A stretch of DNA of 64,000 bases. Origin: Candidatus Flexifilum affinis. GTDB taxonomy: Bacteria > Chloroflexota > Anaerolineae > Aggregatilineales > Phototrophicaceae. The notes beneath the pieces are model-generated. The model searched no databases. It had not been told where the DNA came from and was given only the letters and a program-made list of their open reading frames with translations. A program made the translations under genes and the position numbers. Below are positions 1 through 64,000 of this stretch, piece by piece. Position 1 is the stretch's first letter. Each line of letters opens with the position of its first letter. Where the stretch lies: the NCBI GenBank assembly GCA_016713325.1, contig JADJPJ010000093.1, forward strand, positions 62,001 to 126,000. The letters are read 5' to 3'.

Positions 1-1635
1 AAGGACGACATTCTGGCCGACTTTGCCCTGGGCGAAGACCTGCGTATGGTCACCTTCCCCGGCGAAGAGGCGCCTCGCCCCTTCACCGAGGATGATATCG
101 TCCTGGCCATCGGCGCCGGCCGCTATGCCCAGCGCTATGTCTACGAAGTGGACACCCGCGAGTACGCCGTCTTCCCCGCCGAGTGGGACACCGTCACCGG
201 CGAATGGCGCCCCTACCGGCTGGCCGACTCCTGGCCGGCCCCTGAGTATGATTTCACCCAGAACTGCGCCGGCTGCCACACCACCGGCCTGGAACTGGAA
301 CGCGGGCGCTGGCAGGATGAGGGCGTGCAGTGCGAAGCCTGCCACGGCCCCGGCGGCGAACATGCCGAAGTCGCCGACGACGCCGGCAGCCGACCGAACG
401 ACGAGGAGCGCGCCGAAATTCACGCCGCCATCGTCATGTCGCCCGACGCGCAGATCTGCGGGCAGTGCCACGTCCAGGGCTCGACGCCCGATCTCAGCCA
501 CACCTTCCCGGTCAACTACTTGCCCGGCGGCGACATGCTCGATGCGGAAGTCTTCCAGATTCCCGAGCGCGACGACCCGGCCACCTTCTATGAAACCGGG
601 CACGGCCGGCTGAACAACATGCAGTTCAACGAGTGGTTTGCGTCAGCCCACTCGCGCTCGCTGGAGACGCTGCTCGAAAGCCCGAATGCCGAAGACGGCT
701 GCCTGACCTGCCACAGTGGCGACACCACCTTCATTCAGCGCATTCTCGGCGTCTACGAAGACGGCGATCTGGAAGGCACGCCACCCGAACTGCCGACCCT
801 CTCCACGGCGCAGTTCGGCGTCACCTGCACCACCTGCCACAGCCCGCATGAGGCCGCCGAGGTCGACTTCCACCTGGTCTCCGAGCCGGACGACCTGTGC
901 GCTGCCTGCCACCAGAACACCGAGCTCATCCAGCCGATCCATCACCCGTCAATGGAGATGTTCCAGGGTCAGACGATGATCGACGGCATCGAAGGGGTTG
1001 CGTCGGCCCACTTCGCCGATGAAAACGGCCCTGGCTGCGTCGACTGTCACATGTCCGGCATGCCGGTGGGCAGCGCGTCGCTGGCCAGCCACCGCTTCCG
1101 ACCGGTCATCCCCGGCGAAGTCGAGGACAGCCCACCCGACGCTTGTAGCGAATGCCACACCGATCTGACCACCGCCGACCTGCAGTCGCTGGTCCTGGAC
1201 ACCCAGACCTCCGTGCGCGGCCGGCTGACCGTAGCCCTTGCCCGCCTGGGGAGCATCACGCCGCCGGAAGAAGGCAGTGATGCCGGCGCTCAGTTCGAAC
1301 GAGTACGCGCCGCGCTGACCTTCATCCAGAACGACGGCAGCCTGGGCGTCCACAACTACCCCTATGTCGACAAGCTGCTGGACAGCGTCTCGACCGATCT
1401 GGCGCAGCTCAGTGTGCCCGGCGCGCTGCTGCAACCGACCGAGGGTCCAGCGCCGACGGCGACTCCGTCGCAGGCCATGCCTATCCCGGTTGGCGTCGAA
1501 TCGCATGTGCGCTCCGGCGCCCGGCCGATGACCCTGATCATCATCGCGATAACCGTCCTGATCTTGCTGCTCGGGACAGCACTGATTTTGCGGCAGGCTC
1601 GGCGGCGGATGCCAGAGCAGGAGGCGGCGCGATGA
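1..1635 (+). CDS. Multiheme c-type cytochrome, membrane-anchored (5' end outside window)
   Basis: The frame is open from base 1, so the gene starts upstream; the first internal ATG at 46 is not the start, because the residues before it match the paralogue at 13690-15306. The visible 544 residues carry eight CXXCH haem sites, several in the cytochrome c554-like context of a CHTTG site followed by CEACHGPG. The paralogue has one more N-terminal site, so nine haems are expected. Unlike that paralogue, this copy ends in a hydrophobic segment (about residues 512-533) followed by Arg residues, which would anchor it outside the membrane. It overlaps the next cytochrome gene by 4 bp (ATGA), implying a translationally coupled respiratory operon. 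The electron donor and acceptor cannot be read from the sequence. Confidence 0.88.
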   Translation, partial: KDDILADFALGEDLRMVTFPGEEAPRPFTEDDIVLAIGAGRYAQRYVYEVDTREYAVFPAEWDTVTGEWRPYRLADSWPAPEYDFTQNCAGCHTTGLELERGRWQDEGVQCEACHGPGGEHAEVADDAGSRPNDEERAEIHAAIVMSPDAQICGQCHVQGSTPDLSHTFPVNYLPGGDMLDAEVFQIPERDDPATFYETGHGRLNNMQFNEWFASAHSRSLETLLESPNAEDGCLTCHSGDTTFIQRILGVYEDGDLEGTPPELPTLSTAQFGVTCTTCHSPHEAAEVDFHLVSEPDDLCAACHQNTELIQPIHHPSMEMFQGQTMIDGIEGVASAHFADENGPGCVDCHMSGMPVGSASLASHRFRPVIPGEVEDSPPDACSECHTDLTTADLQSLVLDTQTSVRGRLTVALARLGSITPPEEGSDAGAQFERVRAALTFIQNDGSLGVHNYPYVDKLLDSVSTDLAQLSVPGALLQPTEGPAPTATPSQAMPIPVGVESHVRSGARPMTLIIIAITVLILLLGTALILRQARRRMPEQEAAR

Positions 1636-2849
1636 TGCCCAAACGACAACGACTGCGAACGATGCTGGGGATTGCCGGGATCCTGTGCCTGCTGATGGGT
1701 GTGTTCGTCAGCCTGACTTTCGCCCAGGATGCGGCGCCAGAAGCGACCGCCGAACAGACGGCCGACTCCGCCAGTTCCAGCGCACCGGTCGCCCCGGAAG
1801 CCACGCCCGAGACGGGAGAGGCGGAAGTCGACGAATCGTCCGACGCCTACTGTCTGCTCTGCCACACCAAGCCCGATCAGGTCTGGAACCTGCCGGGCGG
1901 CGAATCGCTCTCGGTGACCATCGACCCGTCGATCCTGGCCGGCTCGGTGCATGGGGCGGCCAGTTCGGAAGGGCCGCTGGCCTGCGCCGAATGCCACCCG
2001 AACTTCCGCTACCCCCACCCGCTCTCGCTGAGCCAGACGGTGCGCGATTTCCAGGTCGAACGCTACGCCATCTGTCGCGACTGCCATGAGGAACAGTACA
2101 CGCGGGCGCAGGACAGCGTCCATGGCGCGTTTCTGCGCGCCGGCCATCTGGAAGCGGCCACCTGCGTCGACTGCCACGGCGGCCATGACATCCAGACGCC
2201 GGACGAACCGCGCCAGCGCATTTCGCTGACCTGCGGCAACTGCCACGGCGTGATCTTCGAGACCTATCGCACCAGCATCCACGGTTCGGCGCTTATGGGC
2301 GAGAACAATGCCGACGTGCCGACCTGCATCGACTGCCACGGCGTCCATGACATCGGCGACCCGACCAGCGCGTCGTTCCGGGTCTCATCGCCCGAACTGT
2401 GCGCCACCTGCCACGCCGACGCCGAGCTGATGGACAAGTACGACATCAACACCCACGTTTTCGACAGCTACCTGACCGAGTTCCACGGTACGACGGTGGC
2501 CCTCTTCAATGCTGAAGAGCCGGAGCGCGCGACCAACAAGGCCGTCTGCTTCGACTGCCACGGTGTGCATAACATCCAGGCCGTCGACAGCGAAGCAGGC
2601 ACCTCCAGCATCCGTGAAAATCTGCTGACCACCTGCCGCCAGTGCCACCCCGACGCCGGCGCCGACTTCGACTCGGCCTGGATCGGCCATTACCCGGCGA
2701 CGGCGGACACGCACCCGGTCTTCTTCACCGTGAACCGTCTGTATGATGTGCTCATCCCGGCCGCTTTCGGACTCGTCGCCATCGTTATGGGCACGGACCT
2801 GTTCCGCCGCGTTCGCCGGTGGCTCAGCCCCAGGAAGAGGAGCGACTAA
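1632..2849 (+). CDS. Nonaheme c-type cytochrome with C-terminal membrane anchor
   Basis: A 405-residue exported protein: basic N-terminus, hydrophobic segment and an LTFAQ-type signal cleavage site, then an acidic Ala/Glu-rich linker. Nine CXXCH motifs follow, several as CxDCHG-H-DI units typical of cytochrome c3/octahaem-like proteins, with SVHG/SIHG segments that could supply distal His ligands. A transmembrane helix near residues 370-390 ends in an Arg/Lys-rich tail. The start overlaps the previous stop codon; ATGATG allows initiation at 1632 or 1635. It is similar in layout to the protein at 15311-16516. Its position between another multihaem cytochrome and a cytochrome b suggests it passes electrons between the quinone pool and periplasmic partners (inference). 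Confidence 0.9.
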   Translation: MMPKRQRLRTMLGIAGILCLLMGVFVSLTFAQDAAPEATAEQTADSASSSAPVAPEATPETGEAEVDESSDAYCLLCHTKPDQVWNLPGGESLSVTIDPSILAGSVHGAASSEGPLACAECHPNFRYPHPLSLSQTVRDFQVERYAICRDCHEEQYTRAQDSVHGAFLRAGHLEAATCVDCHGGHDIQTPDEPRQRISLTCGNCHGVIFETYRTSIHGSALMGENNADVPTCIDCHGVHDIGDPTSASFRVSSPELCATCHADAELMDKYDINTHVFDSYLTEFHGTTVALFNAEEPERATNKAVCFDCHGVHNIQAVDSEAGTSSIRENLLTTCRQCHPDAGADFDSAWIGHYPATADTHPVFFTVNRLYDVLIPAAFGLVAIVMGTDLFRRVRRWLSPRKRSD

Positions 2850-2851
2850 GC

Positions 2852-3934
2852 ATGGCTGCACGCACAGGGTCTGTAAAGACGGCGCCTGCAACGACAGGGG
2901 CTGAGACTAAAGCTGTGGAGCCGCGCGGTCGAGTCCGGCTCTCTGCCGGCCAGCAGATCGAGCGATTGGTCGTCACCGTCGCGCTGATCGGCCTGGCGCT
3001 GACCGGCCTGGCCCAGCATTACGCCGCGGAGCCGTGGGGGCGTGTGCTGCTCGTCCTGGGTGGCGGCGTCGAGAGCATACGCATCCTGCACCGCTTCTTC
3101 GCCGTCCTGTTCATTGTCGAAGCCGTCTATCACGTCCTGGCGGTGGCCTACCGGGCCTTCGTTCTGGGACGCTCCTGGGTCATGCTGCCCCGCCTGCGCG
3201 ACTTCGCCGATCTGGTCCGGCAGGTGGCGATCAACCTCGGCATCCGACGCGGCCAGGCCACGTCGAACTACCGCTTCGCCCTCAAGATCGAATACATAGT
3301 GCTGGTCATCGGCGCGATCATCCTGATCCTCACCGGCCTGGCGCTCTGGAACCCGATCGCCGTGACCAGCGCGCTGCCCGGCGAGACCATCCCGATCGCC
3401 CGCAGCCTGCACGCCGACCATGCCCTGTTCACCATCGTAGCCCTGGTCATGCTGCGCCTGGGCATCGTGCTGCTCTGGCATCCCAGCCGCGCCGCCCTCT
3501 TCGCAGAGAGCGAGGCGGCAGCCAAACCGGCCCCGCAGGGCCGGCGGAACACCTTCCTCGTCGTGGCGGCAGTCCTCGCCGTGATCGTCGCGGGCGGGTT
3601 GTATCTCTTCCTGAGTGGCGAGCAGACGGCCATCACCACCGTGCCGCGCCAGGAGGCGATCATCTTCGCGCCGGACGCCATGCCCGAGAGCGGCGACGCG
3701 CATATCGGCGAGGTGCTGTGGAACACCACGCGCTGCGCCTTCTGCCACGGCGCCGACGGTCTGGGCGGCGCCAAGCAGGAACCGGCCGTCCGCGGGCGCG
3801 CCGATCTGACCTTCGAGGCCTTCGTGGAGCAGGTGCGCATCGGCCGCGGCGATATGCCCTCCTTCACCCATGAAGAACTGCCCGACGGCTATCTGGTCCA
3901 CCTCTGGGCCTGGGTCCAGGAGCCGGCGAGCTAA
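2852..3934 (+). CDS. Cytochrome b561/FdhG-like membrane protein fused to cytochrome c
   Basis: Start chosen at ATG 2852, just after the upstream TAA and behind GAAGAGGAGC, rather than the in-frame codon at 2819 inside the previous gene. The N-terminal part (about residues 30-230) has four hydrophobic helices with spaced His residues (LHRFF, VYHVL, LHADHA, LLWHPS), as in dihaem cytochrome b subunits of formate dehydrogenase or Ni-Fe hydrogenase. A fifth helix (about 240-262) leads to a C-terminal class I cytochrome c domain with one CAFCH site and a likely Met ligand in DMPSF. The fusion would take electrons from quinol at the b haems and deliver them to its own c haem and to the two multihaem proteins of the operon. 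Direction of flow is inferred. Confidence 0.85.
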   Translation: MAARTGSVKTAPATTGAETKAVEPRGRVRLSAGQQIERLVVTVALIGLALTGLAQHYAAEPWGRVLLVLGGGVESIRILHRFFAVLFIVEAVYHVLAVAYRAFVLGRSWVMLPRLRDFADLVRQVAINLGIRRGQATSNYRFALKIEYIVLVIGAIILILTGLALWNPIAVTSALPGETIPIARSLHADHALFTIVALVMLRLGIVLLWHPSRAALFAESEAAAKPAPQGRRNTFLVVAAVLAVIVAGGLYLFLSGEQTAITTVPRQEAIIFAPDAMPESGDAHIGEVLWNTTRCAFCHGADGLGGAKQEPAVRGRADLTFEAFVEQVRIGRGDMPSFTHEELPDGYLVHLWAWVQEPAS

Positions 3935-3962
3935 TCCACGCAGCTGCATTCAACGTGACGCG

Positions 3963-3993
3963 AACGCTCACTCCGGACGGGGTGGGCGTTTTT
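3963..3993 (+). terminator. Rho-independent terminator of the first cytochrome operon
   Basis: A 9-bp stem (3963-3971 with 3982-3990, one G-T pair) and a 10-base loop are followed by a run of five T that begins at the end of the stem. It lies 29 bp after the stop of the cytochrome b/c fusion. Confidence 0.75.
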
Positions 3994-4103
3994 GTTGGTC
4001 AGCGGCTCTTGCGTTCCTTTTCCAGACCCCTTCATCTGTAGTGTAGACGCGGCAGACAAGCTCGATAGCGAATGGGCAGGTCAGCGCCAGCCGACGCTCT
4101 GCC

Positions 4104-4688
4104 TCAAGCGCCGGCCGAGAGTAGAAGGCTCTCCTGCAATACCCCGCGCCGGATGCGGTGGAAGTACGCCGCCATTTGTTCCGGGGTATACACGATGTGC
4201 TTTTCTATCCACCACATCATGAGGTCGATCTCGGATACAGCCAGAACCGTCGCGACGACATCAACCGGGACCTTGAACCGAAGGCCAGAAAATGTGACCT
4301 GCAGGTGCACTGCAATGTGTTGGGCGCTGTCATCACGCTGTTGACGAAAAATAACATCGGAGTCTTTGCCGAAATATACCATCCTCAGTTGATCGAGGGT
4401 GGCCCAGTGATGGGCATAGACAGCGACCATCCGCTCAGGCGGATCCTCAGCGAGCAGCTCGGCACGTGTGAGCGGTGGACCGGCGATACGAGCCACTTCC
4501 GCCCGATGGGCATGGTGATAAAGATCCTCTTTGCTCCTGTAATGGAGGTAGAAGGTCGTACGGCCCACACCAGCCCGATCGGTAACGTCCTGGATCGTGA
4601 CGAGATCGTAGTCACGCGACTGAAGTAGTTCCAGCAGAGCTTTCTGCAGCAGTTCACGGGTGCGACGCACCCGCCTGTCCTCATCCAT
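4104..4688 (-). CDS. TetR family transcriptional regulator
   Basis: 194 residues. The N-terminal 60 residues form a TetR DNA-binding domain: RRTRELLQKALLELL helix 1, then the helix-turn-helix around residues 31-50 with the TTFYLHYRSKEDL signature. The C-terminal region is a helical ligand-binding domain of the kind found in the TetR C-terminal 7/33 groups; its ligand is unknown. It is divergent from the membrane-protein gene at 4807, with two inverted repeats in the 118-bp gap, so it most likely represses that neighbour and itself. No strong ribosome-binding site precedes ATG 4688, but the start fits family length. Confidence 0.88.
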   Translation of the reverse strand: MDEDRRVRRTRELLQKALLELLQSRDYDLVTIQDVTDRAGVGRTTFYLHYRSKEDLYHHAHRAEVARIAGPPLTRAELLAEDPPERMVAVYAHHWATLDQLRMVYFGKDSDVIFRQQRDDSAQHIAVHLQVTFSGLRFKVPVDVVATVLAVSEIDLMMWWIEKHIVYTPEQMAAYFHRIRRGVLQESLLLSAGA

Positions 4689-4691
4689 GGC

Positions 4692-4715
4692 TGAACACTT
4701 CGCTCTTCTTGTTCA
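4692..4715. promoter_or_regulatory. Inverted repeat TGAACA-N12-TGTTCA upstream of tetR-like gene
   Basis: Perfect 6-bp arms at 4692-4697 and 4710-4715, ending 4 bp outside the start of the TetR gene. A candidate autoregulatory site; its arms differ from the palindrome at 4760, so they may bind different proteins. Confidence 0.35.
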
Positions 4716-4759
4716 CTATCAGACAAACCTGCCGCCGTGTTTATTGGAGTCCAAAGCGC

Positions 4760-4780
4760 TCAGACTTATTGTAAGACTGA
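4760..4780. promoter_or_regulatory. Candidate TetR operator palindrome
   Basis: A 21-bp sequence centred on 4770 with 8 of 10 base pairs symmetric (TCAGaCTTA / TAAGaCTGA). It is placed between the divergent TetR and membrane-protein genes. Size, position and symmetry fit a TetR-dimer operator; binding is inferred. Confidence 0.5.
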
Positions 4781-4806
4781 CGTTGCGTTCAGAAAGGTAG
4801 TTCACG

Positions 4807-5490
4807 ATGACCGTTGTACAGACCCGGATACTGGCACCTCAAACCACCACCCAAAAAACCGCTCCCAAGGGGCGCCTGTGGACCGGCCTTGCCCTGATTG
4901 TGTTTCCGATTCTATCCGTTTTCATCTATGCATCGCACCCCAACCTATTGAGTCTGCAGCCGGTCCACGGGGTGGATGACTGGATTGCAGAGTGGCATGG
5001 CAACACGCTGCTTCATATCTCTCACGTCCTGATGCTGCTGTGCGTGCCTCTGCTGATCGCGATCAGTGTCGAGTTGATGACGATGCTGCGTGCGAAGGGT
5101 CGGCGCTACGGCTTCGCCGGCGGGATACTCGCAGTGGTCGGGGCGACCTTTCTGGCAGCGGACAAAGGGGCGCTGTGTCTGGTGACCAGCGCACTCGATA
5201 CCCTGTCGGCAGCAGAATTCGAGCAGATCTACCCGGCCATTGTCGCCATCAAAGGGATGCAGGGCTGGCTGTGGCTCGTCTACGGGCTGGTACTTCTGCC
5301 GATCGGTTTCGTCATCATGGGACTTGGCCTCTACCGCACTGCCATCCTCCCGCGATGGCAGTCTGGGCTGCTCATCGTCGGTTCGGCACTCCTGCTCAAC
5401 CCGGATATCGAGCTCATCAGCGTTGTCGCCTCGTGTCTGCTGGCGGCAGCCCTGGTGCCACTGGGCGTGCAGCGTATTCGTAAGGCGTAG
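4807..5490 (+). CDS. Six-helix integral membrane protein of unknown function
   Basis: 227 residues with about six hydrophobic segments (roughly 25-43, 66-88, 100-120, 150-175, 180-200, 203-220), and no signal-peptide cleavage site or catalytic motif that I recognise. AAAGG lies upstream of ATG 4807. The divergent TetR gene and the palindrome at 4760 suggest this is the regulated target, so its substrate may be the regulator's ligand. It could be a small stress-response membrane protein (DUF4386-like proteins have a similar layout), but I cannot assign a family with confidence. Confidence 0.7.
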   Translation: MTVVQTRILAPQTTTQKTAPKGRLWTGLALIVFPILSVFIYASHPNLLSLQPVHGVDDWIAEWHGNTLLHISHVLMLLCVPLLIAISVELMTMLRAKGRRYGFAGGILAVVGATFLAADKGALCLVTSALDTLSAAEFEQIYPAIVAIKGMQGWLWLVYGLVLLPIGFVIMGLGLYRTAILPRWQSGLLIVGSALLLNPDIELISVVASCLLAAALVPLGVQRIRKA

Positions 5491-5929
5491 CCGTTGGTCC
5501 TCGACACAGGGCACCAAATGGGCTCAGTCAGGCACTAGACTGCGGCAGCGTGCCTGTGACTCAGGCGCTCGACACGGAGGGCTGTCTTGACGCACAGCGC
5601 AATCACTGTTCAAGCAGGGCGCGCCGCCAACTGCCGGGGCCTGGTTCTCCCAGGCGATCGAGTGGCGCAGCGTGCGGGCGCTGTCATCCGATGAACGCCG
5701 CGTTTCCCACTGGTTAACAGTATACTCATCAACAATGGCCTGACCGAGGCAAGCGGCTGGAAAGATGCTCGGCCGTTATCGTCTCAGCCGGAAGGTCTCA
5801 GCCGGAGAGGCGGTGCAAGCTGCCGCTCCCTATACAAAGAAAACGGCCGGGTGCAGGGGCGCCCGGCCGTTTTCTCAAAGAAAGCAGCGCCCCTCTTGCG
5901 AAGGCCGCCGCCATTATCGTTGCGGGGTG
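5491..5929. other. Gene-free stretch of 439 bp
   Basis: Lies between the 3' ends of a plus-strand and a minus-strand gene. The only clear element is the strong hairpin at 5840-5873. The short open frame at 5765-6010 has no ribosome-binding site, runs through the terminator and into the cytochrome gene, and looks spurious. Confidence 0.5.
5840..5873 (-). terminator. Strong terminator of the decaheme cytochrome gene
   Basis: A perfect 12-bp stem (5840-5851 with 5862-5873; AAAACGGCCGGG arm) with a 10-base loop and A/T ends on both sides. It sits 57 bp past the stop of the minus-strand gene and can work in both directions. Confidence 0.85.
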
Positions 5930-8083
5930 CTATTCCGCGCCACCATCGGTCACCGGAGCGCGCGTGTACGCCGACACGTCGCCGCCAATGGCCTCAAGGC
6001 TGTCGTATAGCACCTGGAGGATGAAGTCCGGATTGTGCGCGAAGGCGCCCGGATCCTTCTGCACGTACTGGTAGTTGTACGCAGCGCGCAGCAGGTTCGG
6101 CGTCCAGCTCACAAACCGGTTGTCACTGTTGACTTCGTCGGCATCCGTCACGCCATCGCCATTGGTGTCGATGAAGAAGTACGGGTGCGAGTGCGAGTCA
6201 TAGACGAGACCCGTGCCCACCGTTTCGGTCGCATAAGCCTGGATCGCGACATAAAGCGCATCTTCCAGACCCATGATCTCGTCACGGATCGGCTCTTCCG
6301 CGTCGCCGTTGCCGTTGTAGTCGATCAGATCGACGTCTTCGAGCATACGGATCGACAGAACATCTTCCGGTTCCTCGACCTCTTCGTGGCAGTCTTCGCA
6401 TTCACCGATGCGGATCGTGCCAGTGTGCGGGCGGTGGCAGCCGGTGCAGGTGTTCGGCGCATCTTCCGCGTGCCAGTTGCGGCCGTTGTATTCCTTGTCC
6501 GCAAACAGGTAGGCGCCCTGCGCCTCGGCGCCGAAGATCGACGCGCCGGCGGCGAAGTAGTGCACGTTGCGGAAGGTCAGCCGTTCGGAGATTTCATCGT
6601 CGCCCACGCCGGCAGTACGGATTGCGTTGTTGACGCTGACCGTAGACTCGCGGCCCTGGTGGCAGGCCAGGCAGAGGTTGCTCTCGTCGTTCTCTTCGAA
6701 CGCGAGGCGCGCCCCACTGGGGAACGTCACCGTGGCAATTTCATGGACCGTGAAGTCGGACAGGCTGGTGTGGCAAGTGCGGCATTCCAGACCCTGGCTG
6801 ACCGGCTCGGCAATGTTGGCGCCGTTATGCAGCCAGACATTCAGGCCGTTTGCTGAGTGGCAGCGCGCGCAGGTCCCCGGGATCTCGCCCTCGGCATCCC
6901 AGTGACGGAAGGCCTCAACCGTCGGGTTGAAGTGCATCGGGGCGTCACGGACGACAAAGGCCGTGTCGACCGGCTCGGCAAGCTGTTCATTCAGCGACGC
7001 AATGCTGTCGTACAGCAGTTCCAGGATGTACTGCGGATTGTGCGCGAACGCGCCCGGATCCTTGGCCGACACCTGGTAGTTGTAAGCCGCCTGGAGCAGA
7101 CGCGCCGTGTACGCCGGGTAGGCATCCGCTTCGTCGGCATCCGCCTCGCCATTGTCATTGGCGTCCAGCATGAAGTACGGGTAGCGATGCGCGTCGTAGG
7201 CGATCGACTGGCCGGCAACGTTGGCTGCGTAGGCCTGGATAGCCTCCATCAGCAGTTCCTGCATGCCCTCGATCTCGCCCGCGATACCTTCGTTGTCGTC
7301 GTCATCGCCGTCGAAATCGACATCCGACCCCTGCATGCGAATGTCGCGCAGGTCGTCGACGCTCTCGACATCTTCATGGCATTCCGCGCACTGCTCGATC
7401 TTGACTTCGAGGGTGTGCGGGTTGTGGCAGTCCGCGCACGTCGTGTAGCCGGGCACGTGCTGATTGCGGCCCATGTAGACCTGGCCCTCATACTGATACC
7501 CACCGCGCGCCGCGCCGCCATAGAGCGTCGCTGCTGCCGCGTAGTAGTGGATATTCATGAAGCGCGCTTCGGCGTTCGGCGTATCCGGGCTTTCCAGCAT
7601 GCCCAGGTTCGTCAGGCTGGCGTTGACGCTGTCGGTCGACGCACGGCCCTGGTGGCAGACCATGCAGCGTGCCGAGTCGCCCGTCTCGCCCAGTTCCACA
7701 CCGGACGGGAAGACGACGGATGTCAACTGAGTAGCCGTCGGCGCGTGGCAGGCGTCGCAGGTCACCGTCGTGCCGACCGGGATCGCTTCGTCTTCGACCG
7801 AGCCGAACTCAGAACCATCTGCGCCCACGAAATCACGATACCCAGGCGTCGAATGGCACTTCGCGCAGTCGGCTTCTACGATACCTTCGTCATTCCAGTG
7901 ATTGAAGGCTTCGGCCTCGGTGTCGTTATGCGGCGAATCGACCCAGGCCTGATAGTATTCCGCCAGGAACGGCGGCTCTTCGGCCCCAGCTTCCTGCGCG
8001 ATGGCGGGAGTCTGGTCCAACAGAAGGAATCCTGCGGCCACGAACAGGACGCCTGCTAAAACAAGTAAGTAGCTTTTCCTCAT
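5930..8083 (-). CDS. Exported decaheme cytochrome c built from two pentaheme repeats with Ca-binding-like loops
   Basis: 717 residues with a Sec signal (cleavage after PAIAQ) and no membrane anchor. Ten CXXCH motifs fall in two groups of five (CAKCH, CDACH, CMVCH, CADCH, CAECH; then CARCH, CRTCH, CLACH, CTGCH, CEDCH). The two halves of about 330 residues share order and flanking motifs such as EAFNHWNDEG / EAFRHWDAEG and KDPGAFAHNP, showing an internal duplication. Each half also carries EF-hand-like acidic loops (DANDNGEADADE, DTNGDGVTDADE). It is probably periplasmic or cell-surface and may store or pass electrons; calcium binding is predicted only. It is transcribed alone: terminators lie on both sides. 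Related EF-hand-type multihaem proteins are known from Chloroflexota. Confidence 0.9.
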   Translation of the reverse strand: MRKSYLLVLAGVLFVAAGFLLLDQTPAIAQEAGAEEPPFLAEYYQAWVDSPHNDTEAEAFNHWNDEGIVEADCAKCHSTPGYRDFVGADGSEFGSVEDEAIPVGTTVTCDACHAPTATQLTSVVFPSGVELGETGDSARCMVCHQGRASTDSVNASLTNLGMLESPDTPNAEARFMNIHYYAAAATLYGGAARGGYQYEGQVYMGRNQHVPGYTTCADCHNPHTLEVKIEQCAECHEDVESVDDLRDIRMQGSDVDFDGDDDDNEGIAGEIEGMQELLMEAIQAYAANVAGQSIAYDAHRYPYFMLDANDNGEADADEADAYPAYTARLLQAAYNYQVSAKDPGAFAHNPQYILELLYDSIASLNEQLAEPVDTAFVVRDAPMHFNPTVEAFRHWDAEGEIPGTCARCHSANGLNVWLHNGANIAEPVSQGLECRTCHTSLSDFTVHEIATVTFPSGARLAFEENDESNLCLACHQGRESTVSVNNAIRTAGVGDDEISERLTFRNVHYFAAGASIFGAEAQGAYLFADKEYNGRNWHAEDAPNTCTGCHRPHTGTIRIGECEDCHEEVEEPEDVLSIRMLEDVDLIDYNGNGDAEEPIRDEIMGLEDALYVAIQAYATETVGTGLVYDSHSHPYFFIDTNGDGVTDADEVNSDNRFVSWTPNLLRAAYNYQYVQKDPGAFAHNPDFILQVLYDSLEAIGGDVSAYTRAPVTDGGAE

Positions 8084-8228
8084 GTTCCTCTCCTTTCAGG
8101 ATCGGACCCGATGCATACACTCATCGCCTGCTGTCGCGCGCCCCTGCATCACCGCCCGGCGCAGGCACCTTACACTCGATCTGCTCTTGTGGCGGAGCAT
8201 CCCTTGGACCTTATTGTCACACCGCCCC

Positions 8229-8240
8229 CGGTTTAAACCG
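8229..8240. promoter_or_regulatory. Perfect 12-bp palindrome upstream of decaheme cytochrome
   Basis: CGGTTTAAACCG, 146 bp upstream of the cytochrome start, next to the TCCGCAG repeats. It may be a dimeric regulator site; no regulator can be named. Confidence 0.35.
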
Positions 8241-8244
8241 TCAA

Positions 8245-8293
8245 TCCGCAGGATGATTTCGAGTCATTCCGCAGAATGAATCCTATTCCGCAG
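8245..8293. repeat. Three direct repeats of TCCGCAG
   Basis: Copies at 8245-8251, 8268-8274 and 8287-8293. Flanks are partly shared (AATCCGCAGGA, ATTCCGCAGAA, ATTCCGCAGGG), and the middle copy is also an inverted repeat (CATTC-CGCA-GAATG). Starts are 23 and 19 bp apart, about two helical turns, as for cooperative regulator sites. Confidence 0.4.
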
Positions 8294-8370
8294 GGAAAAA
8301 TGGCCTCTGTCAGCTATCGTTATGAGGCGCAGAGGACTATGCCGGGCGTACCGTGCACGCAAGCGCAAAT

Positions 8371-8402
8371 AAAAAGGCGCGGGTTCACGTCCGCGCCCTT
8401 TT
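8371..8402 (-). terminator. Terminator of the cytochrome lipoprotein gene
   Basis: GC-rich 7-bp stem (GGCGCGG / CCGCGCC) extended by an A4/T4 pair around one mismatch, 8-base loop, placed 47 bp past the stop of the minus-strand gene ending at 8449. Confidence 0.7.
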
Positions 8403-8448
8403 CATTATCCCTTGTCGTCTGGAGTGCTAATCGCCGAAGCTCGCTCCG

Positions 8449-9915
8449 CTATGCCCCTTTACGCCGGCGCATCATCCGGTCGCGCACGCTCAGGCCGGCG
8501 GCCAGCAGCAGCGATGCCACGCCCACGATAATCAGGACGTAGGCGATCGGGTTGACCCCTTGATCGGCCACCGCCGTCGTCTGGGTGCTGCTGATCGCCG
8601 CCGGGCTGCCCTCGACCCGGAAACTGAGCGTCGAGCCGGCGGGCAGGCTGACCGTGCCGCCATACGCCGCCATCGACGTACCTTCAAAGGTCAGCGGCTC
8701 CTGCGCGGACAGCGCTTCCGACGCCAGCGTCAGGCCGTTGTTGACCAGGACAACGTCGACCGGTCCTTCCAGCAGATAGTCGAGTCCCTGATCGACGCCG
8801 GCAGATGACCCATAGGGCAGTTGGTAGCCCAGGTGCATGATCCGCCGCTGGCCGGGGACCAGCGGACGGGTGTCGAAGATCTGCATCCCGTCGGCACTCA
8901 CCCGGTAACTGTTGCTCGCCGTATCCGCCAGCGTCGCGCCCTGGGGAAGGCGCACGCTCACCGACGTGCCGACCGTCGCATCATCCGCGCCGGGCGTGTA
9001 GTACACGCGGTCAGACTGGTTGACGAAGCTGACGATCTGGATCATCTCCATCACGCCTTCCTGAACGACGATCTGCTCGGAAATGCCGTCGATGACGATA
9101 GCGCTGCTTTCCGCGCCCAGTTCGTAGAGGGTGACCGGCAGCGACAGCTCCGGTTCCGCCGGATCGACCGGAAGGATGGGGCTGACGAAGGTGATATCGT
9201 TATAGCTTGTGGTCACCGCGTATTGATGATGAACGTCGAAGGTGACTTCCTCGAACCGGAAGGTGCCATCCGCAACAGCCACGCCTTCCACCGTCTGATC
9301 ATTGCCTTCTGTATCCACGATGTGCAGGATGACCGGCAGATCCGCCGGAATTACGCCGCCCTCAGTACCGTTACGCAGGGTGCCGCTGATCGCGCCGAGA
9401 CTGGTGACCACGGCGCCGCTCTCGTCGATACTGGAAGCTGCGGAATCCCCACTCGCGGACGCCGCATCGGAGTTGATCATGCCCTGCCGGATCGCCCGAG
9501 ACATCATTTTGGCATAGGTCATCGCCGCGTTGAGTTGTTCGGCGTTCAGTTCTTCGCCGAAAGCGGGCATTTCCTTGCCCTCTTCGCTCGTCAGCCCCTC
9601 GGCGATGGCAATCAGAATCGCCTCGTCGCTCATGTCGCTGAGATCAGGCAGCGGCGCACCGTCGGCTGTGCCACCGCCCATTTCGCCATGGCACTGCGCG
9701 CATCGATCCGCCCAGATCTGTCCGCCCAGGGTCATGACCGCGGCGATTTCGCTGTCCGACATGTCGGGGGCGATGCTGGCGGTGTCGGCGCTGTCGGCGC
9801 TGGAGGGAGGGATAGTCGCGACGATGCGCGGTTCACCCGCCAGCCCGTCGCAGGCCGCCAGCGCGGGAAATATCAAGACAAGGACAAACCATTTCCACTT
9901 CATTTTCCATTCCAT
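8449..9915 (-). CDS. Membrane-anchored lipoprotein cytochrome c with beta-sandwich domains
   Basis: 488 residues. The N-terminus has a lipoprotein signal with lipobox ALAAC (Cys near residue 22). Next comes a monohaem class I cytochrome c domain (CAQCH near residue 75, candidate Met ligand in MPAFGEEL), then a carboxypeptidase-regulatory/Ig-like beta domain from about residue 170. After further beta-rich sequence, a C-terminal helix near 455-475 ends in RMMRRRKGA. AGGAG eight bases before ATG 9915 supports this start over the second Met. Lipid plus helix would hold it on the outer face of the membrane, a plausible docking partner for the neighbouring multihaem proteins. Confidence 0.8.
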   Translation of the reverse strand: MEWKMKWKWFVLVLIFPALAACDGLAGEPRIVATIPPSSADSADTASIAPDMSDSEIAAVMTLGGQIWADRCAQCHGEMGGGTADGAPLPDLSDMSDEAILIAIAEGLTSEEGKEMPAFGEELNAEQLNAAMTYAKMMSRAIRQGMINSDAASASGDSAASSIDESGAVVTSLGAISGTLRNGTEGGVIPADLPVILHIVDTEGNDQTVEGVAVADGTFRFEEVTFDVHHQYAVTTSYNDITFVSPILPVDPAEPELSLPVTLYELGAESSAIVIDGISEQIVVQEGVMEMIQIVSFVNQSDRVYYTPGADDATVGTSVSVRLPQGATLADTASNSYRVSADGMQIFDTRPLVPGQRRIMHLGYQLPYGSSAGVDQGLDYLLEGPVDVVLVNNGLTLASEALSAQEPLTFEGTSMAAYGGTVSLPAGSTLSFRVEGSPAAISSTQTTAVADQGVNPIAYVLIIVGVASLLLAAGLSVRDRMMRRRKGA

Positions 9916-10194
9916 ATGGGGGCTCCTGCCTGTTGCTGAGGCCTATCGTATCACCGAATGTCCTCATACCGTCTGCGCAGACACATTGTTGAGTGCCGCC
10001 GTGATTCAGCATGGGGCGTCACCCAACCCGGCATCCGGGATCATGAGAGTTGTGGCCATAACGCAATATCTGAACCAAGATTACAGAAACTACCAGATAG
10101 AATTGAGGATGTATCGCACCAAACCAACATGACATGCGTCACCGCTGAATAAATGCGATTTGTTTGACAATTGGGCTATTGGGAGATTCACCAA

Positions 10195-11133
10195 ATGTTT
10201 CGACTCAAAAGCCTGCGCCAGAAGCTGATCGCCTGCTTCTTGCTCCTGACCTTGTTGCCGCTGGCCGGCACAACCCTCTATGGATTGTTCTTCACCCGAT
10301 CTGTGCTTTCGGATCAGGCGCTCGAACGATCCGCTTTTCAGGTCGATCTCCAGGTGGAGAGCATCGCGGGGGCGCTGCGCCAGGTCCAGAACGACATCGA
10401 ATATCTCCACGCCCTGCGCAGCCTGAACATGCTGCGCCAGCAAACGGACTCCGAGCAGATCGCGCTCTGGCAGCGCGAAGTCGCCAACGACATGCTGGTG
10501 TTGGCTTCCGTTCGCCCCATGTACCACTCGGTGAACCTCTACGACAAATCCGGCGACCCAATGGTCCTCATCGAAACCCACGACGACACCGTGGCCATCG
10601 TCGGTCCGCGTGACAGCGTTGCTTCGAACAGCGCATTCATCCCTGAAGAGGCCTCCGGCGTCTTCCTGCCTGCAGACACGGATCAGGCATTCGCTGCCGA
10701 TTCCGGTTCTGCCTTCCGCAAAACGCTGGTCCTGCCAATCGGTCAAGCCTACGTGTCATCGGTGCAGTTCGACGACGAGGAAGACATTCCCTTCATCCGC
10801 TATAGCGTGCGCCTGCCCGACTCCGTGCTGATGATCGACCTCCATCCGGGTTGGCTGCTGCGCTCGCTGCCGCAGCACCCCGGCGCCGATACCTGGGCAA
10901 TGATCGACCAGGACGGCCAGTTCTGGGTCTATCCGGCCGGCTTCGACGTCGCCAGCGTCGCCGACGACATTCCGCATCTGCTGATCGGCGCCAGTGGGCG
11001 CTATGAAACGCCGACCTACAGCTACGCCTTTGACGTCATCCACCCGACCGACCGGACACTGGCCTCTCCATCGCCCGAACTCCTGACCGAGCAGGATGGC
11101 TCACGCTGCTTGACCAGACGCCGAGCGATATGA
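10195..11133 (+). CDS. Sensor histidine kinase, N-terminal fragment (frameshifted)
   Basis: Start taken at ATG 10195 with GGGAG nine bases upstream (TTG 10171 is the alternative). It encodes a first transmembrane helix (about residues 12-32) and a roughly 260-residue extracytoplasmic sensor region of Cache type by layout. The frame then closes just before the second helix. The next frame, read from about 11094, continues smoothly (GWLTLLDQTPSD) into the rest of the kinase, so a single missing base near 11091-11100 has split one gene. It stops in an ATGA overlap with the downstream frame, which would allow coupled translation if the split were real. Partner regulator: 12175-12852. Confidence 0.75.
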   Translation: MFRLKSLRQKLIACFLLLTLLPLAGTTLYGLFFTRSVLSDQALERSAFQVDLQVESIAGALRQVQNDIEYLHALRSLNMLRQQTDSEQIALWQREVANDMLVLASVRPMYHSVNLYDKSGDPMVLIETHDDTVAIVGPRDSVASNSAFIPEEASGVFLPADTDQAFAADSGSAFRKTLVLPIGQAYVSSVQFDDEEDIPFIRYSVRLPDSVLMIDLHPGWLLRSLPQHPGADTWAMIDQDGQFWVYPAGFDVASVADDIPHLLIGASGRYETPTYSYAFDVIHPTDRTLASPSPELLTEQDGSRCLTRRRAI

Positions 11134-12173
11134 CGACTTCTCTGTCGGTTTCGGAACAAGGGCTGCCCACTTCCGATCGCTACTGGGTGCTCTTCCGCCG
11201 CACCCCGACCACGGTGCTGTATGCCGACCTGAACAATTTCTACCGCATGGCCATCATCCTGGTGGTCGCGTCGGCAGCGGTCGCCATCTGGATGGCGGTG
11301 AACACTGGCCAGTGGCTGGTGACGCCGCTGCATCGTCTGCAAACCATGGCCATCCAGTTCGGACGCACTGGCACGATGACCGCTGTCACGCAGCACCAAC
11401 CGGACGATGAAGTCGGCGCGCTGACCAGGACCTTCATCGACCTCGCCCATGAACTCGAGAACAAGCGCCGGCGCGAGCACCGCCTGCTGGAAAGCCTGAT
11501 CAATGCGCAGGAAGAGGAGCGCAAGCTGCTCGCCTATGACCTGCACGATGGCCTGATCCAGCAGATGGTCGGGGCGCGCTTCTACCTCACCAACTGCCGC
11601 GATGCCTGCCCGATTCCCGAGACGCCGCGCGGCAGCATTCAGCGCGGCTGCGATGCCCTCAGCCAGGCTATCGTCGAAGGACGACGCATCATCGAAGGAC
11701 TGCGGCCGGCAGTGCTTGACGACCTCGGCCTGCGGTCGGCGATTGAAGAGACGGCGCAGACCAACGCCACGGCGGCCGGCTGGGAACTCGAACTTAATCT
11801 GCACAACCTGCCCGCCGAGCCGGAGAAGACCGTGGCCGTCACCCTCTTCCGCATCGCGCAGGAAGCCTTCAACAACATTCGCAAGCACGCCAATGCGCGG
11901 CATGTGCAGGTCAGCCTGCACAATGGCGACGGGATCACCATGACCATCCGAGACGACGGCAGCGGCTTCGATCTGGAGTCGATCAGCCGGGAGGGGCGCG
12001 GCGTGGGCATCACCGCCATGCAGGAACGCGCGGCCCTGCTCCAGGGCGACTGCAAGATCACCAGCAGGAGGGGCGCAGGGACAGTCATCGAGGTCCATAT
12101 CCCCTGGGAGGCGTCTCAGTCTCCGGTGATGAGTCGTGTGCCCGCCCGAGTCAACGGCAAGGAGAACTCCTGA
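11130..12173 (+). CDS. Sensor histidine kinase, C-terminal fragment (NarX/DesK-type HisKA_3)
   Basis: Carries the second membrane helix (about residues 38-58), a HAMP linker, the HisKA_3 dimerisation motif EERKLLAYDLHDGLIQQ with phospho-acceptor His139, and an HATPase_c domain with an N box (RIAQEAFNNIRKHA) and G boxes (DDGSGFD, GVGITAM). Coding starts in this frame upstream of ATG 11130; the residues before it belong to the same domain as the preceding fragment. The stop lies 1 bp before the NarL-type regulator, so kinase and regulator are one two-component unit. The neighbouring cytochrome operons suggest redox or electron-acceptor sensing (inference). Confidence 0.85.
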   Translation: MTTSLSVSEQGLPTSDRYWVLFRRTPTTVLYADLNNFYRMAIILVVASAAVAIWMAVNTGQWLVTPLHRLQTMAIQFGRTGTMTAVTQHQPDDEVGALTRTFIDLAHELENKRRREHRLLESLINAQEEERKLLAYDLHDGLIQQMVGARFYLTNCRDACPIPETPRGSIQRGCDALSQAIVEGRRIIEGLRPAVLDDLGLRSAIEETAQTNATAAGWELELNLHNLPAEPEKTVAVTLFRIAQEAFNNIRKHANARHVQVSLHNGDGITMTIRDDGSGFDLESISREGRGVGITAMQERAALLQGDCKITSRRGAGTVIEVHIPWEASQSPVMSRVPARVNGKENS

Positions 12174-12174
12174 T

Positions 12175-12852
12175 ATGGACGACGGACCGAACGGCCGCCC
12201 TGTGCGCGTGGCGATCGTCGACGATCACGGCATTGTGCGCCAGGGCCTGCGCGCGCTGCTGACACGCCCCGGAATCGAGGTCGTCGGCGAAGCGGAAGAT
12301 GGCAACGAAGCGGTGGAGCTTGCCCAACGCACCCACCCGGACGTGATGCTGCTCGACATTCGCATGAAAGACAGTGACGGGCTGCAAAGCCTGCCGCACA
12401 TCAAGACGGCCTCGCCGCGCACCAGCATCATCATCCTGACCACCTACGCCAACCCGGCCTATCTGGCGCGCGCCATCAGCGGTGGCGCAGCGGGCTACCT
12501 TTCGAAGGAGATCGACCCGGACCAGATCGTCCGGGCGGTGCTGGCCGCGGCCACGGGCGACAACCTGATCGATCGGACACTCTTGCAGGCGGCGCTGGCC
12601 CATTCGCTCGAAACGCGGATGCTCGACAAAGACTCAGCCGAAGCCGAGATTCTGATCGAGCAGCTCTCAGAACGCGAGAACGACGTGCTGCGCCTGATGG
12701 TGCGCGGCCTGAACAACACGGCCATCGCCGATGCGCTGAGCATCAGCGTTCCGACGGTCAAGACGCATGTCCAGCACATCTTCCAGAAGCTTCACGTCGC
12801 CGACCGTACCCAGGCGGCGCTGATGGCGATGCGTCTCAAGCTGGTGGACTAG
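12175..12852 (+). CDS. NarL/FixJ-family response regulator
   Basis: 225 residues from ATG 12175, behind an AAGGAG site; the longer frame from 12136 lies inside the kinase gene. Receiver domain about 10-125 with acidic pair Asp16/Asp17, phospho-acceptor Asp61 (LLDIRM), Thr in LTTY and Lys in LSKEID. A LuxR-type helix-turn-helix spans about 160-220 (LSERENDVLRL, NNTAIADAL, VPTVKTHVQHI). It pairs with the HisKA_3 kinase immediately upstream. It sits 283 bp before the second cytochrome operon, which it may control. Confidence 0.92.
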   Translation: MDDGPNGRPVRVAIVDDHGIVRQGLRALLTRPGIEVVGEAEDGNEAVELAQRTHPDVMLLDIRMKDSDGLQSLPHIKTASPRTSIIILTTYANPAYLARAISGGAAGYLSKEIDPDQIVRAVLAAATGDNLIDRTLLQAALAHSLETRMLDKDSAEAEILIEQLSERENDVLRLMVRGLNNTAIADALSISVPTVKTHVQHIFQKLHVADRTQAALMAMRLKLVD

Positions 12853-12885
12853 TGCGGCGACAAGATGAGAATGACGACGTTTTCC

Positions 12886-12910
12886 GTAGGGGCGGGGCAA
12901 TCTCCCCGCC
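12886..12910. repeat. GTAGGGG-type palindromic repeat (family A)
   Basis: GTA followed by arms GGCGGGG (12891-12897) and CCCCGCC (12904-12910). It shares the GTAGGGRCG start with other family A copies at 33829, 35547, 36491, 44149, 52679, 57349 and 62696. Confidence 0.5.
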
Positions 12911-13135
12911 AGCCATTCCAGGACGGACACCCAGAAGGATGTCCCGACAACCCATCGGATGAAGGTTGTGGAGGTACTGGAAGGAGCCTGCATGACACGA
13001 CGAAATCAACCTGAGGGATGATCCGGTTTCATTCCGTCGAAGGATTGCGACGCTCGTTGCGAGTGGGACAATCCGTGTGGAGGTTCACGGGAACCCCGTC
13101 ATTCGTTGTTTGTAGCTGTGTTTGAAAGGGAGAGG

Positions 13136-13693
13136 ATGAAAACCATGCGGCAGAATCTGGCCATCTTTGGCTGCATTGCTGCCTTCACCGGCATCCTCAC
13201 ATTCGTTCTCTTTGGAGCGCCAGCGCTCTGGTCCGATGACCTCTGGCGGACCACCGTCATGCCAACAGCCGTTTACGTCGGTTCCGGCGGGTGCCTGACC
13301 TGCCACAGCGACGAGAACGGCGACTGGACGGACATCCCGACTCGAACACTCAACAGCCCCGACGTCGAAAATCCCCATGCCATCGCCACCAGTCTGGAGC
13401 AGGCGGCGGCCACCGTCCGGTCAGAAATTCAGCAGAACCGCATTGACCGCGGCGCGGAACTTTTCCAGACCGCGCCCGATTCGCAGCAGTACATGATCCT
13501 GACCGAATCCGGTTACTCCCCCCTGCCCAGCAGTTGGGAAGTGGCCGATCACCCAACCGTCGAAGGCGAAGATGCCTCGCTGAGCGAGGATAGTTGTACC
13601 GATTGTCACCTGTTCCGCCGCGAGACGATGAGCGGCAGAGGCCCTGTCCTGCTGATCTCGCTGCGCGATCGTATCGAAGAGATGCTTCAATGA
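13136..13693 (+). CDS. Small membrane-anchored diheme-type cytochrome c
   Basis: About 185 residues from ATG 13136 (AAAGGGAG upstream; ATG 13145 is possible). A signal-anchor helix near residues 8-28 is followed by two haem-binding motifs, CLTCH near residue 52 and CTDCH near the C-terminus. The spacing between them is unusually long, with Gln/Glu-rich helical sequence that resembles no family I can name. It overlaps the next cytochrome gene by 4 bp (ATGA). It is first in the four-gene cytochrome operon 13136-17331; the equivalent position in the first cytochrome operon lies outside the window. Confidence 0.75.
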   Translation: MKTMRQNLAIFGCIAAFTGILTFVLFGAPALWSDDLWRTTVMPTAVYVGSGGCLTCHSDENGDWTDIPTRTLNSPDVENPHAIATSLEQAAATVRSEIQQNRIDRGAELFQTAPDSQQYMILTESGYSPLPSSWEVADHPTVEGEDASLSEDSCTDCHLFRRETMSGRGPVLLISLRDRIEEMLQ

Positions 13694-15306
13694 CCCGATT
13701 CCGTTGGCTAGCCTTGATTGGCGTGGCTCTCCTGGTCACCGGCCTCACCCTGCTCACGGCAGGTGGACAGCCGGCCCTGGCACAGAGCCAAAGAAGCAGT
13801 GACTATGTAGGCGTTGACGAATGCGAGTCCTGTCACCGCGATACCGCACGGACGCATCAGGACTCGAATCATGCGCTGACGCTCAACGACGATGACGACG
13901 CCATTCTGGCGGACTTCAGTGCCGGAGAAGACCTGCGCACCGTCCAGCTTCCCGAAGAAGACGCCGCCCGTCCCTTCACCGAAGACGACGTCGCGTTCGT
14001 CGTCGGCACGGGACGTCACGTTCAGTACTACCTCTATGAAGTCGATCGCAACGAGTTCCGCGTCCTGCCTGCCGGCTGGGATGCGGTCGCCGGCGAATGG
14101 CACGCGCTCGATCTGGGCGAAGCCTGGGATAGCCCCGGCTACGACTGGGAGCAGAGCTGCGCCTACTGCCATGTCACCGGTTATAACCCCGAACGCGAGC
14201 GTTGGCAGGATGATGGCGTCACCTGTGAAGCGTGCCACGGCCCCGGTGAGGAGCACGTGGAGATCGCTGGGGATGCCGGACGCCGACCCGACGAAGAAGA
14301 ACTGGTGGAAATTCGCTCCGCCATCAACCCCGGCATCGACCCACAGATCTGCGGTCAGTGTCATGGGCGCGGCGTCAGCACCAGCGGCGAGTTCCCCTAT
14401 CCCATCGGCTATCTACCCGGCGACACCCTGTCCGATTACTGGACACTGACCTCGGTCGAGGATGGCGCGCACTGGTGGACCGAAGATCACGCCCGCCTGC
14501 CCAACATGCAGTACAACGAATGGCTGGACTCGGGACACGCCCATGCGCTCAGCTTCCATCAGGACAGCGAACTCGAATTTGAGACCAGCTGCCTGACCTG
14601 CCACAGTTCCGATTACAACTACCAGCAGCAGTTGATCGCTCTGGTCGAAGCGGGGGAACGCGAAGGCGCCGTCCCCGAACCGCTGACGCTGGAATCCGCT
14701 CAGTACGGCGTTGGCTGCATTAGCTGCCATGGTCCGCACCTGGAGACCGAGCAACCGGTGCATCTGCGCGACGAAGCGCTCAACCTGTGCGCCGGCTGCC
14801 ACAGCACGTCGGCGGCGCTGCCGGATGTGCACTTCCCGGCGCTGGAGATGGTCGAAGGTCGCGAGATGATCCCCGGCATCGGCGGCATCCCGGACGTGCA
14901 CTTCACAGCCGAAGACGGCCCCAACTGCATCACCTGCCACATGCCCACAGTGCCGACCAACGGCGGCGTCCGCGCCACGCATGGCTTCGAACCGGTGCTG
15001 CCGCGTCCGCTGGCCGAAGGCGAGGAGCTGACCGATACGTGCAGTGAATGCCACTCCACCGACATCCCTCCAGGCATCATGGGCATGTACATCGCCGATA
15101 TGCAGGCGGGCACACAGCGCTGGCTGGAATTGGCGCGCGCCGCAGTCACACCAGATACGGAAGAATGGGTCATCGACGCACTCGACTTCATCGAGCAGGA
15201 TCGCAGCCTTGGACTGCACAATCCCACATACGTCGGCACGCTGATCAACGCCATCAACAGCTATCTCAACCTCACCGTGCAGCCCGCAGTGCAGTCAGAA
15301 GGGTGA
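13690..15306 (+). CDS. Nonaheme cytochrome c, cytochrome c554-like
   Basis: 538 residues from ATG 13690, overlapping the previous stop. Signal peptide ending near PALAQ, then nine CXXCH motifs (CESCH, CAYCH, CEACH, CGQCH, CLTCH, CISCH, CAGCH, CITCH, CSECH). It is collinear with the protein at 1-1635, including the CEACHGPGEEHV segment and the LPNMQYNEWLDSGHA block, but lacks the C-terminal transmembrane anchor of that paralogue. It is therefore likely soluble in the periplasm or carried by partners. The motifs place it near cytochrome c554-type multihaem proteins; enzymatic activity cannot be judged. Confidence 0.9.
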   Translation: MTRFRWLALIGVALLVTGLTLLTAGGQPALAQSQRSSDYVGVDECESCHRDTARTHQDSNHALTLNDDDDAILADFSAGEDLRTVQLPEEDAARPFTEDDVAFVVGTGRHVQYYLYEVDRNEFRVLPAGWDAVAGEWHALDLGEAWDSPGYDWEQSCAYCHVTGYNPERERWQDDGVTCEACHGPGEEHVEIAGDAGRRPDEEELVEIRSAINPGIDPQICGQCHGRGVSTSGEFPYPIGYLPGDTLSDYWTLTSVEDGAHWWTEDHARLPNMQYNEWLDSGHAHALSFHQDSELEFETSCLTCHSSDYNYQQQLIALVEAGEREGAVPEPLTLESAQYGVGCISCHGPHLETEQPVHLRDEALNLCAGCHSTSAALPDVHFPALEMVEGREMIPGIGGIPDVHFTAEDGPNCITCHMPTVPTNGGVRATHGFEPVLPRPLAEGEELTDTCSECHSTDIPPGIMGMYIADMQAGTQRWLELARAAVTPDTEEWVIDALDFIEQDRSLGLHNPTYVGTLINAINSYLNLTVQPAVQSEG

Positions 15307-15310
15307 GATC

Positions 15311-16516
15311 GTGACTCGAAAGTTCCAACAGACCTTGATCATCGCGCTGCTCGGCGTCGGGCTGACTCTGCTCGCCGCCGGGCTGACCCCGCTGCTGGTC
15401 GCCCAGGCGCAGGAAGCCACTGCCGAACCTTCGGCAGGCGCGACCGAAGAAGCGCCCGTGCTCGATCTCACCGCGCCTTCTGAGGCCATCGAGATCACCG
15501 GCGACAACAGCTACTGCCTGCTCTGCCACGCGGTGCCCTGGCGCACCAAGACCCTGTCCGACGGCACGCTGCTCAATCTGTACGTCACCGCCGACGAGAT
15601 CCAGAACTCCGTCCATGGCGCCACGGCCGAACATGCGACCGTGGGCTGCGTCGACTGCCACCGCGAAATGCCTTTCCCGCACTTCCTCGCGCCCTCAGCC
15701 TCCGACGACCGTTCCTTTACCATCGACTCCGTCACCATGTGCGTCGGCTGCCACCTGGAAAATGCGGAAGAGCTGGACAGAGGCCGCCACGCCGAAGCCA
15801 TCCGCGCCGGCAACCGAGAATCCGCAGTTTGCACCGATTGTCACGGCGCGCATGATGTGGCGCCGGTGGTCGAACACCAGGAACTGGTCGCCGGTGTCTG
15901 CGGCGACTGTCATACAGCCACGCTGGCCGAATTCCGCGCCAGCCCGCACGTCAGCGCCGGGCCGCTCGGCTGCGCGAGCTGCCACTCGCCGCACAGTCAG
16001 CTTCCACGTGTCGGCACCCTTGAAGAACCCGATGCCCTGTGCCTGAACTGCCACGAAGAAAACCTTGAGGAACTGCTGGTCCATCAGCAGCACTCCGACG
16101 ACGAGTACCCTGTTGGCTGCGTAGACTGCCACATGAGCACCGAACAATCTGCCGGACAGGCCGTCTCGGTCACATCCGATCAGGCAGTTACCGGCCACTC
16201 CATGCACATCGCAACCATCACCTGCACCACGTGCCATGAAGACCTGGTCGCGAGCGGCCAGTGGGAGACGCTGACGGCCAGCACGACCGCCGCGGAAACC
16301 GGCTCCACCGGGATGGCCGAAGAGGTCGCTGAAGCGGAAGCCGAAGCGACGACCGCCTCCGGTCAGACGAGCGTCGAGCTGATCCAGGGCCTGATACTGG
16401 GTCTTGGCTTCGGCGTCACGTTCGGCGCGATCTTCGTCGCGCGCGGCAACCGGGCACGCACGCAGGTCGGGCCTGAAGAATCCTCCGAAACCGATAAATC
16501 GAATGAGGCGCACTGA
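15311..16516 (+). CDS. Nonaheme c-type cytochrome with C-terminal membrane anchor
   Basis: 401 residues with a GTG start at 15311, five bases after the preceding stop. A signal peptide is followed by an Ala/Glu/Pro linker, nine CXXCH sites (CLLCH, CVDCH, CVGCH, CTDCH, CGDCH, CASCH, CLNCH, CVDCH, CTTCH), an acidic Ala/Thr linker and a C-terminal helix near 362-380 with a basic then acidic tail. It matches the layout of 1632-2849 (opening YCLLCH site, SVHGA repeats), so the two operons contain parallel cytochrome pairs. Its stop codon shares one base with the start of the ferredoxin gene. Likely electron relay between the Fe-S protein and the nonaheme partner. Confidence 0.88.
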   Translation: MTRKFQQTLIIALLGVGLTLLAAGLTPLLVAQAQEATAEPSAGATEEAPVLDLTAPSEAIEITGDNSYCLLCHAVPWRTKTLSDGTLLNLYVTADEIQNSVHGATAEHATVGCVDCHREMPFPHFLAPSASDDRSFTIDSVTMCVGCHLENAEELDRGRHAEAIRAGNRESAVCTDCHGAHDVAPVVEHQELVAGVCGDCHTATLAEFRASPHVSAGPLGCASCHSPHSQLPRVGTLEEPDALCLNCHEENLEELLVHQQHSDDEYPVGCVDCHMSTEQSAGQAVSVTSDQAVTGHSMHIATITCTTCHEDLVASGQWETLTASTTAAETGSTGMAEEVAEAEAEATTASGQTSVELIQGLILGLGFGVTFGAIFVARGNRARTQVGPEESSETDKSNEAH

Positions 16517-17331
16517 TGAGCGCACCCAAAGAAGATACCAATCTGAACATTCTCAACCGCCGCGAGTTCATGACTCTGCTGATCGGCGGCGGCGCCAGTC
16601 TGGTACTGGCGGCCACCCTGGCGGAGCCACTGACCACCTTCGCCAACGACATTCAACGCGGGCAGGCGCAGCACGGCCACGACAGTGAATATCACTGGGG
16701 TATGGTCATTGACCTGAGTAAGTGCATCGGCTGCGACTACTGCGTCTGGATGTGCCAGGCGACCAACGATACGAACGACGACATGCGCTGGAATATTCGC
16801 GTTGTCGATGAGACGCCGCTGGGCAAGGAATTCCACGTCACCCGACCCTGCCTGCACTGCGGCCACGCGCCGTGCGTCGAAGTCTGCCCCGTGGGAGCGA
16901 CGTACCACCGCGCCGACGGTCTGGTGATCATGGACTACGACAAGTGCATCGGCTGCCGATACTGCCAGACGGCCTGCCCCTACGGCGCGCGCAGCTTCAA
17001 CTGGAAAGAGCGCACCGACACCAACCCGCGCGTACCCGATTGGAACCGGCCGGAAGTGCCACGCCGCCCGCGCGGCGTGGTCGAGAAGTGCACCTTCTGC
17101 GTGCACCGCATCGACGCCGGGCTGGCCAAGGGCCTGATGCCGGGCGTTGATGAAGCGGCGACCCCGGCCTGCATCGGCATCTGCCCGGTCGGCGCCCGCT
17201 ACTTCGGCAACCTGAACGATCCGGAGAGTCCGGTCTCGAAGGTCATCGCCGCCAACCCGACGCTGCGACTGCTGGAGGACCTGGGCACCGAACCGTCGGT
17301 GTATTACATCCCGCCGGAGGGGTTGCTGTAG
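16516..17331 (+). CDS. Four-cluster [4Fe-4S] ferredoxin subunit (NrfC/DmsB/ActB-like)
   Basis: 271 residues. The N-terminus has a Tat-like signal (NRREFMTLLIGGGASL), so it is probably exported folded. Four Cys groups follow: CIGCDYCVWMC, CLHCGHAPCVEVC, CIGCRYCQTAC, and CTFC with CIGIC, each closing with a CP or C pattern typical of the electron-transfer subunit of molybdopterin or polysulfide-reductase-type complexes. Such subunits normally sit beside an NrfD/PsrC membrane protein or a Mo catalytic subunit, but neither is found here; the operon ends at the terminator at 17440. In this operon it probably exchanges electrons directly with the multihaem proteins (inference). Confidence 0.9.
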   Translation: MSAPKEDTNLNILNRREFMTLLIGGGASLVLAATLAEPLTTFANDIQRGQAQHGHDSEYHWGMVIDLSKCIGCDYCVWMCQATNDTNDDMRWNIRVVDETPLGKEFHVTRPCLHCGHAPCVEVCPVGATYHRADGLVIMDYDKCIGCRYCQTACPYGARSFNWKERTDTNPRVPDWNRPEVPRRPRGVVEKCTFCVHRIDAGLAKGLMPGVDEAATPACIGICPVGARYFGNLNDPESPVSKVIAANPTLRLLEDLGTEPSVYYIPPEGLL

Positions 17332-17439
17332 ACGGGAAGCGATGAGGGTTGAGAGATGAGGGAAACGCCTCGTGCGTAGACCTCGTAGGCACGACACATG
17401 CGTCGTCCGTTCCAACATCCCCACACTTGTAAACAACGA

Positions 17440-17473
17440 AAAACGGGACACCCGATGGCGGGTGTCCCGTTTT
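17440..17473. terminator. Bidirectional terminator between cytochrome operon and TIR-UDG gene
   Basis: A perfect 14-bp stem (17440-17453 with 17460-17473, arm AAAACGGGACACCC) and 6-base loop, with A/T ends on both sides. It separates convergent genes ending at 17331 (plus) and 17509 (minus). Confidence 0.88.
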
Positions 17474-17508
17474 CATTGATCCGCATCACAGATCGCCTTG
17501 TCCACGCC

Positions 17509-18600
17509 TCACACGAACAGACGCAGGACGTCGAAGTCTTTCTTCAGTACCTCGCGCTGGCTTGACTGATACAGCACCACGGCCGGGTGATACATCGGCA
17601 CGACGTGAATCTGCCCGTAGGGAAGCTGCGCATCGAGCATTTTGCCGTGCAGCGCGCTGATCGACAGCCCCTTCTCCGGCAGGTCCAGCTTCTTCAGCAG
17701 GTACTGCGCGGCGAAGCGGCCCAGCGGCACGATCACCTTTGGCTCGATGATGGCGATCAGGCGATCGACATAAGGCGCATAGAAGGCGATCTCCTCCGGC
17801 AGTGGGGCGCGCTTCTCCGGCGGGTTGTCGAGCAGCAGATTGGTGATGTAGACCGACTCCCGTTTGAGCCCGATCCCGGCCAGCAGTTCGTTCAGGACCT
17901 CGCCGGACGGCCCGATGAAGACCCGCCCGTCGGCGGCCTCGTACTTCCCCGGCGCCTCGCCAATGAACAGAATGCCCGCATCGGCGCTGCCATCCCCCAG
18001 CACGGGAAACAGCTTGTGGGCCACGCGGTGCGCATAGAGCGGCGACTCCGTCGCATTGATCAGCTCGGCATGCAGCGTCTTGAGCCGGGCCACCTTTTGA
18101 TCCACCACCCGCTTCTCGCTCTTGGGCTTGACCGGGCGCGCGGTCAGGTTGGCGCGGATCACGCCGATCAATCCTTCGACTTCCTGGGCGAAGCGGCTAT
18201 GGCTCAGTTCGATGGCGTTGCGCCGCGACAGCGGGATAACATCGTCGGGCAGGTCGGTCGGCGCGGGCATCCTCGCTCCGCCCACCAGCACCGGGATCAC
18301 GCGCTTGCTGGCGCGCAGGGCCGAGGCCACTTCGATGCGGACGAAGTCGTTCCACTGATGCAAGCGGCGCTCGCCGGCGTCGTCGGGGATGCCCGCCCAG
18401 CGCGGTCCTATGACCACCAGACAGACATCGCAGGCCGTGACAGCCCTTTCCAGAGCGTCGACAAAGTCGGCGCCTGGTTCGATGCTGGCGACATCCATGA
18501 AAATGTCTTCGGGGCGGAAGTGTTTGAGCAAATGATCGTACAGGCGGCCAACATGCCCTTCGCTGTCCTGCCGCCGGTACGAGATGAAGATGCGGGTCAT
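17509..18600 (-). CDS. TIR domain fused to a family 4-type uracil-DNA glycosylase fold lacking Fe-S cysteines
   Basis: 363 residues. Residues 1-150 are a TIR domain (RIFISYRRQD opening, SIEPGADF BB-loop, candidate catalytic Glu90 in FVRIEVASAL). Residues about 165-363 follow the type-4/5 uracil-DNA glycosylase pattern: GEAPG at 214-218 with Glu221, ITN at 252-254, PP at 260-261, PKVIVPLGRFAAQYLL and the MYHPAVVL motif (338-340 HPA). The family's four Fe-S cysteines are absent: no CxxC precedes motif 1, the usual KCRPP reads LDNPP, and the Cys before PYL is Tyr274. The only Cys are 57 and 60, in the TIR domain. Probably a nucleic-acid sensor or glycosylase coupled to NAD cleavage or signalling (inference). 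It follows a response-regulator gene by 36 bp on the same strand. Confidence 0.85.
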   Translation of the reverse strand: MTRIFISYRRQDSEGHVGRLYDHLLKHFRPEDIFMDVASIEPGADFVDALERAVTACDVCLVVIGPRWAGIPDDAGERRLHQWNDFVRIEVASALRASKRVIPVLVGGARMPAPTDLPDDVIPLSRRNAIELSHSRFAQEVEGLIGVIRANLTARPVKPKSEKRVVDQKVARLKTLHAELINATESPLYAHRVAHKLFPVLGDGSADAGILFIGEAPGKYEAADGRVFIGPSGEVLNELLAGIGLKRESVYITNLLLDNPPEKRAPLPEEIAFYAPYVDRLIAIIEPKVIVPLGRFAAQYLLKKLDLPEKGLSISALHGKMLDAQLPYGQIHVVPMYHPAVVLYQSSQREVLKKDFDVLRLFV

Positions 18601-18636
18601 GGACGGCCTTTGCTGCGAGTCTGGTCTGGAGCTTTG

Positions 18637-19143
18637 TTACCGGCGCGAGCGCTTGACCGGCTTGAAGGTCCGCTTCACGGCTGGAGCGTGTGTCGCGGGC
18701 GCCATCTGGGCCGAGGTCGCTGCGGTTGTGGGCGATGGGGGCGTCACGACGCTCAGTTTATTGAACAGTATTTGCAGTTCGTCGGGCGTAGGGAGAGGCT
18801 TGTAGATGATGATATTGGCGCGCGACCGGGCCAGCATCGCTTTTTCGTCCACCGGGTTCAGACGGTAAGCGGTCATGAGAATGATCGGGATCTGCCCCAT
18901 GAGCGGGCTCTGGCGAATGCGTTCGCTCACCTGATCGCCCTGGATGGAACCGGGCAGACGCACGTCAATCAGGGCAAAGTCGGGGCGATGCCCTTGTATC
19001 CGGCTAAAGTCCAGATCGTCAACCCAGTGAACCGCCTCCTCGCCATTGAGAAAGGCCACGCCCTCATGGGTCAGCGCCTCGGTCATGAGCAGAAGCAGCT
19101 CGTAAAGATCAGGCTCATCTTCAACTATCATCCAGGTGGACAT
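18637..19143 (-). CDS. Stand-alone response regulator receiver protein with basic tail
   Basis: 168 residues. A CheY-like receiver occupies residues 1-125: acidic Glu8/Asp9, phospho-acceptor Asp60 (LIDVRLP), Thr91 (MTAYR) and Lys115 (YKPLP). There is no output domain; instead a Pro/Ala/Thr-rich segment ends in a strongly basic tail (KRTFKPVKRSRR) that could contact nucleic acid or a partner. It lies directly upstream of the TIR-UDG gene on the same strand, so the two are probably co-transcribed. No histidine kinase is next to it. Confidence 0.85.
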   Translation of the reverse strand: MSTWMIVEDEPDLYELLLLMTEALTHEGVAFLNGEEAVHWVDDLDFSRIQGHRPDFALIDVRLPGSIQGDQVSERIRQSPLMGQIPIILMTAYRLNPVDEKAMLARSRANIIIYKPLPTPDELQILFNKLSVVTPPSPTTAATSAQMAPATHAPAVKRTFKPVKRSRR

Positions 19144-19349
19144 TGAACGCGTTCCTCAAGGTTAGGCGGCAACCGTGGAATAAAGCGATGATTGATGATC
19201 AGCCGCACAATCGTTGTTGTACCATAGTACCGCAACTCTGTAATGTTTCGAAATAACGAACTGTAAAATCTCTTCGAACTCACATCATTTGTTCGACTCG
19301 CACCGAACAAGGCAACGTGACGCCTTCGCGACGCGCAAAGTGCCGTGCA

Positions 19350-21167
19350 TCAGAAGCGGGCGCGCGGCCCGACCACCCGGCCGCCCAGGTGAATCACCGG
19401 CTGGTCGAACGGCGTCGCCCAGCGCGTCCAGTTCAAGGTATGGCTGTAGAAGTCGGTCGGGAAGGCCAGCAGCCGCGACCGCAGGGTATCGGGCATGAAA
19501 AGGAGCGGGTTGATGATGGTATGGAAGCTGGGATATGGGTAGCGGATCTCGATATGCACGTGCGGCGCGAAGGCCACGCTGCTGGCGATCGTCCCGATGA
19601 CCGTGTCCGGGTTGACATCCATCCCCGCCGGCACGCGCGGCGTCTCGGCATGCAGATGGCCGAAGATGATCAGATAGTCGCCGACGCGAATGTCCACGCG
19701 GCGCGGTCCAAACTTCAGTCCGGGGCGGACGACGGTGCCATGCACCCCGGCGCGCACCGGAACGCGTGTCCCCGGCGAGACGCCGAAGTCGAATCCGCCG
19801 TGCAGCCCCTGGCTGTAGCCATCGTAATTCCACGCCTTGCCATGACGGTAGGCAAACGTGGTGTTTCCGTAATATTGCACCCATTCGATCGAACCGCTCT
19901 CGACCGGCAGAAGCTGGAACATCAGATCGCGCAGCGGCAGGGTGTTCACGTCGAAGGGAATATCGGGCTGGTCGATGAAGATCGGCGTCACGCCGGTTGG
20001 GCGTTCGTCGGTACCCGGCTTGCCGCTTGGCGGCGGGGGTATCAGCGTCGCGCGGTCGCGCATGTAGATGCTGCGGCCATCCAGCGACTTTTCCGCCGAC
20101 CAGCCATCGCGATGCCGCCACCAGACGAACTTGTCGGCTTCAGTCCGGGAGCTGGCATCGACTTCGATGTGTGCGCCGGCTTGCAGAGCATACAACCGTC
20201 GCGCGCTGATCTTCGCATTCGTGCGCACCCCGAGCGGACCATTCATGACGACATAGGTGCGCGTCTGCTTCGGGCTGAAAGACGCCGCCAGCGCATTGGC
20301 CTGATAGGTCAGCGTCGGGTCATATTCGACCTTCCAGGGGAAGGACTGCCCCTGGGTCGCGGCGGCCACGTCCGGCGAGACGAAGATGGCGAAGGCGTCG
20401 GATTCGCGCCACATCTCTCCTTCATCCTTCAGGGCTTCCGCCGTCGTCTCCAGGGCGACGTCGTAGGCGTAGAAGGGAAGCGACAATTCCCTGGCCAGGT
20501 TGTAATCGAGAAATGCCTTGGCACGTTCCAGCGCCGTGGCGCCTGCCACCGACGCCAGCGTGACGCAACCGAGGGTGTACAGCCGTCGGGCGAAGAGCTC
20601 ACGCTCCTCTTCCGGCGTGACGTCGTTACAGGATGCCGTCCCGATGCTCACGTAAGCATTGGGATCGATGTTGAGGACCGTCCCCCCCATTTCACTGACA
20701 AACATCATGAAGGCGCGGCTGTCGTCGGGGCTAATATTCGGGCGCAGTGCAAATCGATTGCCCATTTCCCATCCTAGCAGCGCCGGGTGTTCTCGCAATG
20801 CGCTGACCGTCATTTCGACTGCCGGCAGCAGATGATCGCGATAGCGCCTGGCGGAGAAGAAGTCCAGCGCGCTGCAGGGAGCGACGGCGCCGGGCTGAAA
20901 CGTGTCGGTTCGTCCGTCTGCGAAGGTCAGAACAGCATCGAAGCCGAATTCATACAGCAGGTCGAGTGCCAGGGCGGCACGGCGCACACTTTCAGCAGGA
21001 TCGATATCGCGATGAAACGCGAACAGCCGCAAACGCCGGATTCCCAGAGGGTGCAGGGATTCCAACTGACGTGCTTGCAAGGCCTCGGTTTCTTTGATTT
21101 GCCGGGTGAGATCGCTGTAGAGAAAATCGGGGAGATTGGCCCCCGGCGCCCATGTCGGAGTCATCAT
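19350..21167 (-). CDS. M23 (LytM) peptidase with GH-like N-terminal and SH3b-like domains
   Basis: 605 residues. The N-terminal 270 residues look like a (beta/alpha)8 glycosidase-type domain (RRLRLFAFHRD, LLGWEMGNRF), but the usual Asn-Glu acid/base pair reads Asn-Arg, so activity is doubtful. An SH3b-like segment lies near 310-370. The C-terminal M23 domain keeps its zinc motifs: HGGFD and HVHIEIR, with FGHLH between. No signal peptide is visible at either of the two adjacent ATG codons, and no clear ribosome-binding site, which is odd for a wall hydrolase. Possible roles are a lytic effector released by another route or a protein with a missed upstream start; the frame does not extend far upstream. 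Confidence 0.78.
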   Translation of the reverse strand: MMTPTWAPGANLPDFLYSDLTRQIKETEALQARQLESLHPLGIRRLRLFAFHRDIDPAESVRRAALALDLLYEFGFDAVLTFADGRTDTFQPGAVAPCSALDFFSARRYRDHLLPAVEMTVSALREHPALLGWEMGNRFALRPNISPDDSRAFMMFVSEMGGTVLNIDPNAYVSIGTASCNDVTPEEERELFARRLYTLGCVTLASVAGATALERAKAFLDYNLARELSLPFYAYDVALETTAEALKDEGEMWRESDAFAIFVSPDVAAATQGQSFPWKVEYDPTLTYQANALAASFSPKQTRTYVVMNGPLGVRTNAKISARRLYALQAGAHIEVDASSRTEADKFVWWRHRDGWSAEKSLDGRSIYMRDRATLIPPPPSGKPGTDERPTGVTPIFIDQPDIPFDVNTLPLRDLMFQLLPVESGSIEWVQYYGNTTFAYRHGKAWNYDGYSQGLHGGFDFGVSPGTRVPVRAGVHGTVVRPGLKFGPRRVDIRVGDYLIIFGHLHAETPRVPAGMDVNPDTVIGTIASSVAFAPHVHIEIRYPYPSFHTIINPLLFMPDTLRSRLLAFPTDFYSHTLNWTRWATPFDQPVIHLGGRVVGPRARF

Positions 21168-21288
21168 GATTTCTTATGTTAGACAATCCATCATACTGTA
21201 GCGTGTTTTTGTGATAGACGTATTCCAAATCCTAAACTTTACAGAATTAGGTAGATTCTCGCCTACGACTCACGATAAGATAATAACA

Positions 21289-21315
21289 CAACGACATTAA
21301 ACATTAAAGTCGTTG
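21289..21315. promoter_or_regulatory. Inverted repeat in AT-rich upstream region of TIR-NACHT gene
   Basis: Perfect 7-bp arms CAACGAC (21289-21295) and GTCGTTG (21309-21315) with a 13-base AT-rich centre, 38 bp before the GTG start. The whole 21168-21352 gap is much more AT-rich than its surroundings and serves two divergent genes. A candidate operator. Confidence 0.35.
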
Positions 21316-21352
21316 CAAACAGGTTCATCATTACGAAATTCACAAAGGAATT

Positions 21353-21868
21353 GTGGCAAGCGCAGCACAGACCCTGTCGACCATCGAGCATAACTCGGGA
21401 CACATGGACACAAAGCTGAGCATACAGGGATCTCTCTTCTTAAGCTATCGCAGCAGCGAAGCGGATTTCGCCCTGCGCCTGGCTGTCGACCTGAAAAATG
21501 CGGGCATCGCGGTGTGGATGGATCGTTACGATCTGCGCCTGGGCGAAAACTGGGTGATGGGAATCCAGACGGCGGTCGACAACTGCACAGGCATGATCTG
21601 CATTGTTAGCCAGGATTACGTCGAATCGCGCTATACCCGCCGCGAGCTGACCCGCGCCATGCAGCGCGGCATCACCCTGCTGCCCCTGTTGATTCAAGAT
21701 GTCCCCGATGACCACTGGCCCTTTGAACTCCAGAGCATCCAATATACCGATTTCCGTCACTGGCGCGACTCGGCGGTCTACGATCGCCAGTTTGCCAGCC
21801 TGCTGGACCAGCTCCATAACGACCCTATACCGTCGGCGCGGTGCCCAACTCCGAGGCCCGTTACCTGA
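21353..21868 (+). CDS. TIR domain, N-terminal part of a TIR-NACHT-HEAT protein (frameshifted)
   Basis: GTG start at 21353 close behind AAAGGA; ATG 21404 is an alternative that still leaves the domain whole. Residues about 25-150 form a TIR domain (SLFLSYRSSEADFAL, WMDRYDLRLGENW, candidate catalytic Glu98 in YTRRELTRAM). The frame ends after NDP with an out-of-frame tail. The adjacent frame, entered after NDP, reads YTVGAVPNSEARYL and continues into the NACHT protein. A one-base deletion near 21815-21835 therefore probably separates one TIR-NACHT-HEAT gene into two frames. Confidence 0.8.
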   Translation: MASAAQTLSTIEHNSGHMDTKLSIQGSLFLSYRSSEADFALRLAVDLKNAGIAVWMDRYDLRLGENWVMGIQTAVDNCTGMICIVSQDYVESRYTRRELTRAMQRGITLLPLLIQDVPDDHWPFELQSIQYTDFRHWRDSAVYDRQFASLLDQLHNDPIPSARCPTPRPVT

Positions 21869-24800
21869 ACTGCCTGGTCGCCGAACTGGAAATGCGCAAA
21901 GGCGTCATGGAGCAGTTCGACACCTTCCACCTGGGTGATGGCAAAGCGGCCGATCCATCTCTGGAAACCGCCGGCTTCCTCGATCATTGGTCGGAAAACA
22001 CGCCCTTTGCGCTGGTCGACGAGCACAGCGAGATCGTCATCTATCCCCATTCATACGAAGTCACCGACCCCAACGCGCTGCACGGCATCGACGCCGTCTT
22101 CGCCCGCTACCCGCAGTTCGTGATCGTCGGCGCGGCCGGCGCCGGCAAAACGATGACCCTGGTCTCGCTGGCCCTCAAGGCCGCCCACGAGCGCCAGGCG
22201 GCCCCGGACAAGAAACCGCTGCCTTTCTTCGTCAAGCTCGCCACCTGGAAAGACCACATCAGCGTCGAGGAGTTCTTCGCTTCCCGCTGGACGCTCGGCG
22301 GCGACGTCATCGAGCGCATGCGACGGGGTGAGGTCATCCTGTTCTGCGATGGTCTTAACGAAATGCACGACGAAGATGGCACTAAAATAACATTACTGCG
22401 CGCCTGGTTGCAAAGCGACCGCGCGCCCCGTCGCGCCATCTTCACCTGCCGCGATACCCTGTACAACGAAATTGAACTGGGACTGCCCGGCGTGCAGCCC
22501 TATGCGCTCAGCAGCGAGCGCATCCGCACCCACGTGCTCAGCGCTCTGGGCAAAGTCAGCGGGAACGCCCTGCTCAAACGGATCATCCCGGCGGGCAAGC
22601 CCTCCTCGAATCAGGATGAGGGATCGCGCCAGTTGTACCGCATGGCCCGCAACCCCTTCTTCCTGAGCGCGCTCATGCTCATCCATGAAAACGCGCCGGA
22701 GGGCGAACTTCCGCGCAACATGGGAGCGCTCGCAGCCCGCCTTGTGGATGTACTCTGGGAGCGGGCGTGCAGCCGGGGTATTCCGGGCGATCTGTCGTAT
22801 GAGGCGCTGCGGCGCAGCCTGGAGCCGCTGGCCTTCGATCTGGCGCTCGACGGCGAACAGGTCTATATGCCGGTTGGCCGGGCCCTGTTCCACCTGGGCA
22901 ACGCTGAGGTGCTGCGAGTGGCGATCGATGCCGGCCTGCTGGAGCGAGATAACGGCTCGGTCCGTTTTCGACATCAGTTGGTCCAGGACTATTTCGCGGC
23001 GCACGAGTTGGATCGCCAGGGTCTGGAGTTGTATCTGAAACCGCCGAACACCGACAGCCAGGGCGCGCGGATTCCCAGCCATTGGGATCGCGTCGTGGTG
23101 GCCATGGTCGGCTGCAACGGCCGGTCCGACGAGTTGGTGCGCCGCGTGCTGCACATCGACGCTGAGCTGGCCGCAAGCTGCCTGGCAAGCGGGATCAGCG
23201 TTCGCGACGACACGCGCGCCGAGGTCATCGTCACCCTGGCCAACCAGGTTGCGCTCAATGGGCGCGGGCTGATCTACGCGGCCCAGTCGCTGGTCAGCTT
23301 CGAGCCGGAGGCGGCGCTGCCTCTGCTCTTCAATGCCATGCGCGGCGGTGAGATGGTCTCCCGTCATGAGGCAGCGCTGATGCTCCGCTCGCTGCGACTG
23401 CCGGTGCGGCGCTCCCTGGTCCGCGCGCTCGATCAGCGGACACCGACCAACAGCATGGCGATCGCCTCGTACATTCGCAAGATGGGCGAGACCGCTCTGC
23501 CGACCCTGCTGATCCTGCTGCGCCACTCCCACTGGTACGCGCGGCGCAGCGCGGCCTGGGCGCTGGGCGAACTGCGCGACCCGGCCGCCCTCCCCGATCT
23601 GATCGAAGCGCTGGGCGACCACCGCAGCGAGGTCGGAGCGGAAGCGGCGGAAGCGATCGGACTGATTGGCGATGCGACGGGTCTCGAAGCGCTCTACATG
23701 CTGGCGCGCGTACAGACCGGTCTGGGCAGGCGTTCGCGCCTGGGACGAGCGGCGGTAATCGGACTGGTTCATCTGGGGCAATCTGCTCTACCATACCTGG
23801 TGAAACTCATGGGGTCGGACAGCAGTCCGGAAGCCCGCAGGCTGGTAGGGCTCTTCTGGCGGGAGATCGATTCAGAAGATGCGCTGCCAGAACTGCTCGC
23901 TCTGAGCTACCATGAGGACCTGGAGGTACGCGCCGCGGCGCTCGAGGCGCTGGGGGCATTCACCGAGGACATGAGAGCTGTGAAACGACTCATCGATGCA
24001 CTGAATGATTTTGCCATCGTGAAGCGGCTGAGACGGCGCGTGAGCGATATCGCCGCGGAGAAGCTGGAAGACTCCGGCGTGAACTCGGCGAAGCGGGCTG
24101 CCAGGCGTTTCCGCGATGGACAGGCCGCGACTGAGCAGAACAGGCTCAGCGCCGGCAGCGCGGGGCGGGTCAAGGACCGTTTGAGGCAGGATGCTCAGGA
24201 ACGTGAGCCGGCCTTCGCGGTGATGGCCGCCGGCCCGGTTCCGATCGATCATGGCGAGCCCGACTTCCTGAAGAAAGGACTGGATGCGCCCATGGCCTCT
24301 TCCTCGAAATCGACGTCCACAGGGGCGGTCGCGTCGACGTCTTCGACTGCGTCATCCACGGCCCCGGCCACATCGCCGATCAGTCGGTTGATCGCTTCCC
24401 TCGACGATGCCGACGAGCAGGTCAGGCTCAACGCCATCAAGGCGCTAGCCCGAACGCCCGGCGACGCCGCGATCAGTGCGTTGGTCAAGGCTCTCGGCGA
24501 CTTTGAAGCCGTGGTGGCTGATGCCGCCGTCGAGGCGCTGACCGCCCATGGCACCGCGGTGATCCCGGCCGTGCGCGGCGCCGTCCGTGACGAAAGCCTC
24601 AATCGGCGCGCGGGCGCCCTGGAAGTGCTCTGCCGCATCCAGGCCGTCGCCGCCCTGCCGGAGCTGATCGCCGCCCTCGACGACACCCGCCGCCCCTGGC
24701 TGGGCGACCGGCGCATCTGTGACCTGGCCGCCGCGGCGCTGGAACGCATCGGCACCGACGAAGCGCTGCGGGCCGTCGAAATGTGGCGCGCCAGGCAGCA

Positions 24801-25683
24801 CACCACCCCCCAGAGTGGCGCGTCGGATGCGGCGCAGGATGGCGCGGACAAGGATCAAACGCTCGCCGACCGACGCAACGACCCGGCGCGCTACCCGGAG
24901 ATCATCGCCGAGATGCTCGCCGCCATGCGCACCGAAGACTGGGGCGTGCGCGAGGAAACCGCCAAGGATCTGCGCGAGTTCGCCCGCATCAAGCTGCGCG
25001 GCGCGCATGACCCGGCGCTGATCGACCCGCTGACGGCGGTGCTGATCGACCCGGATTGGGTGATGCGCTGGTCGGTCGTCGAGGCGCTGGCCTGGGTCGG
25101 CGATCCGGGCGTCGTGCCCAAGCTGCTGACCCGTCTGGAAGACGAAAACTGGATGGTCCGCGCGGCTGCAATCCGCGCCATTCAGGAGATCGGCGACCGG
25201 GGCGCAGCCGCCCGTCTGGCGGAATTGCTGGAAGATAAGAATTCGTCGGTGCGCGAAGCGGCCGCGGAAGCCCTGGGCAAACTGGGCGACCAGGCGGCCA
25301 TCCCTTCGCTCACGCTGGCGGCGCTGGAAAGCGAACCCCTGGTGCGCTTCTCCGCCGTCGAGGCGCTGCTCCGCATCGGTGGCGATGCCGTCGTCGTCCC
25401 GATCAGCAACGCGCTCAATGATGAACAAGCAATCATCCGGTTCCGCGCCGTGCAGGCGCTCGACGAACTGGCTGATCCGCGCGCTATCCCGGATCTGATC
25501 AAGCGCCTGGAGGACGAGGCCGTCCCCCAGTGGCAGGATCGCCGGGTGTGCGACGTGGCTGCTGAAGCGCTCAAGCGATTCGATGCTCCTGAAGCGCAGA
25601 ACGCACTTGAGGCCTGGCAGACGCGCCAGGAAGCCGCCGCAGCCCTCGAATCCGCAAACGACGCTCAGCACAAGCGAGAATAA
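21841..25683 (+). CDS. NACHT NTPase with long HEAT-repeat arrays
   Basis: 1280 residues in the open frame. A STAND/NACHT domain shows Walker A GAAGAGKT (97-104), Walker B VILFCDGLNEM (Asp170) and sensor FTCRD (201-205), followed by winged-helix-like sequence with RFRHQLVQDYFAAHEL near 375-390. Two blocks of HEAT repeats (about 470-790 and 850-1270, PBS-lyase type, e.g. WMVRAAAIRAIQEIGD) are joined by a Ser/Thr-rich linker near 830-860. The predicted GTG start has no ribosome-binding site and overlaps the TIR frame by 28 bp. Translation therefore most likely enters from the TIR reading frame. By family analogy it is an NTP-driven switch whose HEAT arrays sense a trigger and whose TIR acts as effector (inference). 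The TIR-FGE gene starts 4 bp after its stop. Confidence 0.88.
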   Translation: MPNSEARYLNCLVAELEMRKGVMEQFDTFHLGDGKAADPSLETAGFLDHWSENTPFALVDEHSEIVIYPHSYEVTDPNALHGIDAVFARYPQFVIVGAAGAGKTMTLVSLALKAAHERQAAPDKKPLPFFVKLATWKDHISVEEFFASRWTLGGDVIERMRRGEVILFCDGLNEMHDEDGTKITLLRAWLQSDRAPRRAIFTCRDTLYNEIELGLPGVQPYALSSERIRTHVLSALGKVSGNALLKRIIPAGKPSSNQDEGSRQLYRMARNPFFLSALMLIHENAPEGELPRNMGALAARLVDVLWERACSRGIPGDLSYEALRRSLEPLAFDLALDGEQVYMPVGRALFHLGNAEVLRVAIDAGLLERDNGSVRFRHQLVQDYFAAHELDRQGLELYLKPPNTDSQGARIPSHWDRVVVAMVGCNGRSDELVRRVLHIDAELAASCLASGISVRDDTRAEVIVTLANQVALNGRGLIYAAQSLVSFEPEAALPLLFNAMRGGEMVSRHEAALMLRSLRLPVRRSLVRALDQRTPTNSMAIASYIRKMGETALPTLLILLRHSHWYARRSAAWALGELRDPAALPDLIEALGDHRSEVGAEAAEAIGLIGDATGLEALYMLARVQTGLGRRSRLGRAAVIGLVHLGQSALPYLVKLMGSDSSPEARRLVGLFWREIDSEDALPELLALSYHEDLEVRAAALEALGAFTEDMRAVKRLIDALNDFAIVKRLRRRVSDIAAEKLEDSGVNSAKRAARRFRDGQAATEQNRLSAGSAGRVKDRLRQDAQEREPAFAVMAAGPVPIDHGEPDFLKKGLDAPMASSSKSTSTGAVASTSSTASSTAPATSPISRLIASLDDADEQVRLNAIKALARTPGDAAISALVKALGDFEAVVADAAVEALTAHGTAVIPAVRGAVRDESLNRRAGALEVLCRIQAVAALPELIAALDDTRRPWLGDRRICDLAAAALERIGTDEALRAVEMWRARQHTTPQSGASDAAQDGADKDQTLADRRNDPARYPEIIAEMLAAMRTEDWGVREETAKDLREFARIKLRGAHDPALIDPLTAVLIDPDWVMRWSVVEALAWVGDPGVVPKLLTRLEDENWMVRAAAIRAIQEIGDRGAAARLAELLEDKNSSVREAAAEALGKLGDQAAIPSLTLAALESEPLVRFSAVEALLRIGGDAVVVPISNALNDEQAIIRFRAVQALDELADPRAIPDLIKRLEDEAVPQWQDRRVCDVAAEALKRFDAPEAQNALEAWQTRQEAAAALESANDAQHKRE

Positions 25684-25687
25684 TGCC

Positions 25688-27451
25688 ATGCGCCTATTCA
25701 TAAGCTACGCCCGTCTTGACAAACCTTATTGCATTCAGATCAGCAACCTGCTTACCGCGCATGAAGTCTGGTTCGACCAGCGCTTCTACGTCGGCGATCG
25801 GTGGTGGGACGAGATCCTGCGGCGGCTGGAATGGTGCGAAGGCTTCATCTACCTTCTATCCCCGGCCTCCGTCGCCTCGACCTACTGCCAGCAGGAATTC
25901 GACCTGGCGGTCCAGCTTCAGCGCAATGTTTTCCCGCTGCTGATTCACGATCAGACCAGCGTGCCGGAGAGCGTGCTCCAGTACCAGTACGTCGACCTGT
26001 CCAACGGCCTGACGCCAGAGACGACCGCCCACATCCTCAACTCCATCACCAATGTCGAGCGCAACAGCCGCAGCCAGCAGATGCAGCTCGACTCAATGCC
26101 GCGCTCACAGGTCGAACTCCCCGTCTTCAACAGCGCCTCGGTGATCAGCGTGGCCGCGGCGGCCATGGAAAAGGGCCAGTTCGATCAGGCGGTGTTCCTC
26201 TTCAAGCAGGCCAAGGCCAAGGGCTTCACCTCGCGCTTCATCAACATTGATAAGCTGCTGAAGGAAGCCGAGCGCCAGCTCGAAGACCAGGCCAAGAAGT
26301 TGCAGCGCGACATCGACTACCGGCAGATCACCTCGCTCATCCGCGTCAAGACCACGCGGGACATGGGCTGCGAGGCGCTGGGCGAGTTCCTCAAGGAATA
26401 CCCCGGATATGACCCGGAGAGCATGATGCAGGCGTGCGCGGGGGTCACCCCGGCCGTCCACAACTCCATGCCGACGATCGCCTCCGAGGCCGTTGGCGCC
26501 CGCATCGACACGCACGCTGCGTCGCAGATCGTCTCTCCCAGGGCGCCGACGGCGCCCAAGTCGTCGATGAGTCAGGTTCTGGCGCCGCCGACCGCTCCGA
26601 CGACCCTTCCAGGCACGAATGGAACCGTCACAACGGGAACAATCACGATTGCTCCCGTCGTGGCGCCATCCACACCAACGGGATTCACACTCCCCCTGCT
26701 CGACTTCGTGTCGATCCCGGCCGGTAATGTCCATTTCGAAGATGTCGACAGCAGCGGCATCCGTTCGCAGCTCATGGCTTCGGTGCCGGCCTTCCACATC
26801 ACCCGCTTCCCGGTGACCAACAAGCAGTTCCAGGCCTTCCTGGAGGACCCGGACGGCTATGCCTCGCCCCGCTGGTGGGGCTTCTCGGCCGAGGCGGCCC
26901 TGTGGCGCGCCGAGCGGCCGAACCCCCAGGCCGGCAAGTTCGAAGGCGACGACCGCCCGCGCGATACCGTGGCCTGGTTCGACGCCATGGCCTTCTGCAA
27001 CTGGCTAAGCGCCAGGATGCAGGAAGACCTCTGTCTGCCGACCAGCGAGCAGTGGTTCCGCGCCGCCCGCGGCGACAGCCAGCGCATCTATCCCTGGGGC
27101 GACACCTTCGATCCCGATTACTGCAACGTCAAGGAATGCGAACTCAAGATGACCACGCCCGTGACGCGCTACACCAAGGGCGTCAGTCTGTTCGGCGTGT
27201 GGGACATGGCCGGCAACATTTGGGAGTGGACCGTCAGCGCCAAAATTGGACCGGCCGGCGCCAACGGGAACGGCAATGGCAGCGGCAGCGAAGCCGCCCA
27301 TTTCGACGTCTCCGGCTATGCGCCGCGTGCGGTTCACGGTGGCGCCTATCACAGCGAGGCCGAACGGGCGCGCATCCCCTTCCGCTACTACCTCAATCCC
27401 CGTATCTCCCACAACAGCATCGGCTTCCGTATCGTGAAGCGTGGAAAATAA
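25688..27451 (+). CDS. TIR domain fused to a non-catalytic FGE-sulfatase/C-lectin fold domain
   Basis: 587 residues from ATG 25688, 4 bp after the NACHT-HEAT stop. A TIR domain (1-130; LFISYARLDK, candidate catalytic Glu70 in YCQQEFDLA) is followed by a helical, TPR-like stretch (about 155-215), a Pro/Thr-rich linker and a formylglycine-generating-enzyme-like domain from about 370 (PVTNKQFQAFL, YPWGD, AGNIWEWT, GFRIVK). The catalytic cysteines of true FGE are not present: the C-terminal part reads PFRYYLNPR with no Cys. It is more likely a C-type-lectin-fold recognition module, as in conflict-system and DGR target proteins. It probably works together with the upstream TIR-NACHT-HEAT protein. 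Confidence 0.87.
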   Translation: MRLFISYARLDKPYCIQISNLLTAHEVWFDQRFYVGDRWWDEILRRLEWCEGFIYLLSPASVASTYCQQEFDLAVQLQRNVFPLLIHDQTSVPESVLQYQYVDLSNGLTPETTAHILNSITNVERNSRSQQMQLDSMPRSQVELPVFNSASVISVAAAAMEKGQFDQAVFLFKQAKAKGFTSRFINIDKLLKEAERQLEDQAKKLQRDIDYRQITSLIRVKTTRDMGCEALGEFLKEYPGYDPESMMQACAGVTPAVHNSMPTIASEAVGARIDTHAASQIVSPRAPTAPKSSMSQVLAPPTAPTTLPGTNGTVTTGTITIAPVVAPSTPTGFTLPLLDFVSIPAGNVHFEDVDSSGIRSQLMASVPAFHITRFPVTNKQFQAFLEDPDGYASPRWWGFSAEAALWRAERPNPQAGKFEGDDRPRDTVAWFDAMAFCNWLSARMQEDLCLPTSEQWFRAARGDSQRIYPWGDTFDPDYCNVKECELKMTTPVTRYTKGVSLFGVWDMAGNIWEWTVSAKIGPAGANGNGNGSGSEAAHFDVSGYAPRAVHGGAYHSEAERARIPFRYYLNPRISHNSIGFRIVKRGK

Positions 27452-27475
27452 ACCCGATATAAAATGTCAGAAGTG

Positions 27476-27507
27476 CAGCGCCGGAAAAACCGGCGCTGTG
27501 CTTTCTT
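27476..27507 (+). terminator. Terminator of the TIR operon
   Basis: 9-bp GC-rich perfect stem (27476-27484 with 27490-27498), five-base A loop, then a short T-rich tail, 24 bp after the TIR-FGE stop. Confidence 0.65.
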
Positions 27508-27532
27508 GGCAGTGACATCGGGAGAATGAAAA

Positions 27533-29674
27533 ATGTTGTTCCGCCGCTCTATCCTCTGGAGCGTTTTGTTAGGGTTGTGTCTTGCCGGCGCGCTGGGGGC
27601 GTACGCTCAACAGAAAGGTGGAGCATCCACCTGCGATCCGGCGCTCACCGCCGATGATTACATCAGCCGTGGCATCGACGCCTACAATGCCGAAGATTAC
27701 GAGACCGCCATCGCCGAGACGCTGTGCGCGCAGGAAGCGGACCCAAGCAACCCCATCGTCTACAACAACATCGCCTTTTTCCTGAGCCGCCTGGGACGGA
27801 ACGACGAGGCGCTGGAAACCTACGCGGAAGCCATTCGCCTTGACCCAGAATACCGCTCGGCGCTGGTCAACCGGGGTGATCTCTACCTCAGCCTGGAAGA
27901 CTATCGCAGCGCCATTGCCGACTATGACCGCGCTATCGAGGGGGAACCCTCCGGGTACGCTCACAACCGGCGCGGCATCGCCTACTTCAATCTGAACGAA
28001 TATGAGGCGGCTGAACTCGACTTCGACGCCGCCTTCACCCTGGAGCCGGACGAGGCCGTTTACGTGCGCAATCGCGCCGCCGCCCGCTTCCAGATAGAGA
28101 ACTACGTCGCTTCCGCAGAGGACTTCGCGGAGGCCGCCCGCCTCGACCCAGACTGGGACGTGCCCGCCTTCGGCGTCGGCGACGCGCTGTTCGCCGGCGG
28201 TCGCTACGATGAGGCACTACAAGCCTATCGCGACGCCATCCTCCGCTTCGAGTCCAGCGACACGGTCAATGCCCGCCTCCGCGAGATCGCCGTGCTGCGT
28301 TCGGCTGCACTGGCTGAATTCGCCCCCACGGTGGAAACCGGCGCGATCACAGCCGAAAACGCCAGCCGACTCGCCGCCCTTCAGCGAATCGGCGTGGGCA
28401 GCGATCACAGCGCCAGCCTGTCAGCGCTCGACGTCAGCGCCGAGGGCCGCCTGCTCACTGCCGACATCGATGGCACGATCGTCCTCTGGGATGCTGCCGG
28501 CGAAGTGCTGTCCACCGTGACGGCGGACACGACCGTCACCAATGCCGTCATTTCGCCCGACGGATCGACCGCCGCCGCATCGCTGATAGACGGCCGCATC
28601 ATGATCGTGCAGGATGGCGAGATCGTCGAACTGCTTGGCGTCAACGACGGCGGCGCTTCGGGCATGGCCTTCACGCCCGATGGCGGCGTGCTGGCCACTG
28701 CGCTGTTCGACGGCAGCGTCATGATCTGGGATACGCCGACCGAGACCATAATCGGGCGCTTCTTCGTAGAAGAGGGCGACGATCAGGTCAACGAGGACAG
28801 CACCAATCCGCTGGCCATCCGACCCGACGGCGCGGTTATCGCCAGCGTCACCGGCGACAACACCATCCGTCTGTGGGACACGCAAACGGGCGACAACACC
28901 CTGGTCATCGAGTTCGAGCGTACCGTCTTCAGCCTGGCCTTCAGCCCGGACGGCTCGCAGCTTCTGGCCGGCGGCTTCAGCACCGTCGTCGCCTTCGACG
29001 CGGCCACCGGCGACAGGCTAACCAATGCCTCGCCGACAGACTCCGTCTCCCACCTCAACTACAGCCCGGATGGCGCCTTGATCGTGGCGACTGGCCCGGA
29101 AATCCCGATCACGCTGATCGACGCCGCCACCTTCGAGATCGTGGCGCGCATTGGCAGCGCCGGCTCGCTGTGGATCGCCGAGTTCACACCGGACGGAGAT
29201 CGGCTGATCGCGGGCGGCCAGGCAGGCAGCGGATCGACGAGCGCCGCCCTGGTCTTCGAACCGTTCAGCGCCAGCCTCGACATCAACGTCAAGTCGATCG
29301 CGCCGCTCACAGCCGACAACGCCGCCGATCTGGCGCTGGTGGCCGAGACACCGATCAACGAGGTTCGCGGCGTCGCCTGGTCCGCTGACGGCAGCGCGGT
29401 CTACGCTGCCTCAGCCAACGGCCTGTTCAGCTTCACGCTCGACGGGACAATCGGGACCCTCACCGAGATGCCTTTCGGCACCTTTCGCGCAGATCGACGG
29501 CCGGCCGGTCTTCTGGACCAACCGCGTCGAAGCGGGCGACCGCTGGATCCGCGTTTACGATCTGGCCGACCTGTCCGAGCCGATCGCCAGCCTAAATTTG
29601 GGCGAGGTTCGACCGTCGGCCGCAGCCGTCGACGCCGAAGCGTTGACGGCCATCCTCATCACGCGAAGCGCTGA
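27533..29674 (+). CDS. Exported TPR plus WD40-like beta-propeller protein, N-terminal part (frameshifted)
   Basis: Signal peptide (hydrophobic stretch about 8-25), then four to five TPR units between about residues 40 and 260 (AIADYDRAIEGEPSGYAHNRRGIAYFN layout), then WD40-like blades from about 290 (IVLWDAAG, MIWDTPTE, IRLWDTQTG, LAFSPDGSQLL). The frame is genuine to about 29485; the last 60 residues are Arg/Pro-rich nonsense. The next frame continues the propeller (QIDGRPVFWTNR) into 29598-30302, so one inserted base near 29480-29493 breaks a single gene of 27533-30302. Probably a periplasmic scaffold; no catalytic motif seen. Confidence 0.8.
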   Translation: MLFRRSILWSVLLGLCLAGALGAYAQQKGGASTCDPALTADDYISRGIDAYNAEDYETAIAETLCAQEADPSNPIVYNNIAFFLSRLGRNDEALETYAEAIRLDPEYRSALVNRGDLYLSLEDYRSAIADYDRAIEGEPSGYAHNRRGIAYFNLNEYEAAELDFDAAFTLEPDEAVYVRNRAAARFQIENYVASAEDFAEAARLDPDWDVPAFGVGDALFAGGRYDEALQAYRDAILRFESSDTVNARLREIAVLRSAALAEFAPTVETGAITAENASRLAALQRIGVGSDHSASLSALDVSAEGRLLTADIDGTIVLWDAAGEVLSTVTADTTVTNAVISPDGSTAAASLIDGRIMIVQDGEIVELLGVNDGGASGMAFTPDGGVLATALFDGSVMIWDTPTETIIGRFFVEEGDDQVNEDSTNPLAIRPDGAVIASVTGDNTIRLWDTQTGDNTLVIEFERTVFSLAFSPDGSQLLAGGFSTVVAFDAATGDRLTNASPTDSVSHLNYSPDGALIVATGPEIPITLIDAATFEIVARIGSAGSLWIAEFTPDGDRLIAGGQAGSGSTSAALVFEPFSASLDINVKSIAPLTADNAADLALVAETPINEVRGVAWSADGSAVYAASANGLFSFTLDGTIGTLTEMPFGTFRADRRPAGLLDQPRRSGRPLDPRLRSGRPVRADRQPKFGRGSTVGRSRRRRSVDGHPHHAKR

Positions 29675-30302
29675 CCAGACACCCAGCGCGGAGGTCATGC
29701 GCTTCCCCCTGGACAGCAGCGCGCCGCAGTCGCTGGCCCTGCTCAGGGAGCAGTCGGCTACCTTCGCCCTCCGCTCTGACGGCACCATTGCCCTGGCGCC
29801 GGTCGTGCGCGTCGGCGAATTCTTTGAGACGCCGGCCATCGAGTTCATCGATCGCGACGCGGCGGTGCTCGGCCGAATCGAAAGGCCGCATCCGAGCATC
29901 GACATGGTGGGTCAGATTCGACCCGAAGGGGTAAGCGCGCTGACCTTCAGCGCCGACGACAGCCTGCTGCTGACTCGCTTCGGCGGCAAGATTCGACTGT
30001 GGCGAGAGGCCGAAGTCGGCGGCGAGAGCGCGTGGCGGCCCGTTGCCAACCTGGACATGGGCGAATTGGTCACCGACGCCGTCCTGTCGCCCTCCAGTCG
30101 CTTGCTGGCCGTGCATCTTCGCGAGGAGATCGTCCTCTTCAGCGTCGCCGACAGCGGCGAACATCTGACGCTCGCCGAAGCGGCCCGGCTGGCCGTCGCA
30201 CCCAACTCCTCCGTCGGTTCCGTCCGGTTCAACCTGGACGAAACCCTTCTGGCTATCAGCACCGCCGCCGACACCGTGCAGATCTGGGGAGTGACGAAAT
30301 GA
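29598..30302 (+). CDS. WD40-like propeller, C-terminal part of the preceding gene
   Basis: Continues the beta-propeller of 27533-29674 in the shifted frame (blade motifs SALTFSADDSLL, KIRLWREAE, SVRFNLDETLL, TVQIWGV). Coding in this frame begins upstream, at about 29490; ATG 29598 is only the first internal Met and has no ribosome-binding site. The stop overlaps the next gene by 4 bp (ATGA), so the two TPR-WD40 genes form one transcript. Confidence 0.75.
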   Translation: MGEVRPSAAAVDAEALTAILITRSADQTPSAEVMRFPLDSSAPQSLALLREQSATFALRSDGTIALAPVVRVGEFFETPAIEFIDRDAAVLGRIERPHPSIDMVGQIRPEGVSALTFSADDSLLLTRFGGKIRLWREAEVGGESAWRPVANLDMGELVTDAVLSPSSRLLAVHLREEIVLFSVADSGEHLTLAEAARLAVAPNSSVGSVRFNLDETLLAISTAADTVQIWGVTK

Positions 30303-31966
30303 TCCGCCTGGCTTTCACACAGAGCCCTCTGATCCGAATGACGCTGTTCCTGACTTTGCTGCTGGCGATAGCCGTTCTGCCGCTGGGCATCTCCGCGCAG
30401 GAGATCTGCGACCCGACCTTCACCCCAGCCGACTACCAGTTCTACGCCCTCGACGCAGCCATGGCGGACGATCTTGCGACCGCCGAAGCGCTTTACGCCT
30501 GCTGGGAAGACACCTTCCCGGCCGATGGGCAGGTCTTTCTCGACCGGTCGGCTGTCCGCGCCCAGATACAGGGCGATTTCGACGGCGCGCTGGAAGACAT
30601 CGATCGAGCGGAAGAATTCGTTGGTGGGTCAGTCATCATTCCGGCGCGGCGGCTGACGATCACCCTGGCGCAGGGAGATTTCGAGACCGCCATCGGTCAG
30701 GTCGAGGAACTCATGCAGGACAACCGCTACCGCATCCTCGGCGAAAGCTTCGCAGGCCTGCGCCGGGCCGCCTACCAGGGCCTCGGCATCGCCCTGGTCG
30801 AAGAAGGTCGCTACGAAGCGGCCCTGGAAGCGCTGGAGATCGCCGTCGAGCGGTTGAGTGAAGAAGATCTGACGCCGGCCGATGGCCCGCTGATCCTGGC
30901 CATCTCCGAGGCATTCAGGAATACCGGCCAACTTGAGCAGGCGACGCGCGGATACACCGCTTACGTTGAGTTCATGGGCGATGCGGCCGACCCGGCGATC
31001 GTCGCGCTGGTCGAGGCGCTGGAAGCAGACGGCATGGCCGCCTTCTTCGCCGGCAGCACCGTCATGCGCGCCGAGCTGGCGACCGAAGTGCCGGTCGGAG
31101 GCGGTTTCTCTCCCTTCCCGTTCAGCCCCGACGGCAGCGTGGTCGCGCTGTTCTTCTTCCGCCAACGCCGCGTGCAGTTGTACGACACGGCGAGCGGTGC
31201 GCCGCTTGGCAGCGTCGACGTCGCCGGCGACCTGCCCGGCTTCTACGCCTTTAACGCCGACGGATCGCGCATCGCCGTCATCGGCTCCGACGGGTCAATG
31301 GCTGTCCGCGATACGGCGTCGGGCGAGGTGGTCTTCGATTTGCCCGTCGTCAGCGGCCGCGATCGGCCGGCGGGATTGGGCTACGCCGGCGACGAGCTGA
31401 TCATCTTGGTGAGTTCCGGCGAGGTGCGCCGCTACGATGCCGAAACGGGCCGCGCGGGCGGCCCGTCGGAGCTGGATGATCCACTGCCGCCGCTGGCGGG
31501 TATCACTTTCAGCGCCGACGGCGGCTCGATCGCCGTGGTGCCAACCAGCGCCCCCAACACCGTCACGCAGTACAGTCTGAGGACCGGCGAGCAAACCGCC
31601 CGCTTCGAAGTGGGGGGCAGCCCGATTATTTCCGACTGGACCGGCGACCTGCGCTTCGCCGCCGTGGTTCGAAGCGATGTCATCGCCATCTGGACGACGG
31701 CCTTTGGCGGCAATGAAGTGCAGCGCTTTGAATTCGAGAACGACCTGAGCCGCAACGCCTCGCTGGACGCGGCCGGCGAGGCCCTGGTCTTCGGCGACGA
31801 AACGGGTCTGATCACCACCATCGACCTGATCGGCGGGACGCGCACGGTGATCGGCCTGCATAACGCCGAGATCGCCTACGTCGAGGTCAGCCCAGACGGG
31901 CGACTGGCCGCTGTGGTTGATCGCGATGGCACGGTGCGCCTGTGGGAGGTTCCTTCGGGAGAGTGA
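30299..31966 (+). CDS. Second exported TPR plus WD40-like propeller protein
   Basis: 555 residues from ATG 30299, overlapping the previous stop. Signal peptide ending near GISAQE, a TPR-like helical region (about 40-245, e.g. GDFETAIGQVEELM, GRYEAALEALEIA), then a divergent propeller with blades ending in VQLYDTASG, MAVRDTASG, AIWTTAFG and VRLWEVPSG. It has the same architecture as its upstream neighbour, suggesting tandem duplication and divergence. The opening motif ICDPTFTPADYQFY parallels TCDPALTADDYISR in the first copy. Function unknown; a protein-interaction role outside the cytoplasm is likely. Confidence 0.82.
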   Translation: MIRLAFTQSPLIRMTLFLTLLLAIAVLPLGISAQEICDPTFTPADYQFYALDAAMADDLATAEALYACWEDTFPADGQVFLDRSAVRAQIQGDFDGALEDIDRAEEFVGGSVIIPARRLTITLAQGDFETAIGQVEELMQDNRYRILGESFAGLRRAAYQGLGIALVEEGRYEAALEALEIAVERLSEEDLTPADGPLILAISEAFRNTGQLEQATRGYTAYVEFMGDAADPAIVALVEALEADGMAAFFAGSTVMRAELATEVPVGGGFSPFPFSPDGSVVALFFFRQRRVQLYDTASGAPLGSVDVAGDLPGFYAFNADGSRIAVIGSDGSMAVRDTASGEVVFDLPVVSGRDRPAGLGYAGDELIILVSSGEVRRYDAETGRAGGPSELDDPLPPLAGITFSADGGSIAVVPTSAPNTVTQYSLRTGEQTARFEVGGSPIISDWTGDLRFAAVVRSDVIAIWTTAFGGNEVQRFEFENDLSRNASLDAAGEALVFGDETGLITTIDLIGGTRTVIGLHNAEIAYVEVSPDGRLAAVVDRDGTVRLWEVPSGE

Positions 31967-31974
31967 CACCTTTA

Positions 31975-32042
31975 CCTCACCCCTGCTGCGCTTCGCTTAG
32001 CTTCCCCTCTCCATTACATGGAGAGGGGATTGAGGGGTGAGG
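31975..32042. repeat. CCCTCACC...CCTCTCC palindromic repeat (family B), copy 1
   Basis: Outer arms CCTCACCCC (31975-31983) and GGGGTGAGG (32034-32042) enclose an inner CCCCTCTCC / GGAGAGGGG hairpin. It starts 8 bp after a stop codon and may act as a terminator or 3' stabiliser. Confidence 0.6.
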
Positions 32043-32066
32043 CAAACCGCCCTCTCCGCGATTGGG

Positions 32067-32072
32067 TATAAT
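32067..32072 (+). promoter_or_regulatory. Candidate -10 box of the YfhO-like gene
   Basis: TATAAT, 32 bp before ATG 32105, in the short gap after the family B repeat. No -35 match at the right distance. Confidence 0.35.
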
Positions 32073-32104
32073 CGGGCCTCTTGCTCGACAACGATGAGGG
32101 CCTG

Positions 32105-32998
32105 ATGCGTCGTCGTTTGCCCGATCTGCTCATCCTGGCGCTGCTGTTCGCGCTCCCCCTGCTGACCTTCTGGAACCAGACCGTCGGCGGGCGAACGCTT
32201 CTGCCGACGGAAAACCTCTACCAGTACGAACCCTACGCCACTTACCGCGAGGTCGTCAACGCCCCGGCGATTCCCCACAACCACCTGATCAGCGACCTGG
32301 TGCTGCAAAACTTCCAGTGGAAGTCGTTCCTGCGCCAGGAGATCGCCGCCGGGGAGATCCCATTGTGGAATCCCTACCAGTTCAGCGGCATCGCCTTCCT
32401 GGCCGCCGGGCAGCACAGCGCGCTCTACCCCTTCAGCATCCTCTACTACGCCCTCGACCTGCCCGCCGCCTACGGATGGTTCACCGTCGTGCAGCTCTGG
32501 CTGGCCGGGGCGTTCATGTACGCCTTCGCCCGCGGGTTGGGCATCACCCGCGCCGGGGGAGCGGTCGCCGCTGTGACCTATCAACTGGCCGCCTTCTTCG
32601 TGATCAGCGCCGTCTTCCCGATGATTGTTTCCGCCGCCGTCTGGCTGCCGCTCCTGCTGCTGATGATCGAGTACGTCATCCGCCACCAGCCTCTCGGCGG
32701 ACGTCCCGCCGTCCTGCCCTGGGTGGCCATCGGGGCGTTCGCGCTCGGCTGCAACATCCTGGCCGGCCACGTCGAGATCACCTACTATACGCTGCTGGTC
32801 GCCGCCTACTACGCGGCGGCGCGGCTGGCATTCATGGCCTGGACCCTGTGGAGAAGCAGAGCCCCTCACGGGACCCTCACCGCCCGACCCCTCTCCCGCA
32901 GGGGGAAGGGAAGAGAGCGCGCTCTGAGCGCGGGGGTGAGGGTCTTACCCACATCCTCCGCGAACTCGCCGGCCGCGCCGCCGCCCTGTTGGCCATGA
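32105..32998 (+). CDS. YfhO-like membrane protein, N-terminal fragment
   Basis: Starts at ATG 32105. It encodes a signal-anchor (LLILALLFALPLLTF) and about six transmembrane segments of the YfhO type, with the extracellular motif PYQFSGIAFLAAGQHSALYP that resembles other bacterial YfhO proteins. The true sequence runs to about 32870; beyond that the frame reads through a family B repeat and becomes nonsense. The gene resumes one frame over at about 32941 (LTHILRELAGRAAALL). Insertion of the repeat in the gene and the frame change coincide. Confidence 0.75.
   Translation: MRRRLPDLLILALLFALPLLTFWNQTVGGRTLLPTENLYQYEPYATYREVVNAPAIPHNHLISDLVLQNFQWKSFLRQEIAAGEIPLWNPYQFSGIAFLAAGQHSALYPFSILYYALDLPAAYGWFTVVQLWLAGAFMYAFARGLGITRAGGAVAAVTYQLAAFFVISAVFPMIVSAAVWLPLLLLMIEYVIRHQPLGGRPAVLPWVAIGAFALGCNILAGHVEITYYTLLVAAYYAAARLAFMAWTLWRSRAPHGTLTARPLSRRGKGRERALSAGVRVLPTSSANSPAAPPPCWP
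32873..32943. repeat. Family B palindromic repeat inside the YfhO-like gene, copy 2
   Basis: Outer arms ACCCTCAC and GTGAGGGT with an internal AGAGCGCGCTCT hairpin. It lies inside coding sequence exactly where the reading frame shifts. Confidence 0.55.
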
Positions 32999-34419
32999 TC
33001 GCCATCGGCGGGGCGCTGGGCGCCGTGCAGTTCCTGCCGCTCTTCGGGGCCGCCTCGAACAACTTCCGCGTTGGCGGCGTGACCTATGATCAGATCCAGG
33101 AGTGGGCGCACCCCCTGCGCGACGTCGTCCAGTTCTCCATGCCCAACTTCTACGGCAGCCCGGCGCAGCACACCTATTTCGACCTCTTCGACCTGCGGAC
33201 CGTCTCGCTGATCGACGAGACGATCCTCAACGCCGCCGGTCAGCGCATCGTCCACACCGAATGGGGCATGAAGAACTACGTCGAAGGGGCGCTGTACGTC
33301 GGCATCCTGCCGCTGATCCTGGCCGGCCTCGCCCTGCTCGACGGCTGGGTGCTGCAACGGGGAAAGGGTACGCCCTATCGGCTGATCCTAGCACTGCTGG
33401 CGGCGGCCTCGCTGACCTTCATGTTCGGCCTACCGACCTACATCCCGCTGCTTGTCCTGCCCGGCATCGATCAGCTCCATTCGCCGTTCCGCTGGGTCTT
33501 CCCGCTCACCTTCTCCGTGGCGGCACTGGCCGGCTTCGGCATGGATGCCGTCCTGCTGCGCGCCGGGCGCTGGTCGCGGCGCATCGGCATCGGCGTAGCG
33601 GGGCTCGGCGCGCTGGTCCTGGTCGGCCTGCTGGCCAGCCGTCTGCTCTACGATCAGATCGCGCAGCTGGTCGAGCGGCTGTACGGTTCGCTCGCCAAAG
33701 CCGCCGACGCCTTCGCCGACGCGCGCATGTTCTACAGCGTCGAGTTCCTGAATGCCGCCATCCTCGGCGCCATGCTGCTGGCGTCAGGCGTGGTGATCGT
33801 GCTGCTGCGGAAACCGCACCCCCCGGCCGTAGGGACGAGGCCTGCCTCGTCTATGCCAGACCCCTCACCCCCTGACCCCCTCTCCCACGCAAGCGGGGCG
33901 AGGGGGAACCGGTCGCGGGCAGCGATGGTGCGGACGAGGCAAGCCTCGTCCCTACTGGCGGTGGTGGTGATCGCCGCCGACCTGATGCTGGCCTCCGCCC
34001 ACTTCAACCCGGCCAGCGACCCGGCCCTGCTCGACTTCACGCCGCCGGCCATCGAGTGGCTCCAGGGTCAGCCGGGCGGATGGCGCTACACGACGATTGA
34101 AGAAGCGGGCAAGCCGGCGCTGTTCAACGCCAACATGACCATGCGCTACGGCCTGAAGGACATCCGCGGCTACGAGAGCATCATCCCGGCCAATTACGTC
34201 GCCTTGATGGAAGCCGCCGCCCCCCAGGTCCAGTTGGAGTTCAACCGGGTCGCGCCGCTCTACGCCGACCAGCTGGACGAGGTGGACTGGGCGTCTGCTG
34301 GCGCTGCTCAACGTGCGCTGCGTCATCACCCACGACGAGACGATGCTGCCGAGAGCCTTCACGGATGCCCACGACATGCGCAGCGATGGGACGCGCTCCA
34401 TCCCGCCGGTCTATCGTGA
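32941..34419 (+). CDS. YfhO-like membrane protein, central fragment
   Basis: The frame carries the middle of the YfhO-like protein from about 32941 to 34290: more transmembrane helices, the periplasmic segment GVTYDQIQEWAHPLRD, and FRWVFPLTFSVAALAGFGMD. A 127-bp repeat cluster (33829-33955) is read in frame as PAVGTRPASS...VRTRQASSLL without breaking it. Near 34293 one extra base shifts the gene again; the next correct residues are LLALLNVRCVITHDE in another frame. The ATG at 32995 is an internal Met. Together with its neighbours this is one damaged or mis-sequenced gene, 32105-36476. Confidence 0.7.
   Translation, partial: GLTHILRELAGRAAALLAMIAIGGALGAVQFLPLFGAASNNFRVGGVTYDQIQEWAHPLRDVVQFSMPNFYGSPAQHTYFDLFDLRTVSLIDETILNAAGQRIVHTEWGMKNYVEGALYVGILPLILAGLALLDGWVLQRGKGTPYRLILALLAAASLTFMFGLPTYIPLLVLPGIDQLHSPFRWVFPLTFSVAALAGFGMDAVLLRAGRWSRRIGIGVAGLGALVLVGLLASRLLYDQIAQLVERLYGSLAKAADAFADARMFYSVEFLNAAILGAMLLASGVVIVLLRKPHPPAVGTRPASSMPDPSPPDPLSHASGARGNRSRAAMVRTRQASSLLAVVVIAADLMLASAHFNPASDPALLDFTPPAIEWLQGQPGGWRYTTIEEAGKPALFNANMTMRYGLKDIRGYESIIPANYVALMEAAAPQVQLEFNRVAPLYADQLDEVDWASAGAAQRALRHHPRRDDAAESLHGCPRHAQRWDALHPAGLS
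33829..33955. repeat. Composite repeat: family A pair flanking a family B copy, inside a gene
   Basis: A left family A unit (GTAGGGACGAGGC-ct-GCCTCGTC, 33829-33851) and a right one in reverse (GGACGAGGC-aa-GCCTCGTCCCTAC, 33932-33955) bracket a family B element (about 33856-33911). That element is nearly identical to the reverse complement of 52619-52672. The composite is translated in frame within the YfhO-like gene. Confidence 0.7.
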
Positions 34420-36476
34420 CGAAGCCGTCGCCATCTACCAGATCCTCGCGCGGCAGCGCCTTCACCGCGCTGACGCAGGAGGGTCAGCCACCGACCCCAA
34501 ACGACGCGCCCGGCTTCGAGGTCGTCACCGAGTGGGATACCGGCCGCGAACGGGCGATGCACGTCAATCTCTATGCCGATCTCGACACCTGGCTGGTGGT
34601 CAGCGAGTCCTACGATCCGGGCTGGCGGGCCTTTGTGCGCCCGCGCGGCGGGGCCGAAGCCACGGAGAAGCCGCTGCCGGTCGCGGAAATCTTCGACGGG
34701 CTGATCGGCATGGATCTCGCGCCGAACGTGCTGCGCGAGACCTTCGCCGCCTCGGACCTGAGCGAAGCCGACCGCGCCGCCCTCGACGCCCGGCAGGTGA
34801 GCGTCCGTCTGGTCTACAGCCCGGCGTCGTTCCAGGTCGGCCTGTTCGCTTCGTTCATCGCCGGGGTGATCGTCCTGCTGCTGGTCGGGGCATGGCTCTG
34901 GCGCGACGTCTTCGGCGCGGAGGCTCAGACTGGCGTGGGGCGCATCGCCCGCAACAGCGTTGCGCCGATCCTGCTCAACCTCTTCAACCGCGGCATCGAC
35001 ATGGCCTTCGCCCTGGTCATGCTGCGCATGCTGGGGCCGACCGACGCCGGTTGGTATTTCTACGCCGGGGTGATCTTCGTCTGGTTCGACATCTTCACCA
35101 ACTTCGGGCTAAACCTCTACCTGACCCGCGAAGTCTCGCGCGATCGCTCGCGGGCGCGGCTGCTGTTCGTCAATACCAGCGCCCTGCGCATCATTCTGGC
35201 CGTCGTCGGCATCCCGGCCCTGATCGCCTTCTTCGCCCTGCGCCAGGGCATCGCCGATCCGCCGCTGACCTCGCAGGTCATCCTGGCCATCAGCATCCTG
35301 TACGTCGGCCTGCTGCCCAACAGCCTGAGCACCGGCTTCACATCGTTGTTCTACGCCTTCGAGCGCGCCGAACTGCCCGCCGCCGTAGCCACCGCCGCGA
35401 CGATCAATAAGGTCACGCTCGGCCTGGGCGTCCTGCTGCTCGGCTGGGGGTTCGTCGGGCTGGCTGCCGTCAGCATCCTCACCAACGTGCTCACCCTGGC
35501 CATCCTGTGGCATTACGGCCGCTCCCTGATCGCCGCATCCCCCTCCGTAGGGACGAGGCTTGCCTCGTCCGCTGAACCAACGCCGTCCGCTGAGCGTGCT
35601 TCGTCCGGCCTGCGCGCCCTGCTCGACGCCACCCTGATGCGCCGCATGATGGGCGAGAGCGCCCCGCTGCTCTTCAACCACTTTCTGGCCACCATCTTCT
35701 TCCAGATCGACGTGGTGATCATCGAGGCGCTGCGCGGCGCGGCCATGGTCGGGCAGTACAGCGTGGCCTACAAGTGGCTGACCGCCCTCAACGTCATTCC
35801 CGCCTTCTTCACCCAGGCGCTGCTGCCGCGCATGTCCCGGCTGGCGCATGAGGATCACGGGGCCCTGCGCCGCGATTACCTGTTCGCCATCAAGCTGATG
35901 TTCAGCCTGGCCCTGCCGACGGCCATCTTCTTCACCTTCTCCGCCTACTTCTGGGCAGGCTTCCTGGGCGGTGCCGAGTACCTGCCCGACGGCGCGATCG
36001 CCACCCAGCTCATGATCTGGAGCATCCCCATCGGCTGGATGAACAGCCTGACGCAGTACACGCTGATCGCCCTCGACATGCAGCGCCGGCTGACCCGCGC
36101 CTTCGCTGCCGGGGTGATCTTCAACATCGTCGCCAACCTGCTCTTTGTACCGGGGCACGGCTATCAGGCGGCGGCGATCGCCACCATCCTCAGCGAGGGG
36201 GTGTTATTCGTCGGATTCGCGCTGCTGCTGCGGAAGGGGCTGCGCGGCGTGGGAATCAACTGGCTCGACGTGATCGGCCGCCCGCTGATCGCCGGCGCGC
36301 TGATGCTGGCGCTGATGGCCGTCGGCTATGCCAGCCAACCGGCGCTGACGCTGGCCGCCTCGTCCGTGATTTACGTGGGCACGCTGCTGGCACTGGGCAC
36401 CTTCAACCGCGCCGAGCTGGCCCGCCTGCTGCCGCTGATGCCGGGGCGTCTGCGTAATGCCATGGCGGCGATGTGA
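34365..36476 (+). CDS. YfhO C-terminus fused to a Wzx-type oligosaccharide flippase
   Basis: Genuine coding in this frame begins near 34455; the first 30 residues from ATG 34365 are out of register. About 34296-34455 is coded in the +2 frame (CVITHDE...EAVAIYQI), then one more extra base brings in this frame. It supplies the YfhO end (VVTEWDTGRERAM, last helix LFASFIAGVIVLLLVGAWL) and, without any stop, a polysaccharide flippase of about 14 helices starting at ARNSVAPILLNLFNRGIDMAF. The uninterrupted frame across the junction (34460-36476) shows a real YfhO-flippase fusion. Likely role: export and modification of a lipid-linked glycan (inference). Confidence 0.8.
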   Translation: MPTTCAAMGRAPSRRSIVTKPSPSTRSSRGSAFTALTQEGQPPTPNDAPGFEVVTEWDTGRERAMHVNLYADLDTWLVVSESYDPGWRAFVRPRGGAEATEKPLPVAEIFDGLIGMDLAPNVLRETFAASDLSEADRAALDARQVSVRLVYSPASFQVGLFASFIAGVIVLLLVGAWLWRDVFGAEAQTGVGRIARNSVAPILLNLFNRGIDMAFALVMLRMLGPTDAGWYFYAGVIFVWFDIFTNFGLNLYLTREVSRDRSRARLLFVNTSALRIILAVVGIPALIAFFALRQGIADPPLTSQVILAISILYVGLLPNSLSTGFTSLFYAFERAELPAAVATAATINKVTLGLGVLLLGWGFVGLAAVSILTNVLTLAILWHYGRSLIAASPSVGTRLASSAEPTPSAERASSGLRALLDATLMRRMMGESAPLLFNHFLATIFFQIDVVIIEALRGAAMVGQYSVAYKWLTALNVIPAFFTQALLPRMSRLAHEDHGALRRDYLFAIKLMFSLALPTAIFFTFSAYFWAGFLGGAEYLPDGAIATQLMIWSIPIGWMNSLTQYTLIALDMQRRLTRAFAAGVIFNIVANLLFVPGHGYQAAAIATILSEGVLFVGFALLLRKGLRGVGINWLDVIGRPLIAGALMLALMAVGYASQPALTLAASSVIYVGTLLALGTFNRAELARLLPLMPGRLRNAMAAM
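35547..35570. repeat. Family A palindrome inside the flippase coding region
   Basis: GTAG then GGACGAGGC (35551-35559), two-base loop and GCCTCGTCC (35562-35570). Read in frame as SVGTRLASS in a cytoplasmic-loop-like stretch between helices. Confidence 0.7.
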
Positions 36477-36490
36477 ACCAATCTGTTCAC

Positions 36491-36512
36491 AGGGACGAGG
36501 CCTGCCTCGTCC
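36491..36512. repeat. Family A palindrome after the flippase gene
   Basis: AGGGACGAGGC-ct-GCCTCGTCC, identical in core to the copies at 33829 and 35547, 14 bp after the stop codon. Confidence 0.65.
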
Positions 36513-36602
36513 AAAAACCAGCGGATAACGTAGGTGCGGTCCCTACGGTAGACACAGACACCTATTCAGCAACTTCCTGCCGATTTCGCCCTGCACTTCT
36601 CT

Positions 36603-36628
36603 CCCTCTCCCGCGGCTGCGGGAGAGGG
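36603..36628. repeat. Family B hairpin before the OsmC gene
   Basis: 11-bp perfect stem (CCCTCTCCCGC at 36603-36613, GCGGGAGAGGG at 36618-36628), followed by GGCCGGGGGGTGAGGGG typical of family B. Confidence 0.6.
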
Positions 36629-36666
36629 GGCCGGGGGGTGAGGGGCAACACACGAAAGGACTCACC

Positions 36667-37179
36667 ATGGCTACACTCGATCCTTATCTCGCTCGCAAAC
36701 ATGCCGCCATCGAACAGCGCCGCGCCGACTGCGAACATGAGCCGAGCAAGGCCGTCATCAGCCTGAAATCCACCTCGCGGGTGGCCGGCGCGACCGGCGT
36801 CCGCCCGACCGAGCTGATGAAATACACCATCATCACCGACGCCGCGCCGGGTCTGGGCGGCTACGGCCTCGGCCCAACCGCACCGGAGCTGCTGCTGGGC
36901 GCGCTGTCGAGCTGCCTGGCGCACACCTACCTGATCGAGGCGGCGCTCAATCGCATCCCGCTGGAATCGGTGGAAGTGGAAGTCAGCGGCGTGCTGGACA
37001 TGACCGGCGTCTATGGCCTGCCCGTGGAAGAAGCGCCGCAGCTTGCGGAGATCACCTACCACGCCAACGTGGTCACGCCCGCGCCGGCCGACATCCTCCA
37101 GCGCCTGCACGACCTGGTCGAGGCAGGCTGCCCGGTGCTCAACACCCTGCGCTCGCCCGTCCCGGTGACGAGGGTGTGA
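36667..37179 (+). CDS. OsmC/Ohr-like protein
   Basis: 170 residues from ATG 36667 with AAGGA upstream. It has the OsmC pattern: a central helix with GPTAPELLLGALSSCLAHTY and a second Cys in AGCPVLNTLR near the C-terminus, corresponding to the redox-active pair of peroxidase-type OsmC/Ohr proteins. Both cysteines are present, so hydroperoxide reduction in the cytoplasm is plausible; substrate not determinable. It stands alone between a family B repeat and the transposase relic. Confidence 0.85.
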   Translation: MATLDPYLARKHAAIEQRRADCEHEPSKAVISLKSTSRVAGATGVRPTELMKYTIITDAAPGLGGYGLGPTAPELLLGALSSCLAHTYLIEAALNRIPLESVEVEVSGVLDMTGVYGLPVEEAPQLAEITYHANVVTPAPADILQRLHDLVEAGCPVLNTLRSPVPVTRV

Positions 37180-37234
37180 GAGAAGGACTGAGTGAAAAGT
37201 ACTGAGGACTGAGAGAACAGGCTGGAAGGGGACC

Positions 37235-37873
37235 CTAGTAGGGCACCAAGTGTTGCAACGCTCGAAGGCGGATGAACCAGGCGAGACCCAGGTGAGGTGG
37301 ACGGCAATGCGTAGTCTTACGGAGACGACGATACGCCGAGCCAGGCGAAGGTGCCGACACTACAGCCGCGGCGAACCGCCTGGATTGCGCTGGGAGCGCT
37401 GGGACGACTTGCGGGCCTGCCGAAAAGTCACCGGGCAGGCGCAGCGGTACGCAACAGCACACCGCGCCAACAGGGGGACCCCCGCAGCAGGAACGCAACC
37501 CTTCTTCTTGCCAGACGGCGGGCAAGACCAGTACCGAATCCGCCCAGGGGGTCCACTGGCCGCTTGCGTCCCTTTAGGAACTTGCCGCCCGAGGCCCCTT
37601 TTGCGGTCGTTTTGACCCCGACATTCCGGGGGCCCCTCGGGGTTGCCGCGCTGTTTTGAGGCTCTGCCCTGCTCCTGGCTGCAGCAGGCGAAAGTACGAT
37701 AGACCGTGGTGCGAAGGCGGAATCATGGGGCCTGGCCCGCCACGTGATCCCGCCAGCACAACCAGCTGCTCCAGCAGTTCCCAGCGCTGGATCAGCCGGT
37801 CGGCCCATGCCGTGGCCGGCAAGCCCCCCCCCCCCCCACGCTTGTCGTCCAAAACCCTGGCTTGGTTCTTCAT
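37235..37873 (-). pseudogene. Degraded IS5-family transposase
   Basis: No frame is open throughout, but on the minus strand fragments in three frames match the IS5/IS427 transposase order: LIQRWELLEQL near the start, then HHGLSYFRLLQPG, then VKTTAKGASGGKFLKGRKRPVDPLGG (usual form KTTE...KKVKGRKRH.LVD). At the C-terminal end come SPGSAYRRLRKTTHCRPP and WFIRLRALQHL (usual form WLGRYRRL.KDYE...IRLM.RRL). Several indels and a 14-base C run (37824-37837) interrupt it. I could not find matching terminal inverted repeats. It fills the otherwise gene-free stretch 37180-37916. Confidence 0.65.
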
Positions 37874-37916
37874 CTCAGTTTCTCGTTTCTCTACTTTTAA
37901 AACACTTTCTCAGTCC

Positions 37917-39503
37917 TCAGATCTTCTTCCTCTCCAGATCATGCAGCAGCGCCGCAGCGGCATTGCGCCCGGCCGATCCCATGATGCCGCCGCCGGGGTG
38001 GGTGCTGGCCCCGGTCAGGTACAGCCCCTTGAGCGGCGCGCGGTAGTTGCTGAAGGCCGTCGAGGGGCGCATCAGGAACATCTGATCGACCGACATCTCC
38101 AGGTGCATGACGTTGCCGCGCAGCAGGCCCAGCTCGCGCTCCAGGTAGAGCGGCGTCTCGATCAGCCAGCCGATCACCTTGTCGCGCGTCATGTTGGGGG
38201 CATAGCGCCGTACGATACCCAGGATCTTCTCCGCCTCGCGCTCGGCGATGTCGTCCCAGTGCTCGCCGGTCGAAAGCTGGTAGGGCGCGTACTGTGACCA
38301 CATGAACAGCACGTGCTTGCCCTCCGGCGCCAGCGTCGGATCGGACGCCGTCCAGGTCATGGCGATCACCCCCGGCTCGGCGGAGGGTCGCCCGCCCAGG
38401 AAGTCGCCATAGGCACGCTCCAGGTAATCGAGGTCGGGGCACATGAATTGCATGGCAACGTGCTGCGGCGCGGCGTTGAAGCCGGGCGCCGTGCCGCTGG
38501 TCGCCGTCGGTTTGGCGGTGTAGTTGGGCAGTTCGCTCACGGCCGCGCGCACGATCATGCCAAAGCCGTTGCCGATGCGCGCCGTTTTGACCGCCTGCTG
38601 CATGGCCGGCGGAGCGTCGTCGCCCAGCATCTTGACGGTGGTGAAGAGATGCGCGCCGCTGACCACCGCCCGCCCGGCCGTGACCATATCGCCATCCGCT
38701 GTCTCGACGCCGACCACCCGCCCCCGCTCGACCAGGAAGCGGGCGACCGGCGTGCTCAGCCGCACCTGCCCGCCGTGCGCCTCGATCATCTTTTGCAGCG
38801 CCTGGGTCAGCATGCCGGAGCCGCCGCGCGGCCGCTTGACGCCGCTGGCGTGATACATCGGGTGCCACAGGGCGAAGGGCGCGCTCAGCGGCTCGGTCGG
38901 CGGCGGGCCGGACTGCGCCGCCATCCAACCGATCAGCGCCGGCACGTACGGCGCGTCGAAGGATTGGCGCAGCACCTGCCCATAGCCGCGGATCAGGTCT
39001 TGCAGGTTCTCCGCGCCCTTGCGGCTGAAGCCCTGCGCGAAGACCAGGTAGCGAGTCAGGTTGAGCGGCGTCGGAGCGTTCAGAAAGGCGCCGACCATGC
39101 CCTCGCCCATCGGCTTCCAGCGGTTGATGAAGCGCCGGTAGTTGTCGGCCTCGCGCGGGGAGATGGCCGCGATGCTCTCGCAGGTCTTGTCGACGTCCTT
39201 CCAGATGGTGAAGTGCTTGCCGTCGGGGAAGGGGGCGAAGAAGAGCGGATCGAGGTCGATGTACTCCAGCCCATAGCGGGTCAGTTCCAGGTCGCGCACG
39301 ATCGGCGTGTGGTGAATCAGGATGTGGGCCGAGCCGCCGAGGTCGAATTTGAAGCCGGGGATGATCTCTTCGGTGACCACCGCCCCGCCGGCTTTGTGCC
39401 GTCGCTCCAGGACGATGACTTTGTAGCCTGCCTGCGCCAGATAGCCGGCGCACACCAGCGCGTTGTGGCCCGCGCCGACGACCAGAATATCGCAATCTGC
39501 CAT
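37917..39503 (-). CDS. FAD-dependent oxidoreductase of the phytoene desaturase/PYROXD2 type (COG1233)
   Basis: 528 residues. The N-terminus has the Rossmann FAD motif VVGAGHNALVCAGYLAQAG with the following LERR and GGAVVTEE segment. The C-terminus has the second family motif GLYLTGASTHPGGGIMGSAGRNAAAALL. Length and motifs match CrtI-like desaturases and the PYROXD2 group, which are hard to separate by eye; no other carotenoid gene is nearby, so the PYROXD2-like reading is safer. Single gene, facing the IS5 relic. Confidence 0.85.
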   Translation of the reverse strand: MADCDILVVGAGHNALVCAGYLAQAGYKVIVLERRHKAGGAVVTEEIIPGFKFDLGGSAHILIHHTPIVRDLELTRYGLEYIDLDPLFFAPFPDGKHFTIWKDVDKTCESIAAISPREADNYRRFINRWKPMGEGMVGAFLNAPTPLNLTRYLVFAQGFSRKGAENLQDLIRGYGQVLRQSFDAPYVPALIGWMAAQSGPPPTEPLSAPFALWHPMYHASGVKRPRGGSGMLTQALQKMIEAHGGQVRLSTPVARFLVERGRVVGVETADGDMVTAGRAVVSGAHLFTTVKMLGDDAPPAMQQAVKTARIGNGFGMIVRAAVSELPNYTAKPTATSGTAPGFNAAPQHVAMQFMCPDLDYLERAYGDFLGGRPSAEPGVIAMTWTASDPTLAPEGKHVLFMWSQYAPYQLSTGEHWDDIAEREAEKILGIVRRYAPNMTRDKVIGWLIETPLYLERELGLLRGNVMHLEMSVDQMFLMRPSTAFSNYRAPLKGLYLTGASTHPGGGIMGSAGRNAAAALLHDLERKKI

Positions 39504-39697
39504 GTTGGTTGGTTCTATCCTCGGTTACGCTTTGGCGTTGCCTGCATCATCGAAAACAGCGCTGATCATACCGCTGTGCCGTTCATTGCCGCAAAACAGA
39601 GACCATTCAGAAGCGCTTGCATCATCGCGGACGTCGTGTTCAACTAGACATCTGCGATGCATTTGCCGAGACAGCACTGAAACGAGCGACAAGACCC

Positions 39698-39937
39698 ATG
39701 CCCGACAATGTCGACAAGCGCGGCAAGCTGGATGAAGCCTTTTTCTCCTACCAGGCCACCAAGGACGGCCGCGTCATGCTCTACTGGTATGAGAAGCACG
39801 TCAAAACCCTGGCCGGGGATGCAGCGCAGAAGTTCCTGACGGCCATCGACGGGCTGGACGAATCCGACAAAGAAGCGCAGCTTCTGATGGCGAAGGCCAC
39901 CGGCAACTTCAAGCGCGGCAACGAACGCAAAGACTGA
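39698..39937 (+). CDS. Small conserved hypothetical protein
   Basis: 79 residues from ATG 39698; the frame is open from 39617, but the earlier residues look non-coding. Charged, with the pattern AFFSYQATKDGRVMLYWYEKHVKTLAG and a C-terminal NFKRGNERKD. I recall similar short proteins in other bacteria but no assigned function. No signal peptide or membrane segment. Confidence 0.6.
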   Translation: MPDNVDKRGKLDEAFFSYQATKDGRVMLYWYEKHVKTLAGDAAQKFLTAIDGLDESDKEAQLLMAKATGNFKRGNERKD

Positions 39938-40093
39938 CGAAAGGCTCGCCCCAGACAGCAAATCTCGTATCCTCCATCGGCAAGCCTTAATCTCCTTCTC
40001 ATGACTCTTCGCAATCCGCGCGCTAGACTCCCGCACTCTACGCCATAGAAACGTCACAGTGCTACTAGGGAAGCTCGCTCGGGGGAGAGAGCC

Positions 40094-40525
40094 ATGAAGC
40101 AGGAAATCATTCCGTCGGGCCGCGGACAGGGATACGATTGGTCAAAGGATCACATCATCGTCAAAACGCCCGAATATCTGACCGGAGGACGCGTCACTCT
40201 TGTCGAGGACACGCTCAAGCCCGGCTTTCATCTGCCCCGCCATTACCACCAGAAAATGACGGAGGTGTTCTACATCCTCGAAGGCGAGGTCGAGTTCAAA
40301 TTCGACGACGAGACCATCCTCACCCGCGCCGGCATGACGCTCAACATTCCGCCGAACAACTGGCACGAGGTCCGCTGCCCGCAAGGCGCCAGGCTGCTCA
40401 CCCTCTTCACACCAGGCGGTTTCGACCTGTATCTGGCTGAACTGGCCCGGCTGAGCGATGCGGAGTTCGCCGACTCATCGTTGATGACCGCTCTGGCCGA
40501 AAAATACGACACCTGGATGCGCTGA
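40094..40525 (+). CDS. Single-domain cupin protein
   Basis: 143 residues from ATG 40094 behind GGGGGAGAG. Cupin motif 1 is intact (PRHYHQKMTEVFYILEGEVEF: His, His, Glu) and motif 2 supplies the second His (NNWHEV), so it should bind a metal. Proteins of this size act as sugar isomerases, dioxygenases or ligand sensors; the sequence does not distinguish them. A GC-rich hairpin without a T run lies at 40636-40658, downstream. Confidence 0.82.
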   Translation: MKQEIIPSGRGQGYDWSKDHIIVKTPEYLTGGRVTLVEDTLKPGFHLPRHYHQKMTEVFYILEGEVEFKFDDETILTRAGMTLNIPPNNWHEVRCPQGARLLTLFTPGGFDLYLAELARLSDAEFADSSLMTALAEKYDTWMR

Positions 40526-40762
40526 GCCGCCCGCAGCCTCGCTTGACACGCAGGAGGCCAGACCCCAGACTGATCACGAGCTGGAGTGAGTCGCGGGTTA
40601 GAGTTTTCTAAACATGACCAACCGTCTTCACTGAACGGCCCCCAACCCTCGGGGGCCGGTGAACCACGCCCTACGTTTTGTATTACACTGTATATGGGCA
40701 TCCTCGACGTTGACGTGACTGCTTGCCCTTCGCATGGAGTGGTGTGAGGTCACCGGTTAGCC

Positions 40763-41545
40763 GTGGCGAATCCGTTCCCCAAGAACAGCCGCCTGGAGCG
40801 CAACCCTCAGCCGACGCAGACACCGTTCAACCGTCCGCCGCTGGGGGCTGTGCCGCGCCCCGCCGCTCCCCTGCCGCGTCCGGCGGCCCCGGCCGCCAAT
40901 GCGGCTCCGCTTGGCGCGCTGCGCGGTAACCAGGGCAATCGTCCACCCGCCCAGCAGGTGCCGCGTGGATCGCTCTTCGACCGCCGCCGGCCCCGCGTGC
41001 GCCGCCCCCATATCGACCTCCCCGAGTCGGTGATGCACGTCGCCGCCGGTCTGGTACTGATCGTGATTGTCGCGCTTACCTTCCTGGGACAGTCGCCGCC
41101 TTCGCAAATCACCGCTTACGCCCCGCGCGGAGGCGCTGTGGAGCAGCCTGCCGCCGAACCAGAGGTCGCGCCCGCGGCGCAGACCGCACCGGCATCTGCG
41201 CAGACGATTGCCCAGCCCGCGGAGCAGCCCGCCGCCCAGTCAGCTGCCGCCTATGTGCCGCGCCAGTTCGATTGGGGTCCGCCAGGCCAATCGACCGGCG
41301 TCACAGGCTGGGTCATCCAGCGCGATCTGATTCGCGCCTGCCCGAACGCGGCCTGTGTCGCGCTCTCCAACCCCACCATTCTGGAAGCGGGGCTGCTCAC
41401 CGATGTCGCCGCCGTCGACGCATCGCGCGCCTGGGCGATGATCAACGCCACACGCCCGGACGGCACGCTGGCCTCCGGCTGGGTGCCGCTCTCCATGCTG
41501 CGCCTCAATGGCGATGTCGGCCGTCTGCCGGTCGTGACTCTGTAG
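40763..41545 (+). CDS. Membrane-anchored Pro/Ala-rich protein with SH3-like C-terminal domain
   Basis: 260 residues with a GTG start at 40763 (an in-frame stop lies just upstream; no clear ribosome-binding site). It has a long Pro/Arg/Ala-rich cytoplasmic N-terminus (1-90), one transmembrane helix near 95-112, an Ala/Pro/Gln-rich extracellular linker and a C-terminal domain of about 90 residues (VTGWVIQRDLIRACPN, GWVPLSMLRLNGD). The last domain resembles bacterial SH3-type repeats. It may bind cell-wall material; hypothetical otherwise. Confidence 0.7.
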   Translation: MANPFPKNSRLERNPQPTQTPFNRPPLGAVPRPAAPLPRPAAPAANAAPLGALRGNQGNRPPAQQVPRGSLFDRRRPRVRRPHIDLPESVMHVAAGLVLIVIVALTFLGQSPPSQITAYAPRGGAVEQPAAEPEVAPAAQTAPASAQTIAQPAEQPAAQSAAAYVPRQFDWGPPGQSTGVTGWVIQRDLIRACPNAACVALSNPTILEAGLLTDVAAVDASRAWAMINATRPDGTLASGWVPLSMLRLNGDVGRLPVVTL

Positions 41546-41746
41546 TTTTCCCGTCGCAGGCAGCCCGCGCTGCCCTCACAACCAACTTGTGAGTTGATGC
41601 CCCTACAGCACCGTTCAGCTTCCCCCAGTTGGTGGGTTTTTCCGCGCAATACTCCCTCGTCATGATCGGGTTAGCAAGATGTCATGTCTGGATTTGTCAA
41701 AATCGCTATATACTTTTCATACATGAAGGCGTGAAGGAGTTCCATC

Positions 41747-41977
41747 ATGGCGTTGAATGAGAAGCAGGGCTACTGGGTTGGCGAGGAGTTCGTTCCCGCG
41801 GGCCGCGACATCGAGATCACTGTGCCCGACCTGAAGCGTAAGGCCGGCATCGATGTGGGACGGCAGTTGATCGCCATTGCCAGCGATGGCACCTGGTCTC
41901 TTGTCCAGAACGATGAACAGCTTTCGCCGCAGAAGTACGTGCGCTACGAGAACGTGCCCTCGTTCATCTACGGGTGA
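41747..41977 (+). CDS. Ubiquitin-like protein ending in glycine
   Basis: 76 residues, preceded by a strong GAAGGAG site seven bases before ATG 41747; a TATACT -10-like box lies at 41709-41714. The predicted secondary structure fits a small beta-grasp: GEEFVPAGRDIEITVPDLKRKAGI then beta strands around LIAIASDGTWSLV and a C-terminal YENVPSFIYG tail. It ends exactly in Gly, so the C-terminus could be activated without proteolysis. The family call rests on context: the next two genes encode an E2-like protein and a JAB-E1 fusion. Similarity to known bacterial ubiquitin-like proteins is weak by eye. Confidence 0.65.
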   Translation: MALNEKQGYWVGEEFVPAGRDIEITVPDLKRKAGIDVGRQLIAIASDGTWSLVQNDEQLSPQKYVRYENVPSFIYG

Positions 41978-42035
41978 TCTGGCGCGTCTGCTGAACTGAA
42001 CGCTGAGGACGAGAGCACAACGTTGCAGTGTCCCT

Positions 42036-42066
42036 TAGGGGCATGGTTTGATACTTCATGCCCCTA
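42036..42066. repeat. Family A-like palindrome in the ubiquitin-like cassette
   Basis: Perfect 10-bp arms TAGGGGCATG (42036-42045) and CATGCCCCTA (42057-42066), between the ubiquitin-like and E2-like genes. Confidence 0.65.
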
Positions 42067-42150
42067 CATCAGCCGCATCAGGGTTTCTTTCGCGCACTCA
42101 GATTTCAGTCTATCCCCACCCATCTCGAACTCTGGAGTGACAACCGTCTC

Positions 42151-42624
42151 ATGTCTACGCGATTGAAGCGCGTGAAAGCCGAAGTCTTCGATCTGCTTGC
42201 ACCCGAATTTGGCACGGAGAAGGGGCGGGTCACCTTCGACGCCGAAGAGGGGCTGTGGGTATGCGTGCGTCAGTTGGACATTCCTCAGACAGTCACACCC
42301 GACGGGGACGGCAAGGTCGACATCCTGCTCCTCGTCCCCTCTACCTATCCGCAAATTCCGCCCGATGGCTTCTACTGCGATCAGATGCTGCGTCTGTCCG
42401 GCCACTACTTCGTGCCCATGGGCTTCAGCTCGACCACCGGCAGCATCAGTCAGCAGCTGCGCGAAGCCGGCTGGAACTGGTACTGCGCCCACTCGGAGAA
42501 GCGCCAGGAGATGGCCGCCCGCTGGAAGCCTCATGCCGACCACCGCAAAGGCGATAACCTGAACAAATACCTCCTTCTGTGCCTGAGCATCCTCGGCACC
42601 GAAGGCCGGCGGCGCGGGCTGTGA
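42151..42624 (+). CDS. Prokaryotic E2-like protein (Prok-E2_E type)
   Basis: 157 residues from ATG 42151; the longer frame from 42058 begins inside the upstream palindrome and is rejected. The core shows the E2-like pattern of this prokaryotic family: VDILLLVPSTYPQIPPDGFYCD, then GWNWYCAHSEKRQEM and a C-terminal helix LNKYLLLCLSIL. Cys residues are 38, 76, 112 and 144; Cys112 beside the Trp-rich motif, or Cys76, are the candidates for a catalytic thioester, but I cannot decide. Its stop shares one base with the start of the JAB-E1 gene, so they are translationally coupled. Confidence 0.75.
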   Translation: MSTRLKRVKAEVFDLLAPEFGTEKGRVTFDAEEGLWVCVRQLDIPQTVTPDGDGKVDILLLVPSTYPQIPPDGFYCDQMLRLSGHYFVPMGFSSTTGSISQQLREAGWNWYCAHSEKRQEMAARWKPHADHRKGDNLNKYLLLCLSILGTEGRRRGL

Positions 42625-44108
42625 TGAAACCAATTGACATCGTCTTCACGGCGCAGCAGGCCGAGCGTCTGCGCGGGCATCTCTTCCAGGAAAATCAGGA
42701 TGAGCAGGCGGCCTATGCCTTCGTCAGCCCGTCGGAGACGGCCGACTGCCTGCGCCTGCTCGTGCACCACATCGTCACGCTCGACTCGGAAGCCTTCCTC
42801 GAACAGAGTGAAACCTATCTGGAGGTCCGTCCCGAGATCGCCGCCCAGATCGCCGCGCATGCCGTCGAAGGGGCCTTCGGGCTGGTCGAAATCCACTCGC
42901 ACCCCTTTGCCGACGACGACGTGGCCTTTTCAGTCACCGACACCGAGTACGCCCTGCCGCGCTTCCGTTGGTTCGCCGAGCAGGTCGGCCGCTTCTCCGG
43001 GCGGGCCTTTCATCACGCCATGCTCGTCTTCGGCATGCACAGCGCCGACGCCATCTACTTTGACCGGGCGGAAGATGCGGCGCGTCCGGCCCGCCGTGTG
43101 ATCGTGCTGGATGCCCCGCTTCAGATCACGCCCGTCATCGGCGCGGAAACGGAGACCGGCACTATTGGCGAAACCGAGGACTCGCCTGAGGCCGAGCCGG
43201 ACGCCGGCACGGACGCCCGCTATGACGAGCGCACCTCACGGCAGATCGGCGCTTTTGGCGCGGAGGGGCAGCGACGCCTCGCCGGCATGAAGGTCGGCAT
43301 CGTAGGCCTGGGGGGAATCGGCTGTCTGGTGGCGCAGGAACTGGCCCTGCTGGGGGTGCGCCGCTTTGTCCTGGTCGATCATGACGTGATCGAGCTGACG
43401 AACCTTAATCGTTTCATCGGTGGGACCATGGAAGACGCCCAGGCCGGTCGACACAAGGTCGAAATCGTGGCGCGCGTCATTCGCAGCATCGACCCCGACG
43501 CGCAGGTGACGTCTTTCACCGACGCCTTCCCGACCGCGGCGGCGCTCGGCGCGCTCAAGGACGCGGACGTGCTGTTCGGCTGCACCGACAACCACGGCAG
43601 CCGGCTGCTGCTCAACGCCCTGAGCGTCCAGTACCTGCTGCCCTACATCGACATCGGCACCGGCATCTTCACCGACGGCGCGGGAACCATCACCGAGGCG
43701 GGCGGGCAGTTCCGCGTCATGCTGCCGGGCCAATTCTGCCTGACCTGCATCGACGCCATCGACACCGCGCAGGCCATGCGCGACCTCCTGCCGCCGGACG
43801 CACGTGCCGAACACGAGGCGCGCGGCTACATCCCCACCGAAGACATCCCTGCGCCATCGGTCGTCTTCCTGAACGCGACCCTGGCCTCCCTGGCCGTGGG
43901 CGAGTTCCTCAACCTGATCGCCCAATACCGCCCGAGCGCGTCGATCCTCTACTATTTCATGCAGACGCACGAGCTGCGGCGCATCGAGGCGGCGCGCAAT
44001 GCCGACTGTGTGGTGTGCGGGACCAACGGCCGGCTGGCGCTCGGCGATCTGGAGCCGCTGCCGGGCCTGGAACCGGCCGGCAAAAAAGGCGGGTTCCCCG
44101 CCGCGTGA
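42624..44108 (+). CDS. JAB/JAMM metalloprotease fused to a ThiF/E1-type activating enzyme
   Basis: 494 residues. The N-terminal JAB domain has the full JAMM set: Glu27 region, HSHP at 91-94 and Ser103/Asp106 in FSVTD. After a Glu-rich linker, a ThiF/E1 adenylation domain starts near 200 with GLGGIG (228-233), VDHDVIELTNLNR and downstream CxxC pairs (CLTC, CVVC) that may bind zinc. One polypeptide could therefore both activate the 76-residue ubiquitin-like protein and remove it from targets. Such JAB-E1 fusions with E2-like partners are known from predicted bacterial ubiquitin-like systems, some of which are antiviral. The role here is inferred. Confidence 0.88.
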   Translation: MKPIDIVFTAQQAERLRGHLFQENQDEQAAYAFVSPSETADCLRLLVHHIVTLDSEAFLEQSETYLEVRPEIAAQIAAHAVEGAFGLVEIHSHPFADDDVAFSVTDTEYALPRFRWFAEQVGRFSGRAFHHAMLVFGMHSADAIYFDRAEDAARPARRVIVLDAPLQITPVIGAETETGTIGETEDSPEAEPDAGTDARYDERTSRQIGAFGAEGQRRLAGMKVGIVGLGGIGCLVAQELALLGVRRFVLVDHDVIELTNLNRFIGGTMEDAQAGRHKVEIVARVIRSIDPDAQVTSFTDAFPTAAALGALKDADVLFGCTDNHGSRLLLNALSVQYLLPYIDIGTGIFTDGAGTITEAGGQFRVMLPGQFCLTCIDAIDTAQAMRDLLPPDARAEHEARGYIPTEDIPAPSVVFLNATLASLAVGEFLNLIAQYRPSASILYYFMQTHELRRIEAARNADCVVCGTNGRLALGDLEPLPGLEPAGKKGGFPAA

Positions 44109-44148
44109 CCCCGCCCGTGGATGGCTTCATGAGGGTGCGAGACGTAGC

Positions 44149-44257
44149 GTAGGGGCGCATCGCGATGCGCCCATGATGGCGGGCGGTTCACGAACCGCCC
44201 CTACACCGCAATAATGACCCTTCTTGAATGATCAGGGGATTTGATGCGTTTGCTCTG
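44149..44257. repeat. Two family A palindromes plus a 77-bp element shared with 62696-62772
   Basis: First palindrome GTAGGGGCGCATCGCGATGCGCCC (two arms, 44149-44172). Then GGGCGGTTCA/CGAACCGCCCCTAC (44181-44204) begins a 77-bp unit ending at 44257. The same unit, about 85% identical and gap-free, precedes the LacI gene. Confidence 0.7.
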
Positions 44258-44292
44258 GGGTGTGGGCTGCGGCCCAAAGTCCCCCGATACGT

Positions 44293-44298
44293 TATAAT
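44293..44298 (+). promoter_or_regulatory. Candidate -10 box of the enolase-superfamily gene
   Basis: TATAAT, 58 bp before ATG 44357, downstream of the shared 77-bp element. No -35 consensus 17 bp upstream, so an activator may be needed. Confidence 0.35.
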
Positions 44299-44356
44299 TC
44301 CTCTCGGTTCACAATCCACTGGGCGCGCCGCCTCCGCACAAAAGGAATTAGTGATT

Positions 44357-45565
44357 ATGGCAGAAGTGACTATTCGGAACGTGCAAGTGATCGTTACCCA
44401 ACCGCTGGATATTCAGCGCAGGTTGATCGTCGTCAAAATCGAGACATCCGAGCCAGGGCTGTATGGGTTGGGCTGCGCGACATATACCCAGAATTACCGC
44501 TCCGTCGTGGCAGCGGTCGAGCACCACATCGGGCCGTTCCTGCTCGGGCGCGACGTCACGCGCATCGAAGACATCTGGCAGATGACCTGGGTCAACAGCT
44601 ACTGGCGCAATGGCCCGGTGCTCAACAACGCCCTCTCCGGCGTCGACATCGCCCTGTGGGACATCAAGGGCAAGATGGCCAACATGCCGGTCTACCAGCT
44701 CCTGGGCGGCAAATGCCGCGAAGCCGCCGCCGTCTACGTCCACGCCGACGGCCGCGACCCGGAGGAGGTCATGGACAACGCCCGCGCCTTCCTGGAGCAG
44801 GGCTACCGCTACGTCCGCCTGCAAATGGGCGGCTATGGTGGCAAGGACGCCCGCGACGTGCGCCCCGACGGCGCGCTGCCCGGCGCCTACTACGACCCGC
44901 GCGAGTACACCCGCAAGATGGTCGGCATGCTGGAGACAGCGCGGGCCACGCTTGGGCCGGAGGTCGAGATCCTGCACGACATCCACGAGCGCCTGTCGCC
45001 CATCGACGCGCTCAACTTTGCCAAGGCGGTCGAACCGCTGAACCTCTTCTTCCTGGAAGATGCCCTGGCGCCGGAAGATCTGGAGTGGTTCGCCCACTTC
45101 CGCTCGCAGTGCGCCACGCCGCTGGCCATGGGCGAGCTGTTCAACCACCCGCACGAATGGCGCTGGCTGATCGAGCGGCGGCTGATCGACTTTCTGCGCA
45201 TGCACATCACCCAGATGGGCGGCCTGACCCCGGCGCGCAATGCCGCCATTCACGGCCACATCTACGGCATCCGCACCGCCTGGCACGGCCCCGGCGACGT
45301 CTCGCCGGTCGGTCACGCCGCCAACCTGCACCTCGACCTGTGGGCGCCGAATTTCGGCATTCAGGAGTGGTGCCGCTTCCCGCAGGTGGTCTACGACATC
45401 TTCCCCGGCTGCCCGGAAGTGCGGAACGGCTACATGTACTCGAACGACAAGCCCGGCTTCGGCGTCGAGATTGACGAGGCGCTGGCGGCCAAATTCCCGC
45501 CGACCGACGAAATTCTTCAGTGGACGCAGACCCGCCTGCCCGACGGCACGCCGGCCCGTCCGTAA
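44357..45565 (+). CDS. Mannonate dehydratase-like enolase superfamily enzyme (RspA/ManD type)
   Basis: 402 residues from ATG 44357 with AAAGGA upstream. Mandelate-racemase/enolase fold: N-terminal cap, then barrel with YRYVRLQ, candidate Mg ligands Asp208 (HDIHERLSP), Glu234 (LEDALAPED) and Glu260 (GELFNHP), and the RspA-type region RTAWHGPGDVSPVGHAANLHLDLW. It probably dehydrates D-mannonate or a related sugar acid in hexuronate breakdown; members of this subgroup vary in activity, so the substrate is provisional. A lactonase gene follows 26 bp later, giving a small sugar-acid operon. Confidence 0.87.
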   Translation: MAEVTIRNVQVIVTQPLDIQRRLIVVKIETSEPGLYGLGCATYTQNYRSVVAAVEHHIGPFLLGRDVTRIEDIWQMTWVNSYWRNGPVLNNALSGVDIALWDIKGKMANMPVYQLLGGKCREAAAVYVHADGRDPEEVMDNARAFLEQGYRYVRLQMGGYGGKDARDVRPDGALPGAYYDPREYTRKMVGMLETARATLGPEVEILHDIHERLSPIDALNFAKAVEPLNLFFLEDALAPEDLEWFAHFRSQCATPLAMGELFNHPHEWRWLIERRLIDFLRMHITQMGGLTPARNAAIHGHIYGIRTAWHGPGDVSPVGHAANLHLDLWAPNFGIQEWCRFPQVVYDIFPGCPEVRNGYMYSNDKPGFGVEIDEALAAKFPPTDEILQWTQTRLPDGTPARP

Positions 45566-45591
45566 ACTCCGACGACGAAAGGACGCTTTCC

Positions 45592-46672
45592 ATGACCCCT
45601 CAGCGCGTGATCATCGGCACCTACACCCATCAGGAGGGATCGGCGCGCGAAAAGGGACTCTATGCCCTGGCGCTGGACCCGGCGACCGGGCAGTTGGAAT
45701 GTGAGAGCGTCTTTGGCGAGATCGTCAACCCGTCCTACCTGGCCCTCTCCAAATCCAACGACGTCCTGTACGCCGTCTGCGAGCTGGGTGAGTTCGGGGG
45801 CGTCCCCGGCGGCGGACTGAGCGCGCTGCGCCTCAGCGGGCATCCCCGGAACGCGACGCTGATCAACGCCCAGCCCACCCACGACTCCTGGCCGTGCCAC
45901 GTCACGATTTCGCCGTCGGGCAAGTGGGCCCTGGTCGCCAACTATGGCGGCGGCCTGACCGTCTTCCCCATTCGCCCCGACGGGAGCCTGGGCGAGGCCG
46001 TCTGCAACCTCCGCCAGCAGGGCCGAGGAACGGACCCGGAGCGTCAGGACGGGCCGCACGCGCACAGCATCGTCTTCGACCCGAGCGGCCGCTTCGCCCT
46101 GGCCTGCGATCTCGGCCTGGACCGCGTGTTCATCTTTCGCCTGGATGAGACGACCGGCCAGCTCATTGCCAACGAGCCGGCCTGGATGATGACGGAACCG
46201 GGCGCCGGTCCGCGCCACACCGCCTTTCATCCGGGCGGGCGCTGGCTCTACGTCGTCAACGAGCTGAGTTCGACGGTGACAGCCTGCGCCTTCGACGCCG
46301 AGCGCGGTGCCCTGACGCCGGTGCAGACCGTCTCGGCGCTGCCGGCCGGGTTCAAGGATTGGGCCAGCGGCGCAGCCGTGCGCGTCGCGCCGTCCGGCCG
46401 CTTCCTGTACACCTCGAACCGCGGCCACGACAGCATCGCCGTCTTCGCCATCGACGCCGAGACCGGCGGGCTGACGCGGCTGACCGTCACCCCCGCCGGC
46501 GGCAAGACCCCGCGCGACTTCGCCATCGACCCGACCGGCCGCTGCCTGATCGTGGCGCACCAGAACAGCGACTCGCTGGCCACCTTCCTGATCGATCCCG
46601 GCGACCGGGATGCTCACCCCCACCGGCGTGCGTGTCGAGGTGCCCCGGCCGGTGGCGGTGCTGTTTGAGTGA
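45592..46672 (+). CDS. 6-phosphogluconolactonase-type seven-bladed lactonase (C-terminal frameshift)
   Basis: About 360 residues from ATG 45592; the frame opens earlier inside the previous gene. Lactonase propeller motifs include IIGTYTHQEGSAREKGLY, WPCHVTISPSGKWALVANY, DGPHAHSIVFDPSGRF and GPRHTAFHPGGRWLYVVNEL, and the typical end TPRDFAIDPTGRCLIVAHQNSDSL. One extra G near 46602 changes the frame: as written it stops at 46668 with a nonsense tail. Corrected, it reads DPATGMLTPTG to a stop at 46670-46672. It would hydrolyse a sugar lactone in the same pathway as the upstream dehydratase. Confidence 0.85.
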
Positions 46673-46778
46673 AGAGGAACTGAGTGAAGAGTGCTGAGTC
46701 GGACTCGGCGCGGCAAATAGGATGGGTCCTCCGAGCGGACCCGCGGGTCTGCCCCTACACCAACAGGTGTGCATGTAG

Positions 46779-46814
46779 AGGCGGGCGGGCAAACTTATTT
46801 GCCTATGCCCGCCC
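46779..46814. repeat. GGGCGGGC...GCCCGCCC palindromic repeat
   Basis: Inverted repeat with imperfect AT-rich centre between convergent genes ending at 46672 and 46842; preceded by CCTAC/GTAG remnants of family A. It may double as a terminator. Confidence 0.45.
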
Positions 46815-46841
46815 ACCGGAACCCGAATGGGCAGTCCCCCT

Positions 46842-49800
46842 CTAGTCCAGATCCGCCAGCAGCGCGGCGATGAGGGTGTCGGCGTTCATCTCGCGACCGC
46901 GGGCGAGCGCAGCATCCAGATCCCCGCCGTTCATCCGCGCACGCAGATCGCCAAGGAGCGCCTCGATGGCAAGTCGTTCCACAGCGGAAACACGCTGAGC
47001 GAGGAGCAGACCGATCAGTTCCCCCAGCCGCGCGTCCTTTGCATCGGCAAGCAGAATCGGGGCAAGTTCGATGAGCGTCTCCACCTTCAGCCGGGCGGTC
47101 CCCTTGGTTTGCAGGGTTTGCAGCGCTTCGCGCATCAGCGCATGAATGTCGTCCTGCGATCGCTCCAGAAGGCGCTGCGCACAGGCCAGGCCGGCCAGCA
47201 CGCGAGGCAGTTGCCGGTCGTCCTGGCGGCGGAAGATGGCCAGCGCCTCAGACAGGCGCTGTTCAGCCTCGCCGGCGTTTCCATTCGCCAGATCCAGCCG
47301 GGCCAGGCAGGCCAGCGACCGCGCGATACTGGGCTCTTTGTTGATCTCGCGACTCAGAGTCAACGCTTCGTCGGCGAGCGCACGCGCCGCAGCAGTATCC
47401 CCCAGTGCCTGAAGGATGGGCGCCTGAGTGAGGAGACCGTCGGCGATCTCCGCCTGCAACCCAATCTGCCGGTAGATCGTCAACCCCTGGGACAAGTAGT
47501 CCTGGGCCTGCACAAAATCATCCTGATAAAGGGCGAGTTCCCCCAGATAGGCGAGTGAAGTGGCCATGCCCCAGCGCTCGTTAATGTCACGCTGAATCTG
47601 CAAGCACTCTTCGAAGTACCGCCGCGAATCGTCAACCTCGTTCAAATCGTAGGCAAGATATCCGATGATCGCCAGCGAGTTGGCGATCCCTTTGCGGTCG
47701 CCGATCTCACGCCGCGTCTGCAAGCTGTCTTCTGCGTAGCGAATGGCCAGGTCCACATTGCCCTGACGGTGTTCCAGGATGGCCATGTTCCCCAGGGTCG
47801 CCGCCGACGCAGGGCGATTGCCGGTCTCGCGCCGCAGTGCCAGACACTCGTGCCAGTACAGGCGCGCCGTCTGATAATCTCCTTCCTCCATCGCCGTCAC
47901 GCCCAGGTTGTGCAGCGCGGCGGACATTCCCGTGCGAGAGCCGAGTTCACGACTCACCGCCAGGCACTCCTGGAGGTAGGTGCGGGCTGTGGCGTAGTCG
48001 CCCCGGATGCTGGCAACGGCGCCCATTTTGCTGAGCGCAGTGACCAGGCCATTACGCGCATCGCGGGTCCGATAAAGCACCATGCTGTCTGTAAAGTGGC
48101 TGAGGGCCGTCTCGTAGTCGCCTTGATTGAACGCCGTCTCGCCCAGATTGACCAAGGCAATGGCTGCGCCGAGATCATCCTGCTGGCCCCGCGCGACCGT
48201 CAGGGCCTGGGTGAGGAATTCGGCTGCTTGCGCGTAACTGCCCTGACGGAGCTGAAGTGATCCCAGACCGTTCAGGGCACGGCTGCGCTGTTGTGCGTCC
48301 TCCCCCACAATCGCGAGGCAGGCATCGTAGTGTGCCTGCGCCTCCGGGTAGTGTCCCTGTGCAGCGGCCGCATCTCCCAGCAGGCGCAGCAAGCCGGCGC
48401 GCCGCTGCACTTCACCCATTTCCAGCGCCCGCCGGAGCAGCGCTTCAGCGCGCACGAAATCCGCCGTCATCTCGACCATACGCTCGCAGACCGGCATCGT
48501 GTAATCGATGATTTTGTCCGGCACCCCGGCTCCCTGCCAGTGATCCAGCAGCGCGTCGTACTGTGCGGTGTCGTCCGGGTAGAGCGACTCAATCGTCTCG
48601 GCAGCGAGGCGGTGCAGCGATTTCAGGCGTTCATGCACCTGCATCTGGTAGGCGGCATCGCGCAGCAGCGCGTGGCGGAACAGGTAGCGCAGCGCATCCA
48701 GCGCCGACCAGATGGCTTCGCCCTCGGCCGCCTGAATATAGGTCTGCGTATTCTCCCTCAGCATCCGCGAGAGCACCTGCACGTCAAATTCGCGCCCCAG
48801 CACCGCCGCGGTCTGCACCACGGCCTTCACCTGCACAGCCAATCGATCCAAACGCGCGATCAGGACCGAGTTGACGCCCGAGGGCACTTCTGCCTCAATG
48901 GCCGGCCGGATATCCCAGACCGCGTCTGTCTGGCTCAAGGCACCGCGTTCTTTCAGATCCAGCGCAAGCTGCTCGATGAAGAACGGATTACCCTCTGCGC
49001 GGTCACGCACCAACCGCGCCAGTCCATCAGTCACCGCGCCGCCCAGCACCGCCTCGGCCACGGCCTGGCCGCCCTGGTCGGTCAGCCGATTCAGATCGAG
49101 AGTGTGAACGGGGACGCCGAAAACCGCAGGAATGCTGTACGGCGTGGCATCGTCGTTGTAGCGGCTGGTCAGCAGCAGCGCGACGGGGATGGTGTCCATG
49201 TTGTAGGTCAACTGCTGTATTGCCCGGATGGAGATAGCGTCCAGCCACTGAGCGTCCTCCAGGTGGATGACCAGCGGCCGGCGGCGGCTCTCGGCGCGGG
49301 CCCAGGCCTTGATCGCGGCAATGCCGCTGTCGATTCGGGTCCGCTCGTCGGCGCTTGCATACGGTGAATCAGGGATGACGAGCCCCAGGATGCCCGCCAG
49401 ATACGAGCGATAAAGCGTCAGATCGGCCCGGTTGGCTTCATCCGAAAGTTCCAGCTGTCCCTCGAAAACGTCATCAAAGGCCTGCCGGTTGAACTGAACG
49501 TCGCCTTCACGACGCTGTCCGAAGTACGGGCGCAGGAAGTAGCGGAAGGCGCTCAACGGCGCGCGGTTGAGCTGATCGGTCTGCCCGGTGAGCCAGGTGA
49601 CGGGCGCATCCGCTTGCAATCGCGTCTGGGCTTCGAAGGCCAGGCGGCTCTTGCCCATGCCCGGCTCGCCGTACACGTAAATCAGGCCGGCGTGCCGCCC
49701 CTCCAGGATGGGCTGGAGAGCGGCGCGCACCGACTCCAGTTCGCCTTCGCGCCCCACCAGCGGCGTGGTGTAGAAGCGCGCCTCGAACGTCCGCTCATTC

Positions 49801-51098
49801 CGACCGATCAGCCGGAACAGGCCGACAGGATTGGCCTTGCCCTTGACCTGCACCGGCGCGAGCGCTTCCAGCGTGAAGGCATCCAGGCGCGCCGAGGCCA
49901 GCGTCTCGCTCAGCAGAATCTCGCCGGGCGCTGCCCGGGCCATCAGCCGCGCCGCCAGGTTCACCTCGTCGCCCAGCACGCCATAAGTGCGACGCGTTTC
50001 GCCGCCATAGGCGCCGGTGCGCATGATGCCCCGGCTGAGACCGATCTGGACGGGGTCCAGGCTGCGCAGCGCTTCGGCGCCGGCGCGGATTTCTAACGCA
50101 GCATCGAGCGCCCGCGCGGCATCATCCTCGTGGGCATAGGGCGCGCCAAACGCCGCGTACAGGTAGCTCCCCTTGTCGCCGATGGTCAACTGCAGGACGC
50201 TGCCCTCGTAACGTGTGACAACCCCCTGCGCCAGCCGAACAAACTCGTCAAGCTTGCTTTCCGCGTCAGGATCGGCGTCGTAGTCGATGCCGGCAAAGCG
50301 CACGAACAGCGCCACCGCCGGGCGGAGTTCGGTCAGGTACTCGCCCAGCCCGGCCTCGAAGTGGCCGGCGACGGCGGGCAGCAGCCAGGGGCGAAGATCA
50401 GAGTCAGTGAGCGAGGTGAGCGGCGGGACATCTGGCAGAGGCACAGCGGACGGTGATGCCGTGAGGTCAACAGCTGGCGCCAGCACGGCGAAGCGTTCGC
50501 CGTCCGCTTCGCGCCATTCACGGACGGTTGCCAGCGCTACCAGGCCCTCCATCGTGGCCACATCCGCAATCACGTCCCCGCGTTCGGCCGCGCCCTCGCC
50601 CGCCGCCATGCGCGCGATCGTCGAGCCGGCCAGGGCGTCGATCCGCTGGACTGTCGGGGCGCCGGCGACGAAGCGGCGTGCCGTCCCGGTGGCGATGGAG
50701 ACCTTGAGGCCAATAGTCGCGGTTTCATCGTTCGGCAGCGGGATCTGGTCGACTGCCTGCATCGCGTCCAGGAGCGCGAAGGAGCAGAAGACGGCGCGCA
50801 GCGGCGCCTCTTCTCCCTCAAACCAGCAGGTGATGGCATCCCCGGCAAACGAAATGATCGCGCCGCCAAAGCGGTCAACCTGCGCGATCAGGGCGCCGTA
50901 GACCTGGGTGAGATGCGCAGCCAGCGTCTCCGCGCCGAGCCGTGCGCCCAGCGATCCGCGCAGTTTCTCGGTGATGGGCGTGAAGCCGGAGATGTCGGCA
51001 AAGAGGGCGGAACCGATCGTCGTGCGGGGGAGATCTGCGCCAGAAGCAACCGCGTGCAGTCGATCGGCGGGCAGATAGCGCGTCTCAAGAATTGCCAT
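46842..51098 (-). CDS. Soluble adenylyl-cyclase-like regulator: two cyclase domains, AAA ATPase, TPR array
   Basis: 1418 residues; GAGG precedes ATG 51098. Cyclase domain 1 (about 27-190) has both metal aspartates (Asp35 in ADISGFT, Asp87 in AGDAI). Cyclase domain 2 (about 258-415) lacks the first Asp (RFAGID) but keeps VLGDEVNLAARLM with Asn380 and Arg384, so a complementary active site across the pair is possible. An AAA/STAND domain follows (TPLVGREGEL, Walker A GEPGMGKS at 477-484, HLEDAQWLD), then 10 or more TPRs to the end. The layout matches mammalian soluble adenylyl cyclase and many actinobacterial/Chloroflexota regulators; cAMP production is plausible but unproven. No phosphotransfer or DNA-binding domain seen. 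Confidence 0.9.
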   Translation of the reverse strand: MAILETRYLPADRLHAVASGADLPRTTIGSALFADISGFTPITEKLRGSLGARLGAETLAAHLTQVYGALIAQVDRFGGAIISFAGDAITCWFEGEEAPLRAVFCSFALLDAMQAVDQIPLPNDETATIGLKVSIATGTARRFVAGAPTVQRIDALAGSTIARMAAGEGAAERGDVIADVATMEGLVALATVREWREADGERFAVLAPAVDLTASPSAVPLPDVPPLTSLTDSDLRPWLLPAVAGHFEAGLGEYLTELRPAVALFVRFAGIDYDADPDAESKLDEFVRLAQGVVTRYEGSVLQLTIGDKGSYLYAAFGAPYAHEDDAARALDAALEIRAGAEALRSLDPVQIGLSRGIMRTGAYGGETRRTYGVLGDEVNLAARLMARAAPGEILLSETLASARLDAFTLEALAPVQVKGKANPVGLFRLIGRNERTFEARFYTTPLVGREGELESVRAALQPILEGRHAGLIYVYGEPGMGKSRLAFEAQTRLQADAPVTWLTGQTDQLNRAPLSAFRYFLRPYFGQRREGDVQFNRQAFDDVFEGQLELSDEANRADLTLYRSYLAGILGLVIPDSPYASADERTRIDSGIAAIKAWARAESRRRPLVIHLEDAQWLDAISIRAIQQLTYNMDTIPVALLLTSRYNDDATPYSIPAVFGVPVHTLDLNRLTDQGGQAVAEAVLGGAVTDGLARLVRDRAEGNPFFIEQLALDLKERGALSQTDAVWDIRPAIEAEVPSGVNSVLIARLDRLAVQVKAVVQTAAVLGREFDVQVLSRMLRENTQTYIQAAEGEAIWSALDALRYLFRHALLRDAAYQMQVHERLKSLHRLAAETIESLYPDDTAQYDALLDHWQGAGVPDKIIDYTMPVCERMVEMTADFVRAEALLRRALEMGEVQRRAGLLRLLGDAAAAQGHYPEAQAHYDACLAIVGEDAQQRSRALNGLGSLQLRQGSYAQAAEFLTQALTVARGQQDDLGAAIALVNLGETAFNQGDYETALSHFTDSMVLYRTRDARNGLVTALSKMGAVASIRGDYATARTYLQECLAVSRELGSRTGMSAALHNLGVTAMEEGDYQTARLYWHECLALRRETGNRPASAATLGNMAILEHRQGNVDLAIRYAEDSLQTRREIGDRKGIANSLAIIGYLAYDLNEVDDSRRYFEECLQIQRDINERWGMATSLAYLGELALYQDDFVQAQDYLSQGLTIYRQIGLQAEIADGLLTQAPILQALGDTAAARALADEALTLSREINKEPSIARSLACLARLDLANGNAGEAEQRLSEALAIFRRQDDRQLPRVLAGLACAQRLLERSQDDIHALMREALQTLQTKGTARLKVETLIELAPILLADAKDARLGELIGLLLAQRVSAVERLAIEALLGDLRARMNGGDLDAALARGREMNADTLIAALLADLD

Positions 51099-51335
51099 CG
51101 CATGGCCTCATTTTTCATGATGGATGCGCAAGAGTATATCGAGAAAGCGCTCGGCCTGCGATCAACATGTGGTGAGGTGGTAGCGCAAAAAAGCAGGCGG
51201 GCGACCTACCGGCCTACCCACCTGTCGATACGACTCGCCCGCGACTGCGGGGCGTGCGGGTCTCAGTTCTGCTCTTTCCTCACCTTTCGTCTCTCATTTC
51301 TCATCACTTCGCTTCCCTCACCTCTCATTCCTTCT

Positions 51336-52371
51336 TTAGCTCCCCACCACCGGCGCCGCGATCGTTACCGGCACGTCGAAGGCGGAGAAGTCGGTGATTG
51401 AGGTCGTCCGCGACGTGAACGCGCCCTCGCCGGCCGCCACGTCGACCACGCTGTAGATCCGGTGCACCAGGCCATCCTCCGCGCCGACATAGACGGCGAA
51501 GGTCACGGCAATATTGGCCGCGTCCAGCGCCTGCCCGAAGCCACCGCTGGGAGGGCCGCCCTGTCCCGTGGTGTCTCCGGAGGGCGGGGCCGGCAGAGTC
51601 GCATCGGTGGCGTTCCCTGTGCCGCGCCCGCCGCCAAAGCCTCCAGCAAAGCCGGCGACACCACCGCCGCCCAACAGGACCACTTGCGCCGCTGTCGATC
51701 ACCGCCTGCGCGTCCAGCGTCACCTGGAAGACGCGCATAGCCTGTCCGTCGATGGTGTCGCCGGGGAGTTCCGCCACCGCCAGGGCCGACGCGGCACTCA
51801 CCGGCAGCGCCAGCGTCCCCAGCGCGTCATTGGCCCCCAGGCCGCCACGGAAACCGCCGGCCGGGCCGCTGTCCGCTGCCGCATCCGTGGGTGCGCTGAC
51901 CTCAAACCAGCCGGTAGGCACCTCCGCCGCCGCGCCTGTGCCATCGGCTGAACCCTGACCACCAGGGCCGCCGGGGAACTGCCCCGCGCCATCGGTCTTC
52001 ATATAGACGACGCCATCCAGGATGACCAGTTCGGTGGTCGACTCGAACGCGCCCGCTGGCGTTGTGCTGGAGCTGGTCCGGCTCCCGCTGACGTTCCAGC
52101 CATCGGCGCTTTTCGCCAGGTCATAGGCGGCATTGCTGCTCGACTGGATTCCGGCGTTCTCCTGCCCGCCGCTCCGCTCGGTGATGCTCTGCACCTGCAC
52201 GTGCAGGCTGGAGCGGGCCAGGGTGTTCTCGAAAGCCGTGCCGATCAGCATCACCAGCGCCGGGTCGGCGCCCGCTTGCGCCGACGCGTTTGTCGCAATC
52301 CCGCCGACCATCGCCACGGCGGCGATCAGCGTGAGGGCCAGCCCCATCCATTGGCTGCGAAGAAGTCTCAT
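51336..52371 (-). CDS. Secreted hypothetical protein (frameshifted)
   Basis: Start at ATG 52371 (AAAGGA nine bases upstream): signal peptide RLLRSQWMGLALTLIAAVA... ending near ASAQA. The mature part has ARSSLHVQVQSITER, a beta-rich pattern and ELVILDGVVYMKTDG, reminiscent of LppX/LprG-like carriers, with Gly/Pro-rich linkers. Near 51685-51690 the frame shifts: VIDSGAS should continue VVLLGGGGVAGFAGG to the stop at 51336, while the unshifted frame runs as Arg-rich nonsense to 51325. It is last in the export operon that starts at 60247. Confidence 0.65.
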
Positions 52372-52737
52372 GTCGTGTGTTCCTTTCACAGGGTTAATGT
52401 CCAATTCAATTCGGCCTCGTCAAGTTAGGGACGACGCCATGCCTTTCGTCCGCCGGGCTTACCCGGTTCCCGAGCAGGTCCAAGGGACAGCGGCGTCGGG
52501 AGCCCTCGGGCGTCGGTTTTAGCGGGGCCCTGGCGGCCCGCAACCCAACTAGGTTTCCGGGACGAGGATCTCCGCCTGCCGGGCGACCACGCGTCACGCC
52601 CACGATCTCCGCCGCCGGTTCCCCCTCTCCCCGCTTGCGTGGGAGCGGGGGGTCAGGAGGTGAGGGGTTCACGCCCGCGGACGCCCCGTTGGGCGTCCCT
52701 ACAGACGTTCCGCGGAGGGACATCATCAACCCCACGC
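52372..52737. other. 366-bp intergenic stretch filled with repeats
   Basis: Between two minus-strand genes. It holds a family B copy (52619-52672), a family A palindrome (52679-52702) and a GC-rich segment at 52440-52610 with GTGCGGG/GCGGCGTCGG-type sequence in which I see no gene. Confidence 0.5.
52619..52702. repeat. Family B element followed by family A palindrome
   Basis: The family B part is, in reverse complement, about 90% identical to 33856-33911 (shared core TCCCACGCAAGCGGGG). The family A part is GGACGCCC (52679-52686) / GGGCGTCC (52691-52698) ending CTAC at 52702. The same B-next-to-A order occurs at 33829-33955. Confidence 0.7.
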
Positions 52738-53876
52738 CTACGGACACGTCGAATCCACCGTCACGAATTCGCCGCTCACCCATCCGTCGAGGCCGTCATA
52801 GGTGACGCGCCACCAGTTGTCGGCGCTCTTCTCCGATGCCGTCAGGACCGTGGTGTAGGGGATGGTCAGCAGCCGCTCGGAGTCGGCACTCGGCTCGGTG
52901 CGCAGGTTGAGGTTGCGCAGCACCGTCACAGCGCAGGCGCCCGTCACCGCCTGCGCGGGCACGGCGCTCACATCGGCGGCGGAAACCGAGTCGCCGGTGG
53001 CCGCATCATCGGTCGTGACTCCGGCCAGGCTGGACGCCTCCAGCGCCGGGATGGCCGTCGATTCGGCGCTGATGCGCGCGAACACCTGCGTCGCGAAATC
53101 CTCATAGGTGTAGCGTGAGCCGTCGTCGGCCGGGGCGGCGGTTGCTTCAGGTGCGATCTCGGCGATGGGCGCGGCGGTCGCGATCGTCTGCGCGGCGGCG
53201 GTATCGATCGCCGGCAGTGCGAAACCGGCGGGCGCAGCCAGCGCGCCATTCGCGTTGGCGGTCGTATCGGCCAGGGCGGCATCCACCGTCGTGTCATCAG
53301 CCGCGGCCGCATCGGCGCCCGGCAGCGCAAAGCCGGCCGGCCGGGGGCAAAGGCCGCAGTGTCCACAGCAAGAGCCGTATCCGCAGCCCCATCCACCGCA
53401 CTGGCGTCAGCTGCGGTCTCCGTGTTGTTGTTGGGCGCGGCGAACGCGGGGAACACCTGCTGCTGTGCGGTCGTGTCGGCGGACGCCGTGTCCGCCGCCG
53501 CAGTCGTGCCGGCGACCAGCGGCAGCGCGATCGGAATGAGCAGCACGGCGGCGATCACCAGCACGCCCACGCCCAGGCCGAGCGGGCCGTAGGAGTGATT
53601 GAGGCCGGGCGAGGGTTGGCGCGCGTCGCGCACCGCGATCAGGATGCTGAACAGCAGCACGATGGCCGCGTTGGCGATGGCCGCCACGGTGAACACCGGG
53701 TCCGACGTGCCGGTGACGGACATCCAGCCGACCAGGCCGATCGGGATGAGGGCCGCGGCCAGGGCGAGCAGCGCCCCGAAGAAGTTGATGCGCCCGTGCT
53801 GGCGCGCCGTCTGGATGACGCTGTAGAAGATGTAGGGCAGCGGGGTGAAGCCGCCGATGGTCAGCAGGGTGTCCAT
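52738..53876 (-). CDS. Membrane protein with C-terminal SH3 domain (frameshifted)
   Basis: From ATG 53876: three transmembrane helices in the first 130 residues (GALLALAAALIPIGLVGWM, ANAAIVLLFSILIAV, GVGVLVIAAVLLIPIALPL), then a long Ala/Asp/Thr-rich extracellular linker. An indel near 53331-53350 shifts the frame; after it the protein continues GFALPGADAAAADD and ends in a bacterial SH3 domain (NLNLRTEPSADSERL, NWWRVTYDGLDGWVSGEFV) at 52738. It lies 31 bp after the second permease gene and probably belongs to the export operon as a wall-binding accessory. Confidence 0.7.
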
Positions 53877-53906
53877 ACCAATGCCTTCTCCTGGTTTCCC
53901 TGGGCG

Positions 53907-55118
53907 CTATTCGTAGCGCAGGGCGTCGATCGGGTTGAAGCGAGCGGCGCGATTCGCGGGGAACACCCCGAAGAACACGCCGATCAGGAACGAGATGGTG
54001 ACCGCCAGCAGCACGCTGGAGGCCTGTATGACGACGTTGAAATCCTCCACCAGGCTGGTGATGAGCGCCGCAGCGCCCAGGGCAATCAGGATGCCGATCG
54101 CCCCGCCGGTCAGAGTCATCACCACCGCCTCGGTGAGAAACTGGAAGATGATGTCGAAGCGGCGCGCCCCGACGGCCTTGCGCAGGCCGATCTCGCGGGT
54201 GCGCTCGTTGACCGTGACCAGCATGATGTTCATCACGCCAATGCCGCCGACGATCAGTGAGATGCCGGCCAGCACACCCAGGAAGAGGGTGATCGTCTCG
54301 ATCGTCCCGCTCAGCGTGTCGAGAATGGTGCTGGCCGAGAACATGCGAAAGTTGTCGGTGCCGCCGTCGGCGATGTTCCGCTCTTCGCGCAGCACCCGCG
54401 TCGCCTGCTCGATAGCCACATCGACCTGATCGTTGCTGACCGCCTTGAACAGGATGGTATTGACCACCGGTTCGCCGGCCAGGGTGCGGCTGGCATTCAG
54501 ACGGGTCTGCGCGGCGGTGATCGGCACGACGATCAGGTCGTCATTGCTGCCCGTTTCGTCCAGCACGCCGACCACCTCGAAATAGATCGAGCGGATGCGC
54601 ATCTGCTTGCCGACCGGGTCCACCACGCCGAACAGATCCTCGGCCGTGCCGGTGCCGATGAGGGCGACTCGGGCGGCGTCGGTCACTTCCTGGTCGGTGA
54701 ACATGCGGCCGTTGCTGATGCTGCGGTCGTTGATGCTCAGATAGACCGTCGTCGCGCCCGTCACCTGCGAGCTCAGATCTTCGCCGTCGTAGATGATCGT
54801 GTAGTTCCCGCTGGTCTGCGGCATGACCTCGGCGACGGCCGGGGCGCGGCTCTCGTCGGTCAGCGCATCGACCAGATCCATGGTGAGCGACTCGGTCACC
54901 CCGTTGACCGGCTGCGCGCTGACCCGGACCAGACTCGCGCCCAGGCTCTCGAAGCTGCTGGTGACGTAGCTCTGCACGCCCTGCCCGAGCGAGAGCAGCA
55001 GCACCACCGAGGCGATGCCGATGATGATGCCGAGCATGGTCAGCGTCGTTCGCAGCTTGTTGCCGGTGAGCTGGTTGGCGGCAATGCGGGTGTTCTCGAA
55101 GATGGACGTGATCATCAT
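53907..55118 (-). CDS. MacB-like ABC transporter permease 2
   Basis: 403 residues. One N-terminal helix (LTMLGIIIGIASVVLLLSLGQG), a large MacB-type periplasmic domain and three C-terminal FtsX helices with the cytoplasmic motif NERTREIGLRKAVGARRFDI. It overlaps the other permease gene by 4 bp and is about as similar to it as expected for an old duplication. Without its own ATPase domain it needs the 56344-57297 protein. Such permeases drive efflux by mechanotransmission, not by moving substrate through the membrane domain. Confidence 0.92.
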   Translation of the reverse strand: MMITSIFENTRIAANQLTGNKLRTTLTMLGIIIGIASVVLLLSLGQGVQSYVTSSFESLGASLVRVSAQPVNGVTESLTMDLVDALTDESRAPAVAEVMPQTSGNYTIIYDGEDLSSQVTGATTVYLSINDRSISNGRMFTDQEVTDAARVALIGTGTAEDLFGVVDPVGKQMRIRSIYFEVVGVLDETGSNDDLIVVPITAAQTRLNASRTLAGEPVVNTILFKAVSNDQVDVAIEQATRVLREERNIADGGTDNFRMFSASTILDTLSGTIETITLFLGVLAGISLIVGGIGVMNIMLVTVNERTREIGLRKAVGARRFDIIFQFLTEAVVMTLTGGAIGILIALGAAALITSLVEDFNVVIQASSVLLAVTISFLIGVFFGVFPANRAARFNPIDALRYE

Positions 55119-56343
55119 TCAAACCTCAGCGCCTGGATCGGGTTCATGCGGGCGGCACGGTTGGCCGGGTAGACGCCAAAGAAGACGCCGATGAACAGGC
55201 TGACACCTGCCGCCAGCAGCACGATATCTGGCGTGAGCACGGCGGTGGCGGAGATCAGCGTGCTGCCCACCTGGGCGATGGCCCAACCGGCGGCGATGCC
55301 GAGCACCCCGCCCAACAGCGACAGGAGCAGGCTCTCGATCAAAAACTGCACCAGGATGTCGCCCGCCCGTGCCCCGACCGCCTTGCGCAGGCCGATCTCG
55401 CGGGTGCGCTCCGAGACGGAGACGAGCATGATGTTCATCACGCCGATGCCGCCCACCAGCAGCGAAATGGCCGCGATGCCGCTCAGGAACAGGGTGACGA
55501 TGCCCAGCACTTCGGTGCGCGTCTCCGCCGCCGTGGACGACTGCGTGACCGTGAAATCCGCCTGATCGGGGTCGGCGATGCCATGCTCGGCGAGCAGATA
55601 CGCCTCGATTTCACTCTCGGCGGCATCCAGCAGGGTCGTGTCACTGACCTTCGCCAGGATGGTCGATACCTGATAGCCTTCGCCGGCGATACGGGCATTG
55701 CCCAGTCGTGCCTGCGCGGTCAGCAGCGGCACCAGGATGGCGTCGTTCGGGTCATCCGGCCCGGTGGCCGACTGTTCTTCCAGGACGCCGACGACGGTGA
55801 AAGCCAGGCCGTTGAGCATGAAGGACTCGCCGACGGCGTCATAGTCCGCCGAGCCGTACAGGTCCTCGACCACCGTCGAACCGAGCACGGCGATCTGCGC
55901 CTGCGACGTGCTGTCGCTCTGCGTAAAGGTGCTGCCGGACGACGGATACCACTCGTTCAGAGCGAAGTAGTTGGGCGTCACGCCGCGCACCGTCACCGAG
56001 GTGCTGTTGTAGCCGTCGACCGCCGTGGCGCGAACCTGATAGTCGGCGGCCACATAACTCACGCTCGGCGTGGTAGCACCGTCGGCCAGATCCTGCACGT
56101 TCTTGACCGTCAGCGGGGTCGTCGCCGTGAAGAAGCCACGCGTCGGCTGGCCGGCGCGCACCGTCAAAACATCCGCGCCCAGGCCCTCGAACTGCGACGC
56201 CACCGAGTTCTCCACGCCGCGCCCCAGCGCCAGCAGGCTGATCACCGCGGCCACGCCGATGATGATGCCGAGCATGGTCAGGATGGCCCGCGAGGGATAC
56301 AGCAGGATGCTGCTCACCGCCAGCCGGAAGCTCTCCCACAGAT

Positions 56344-56347
<4 letters not shown>
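55115..56347 (-). CDS. MacB-like ABC transporter permease 1
   Basis: 410 residues with the same plan as the neighbouring permease: N-terminal helix AILTMLGIIIGVAAVISLLALG, periplasmic MacB domain, three C-terminal helices and SERTREIGLRKAVGARAGDI. Overlaps the ATPase gene by 4 bp upstream and permease 2 by 4 bp downstream. The two permeases probably form a heterodimer. Confidence 0.92.
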
Positions 56348-57297
<950 letters not shown>

Positions 57298-57348
57298 ACC
57301 CGTTGTTCCTTCTTATCCTCGTTACCGCAACCGCCGAACCGCCTGTAC

Positions 57349-57372
57349 GGACGGCAAGAATGCCGTCCCTAC
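57349..57372. repeat. Family A palindrome between adaptor 2 and ATPase genes
   Basis: GGACGGCA (57349-57356), loop agaa, TGCCGTCC (57361-57368), then CTAC: same plan as the other family A copies but with a different arm sequence. Confidence 0.6.
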
Positions 57373-57395
57373 ACTCCGTTTTGAGGGGTAAGCGT

Positions 57396-58940
57396 CTACC
57401 CACCGCCCCGCTGGCCACCGGTGCCGCCGCCGCTCGGCGGAGAAAACCCGGCGGGCGGGCCACCCTGGAAATTGCCGCCCTGCGGGGCGCCGCCCAGGAT
57501 GCCCAGGCCGAGGCCGCCCTGCTGCGTCGTCGTCGCCTCTTCCTCGCTGACCAGCAGCGCCAGGGTCTGGCCGACGCTCACGCCGCTGATGATCTGCGTA
57601 CTGTCGCTGCTGCGCGCACCCAGTTCGACCGGCGCCGTCGTGTAGCTGTCCTGGCCGGTCTGGATCGTGACAGTGGCGCCGCCCGTCGTCGCGTCGGTGC
57701 CAATGAAGCGGTTGGGCACCAGGATGACATTCTCATAGGCTTCGATCGTGATGGTGGCGACGGCGCTCATGCTCGGCCGCAGCACCAGATCCGGCGTCGA
57801 TTGGACGGTCACCTGCGCGGTGTAGGTCACGAGGCTGCCGCTGCTCGACGAGACCACGTCCAGCGCTGTGACCGTGCCCTCGATCGTCGCGTCGGAGAGC
57901 GCCTGGAGGGTGAGCGTCACCAGCTGACCAACGGACAGATCGACCACGTCAGCCTCGGCCACACTCAGATCGACCGTGTACGTCGCCGGGTTGAAGAGCG
58001 TGATGGCGCCGGCCGAGGGCAGCGTGCCAACGGTCAGGTTCTCTTCGGCGACGATGCCGTCGAAAGGCGCGATCAGGACGTAGTTCTCCAGCAGTTCTTC
58101 GGCGCTGGCCAGGTTGAGCTGCGCCCGCTCGACGGCGATCTCGGCCGAGCGGATCTCGTCGGCATCGGCGCCGTTCAGCAGCGATTCCAGGTTGCGTTCG
58201 GCCTGGACCAGGGAGGCGTTGGCGCTGGCCAGCGAACTGCTGCTGCCGTCATCCGTAAGCGCGTCCTGCAATTCCAGCGAGGCGATCTCCACGCTGTTCT
58301 CGGCGCTGTTGACCGACGAGTCGAACTGCTGCTGTTCCAGCCAGGTCACGTCGCTGCGGGCATCTTCCTGCGCCACGCGCACGTCGCGGTTGACCTGCGC
58401 CTGCCACAGACTGTTGCGCGCCAGCTCTTCTTCCAGCCGGGCGATCTCCAGCGCTTCCGGGCTGGACTGCGACTGCGTGGACGCGCTGTACAGCTGGGCA
58501 TTGGCCAGCGCCACCTGCGCCTCGGCGAGCTGGATCTCGATCTCGTCGGCCGGGGTCAGCAGGGTGTCGAGCGAGAGCTGGCGCTGCGCCACCGAAAGCT
58601 GGCTCTGGCGAATGCTCATCTCGACGTCCGCCGTATCCAGCGCGGCCAGCACGTCGCCCGCCTTGACGGTATCGCCGGCTTCGACCAGCACCTCGACCAC
58701 CGGGGCCGTGGCACCAAAGCTGAGCGTCTCCAGCGCGCCCGGCTCCAGGGAACCGGCGGCATCCAGCGTGATGGTCAGCGTGCCGGTCGAAACCGTCATC
58801 GTCTCGGCCAGGGTCAGTCCCTCGTCGGCGGCTTCGATCGTCGCGGCTTCATTCTGCGAGCGCACGATCACCAACCCTCCGAGCAGGATGACGGCCAGGG
58901 CAGCGCCGGTGAAGGCGATCTTCATCAGGGTTTTCATCAT
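57396..58940 (-). CDS. HlyD/MacA-like membrane fusion protein 2
   Basis: 514 residues from ATG 58940 (AAGGAG seven bases upstream; a second ATG follows directly). N-terminal anchor helix near 6-26, biotinyl-lipoyl halves (VVEVLVEAGDTVKAGDVLAALD and LIAPFDGIVAEENLTVG), long coiled-coil hairpin between them (about 95-270), then beta-barrel domains and a Gly/Pro-rich C-terminus (FSPPSGGGTGGQRGGG). Longer than typical MacA (about 370) because of the coiled coil and tail. It would connect the MacB-like exporter to the cell exterior. Confidence 0.9.
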   Translation of the reverse strand: MMKTLMKIAFTGAALAVILLGGLVIVRSQNEAATIEAADEGLTLAETMTVSTGTLTITLDAAGSLEPGALETLSFGATAPVVEVLVEAGDTVKAGDVLAALDTADVEMSIRQSQLSVAQRQLSLDTLLTPADEIEIQLAEAQVALANAQLYSASTQSQSSPEALEIARLEEELARNSLWQAQVNRDVRVAQEDARSDVTWLEQQQFDSSVNSAENSVEIASLELQDALTDDGSSSSLASANASLVQAERNLESLLNGADADEIRSAEIAVERAQLNLASAEELLENYVLIAPFDGIVAEENLTVGTLPSAGAITLFNPATYTVDLSVAEADVVDLSVGQLVTLTLQALSDATIEGTVTALDVVSSSSGSLVTYTAQVTVQSTPDLVLRPSMSAVATITIEAYENVILVPNRFIGTDATTGGATVTIQTGQDSYTTAPVELGARSSDSTQIISGVSVGQTLALLVSEEEATTTQQGGLGLGILGGAPQGGNFQGGPPAGFSPPSGGGTGGQRGGG

Positions 58941-58969
58941 TAAACGTCTCCTTAGGGCGCGATGCGCGC

Positions 58970-60247
58970 TCACGACAGATCGACGATCGCCTCGCCGGTC
59001 ATGCCGGGGCGAACGCGCGAGTCGGCGGTGTCCAGCGCGAACCAGACGGTGTATTCGACGATGCCATCCGACTCGGCGCCGATCCAGTCGATGCGCGTCA
59101 GCGAGGCCGAATACGACTCATCGGGCAGCGCGTCGAAACTGATGGTGGCGGCCATGCCTTCGGCGGATTGATCCAGGTCGAGTTCATTGAGCGGAGCCGA
59201 CAGCCACACCGTCGACAGATCGGTGATCTCGACGGCGCTCGTCGCCAGCGTGACGCTCGTTCCCGGCTCGATGTTCAGCGCCGTGACGATGCCGGCGATG
59301 GGCGCGACCAGTTCCGCCCGCGCCAGGTCGGCCTCGGCGTCCGCCAGGTTCAGCTCGGCGATCTGCACAGCCAGTTCGGCGCTGGCGATCTGCGATTCGC
59401 TGGCGCCGTTCTGCGCCTGCTCGTACTCCAGTTCGGCCATCTGCACGCGCACCGCCGCCGACCAGATGCTGCCCTGGTTGCTCGGCGTTTGCAGGTCTTG
59501 CAGGTTGAGCCTCGCGATCTCCAGATTGAACGATGCCGCACCGACGGCCGCATCCTGCAGGGCAAGCTCTTCGTCCGTGCCGTTCATGTTGGCGCGCTTC
59601 TGCACGGCCAGGTCGTAGGACTCCTGCGCCTGCTGAAGACGCAGTTCGGCGCTGCGAAGCTGCGTGTCGCTGGTCGAATTGGCGGTGTCGCTGTACGACG
59701 CCTGCGCGCTGACCAGCGACAGCCGGGCCTGCTCGATATCGTCTTCGGACGGCGGTTCGAGCACACCCTGAAGCGTAAGCTGCGCCTCTTCCAGGCTCAG
59801 GCGCGCCTCGGTCACCGACCGTTCGAACGCGGTCGTATCCAGCCGCGCCAGGACCGTCCCGGCCGTCACCACGTCGCCTTTGTTCACCAGCACCTCGGCC
59901 ACCTCGCCGGAGCGCTGGAAGGTCAGAACTGCCGTTTCGTTCGCCGATACCGTCCCGAGCAGCGCCAGCGTGGTCGTTTCGGCCTCCTGAACGGTGGCGT
60001 TGTTGGCCGCGCCAAACTGCGGCACGGTCCCGCTGGCCTGCACGGCCGCCATCCGCTGGCGCACCTCTTCGACCGTGACTCCCTGCCGGGCGGCGATCTG
60101 CTCCAACTGCGCGTCGCTGATCGCGGGCAGTTCGGCGACGGTGGTCGTCTGCGCCGCCGATGTCTGCGAGCGGGCATAGACGACGATACCGGCTGTCACG
60201 GCCGTCGTGAGCAGGACGAGCAGGAAAAGAAGTCGGCTGACACGCAT
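58970..60247 (-). CDS. HlyD/MacA-like membrane fusion protein 1
   Basis: 425 residues from ATG 60247 (AGAGGTG upstream); the frame is open to 60466, but those residues overlap the promoter region. Anchor helix RLLFLLVLLTTAVTAGIVV, a short SHOCT-like helix pair (ISDAQLEQIAARQGVTVEEVRQRM), lipoyl halves (VAEVLVNKGDVVTAGTVLARLD, LVAPIAGIVTALNIEPGTSV), coiled coil, and barrel domain. It is the first gene of the export operon and is divergent from the response-regulator gene at 60450. Confidence 0.9.
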   Translation of the reverse strand: MRVSRLLFLLVLLTTAVTAGIVVYARSQTSAAQTTTVAELPAISDAQLEQIAARQGVTVEEVRQRMAAVQASGTVPQFGAANNATVQEAETTTLALLGTVSANETAVLTFQRSGEVAEVLVNKGDVVTAGTVLARLDTTAFERSVTEARLSLEEAQLTLQGVLEPPSEDDIEQARLSLVSAQASYSDTANSTSDTQLRSAELRLQQAQESYDLAVQKRANMNGTDEELALQDAAVGAASFNLEIARLNLQDLQTPSNQGSIWSAAVRVQMAELEYEQAQNGASESQIASAELAVQIAELNLADAEADLARAELVAPIAGIVTALNIEPGTSVTLATSAVEITDLSTVWLSAPLNELDLDQSAEGMAATISFDALPDESYSASLTRIDWIGAESDGIVEYTVWFALDTADSRVRPGMTGEAIVDLS

Positions 60248-60321
60248 AATCACCTCTTGGCACATTCCCGCGCAGCATGCATGAGAAGGGTGTGCTGCGC
60301 CCATGACGGTATTGTCGAGAA

Positions 60322-60399
60322 AGAATGTGTAAGACCTGGGGAGTGATCCTGGAGAATGTGTAAATTCCCATGGCGGGCGCCAGAATTTACATTTTCTCC
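60322..60399. promoter_or_regulatory. Operator region: 17-bp inverted repeat plus direct repeat
   Basis: Half-sites at 60351-60367 and 60383-60399 match at 15 of 17 positions as an inverted repeat (GGAGAATGTGTAAATTC against the reverse of GAATTTACATTTTCTCC), 15-bp spacer. A further partial copy (AGAATGTGTAA) lies at 60322-60332. Placed between the divergent export operon and the two-component genes, it probably binds the OmpR-type regulator. Confidence 0.6.
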
Positions 60400-60449
60400 A
60401 TAGGAGTGTCCTAGAATAGCCTTTAGATGACAGACACAGTGGGTGATCA

Positions 60450-61151
60450 ATGACCTCACAGACCATCCTGATCGTTGACGACAGCCGGGAAACGGTGCGC
60501 GCCCTGCGCGTCTTTATGGAGGAATCCGGCTTTCGCGTGCTGACCGCCTACGACGGCGCGACGGCTCTGTCCACCTTGCAGGCCAACACGCCGGATCTGG
60601 TGATCCTCGACCTCATGCTGCCGGACACCAACGGGCTGGACATCACCCGCGTGGTACGCTCCAACACCCGGCTGAAATACACGCCGATCATCATGCTCAC
60701 CGCGCGCGTGGACGACTCCGACAAGATCGTCGGGCTGGAAATCGGCGCGGATGATTACATCACCAAGCCGTACAACCCGCGTGAGGTCGTGGCCCGTGTG
60801 CGCTCGGTGCTGCGCCGCGCCCAGGGCGAGCCGGAAGCCGAGACCGAGCGGACGCTCCGCTACGGCGAGATCACCCTGTATCCGTCGCGGCACCAGTTGT
60901 TCGTCGGCGAGCGCGAGATCGAGCTGACGCGCATCGAGTTCGAGATCATGCAGACCCTGATGCGCAGCCCGCAGCACGTCTTCACGCGCTCGGAGTTGAT
61001 CGAGACGGCCCTGAATTTCCAGTATGAAGGGCTGGAGCGGTCGCTCGATACCCACATCAAGAATTTGCGCAAGAAAGTCGAGATAGACCCCCGCACGCCC
61101 GAATACATCCAGACCATTTACGGTGTGGGCTATCGCCTGGGAAGCCGGTGA
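60450..61151 (+). CDS. OmpR/PhoB-family response regulator
   Basis: 233 residues. Receiver domain 1-120 with Asp10/Asp11, phospho-acceptor Asp54 (LILDLMLPD), Thr in MLTAR and Lys in ITKPYNP. Winged-helix DNA-binding domain about 135-230 with IELTRIEFEIMQTLM, HVFTRSELIE, RSLDTHIKNLRKK and YGVGYRL. The stop overlaps the kinase start (GTGA). It probably controls itself and the divergent exporter through the repeat at 60351-60399. Confidence 0.93.
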   Translation: MTSQTILIVDDSRETVRALRVFMEESGFRVLTAYDGATALSTLQANTPDLVILDLMLPDTNGLDITRVVRSNTRLKYTPIIMLTARVDDSDKIVGLEIGADDYITKPYNPREVVARVRSVLRRAQGEPEAETERTLRYGEITLYPSRHQLFVGEREIELTRIEFEIMQTLMRSPQHVFTRSELIETALNFQYEGLERSLDTHIKNLRKKVEIDPRTPEYIQTIYGVGYRLGSR

Positions 61152-62647
61152 GTATCGTGAATCGCCTGTGGATACGCCTCAGTCTGACGTTTGGCGCGGT
61201 CATCCTGATCGCTTTCTTGTTCGTCTCGGCCATCAGCGTGCAGCTCTTTCGTGCCAACTCCGAACAGAGCGTTGCCGACGGCCAGGAACTGGTGCTGCAC
61301 GGGCTGACCGCTCAGCTTGTCAACTTTTATGAGGAAACCGACTCGTGGGAGGGCGTTGAGACGCTTTTCGCCGGCGCCCAGCAGTTCGTGGGTCGGGGAC
61401 GCGGCGACTACTTCCTACTCAAATCGCCAGACGGCCAGGTCATCATGGAGAGCAAGGATCTGATGGCGCAGCCACCTGTAGCCGGTATCATGGTGAGCGC
61501 AGGCCAGGCGTTAACGACCGACGGGTCTGTGGACTCTGGCAGCCCCGCTGAGTTTGTCCCCGCCCAGGCCGCCGGCCCCGAACCCGCTCCGGGGGAGCCT
61601 CAGCGCGACGAACTCCCGGTGGTAGTCGACGGCGAAACCGTGGCCATCCTGAGCGTGCTCCAACCGCCCAAGCTGTCGTTTCCGTTGTTTGCTGTCGCGC
61701 GCGCCGTCGGCATCGAGGAAATCCTCATCCTGAGCGCCATCACCATCGCCGTGGTCAGCGTACTCTCCGGTATCGTCATCAGCCGGGGACTGACCAACCC
61801 GCTGGACAGTCTGGCGACGACCGTGCAGCAGGTCGGCGCCGGACTGATGGACAGCCGGGTGCGCGCCACCGGCACGATCGAGACGGTCTCGCTGGCCCAG
61901 TCGTTCAACCGCATGGTCGATCAGCTTCAGGAGGCCGAGCAGAAGCGCCGCAACCTGGTGGCCGACGTCGCCCACGAACTGCGCACCCCGCTTTCCGCGC
62001 TTCAAGCCGGGTTGTATGCCATCCTCGACGATGCCTACCCGCTGAGCAAGCAGGAGATCGCCGGGCTATACGAGCAGAGCCGCATGCTGAGCCGGCTGGT
62101 CAACGATCTGTTCGAGCTGACCCAGGTGGACAGCAAACAGCTTCCGCTGGAACTGAAGCCGTTGGATCTGACGCGGTCCATCGAGGATTTCGTCGCGCCC
62201 TTCCGTATCGTCGCCGAAAGCATGGGCATCGACTTCCAGGTGAAAACAGCGCCTGGCGTGCCCGTCGTCCTGGCCGACCAGAGCCGCATCAACCAGATCA
62301 TCCACAATCTGCTCAGCAACGCCCTGCGCCACACGCCTGAAGAGGGCAGGATCACCGTCGAGGTGTGCCGCGCCGCCGCGTCGGACGACGTGGAGATCGC
62401 CGTCATCGACACCGGTGACGGCATCACCGCCGAACATCTGCCGCACGTCTTCGAGCGCTTCTACCGCGGCGACTATGGCCGCAGCCGCGATCAGGGCGGC
62501 ACCGGCCTGGGGCTGGCCGTCGCCCGGGCACTGGCCGAAGCCCACCACGGCACACTCGACGCCTTCAGCGAGGGCATCCCCGGCAAAGGCGCGACCTTCA
62601 TCCTGCGCCTGCCGGCAGGCCCGGCACGCCTGCCCTCCGCGACCTGA
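61148..62647 (+). CDS. HAMP-type sensor histidine kinase (BaeS-like)
   Basis: 499 residues, GTG start at 61148 overlapping the regulator stop. Helix 1 (about 15-33), an extracytoplasmic sensor of about 150 residues with a Pro-rich stretch, helix 2 (about 192-212), HAMP, HisKA with His276 in VADVAHELRTPLS, and HATPase_c with NQIIHNLLSNALRHT, DTGDGI and GGTGLGLAVAR. Probably senses envelope or drug stress and regulates the linked MacB-type exporter (inference from context). Confidence 0.93.
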   Translation: MSIVNRLWIRLSLTFGAVILIAFLFVSAISVQLFRANSEQSVADGQELVLHGLTAQLVNFYEETDSWEGVETLFAGAQQFVGRGRGDYFLLKSPDGQVIMESKDLMAQPPVAGIMVSAGQALTTDGSVDSGSPAEFVPAQAAGPEPAPGEPQRDELPVVVDGETVAILSVLQPPKLSFPLFAVARAVGIEEILILSAITIAVVSVLSGIVISRGLTNPLDSLATTVQQVGAGLMDSRVRATGTIETVSLAQSFNRMVDQLQEAEQKRRNLVADVAHELRTPLSALQAGLYAILDDAYPLSKQEIAGLYEQSRMLSRLVNDLFELTQVDSKQLPLELKPLDLTRSIEDFVAPFRIVAESMGIDFQVKTAPGVPVVLADQSRINQIIHNLLSNALRHTPEEGRITVEVCRAAASDDVEIAVIDTGDGITAEHLPHVFERFYRGDYGRSRDQGGTGLGLAVARALAEAHHGTLDAFSEGIPGKGATFILRLPAGPARLPSAT

Positions 62648-62661
62648 GCCAAGTCGGTCGC

Positions 62662-62772
62662 GAACGGGCGGTCCACGAACGGGCGGTCCACGAACGGGCG
62701 GTTCACGAACCGCCCCTACCACGCCATGATGACCCTTCCTAAGCGATCAGGGAATTTGATGCGTTTGCCCTG
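62662..62772. repeat. 15-bp tandem repeats leading into the shared 77-bp element
   Basis: Three tandem copies of GAACGGGCGGTCCAC (62662-62676, 62677-62691, 62692-62706, the last with one change). The third runs into the family A palindrome GGGCGGTTCAC/GAACCGCCCCTAC, which starts the 77-bp element 62696-62772 shared with 44181-44257. The element also has a TCAGGG/CCCTGA inverted repeat. Confidence 0.7.
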
Positions 62773-62790
62773 AATCTCCACCCCCAAAAG

Positions 62791-62819
62791 TTGACAGCGC
62801 CCGAAACCGGTGTTATGTT
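62791..62819 (+). promoter_or_regulatory. Sigma-70-type promoter of the LacI-family gene
   Basis: Perfect -35 TTGACA (62791-62796), 17-bp spacer, -10 TATGTT (62814-62819). The best promoter match in the window, 76 bp upstream of ATG 62895. Confidence 0.7.
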
Positions 62820-62831
62820 ATGGTTAACATA
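62814..62831. promoter_or_regulatory. LacI-type operator overlapping the -10 box
   Basis: Perfect 7-bp arms TATGTTA (62814-62820) and TAACATA (62825-62831) around TGGT. It covers the -10 box and start region, the expected place for repression by the LacI protein encoded downstream. Confidence 0.65.
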
Positions 62832-62894
62832 TCGGTTGCGGGCGCCTCGCCCGCATTGAGACGGCTTTCTAGAAATTCTTTATGGCGACCCTCT

Positions 62895-63920
62895 ATGGCG
62901 ACCATTGAAGATGTCGCAAAACGCGCCGGCGTCTCTGCGATGACCGTGTCGCGTGTCCTGAACAATTCGGGCTATATTGGGGAAAAGACCCGTGAAAAGG
63001 TCGAGTTGGCCATAGCCGAACTCGGCTATGTGCCCAATGCCCTGGCGCGGAGTCTGCGCTTCAAGACCACCCATACAGTGGCGCTGGTCCTGACCGACAT
63101 CACCAATTCGTATTTCACCACCGTGGCGCGCGGCGTCGAAGACATGGCCAACGCCCGCGACTTCACGGTCATGTTCGCCAATACCGACGAATCGCCCGAC
63201 AAAGAGATGAAGTACCTGAGCGTGCTGGCGCAGAAGCAGGTCGACGGCGTGCTGCTCGTCCCTGCCTTCTCGTCGCCGGACCCGATCACCTTCCTCAGGG
63301 CGCGCGGCATCCCCGTCGTGGTCCTCGATCGCCGCATCCCCGGCGTGTCCGTCGACACCGTGCGCACGGACTCGGTTCGCGGCGCCTATCAGCTCACCCG
63401 ACATCTGCTCGACCAGGGCCACCGGCGCATCGCGCTGCTGACCGGCCCGGCCGAGATCTCGACCTCGACCGACCGCGTGGCCGGTTACAAGCAGGCCCTC
63501 TTCGAAGCCGGACTGGGCGAAGAGGATGCCATTGTCCGGGGCGGCAGCTACACCATGGACAGCGGCTATGAGCAGGCGGAGTGGGCGCTGGCGCAGAAAC
63601 CAATGCCGACCGCGCTCTTTGCGGGCAACAACTTCATCGCCATCGGCGTCCTGCGGGCGCTGCGCGATCGCGGAGTGCGTGTGCCGGAGCGGATGTCGGT
63701 CGTCTCGTTCGACGATCTGCCTCATCAGTCGGCGGTCGAGCCGTTCCTGACGGTGGTCAGCCAGCCCGCCTACGAGATCGGCGCGCAGGCGACTGCCCGG
63801 CTGTTCGATCTCCTCGGCGGCAAAGCGGGCGATGAACCGATCGATCTGGTCCTGCCCGCCGAAATGATCGTCCGGCGATCCAGCGGCGCGCCCAGACGGG
63901 TCCGGGTTCGCGCCCCGTAG
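62895..63920 (+). CDS. LacI/GalR-family transcriptional regulator
   Basis: 341 residues from ATG 62895; the frame opens at 62820 inside the operator, which is untenable. LacI helix-turn-helix at residues 2-26 (TIEDVAKRAGVSAMTVSRVLN) with hinge helix region NALARSLR, then a periplasmic-binding-protein-like sensor domain (VALVLTDITNSYFT, DGVLLVPAFSS, ALFAGNNFIAIGVL, SVVSFDDLPH). It normally binds a sugar or nucleoside and represses catabolic genes. Its target is probably the operon starting just after 63920, and itself. Confidence 0.92.
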   Translation: MATIEDVAKRAGVSAMTVSRVLNNSGYIGEKTREKVELAIAELGYVPNALARSLRFKTTHTVALVLTDITNSYFTTVARGVEDMANARDFTVMFANTDESPDKEMKYLSVLAQKQVDGVLLVPAFSSPDPITFLRARGIPVVVLDRRIPGVSVDTVRTDSVRGAYQLTRHLLDQGHRRIALLTGPAEISTSTDRVAGYKQALFEAGLGEEDAIVRGGSYTMDSGYEQAEWALAQKPMPTALFAGNNFIAIGVLRALRDRGVRVPERMSVVSFDDLPHQSAVEPFLTVVSQPAYEIGAQATARLFDLLGGKAGDEPIDLVLPAEMIVRRSSGAPRRVRVRAP

Positions 63921-63994
63921 GTCGCAAGTGTCGCACTCACCTGGAGCAACCTCTGTTCCGCACATTATCTGACTTGCAGTTCAGGAGCAAGGCA

Positions 63995-64000
63995 ATGAAC
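63995..64000 (+). CDS. Start of a gene running off the window
   Basis: ATG at 63995 is preceded seven bases earlier by AGGAG (63983-63987), an ideal ribosome-binding site. Only two codons are visible. Position after a LacI-type gene suggests a transporter or catabolic gene. Confidence 0.4.

Follow-up and report, generated by a model that had tools for sequence, protein, structure and literature searches.

Background

TIR effectors occur with many different sensors, and SARM1 is gated by its ARM/SAM domains. Apart from the candidate presented here, we know of no TIR domain that would be gated by a DNA base lesion. The preliminary description of the present locus, in which a TIR domain is fused to a uracil-DNA glycosylase (UDG), stated that it knew of no described TIR-UDG effector. 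This agrees with searches of the open-licence PMC literature, where among the papers listed we found neither such an effector nor any TIR domain with a DNA-repair glycosylase as sensor, and the available excerpts of a review on additional domains of DNA glycosylases do not mention TIR (PMC9266487).

In the family 4 enzyme Tth UDG the uracil pocket is made up of Glu41, Gly42, Glu47, Phe54, Asn80 and His155, with a proposed role for Asn89 in positioning the water that attacks (PMC5387724, in excerpt). The same excerpt reports k2/Km down 888-fold for E41Q and k2 down by more than three orders for H155S; N89A is still active, with k2/Km reduced to roughly a seventh of wild type, k2 being lowered about 6-fold (text) or 9-fold (table) and Km not raised. 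An Asn80-Lys83 pair is described in PMC10776899 (in excerpt), according to which K94A in UdgX, a change at the site equivalent to Lys83, yields an unfolded protein without activity. The UdgX variant H109K, with Lys at the covalent site, gains ordinary UDG activity (PMC10359453, in excerpt), and the title of Kawai 2015 links Tyr170 of St UDG to DNA binding. The UDG fold is also already known as an antiphage enzyme in Brig1. Compared by description, Brig1 is like the present fusion in that its top structural matches are UDGs, the best being St UDG4, and unlike it in that it works by base excision and is often found in defence islands; the available excerpts of that paper mention TIR once, within the reference list (PMC11078745).

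Our best reading of the fusion, held tentatively at a little less than an even chance, is a chromosomally inherited, core DNA-lesion sensor with a TIR effector. A working repair enzyme and a sensor of phage DNA are the main rival readings, and both are possible.

Structure of the fusion gene

The window, that is the whole 64,000 nt stretch of DNA analysed, holds the fusion with the following features:

17509..18600, minus strand: TIR-UDG fusion gene, 363 aa, single open frame
18151..18600, minus strand: TIR domain, residues 1-150
18331..18333, minus strand: Glu90 codon, aligned with SARM1 Glu642 (number from the full-length chain)
18037..18150, minus strand: linker and helix, residues 151-188 (in the model, pLDDT 68 in 151-160 and a helix at 163-181)
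17512..18036, minus strand: cluster-less UDG family-4-type domain, residues 189-363
17839..17841, minus strand: Asn254, corresponding to Tth Asn80, which hydrogen-bonds uracil (PMC5387724, in excerpt); present in 152/152 fusions
17827..17832, minus strand: Leu257-Asp258, replacing family-4 Lys83-Cys84 (alignment and row counts)
17812..17814, minus strand: Lys263, replacing the family-4 Asn89 proposed to position water (PMC5387724, in excerpt; Tth alignment and counts)
17779..17781, minus strand: Tyr274, replacing the fourth cluster Cys; Tyr in 152/152 fusions
17587..17589, minus strand: His338, corresponding to Tth His155, in the HPA motif; present in 150/150 distinct fusions with a residue there

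The single frame joining TIR and UDG domains, as proposed in the preliminary description, is borne out by the open reading frame and by the Pfam matches, TIR_2 at residues 4-143 with 51.4 bits (cut-off 28) and UDG at residues 202-348 with 96.9 bits (cut-off 24.3). Glu90 and the motifs GEAPG (214-218), PP (260-261) and HPA (338-340) are all present as claimed. The four cluster ligands are likewise replaced, by Ala183, Ser186, Asp258 and Tyr274, and the window fusion thus does not have the four Cys of family 4. Besides the Pfam UDG match, the UDG part scores above the cut-off of the family 4 model TIGR00758 UDG_fam4 (164 bits, cut-off 125.3); the narrower family-4 model NF040953 gives 163.9, below its cut-off of 250. 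The structure model of the window protein resembles a UDG in one half and a TIR fold in the other.

The fusion resembles UdgX, a UDG4-derived uracil-DNA binder, in its altered motif 3. Unlike UdgX it has no R-loop (the stretch from Asn254 to Arg264, where that loop would lie, carries no insertion), no motif-A Gln (GEAPG, not GEQPG) and no His nucleophile, and the UdgX model TIGR03914 was not reached (79.1 against 189.95). The solved structures found by sequence for the TIR half are all TIR domains of the SARM1 NAD hydrolase, and the top fold matches of its structure model are likewise SARM1 TIRs. At the SARM1 642 position all 152 distinct fusions have Glu. Unlike SARM1, the fusion has a DNA-base-binding fold in what would be the sensor's place. 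Other TIR proteins, with 45-53% identity to the TIR of the fusion, were found in both the class and the order sample.

Distribution and phylogeny

The protein database contains the window protein and at least 119 other fusions, with 60-78% identity and 99-100% query coverage among the best 120 of 4388 matches; the named organisms in this list are Anaerolineae, Anaerolineaceae or Chloroflexi. The fusion was found in full length in 3/298 genomes of the class sample, and in full or partial form in 39/151 genomes of the order sample, four of which gave partial matches only (G009, G424, G358 and G344). In the phylum sample, which was scored solely for similarity to the window's own fusion, it was present in 2/400 genomes, both also within the order sample, and independent TIR-UDG fusions may have arisen elsewhere. 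A missed gene boundary, named in the preliminary description among the things that could undo the claim, is rejected given the many database fusions that align over almost the whole query and the 39 genomes of one order that carry the same fusion.

Each of the 39 genomes has one copy of the fusion. Four of these copies are fragments (L009, L090, L093 and L126), and in L093 (G344) the TIR start lies in a different frame from the remaining fusion, as a broken copy or an assembly error. Merging of identical cores reduced 159 fusions to the 152 distinct ones counted throughout, with the window row placed in the database group.

The same order also holds a free-standing cluster-less UDG of about 205 aa, with 40-53% identity to the UDG half. 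In the order sample, where the count takes in cluster-less proteins up to E 1e-40 and misses weaker ones, the fusion occurs in 39 genomes and the free-standing form in 51. Both occur together in three genomes (G353, G028 and G376), against 13.2 expected if they were independent and kinship is ignored, and 64 of the 151 genomes have neither.

A maximum-likelihood tree was built on 94 UDG parts. The fusions form one clade (support 100/100), and the cluster-less group is split from the canonical enzymes with equal support (100/100). The best tree nests the fusions within the free-standing group, on a branch that is not starred (90/89). Most simply, the cluster would have been lost first and the TIR domain then gained once. 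As the nesting rests on that unstarred branch, TIR could alternatively have been lost in the free-standing line.

Fe-S ligand positions, uracil pocket and motif 3

The 28 canonical UDG4 rows, some of them archaeal or other outgroups, have Cys at the four ligand positions in 28, 28, 22 and 28 rows, the third position being Cys in 22, His in 5 and Ser in 1. The 26 free-standing rows, a subset of the 51 genomes with that form, have Leu (24/26), Ser (25/26), Asp (26/26) and Tyr (26/26), and the fusions have Ala (150/152), Ser (149/152), Asp (152/152) and Tyr (152/152). Two weak rows without CxxC (the second ORF of L015, and L016) were excluded from all groups. The free-standing proteins are the closest kin of the fusion by the tree and have the same Ser, Asp and Tyr in place of Cys. 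The loss of the Fe-S cysteines, put forward in the preliminary description, is real in the fusion but not specific to it, and we rejected it as a hallmark because the free-standing kin share the same loss in both alignment and tree. Five of the 28 canonical rows (L010, L020-L022 and L025) read KHRPP, with His instead of Cys as third ligand, and a 3Cys-1His cluster is possible in these.

For the pocket we used Tth numbering by pairwise alignment, in which the Tth position equals the window position minus 174, to about residue 275. Glu47, Phe54 and Asn80 are invariant in 152/152 distinct fusions, and His155 is found in every fusion with a residue at that position. Glu41 is replaced by Gln in 10/152; the window fusion has all five of the residues Glu41, Glu47, Phe54, Asn80 and His155. 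Lys83 is lost in 152/152 fusions and Asn89 in 125/152, mostly to Lys, while the motif-3 loop varies in length and is gapped in 16/152. In the window these two residues are Leu257 and Lys263, the latter a replacement of the motif-3 Asn that the preliminary description did not record. The free-standing kin, which have no TIR domain, keep Lys83 in 25/26 rows, Asn89 in 25/26 and both in 24/26. Compared with family 4 UDG (Tth 1ui0, St 4zbx, TM0511), the fusion is without Fe-S ligands, has lost Lys83, mostly has Lys for Asn89, and has an N-terminal TIR domain. As judged from the aligned rows, the change linked to the fusion is in motif 3 and not the Fe-S loss.

The invariant pocket residues together with the loss of Lys83 and Asn89 suggest that the fused form has preserved the pocket and relaxed the support for chemistry; from the pocket residues, uracil would be the candidate ligand. 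Excision of uracil by the fusion is presumably weak or absent. Loss of Asn89 does not in itself prove this, because Tth N89A turns over; nor is excision loss proven for the fusions as a whole, because 21 of the 27/152 that retain Asn89 retain Glu41 too, and because UdgX H109K gains activity. A further residue, Tyr344, aligns with St UDG Tyr170 and is Tyr in 118/120 database rows and in 36/37 genome rows with a residue there, which makes a DNA contact by the UDG half likelier. We also considered whether Lys263 might trap abasic DNA covalently, and set this aside, as UdgX H109K acquires ordinary excision and the Lys is not universal.

The canonical enzyme in fusion genomes

By canonical-type UDG4 we mean a further family-4 match starting at model position 1, where the matches of the Cys-bearing enzymes also begin. 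Such a match is present in 34/39 fusion genomes versus 7/48 genomes with the free-standing form only (Fisher p 4e-12, kinship ignored), and its Cys were seen directly in 8 of the 34 (L018-L025). In 41 of the 48 free-standing-only genomes the free-standing form is the only family-4 match. Five fusion genomes have no canonical-type match. One of them, G353, is a single contig of 5.6 Mb and holds both the fused and the free-standing form; for G008, G423, G424 and G411 contig numbers of 341-1028 point to fragmented assemblies. Weaker UDG-superfamily matches were found in 6/10 genomes examined. Most simply, the free-standing form would be a functional UDG able to stand in for the Fe-S enzyme, whereas the fused form would have arisen in genomes in which that enzyme still carried out repair, hence the copy was free to change.

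In pairwise comparisons within one set of eight genomes (28 pairs), the TIR half, the UDG half and the canonical UDG4 have mean identities of 0.696, 0.703 and 0.700. Divergence of the one half goes with that of the other, with a Spearman coefficient of 0.82 for the 28 pairs and 0.64 for the 780 pairs of all fusions. Between the UDG half and the canonical UDG4 no correlation of identity was found over the 28 pairs (Spearman 0.16, p 0.43), hence these data do not establish strictly vertical descent of the two. For an arms-race gene we would not expect two halves that diverge equally and only moderately.

These data bear on the first rival, that the fusion acts in base excision repair as a second, functional UDG, in which the TIR domain serves assembly or recruitment or a repair-linked use of NAD+, and in which losing Lys83 and Asn89 does no more than tune the rate. 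This reading is consistent with the conserved uracil contacts and His155, with the only mild impairment of Tth N89A, with the repair-like conservation, with the linkage to a repair gene described below, and with the five fusion genomes that have no canonical-type match. On the other hand, a canonical-type UDG4 accompanies the fusion in 34 of 39 genomes, Lys83 is absent from all fusions in a loop of varying length, the equivalent K94A change in UdgX gives an inactive and unfolded protein, and the invariant Glu90 goes beyond the need of a scaffold. We hold this reading to be rather unlikely, and keep that of a lesion sensor with a TIR effector as the preferred one.

Gene neighbourhood

BLAST clustering was used to compare the neighbourhoods of 35 fusion and 14 free-standing loci, each cluster name resting on one or two scanned members. 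No universal neighbour or operon partner was found across the 35 fusion loci. The most recurrent neighbour of steady identity is the alkylation-repair gene tag, which encodes a 3-methyladenine glycosylase (PF03352, two members scanned), which was found at 8/35 fusion and 0/14 free-standing loci. The tag family occurs in 29/39 fusion genomes and lies within 6 kb on the same contig in 8 of them, where about 0.08 would be expected by chance if kinship is ignored, and the tag-linked genomes are spread over several parts of the fusion clade. In G372, G009, G426 and G028 the tag domain starts no more than 50 nt downstream of the fusion on the same strand. At the other 27/35 loci tag was not found in the flanking stretches compared, many of which are short. 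AlkD-like neighbours (cluster 36, 3 loci) were dropped, as the one member scanned gave a weak Pfam match of 22 bits.

Next to the fusion in the window lies one further gene:

18637..19143, minus strand: single-domain response regulator, PF00072, upstream of the fusion

The pairing with this regulator, pointed out in the preliminary description, is seen in the window and its two closest relatives (L001 and L002), where the regulator adjoins the fusion on the same strand, but it is not general: with 3/35 loci, and Response_reg in 5/122 nearest neighbours, we rejected it as a general partner. Two-component kinases or regulators occur more widely, at varying distance and strand, in the flanks of 14/35 fusion versus 2/14 free-standing loci. 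Such flanks would fit another reading, in which TIR is an inactive protein-protein module, Glu90 is structural and the UDG half is a DNA binder linked to transcription or replication. For many bacterial TIR domains no enzymatic activity has been demonstrated, which also counts in its favour. The Glu found at position 90 in every distinct fusion, and the SARM1 TIRs that make up both the solved sequence relatives found and the top fold matches, argue against it, and we regard it as improbable.

The remaining neighbours are a PMT_2-like protein near 6/35 fusion and 0/14 free-standing loci, an unscanned cluster near 4/35 and 2/14, a WD40-kinase cluster near 3/35 and 3/14, and smaller clusters in five loci or fewer each. 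Neighbour scans covered 122 of 127 listed genes, two nearest on each side and excluding those above 900 aa. In the Pfam tally of these 122, of which 25 of 146 families are listed, Response_reg was found 5 times, glutamine synthetase and PMT_2 4 times each, Adenine_glyco 3 times, and Uma2, a putative restriction endonuclease, twice.

Within the window, a TIR ORF (21353-21868) overlaps a NACHT-HEAT ORF (21841-25683), and at 25583-27451 a TIR domain is fused to a formylglycine-generating-enzyme-like (FGE) domain. In L001 a single ORF (1049-5344, minus strand) clusters with both the TIR and the NACHT-HEAT ORF of the window. Further along, 46842-51098 encodes a 1418-aa protein with guanylate-cyclase, AAA and TPR domains.

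Mobility and phage defence

The preliminary description placed the fusion in defence, with the glycosylase fold sensing modified or phage DNA. The rival reading that follows is an anti-phage sensor, in which the UDG half would recognise phage DNA that is modified or rich in uracil, and the TIR domain would respond by triggering abortive infection. Evidence in its favour is found in the PADLOC scan, where the TIR half gave partial matches to ThsB1 (6.6e-12, residues 3-68) and SAVED_TIR (0.006), and in Brig1, whose best structural match is a UDG4 (PMC11078745, in excerpt). The TIR similarity to Thoeris ThsB/ThcB spans only the first part of the fusion's TIR, and the ThsB/ThcB model NF058526 was not reached (42.6 bits, cut-off 220). 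As to the distance to defence genes, the TIR, NACHT-HEAT and TIR-FGE genes of the window lie 3-9 kb from the fusion, and relatives of the NACHT-HEAT gene are also near it in L001 and L002, but defence-like matches are few among the nearest neighbours: no listed PADLOC family exceeds 2 of 122 (25 of 28 families; raw counts without a background rate).

Among the records with a match, 0/59 phage and 0/88 plasmid records cover 80% of the fusion, and when viral contigs were scanned once with two peptide patterns, no relative turned up. Further, the fusion is present in single copy per genome, it and its free-standing kin avoid each other, and both halves show repair-like conservation. The genomic context points away from a mobile defence gene, and phage defence as the general setting is not supported, given the single copy, the lack of phage and plasmid carriage among those records, the conservation and the tag neighbour. 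We consider the anti-phage reading unlikely, more so than that of a second repair enzyme.

Possible function of the fusion

We return to the reading of a lesion sensor with a TIR effector. In a lineage retaining the canonical Fe-S enzyme for repair, an extra cluster-less copy would have acquired an N-terminal TIR domain. The fused copy would then have lost the motif-3 residues that support excision, Lys83 always and Asn89 mostly, with the uracil contacts staying in place. The UDG half may flip and hold uracil in DNA, or else a related lesion or the abasic product, and clustering or a conformational change would unite the TIR domains, which could use Glu90 to consume NAD+ or to produce an ADP-ribose signal. 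Cells whose DNA is badly damaged might arrest or die as a result, or the signal might instead serve to adjust repair. The findings suggest that a TIR-UDG fusion could link damaged DNA bases to a cell-wide alarm. The sensor with an NAD-consuming effector envisaged in the preliminary description is plausible given the kept base pocket, but phage defence is not supported as its general setting.

Further, we speculate that the fusion might be a bacterial counterpart of the eukaryotic damage-to-NAD axis, a core gene in which a retired glycosylase, retained solely to read bases, switches on a SARM1-like TIR, leading from uracil and abasic sites in the cell's own DNA to NAD+ consumption; this is somewhat unlikely. 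If true, it would be a case of a TIR domain gated by a DNA base lesion, and an example of how a repair enzyme can become a sensor for death or alarm.

The series from Fe-S repair enzyme to cluster-less enzyme to cluster-less reader with TIR would allow each step by which an enzyme became a sensor to be tested on individual proteins. The isolation of Phototrophicus methaneseepsis is reported in PMC8941918. The middle member of the series is represented by the free-standing cluster-less loci L038-L047, L049, L094-L100 and L127-L140, in which the catalytic motifs are kept, and a naturally Fe-S-free UDG4 may merit separate study.
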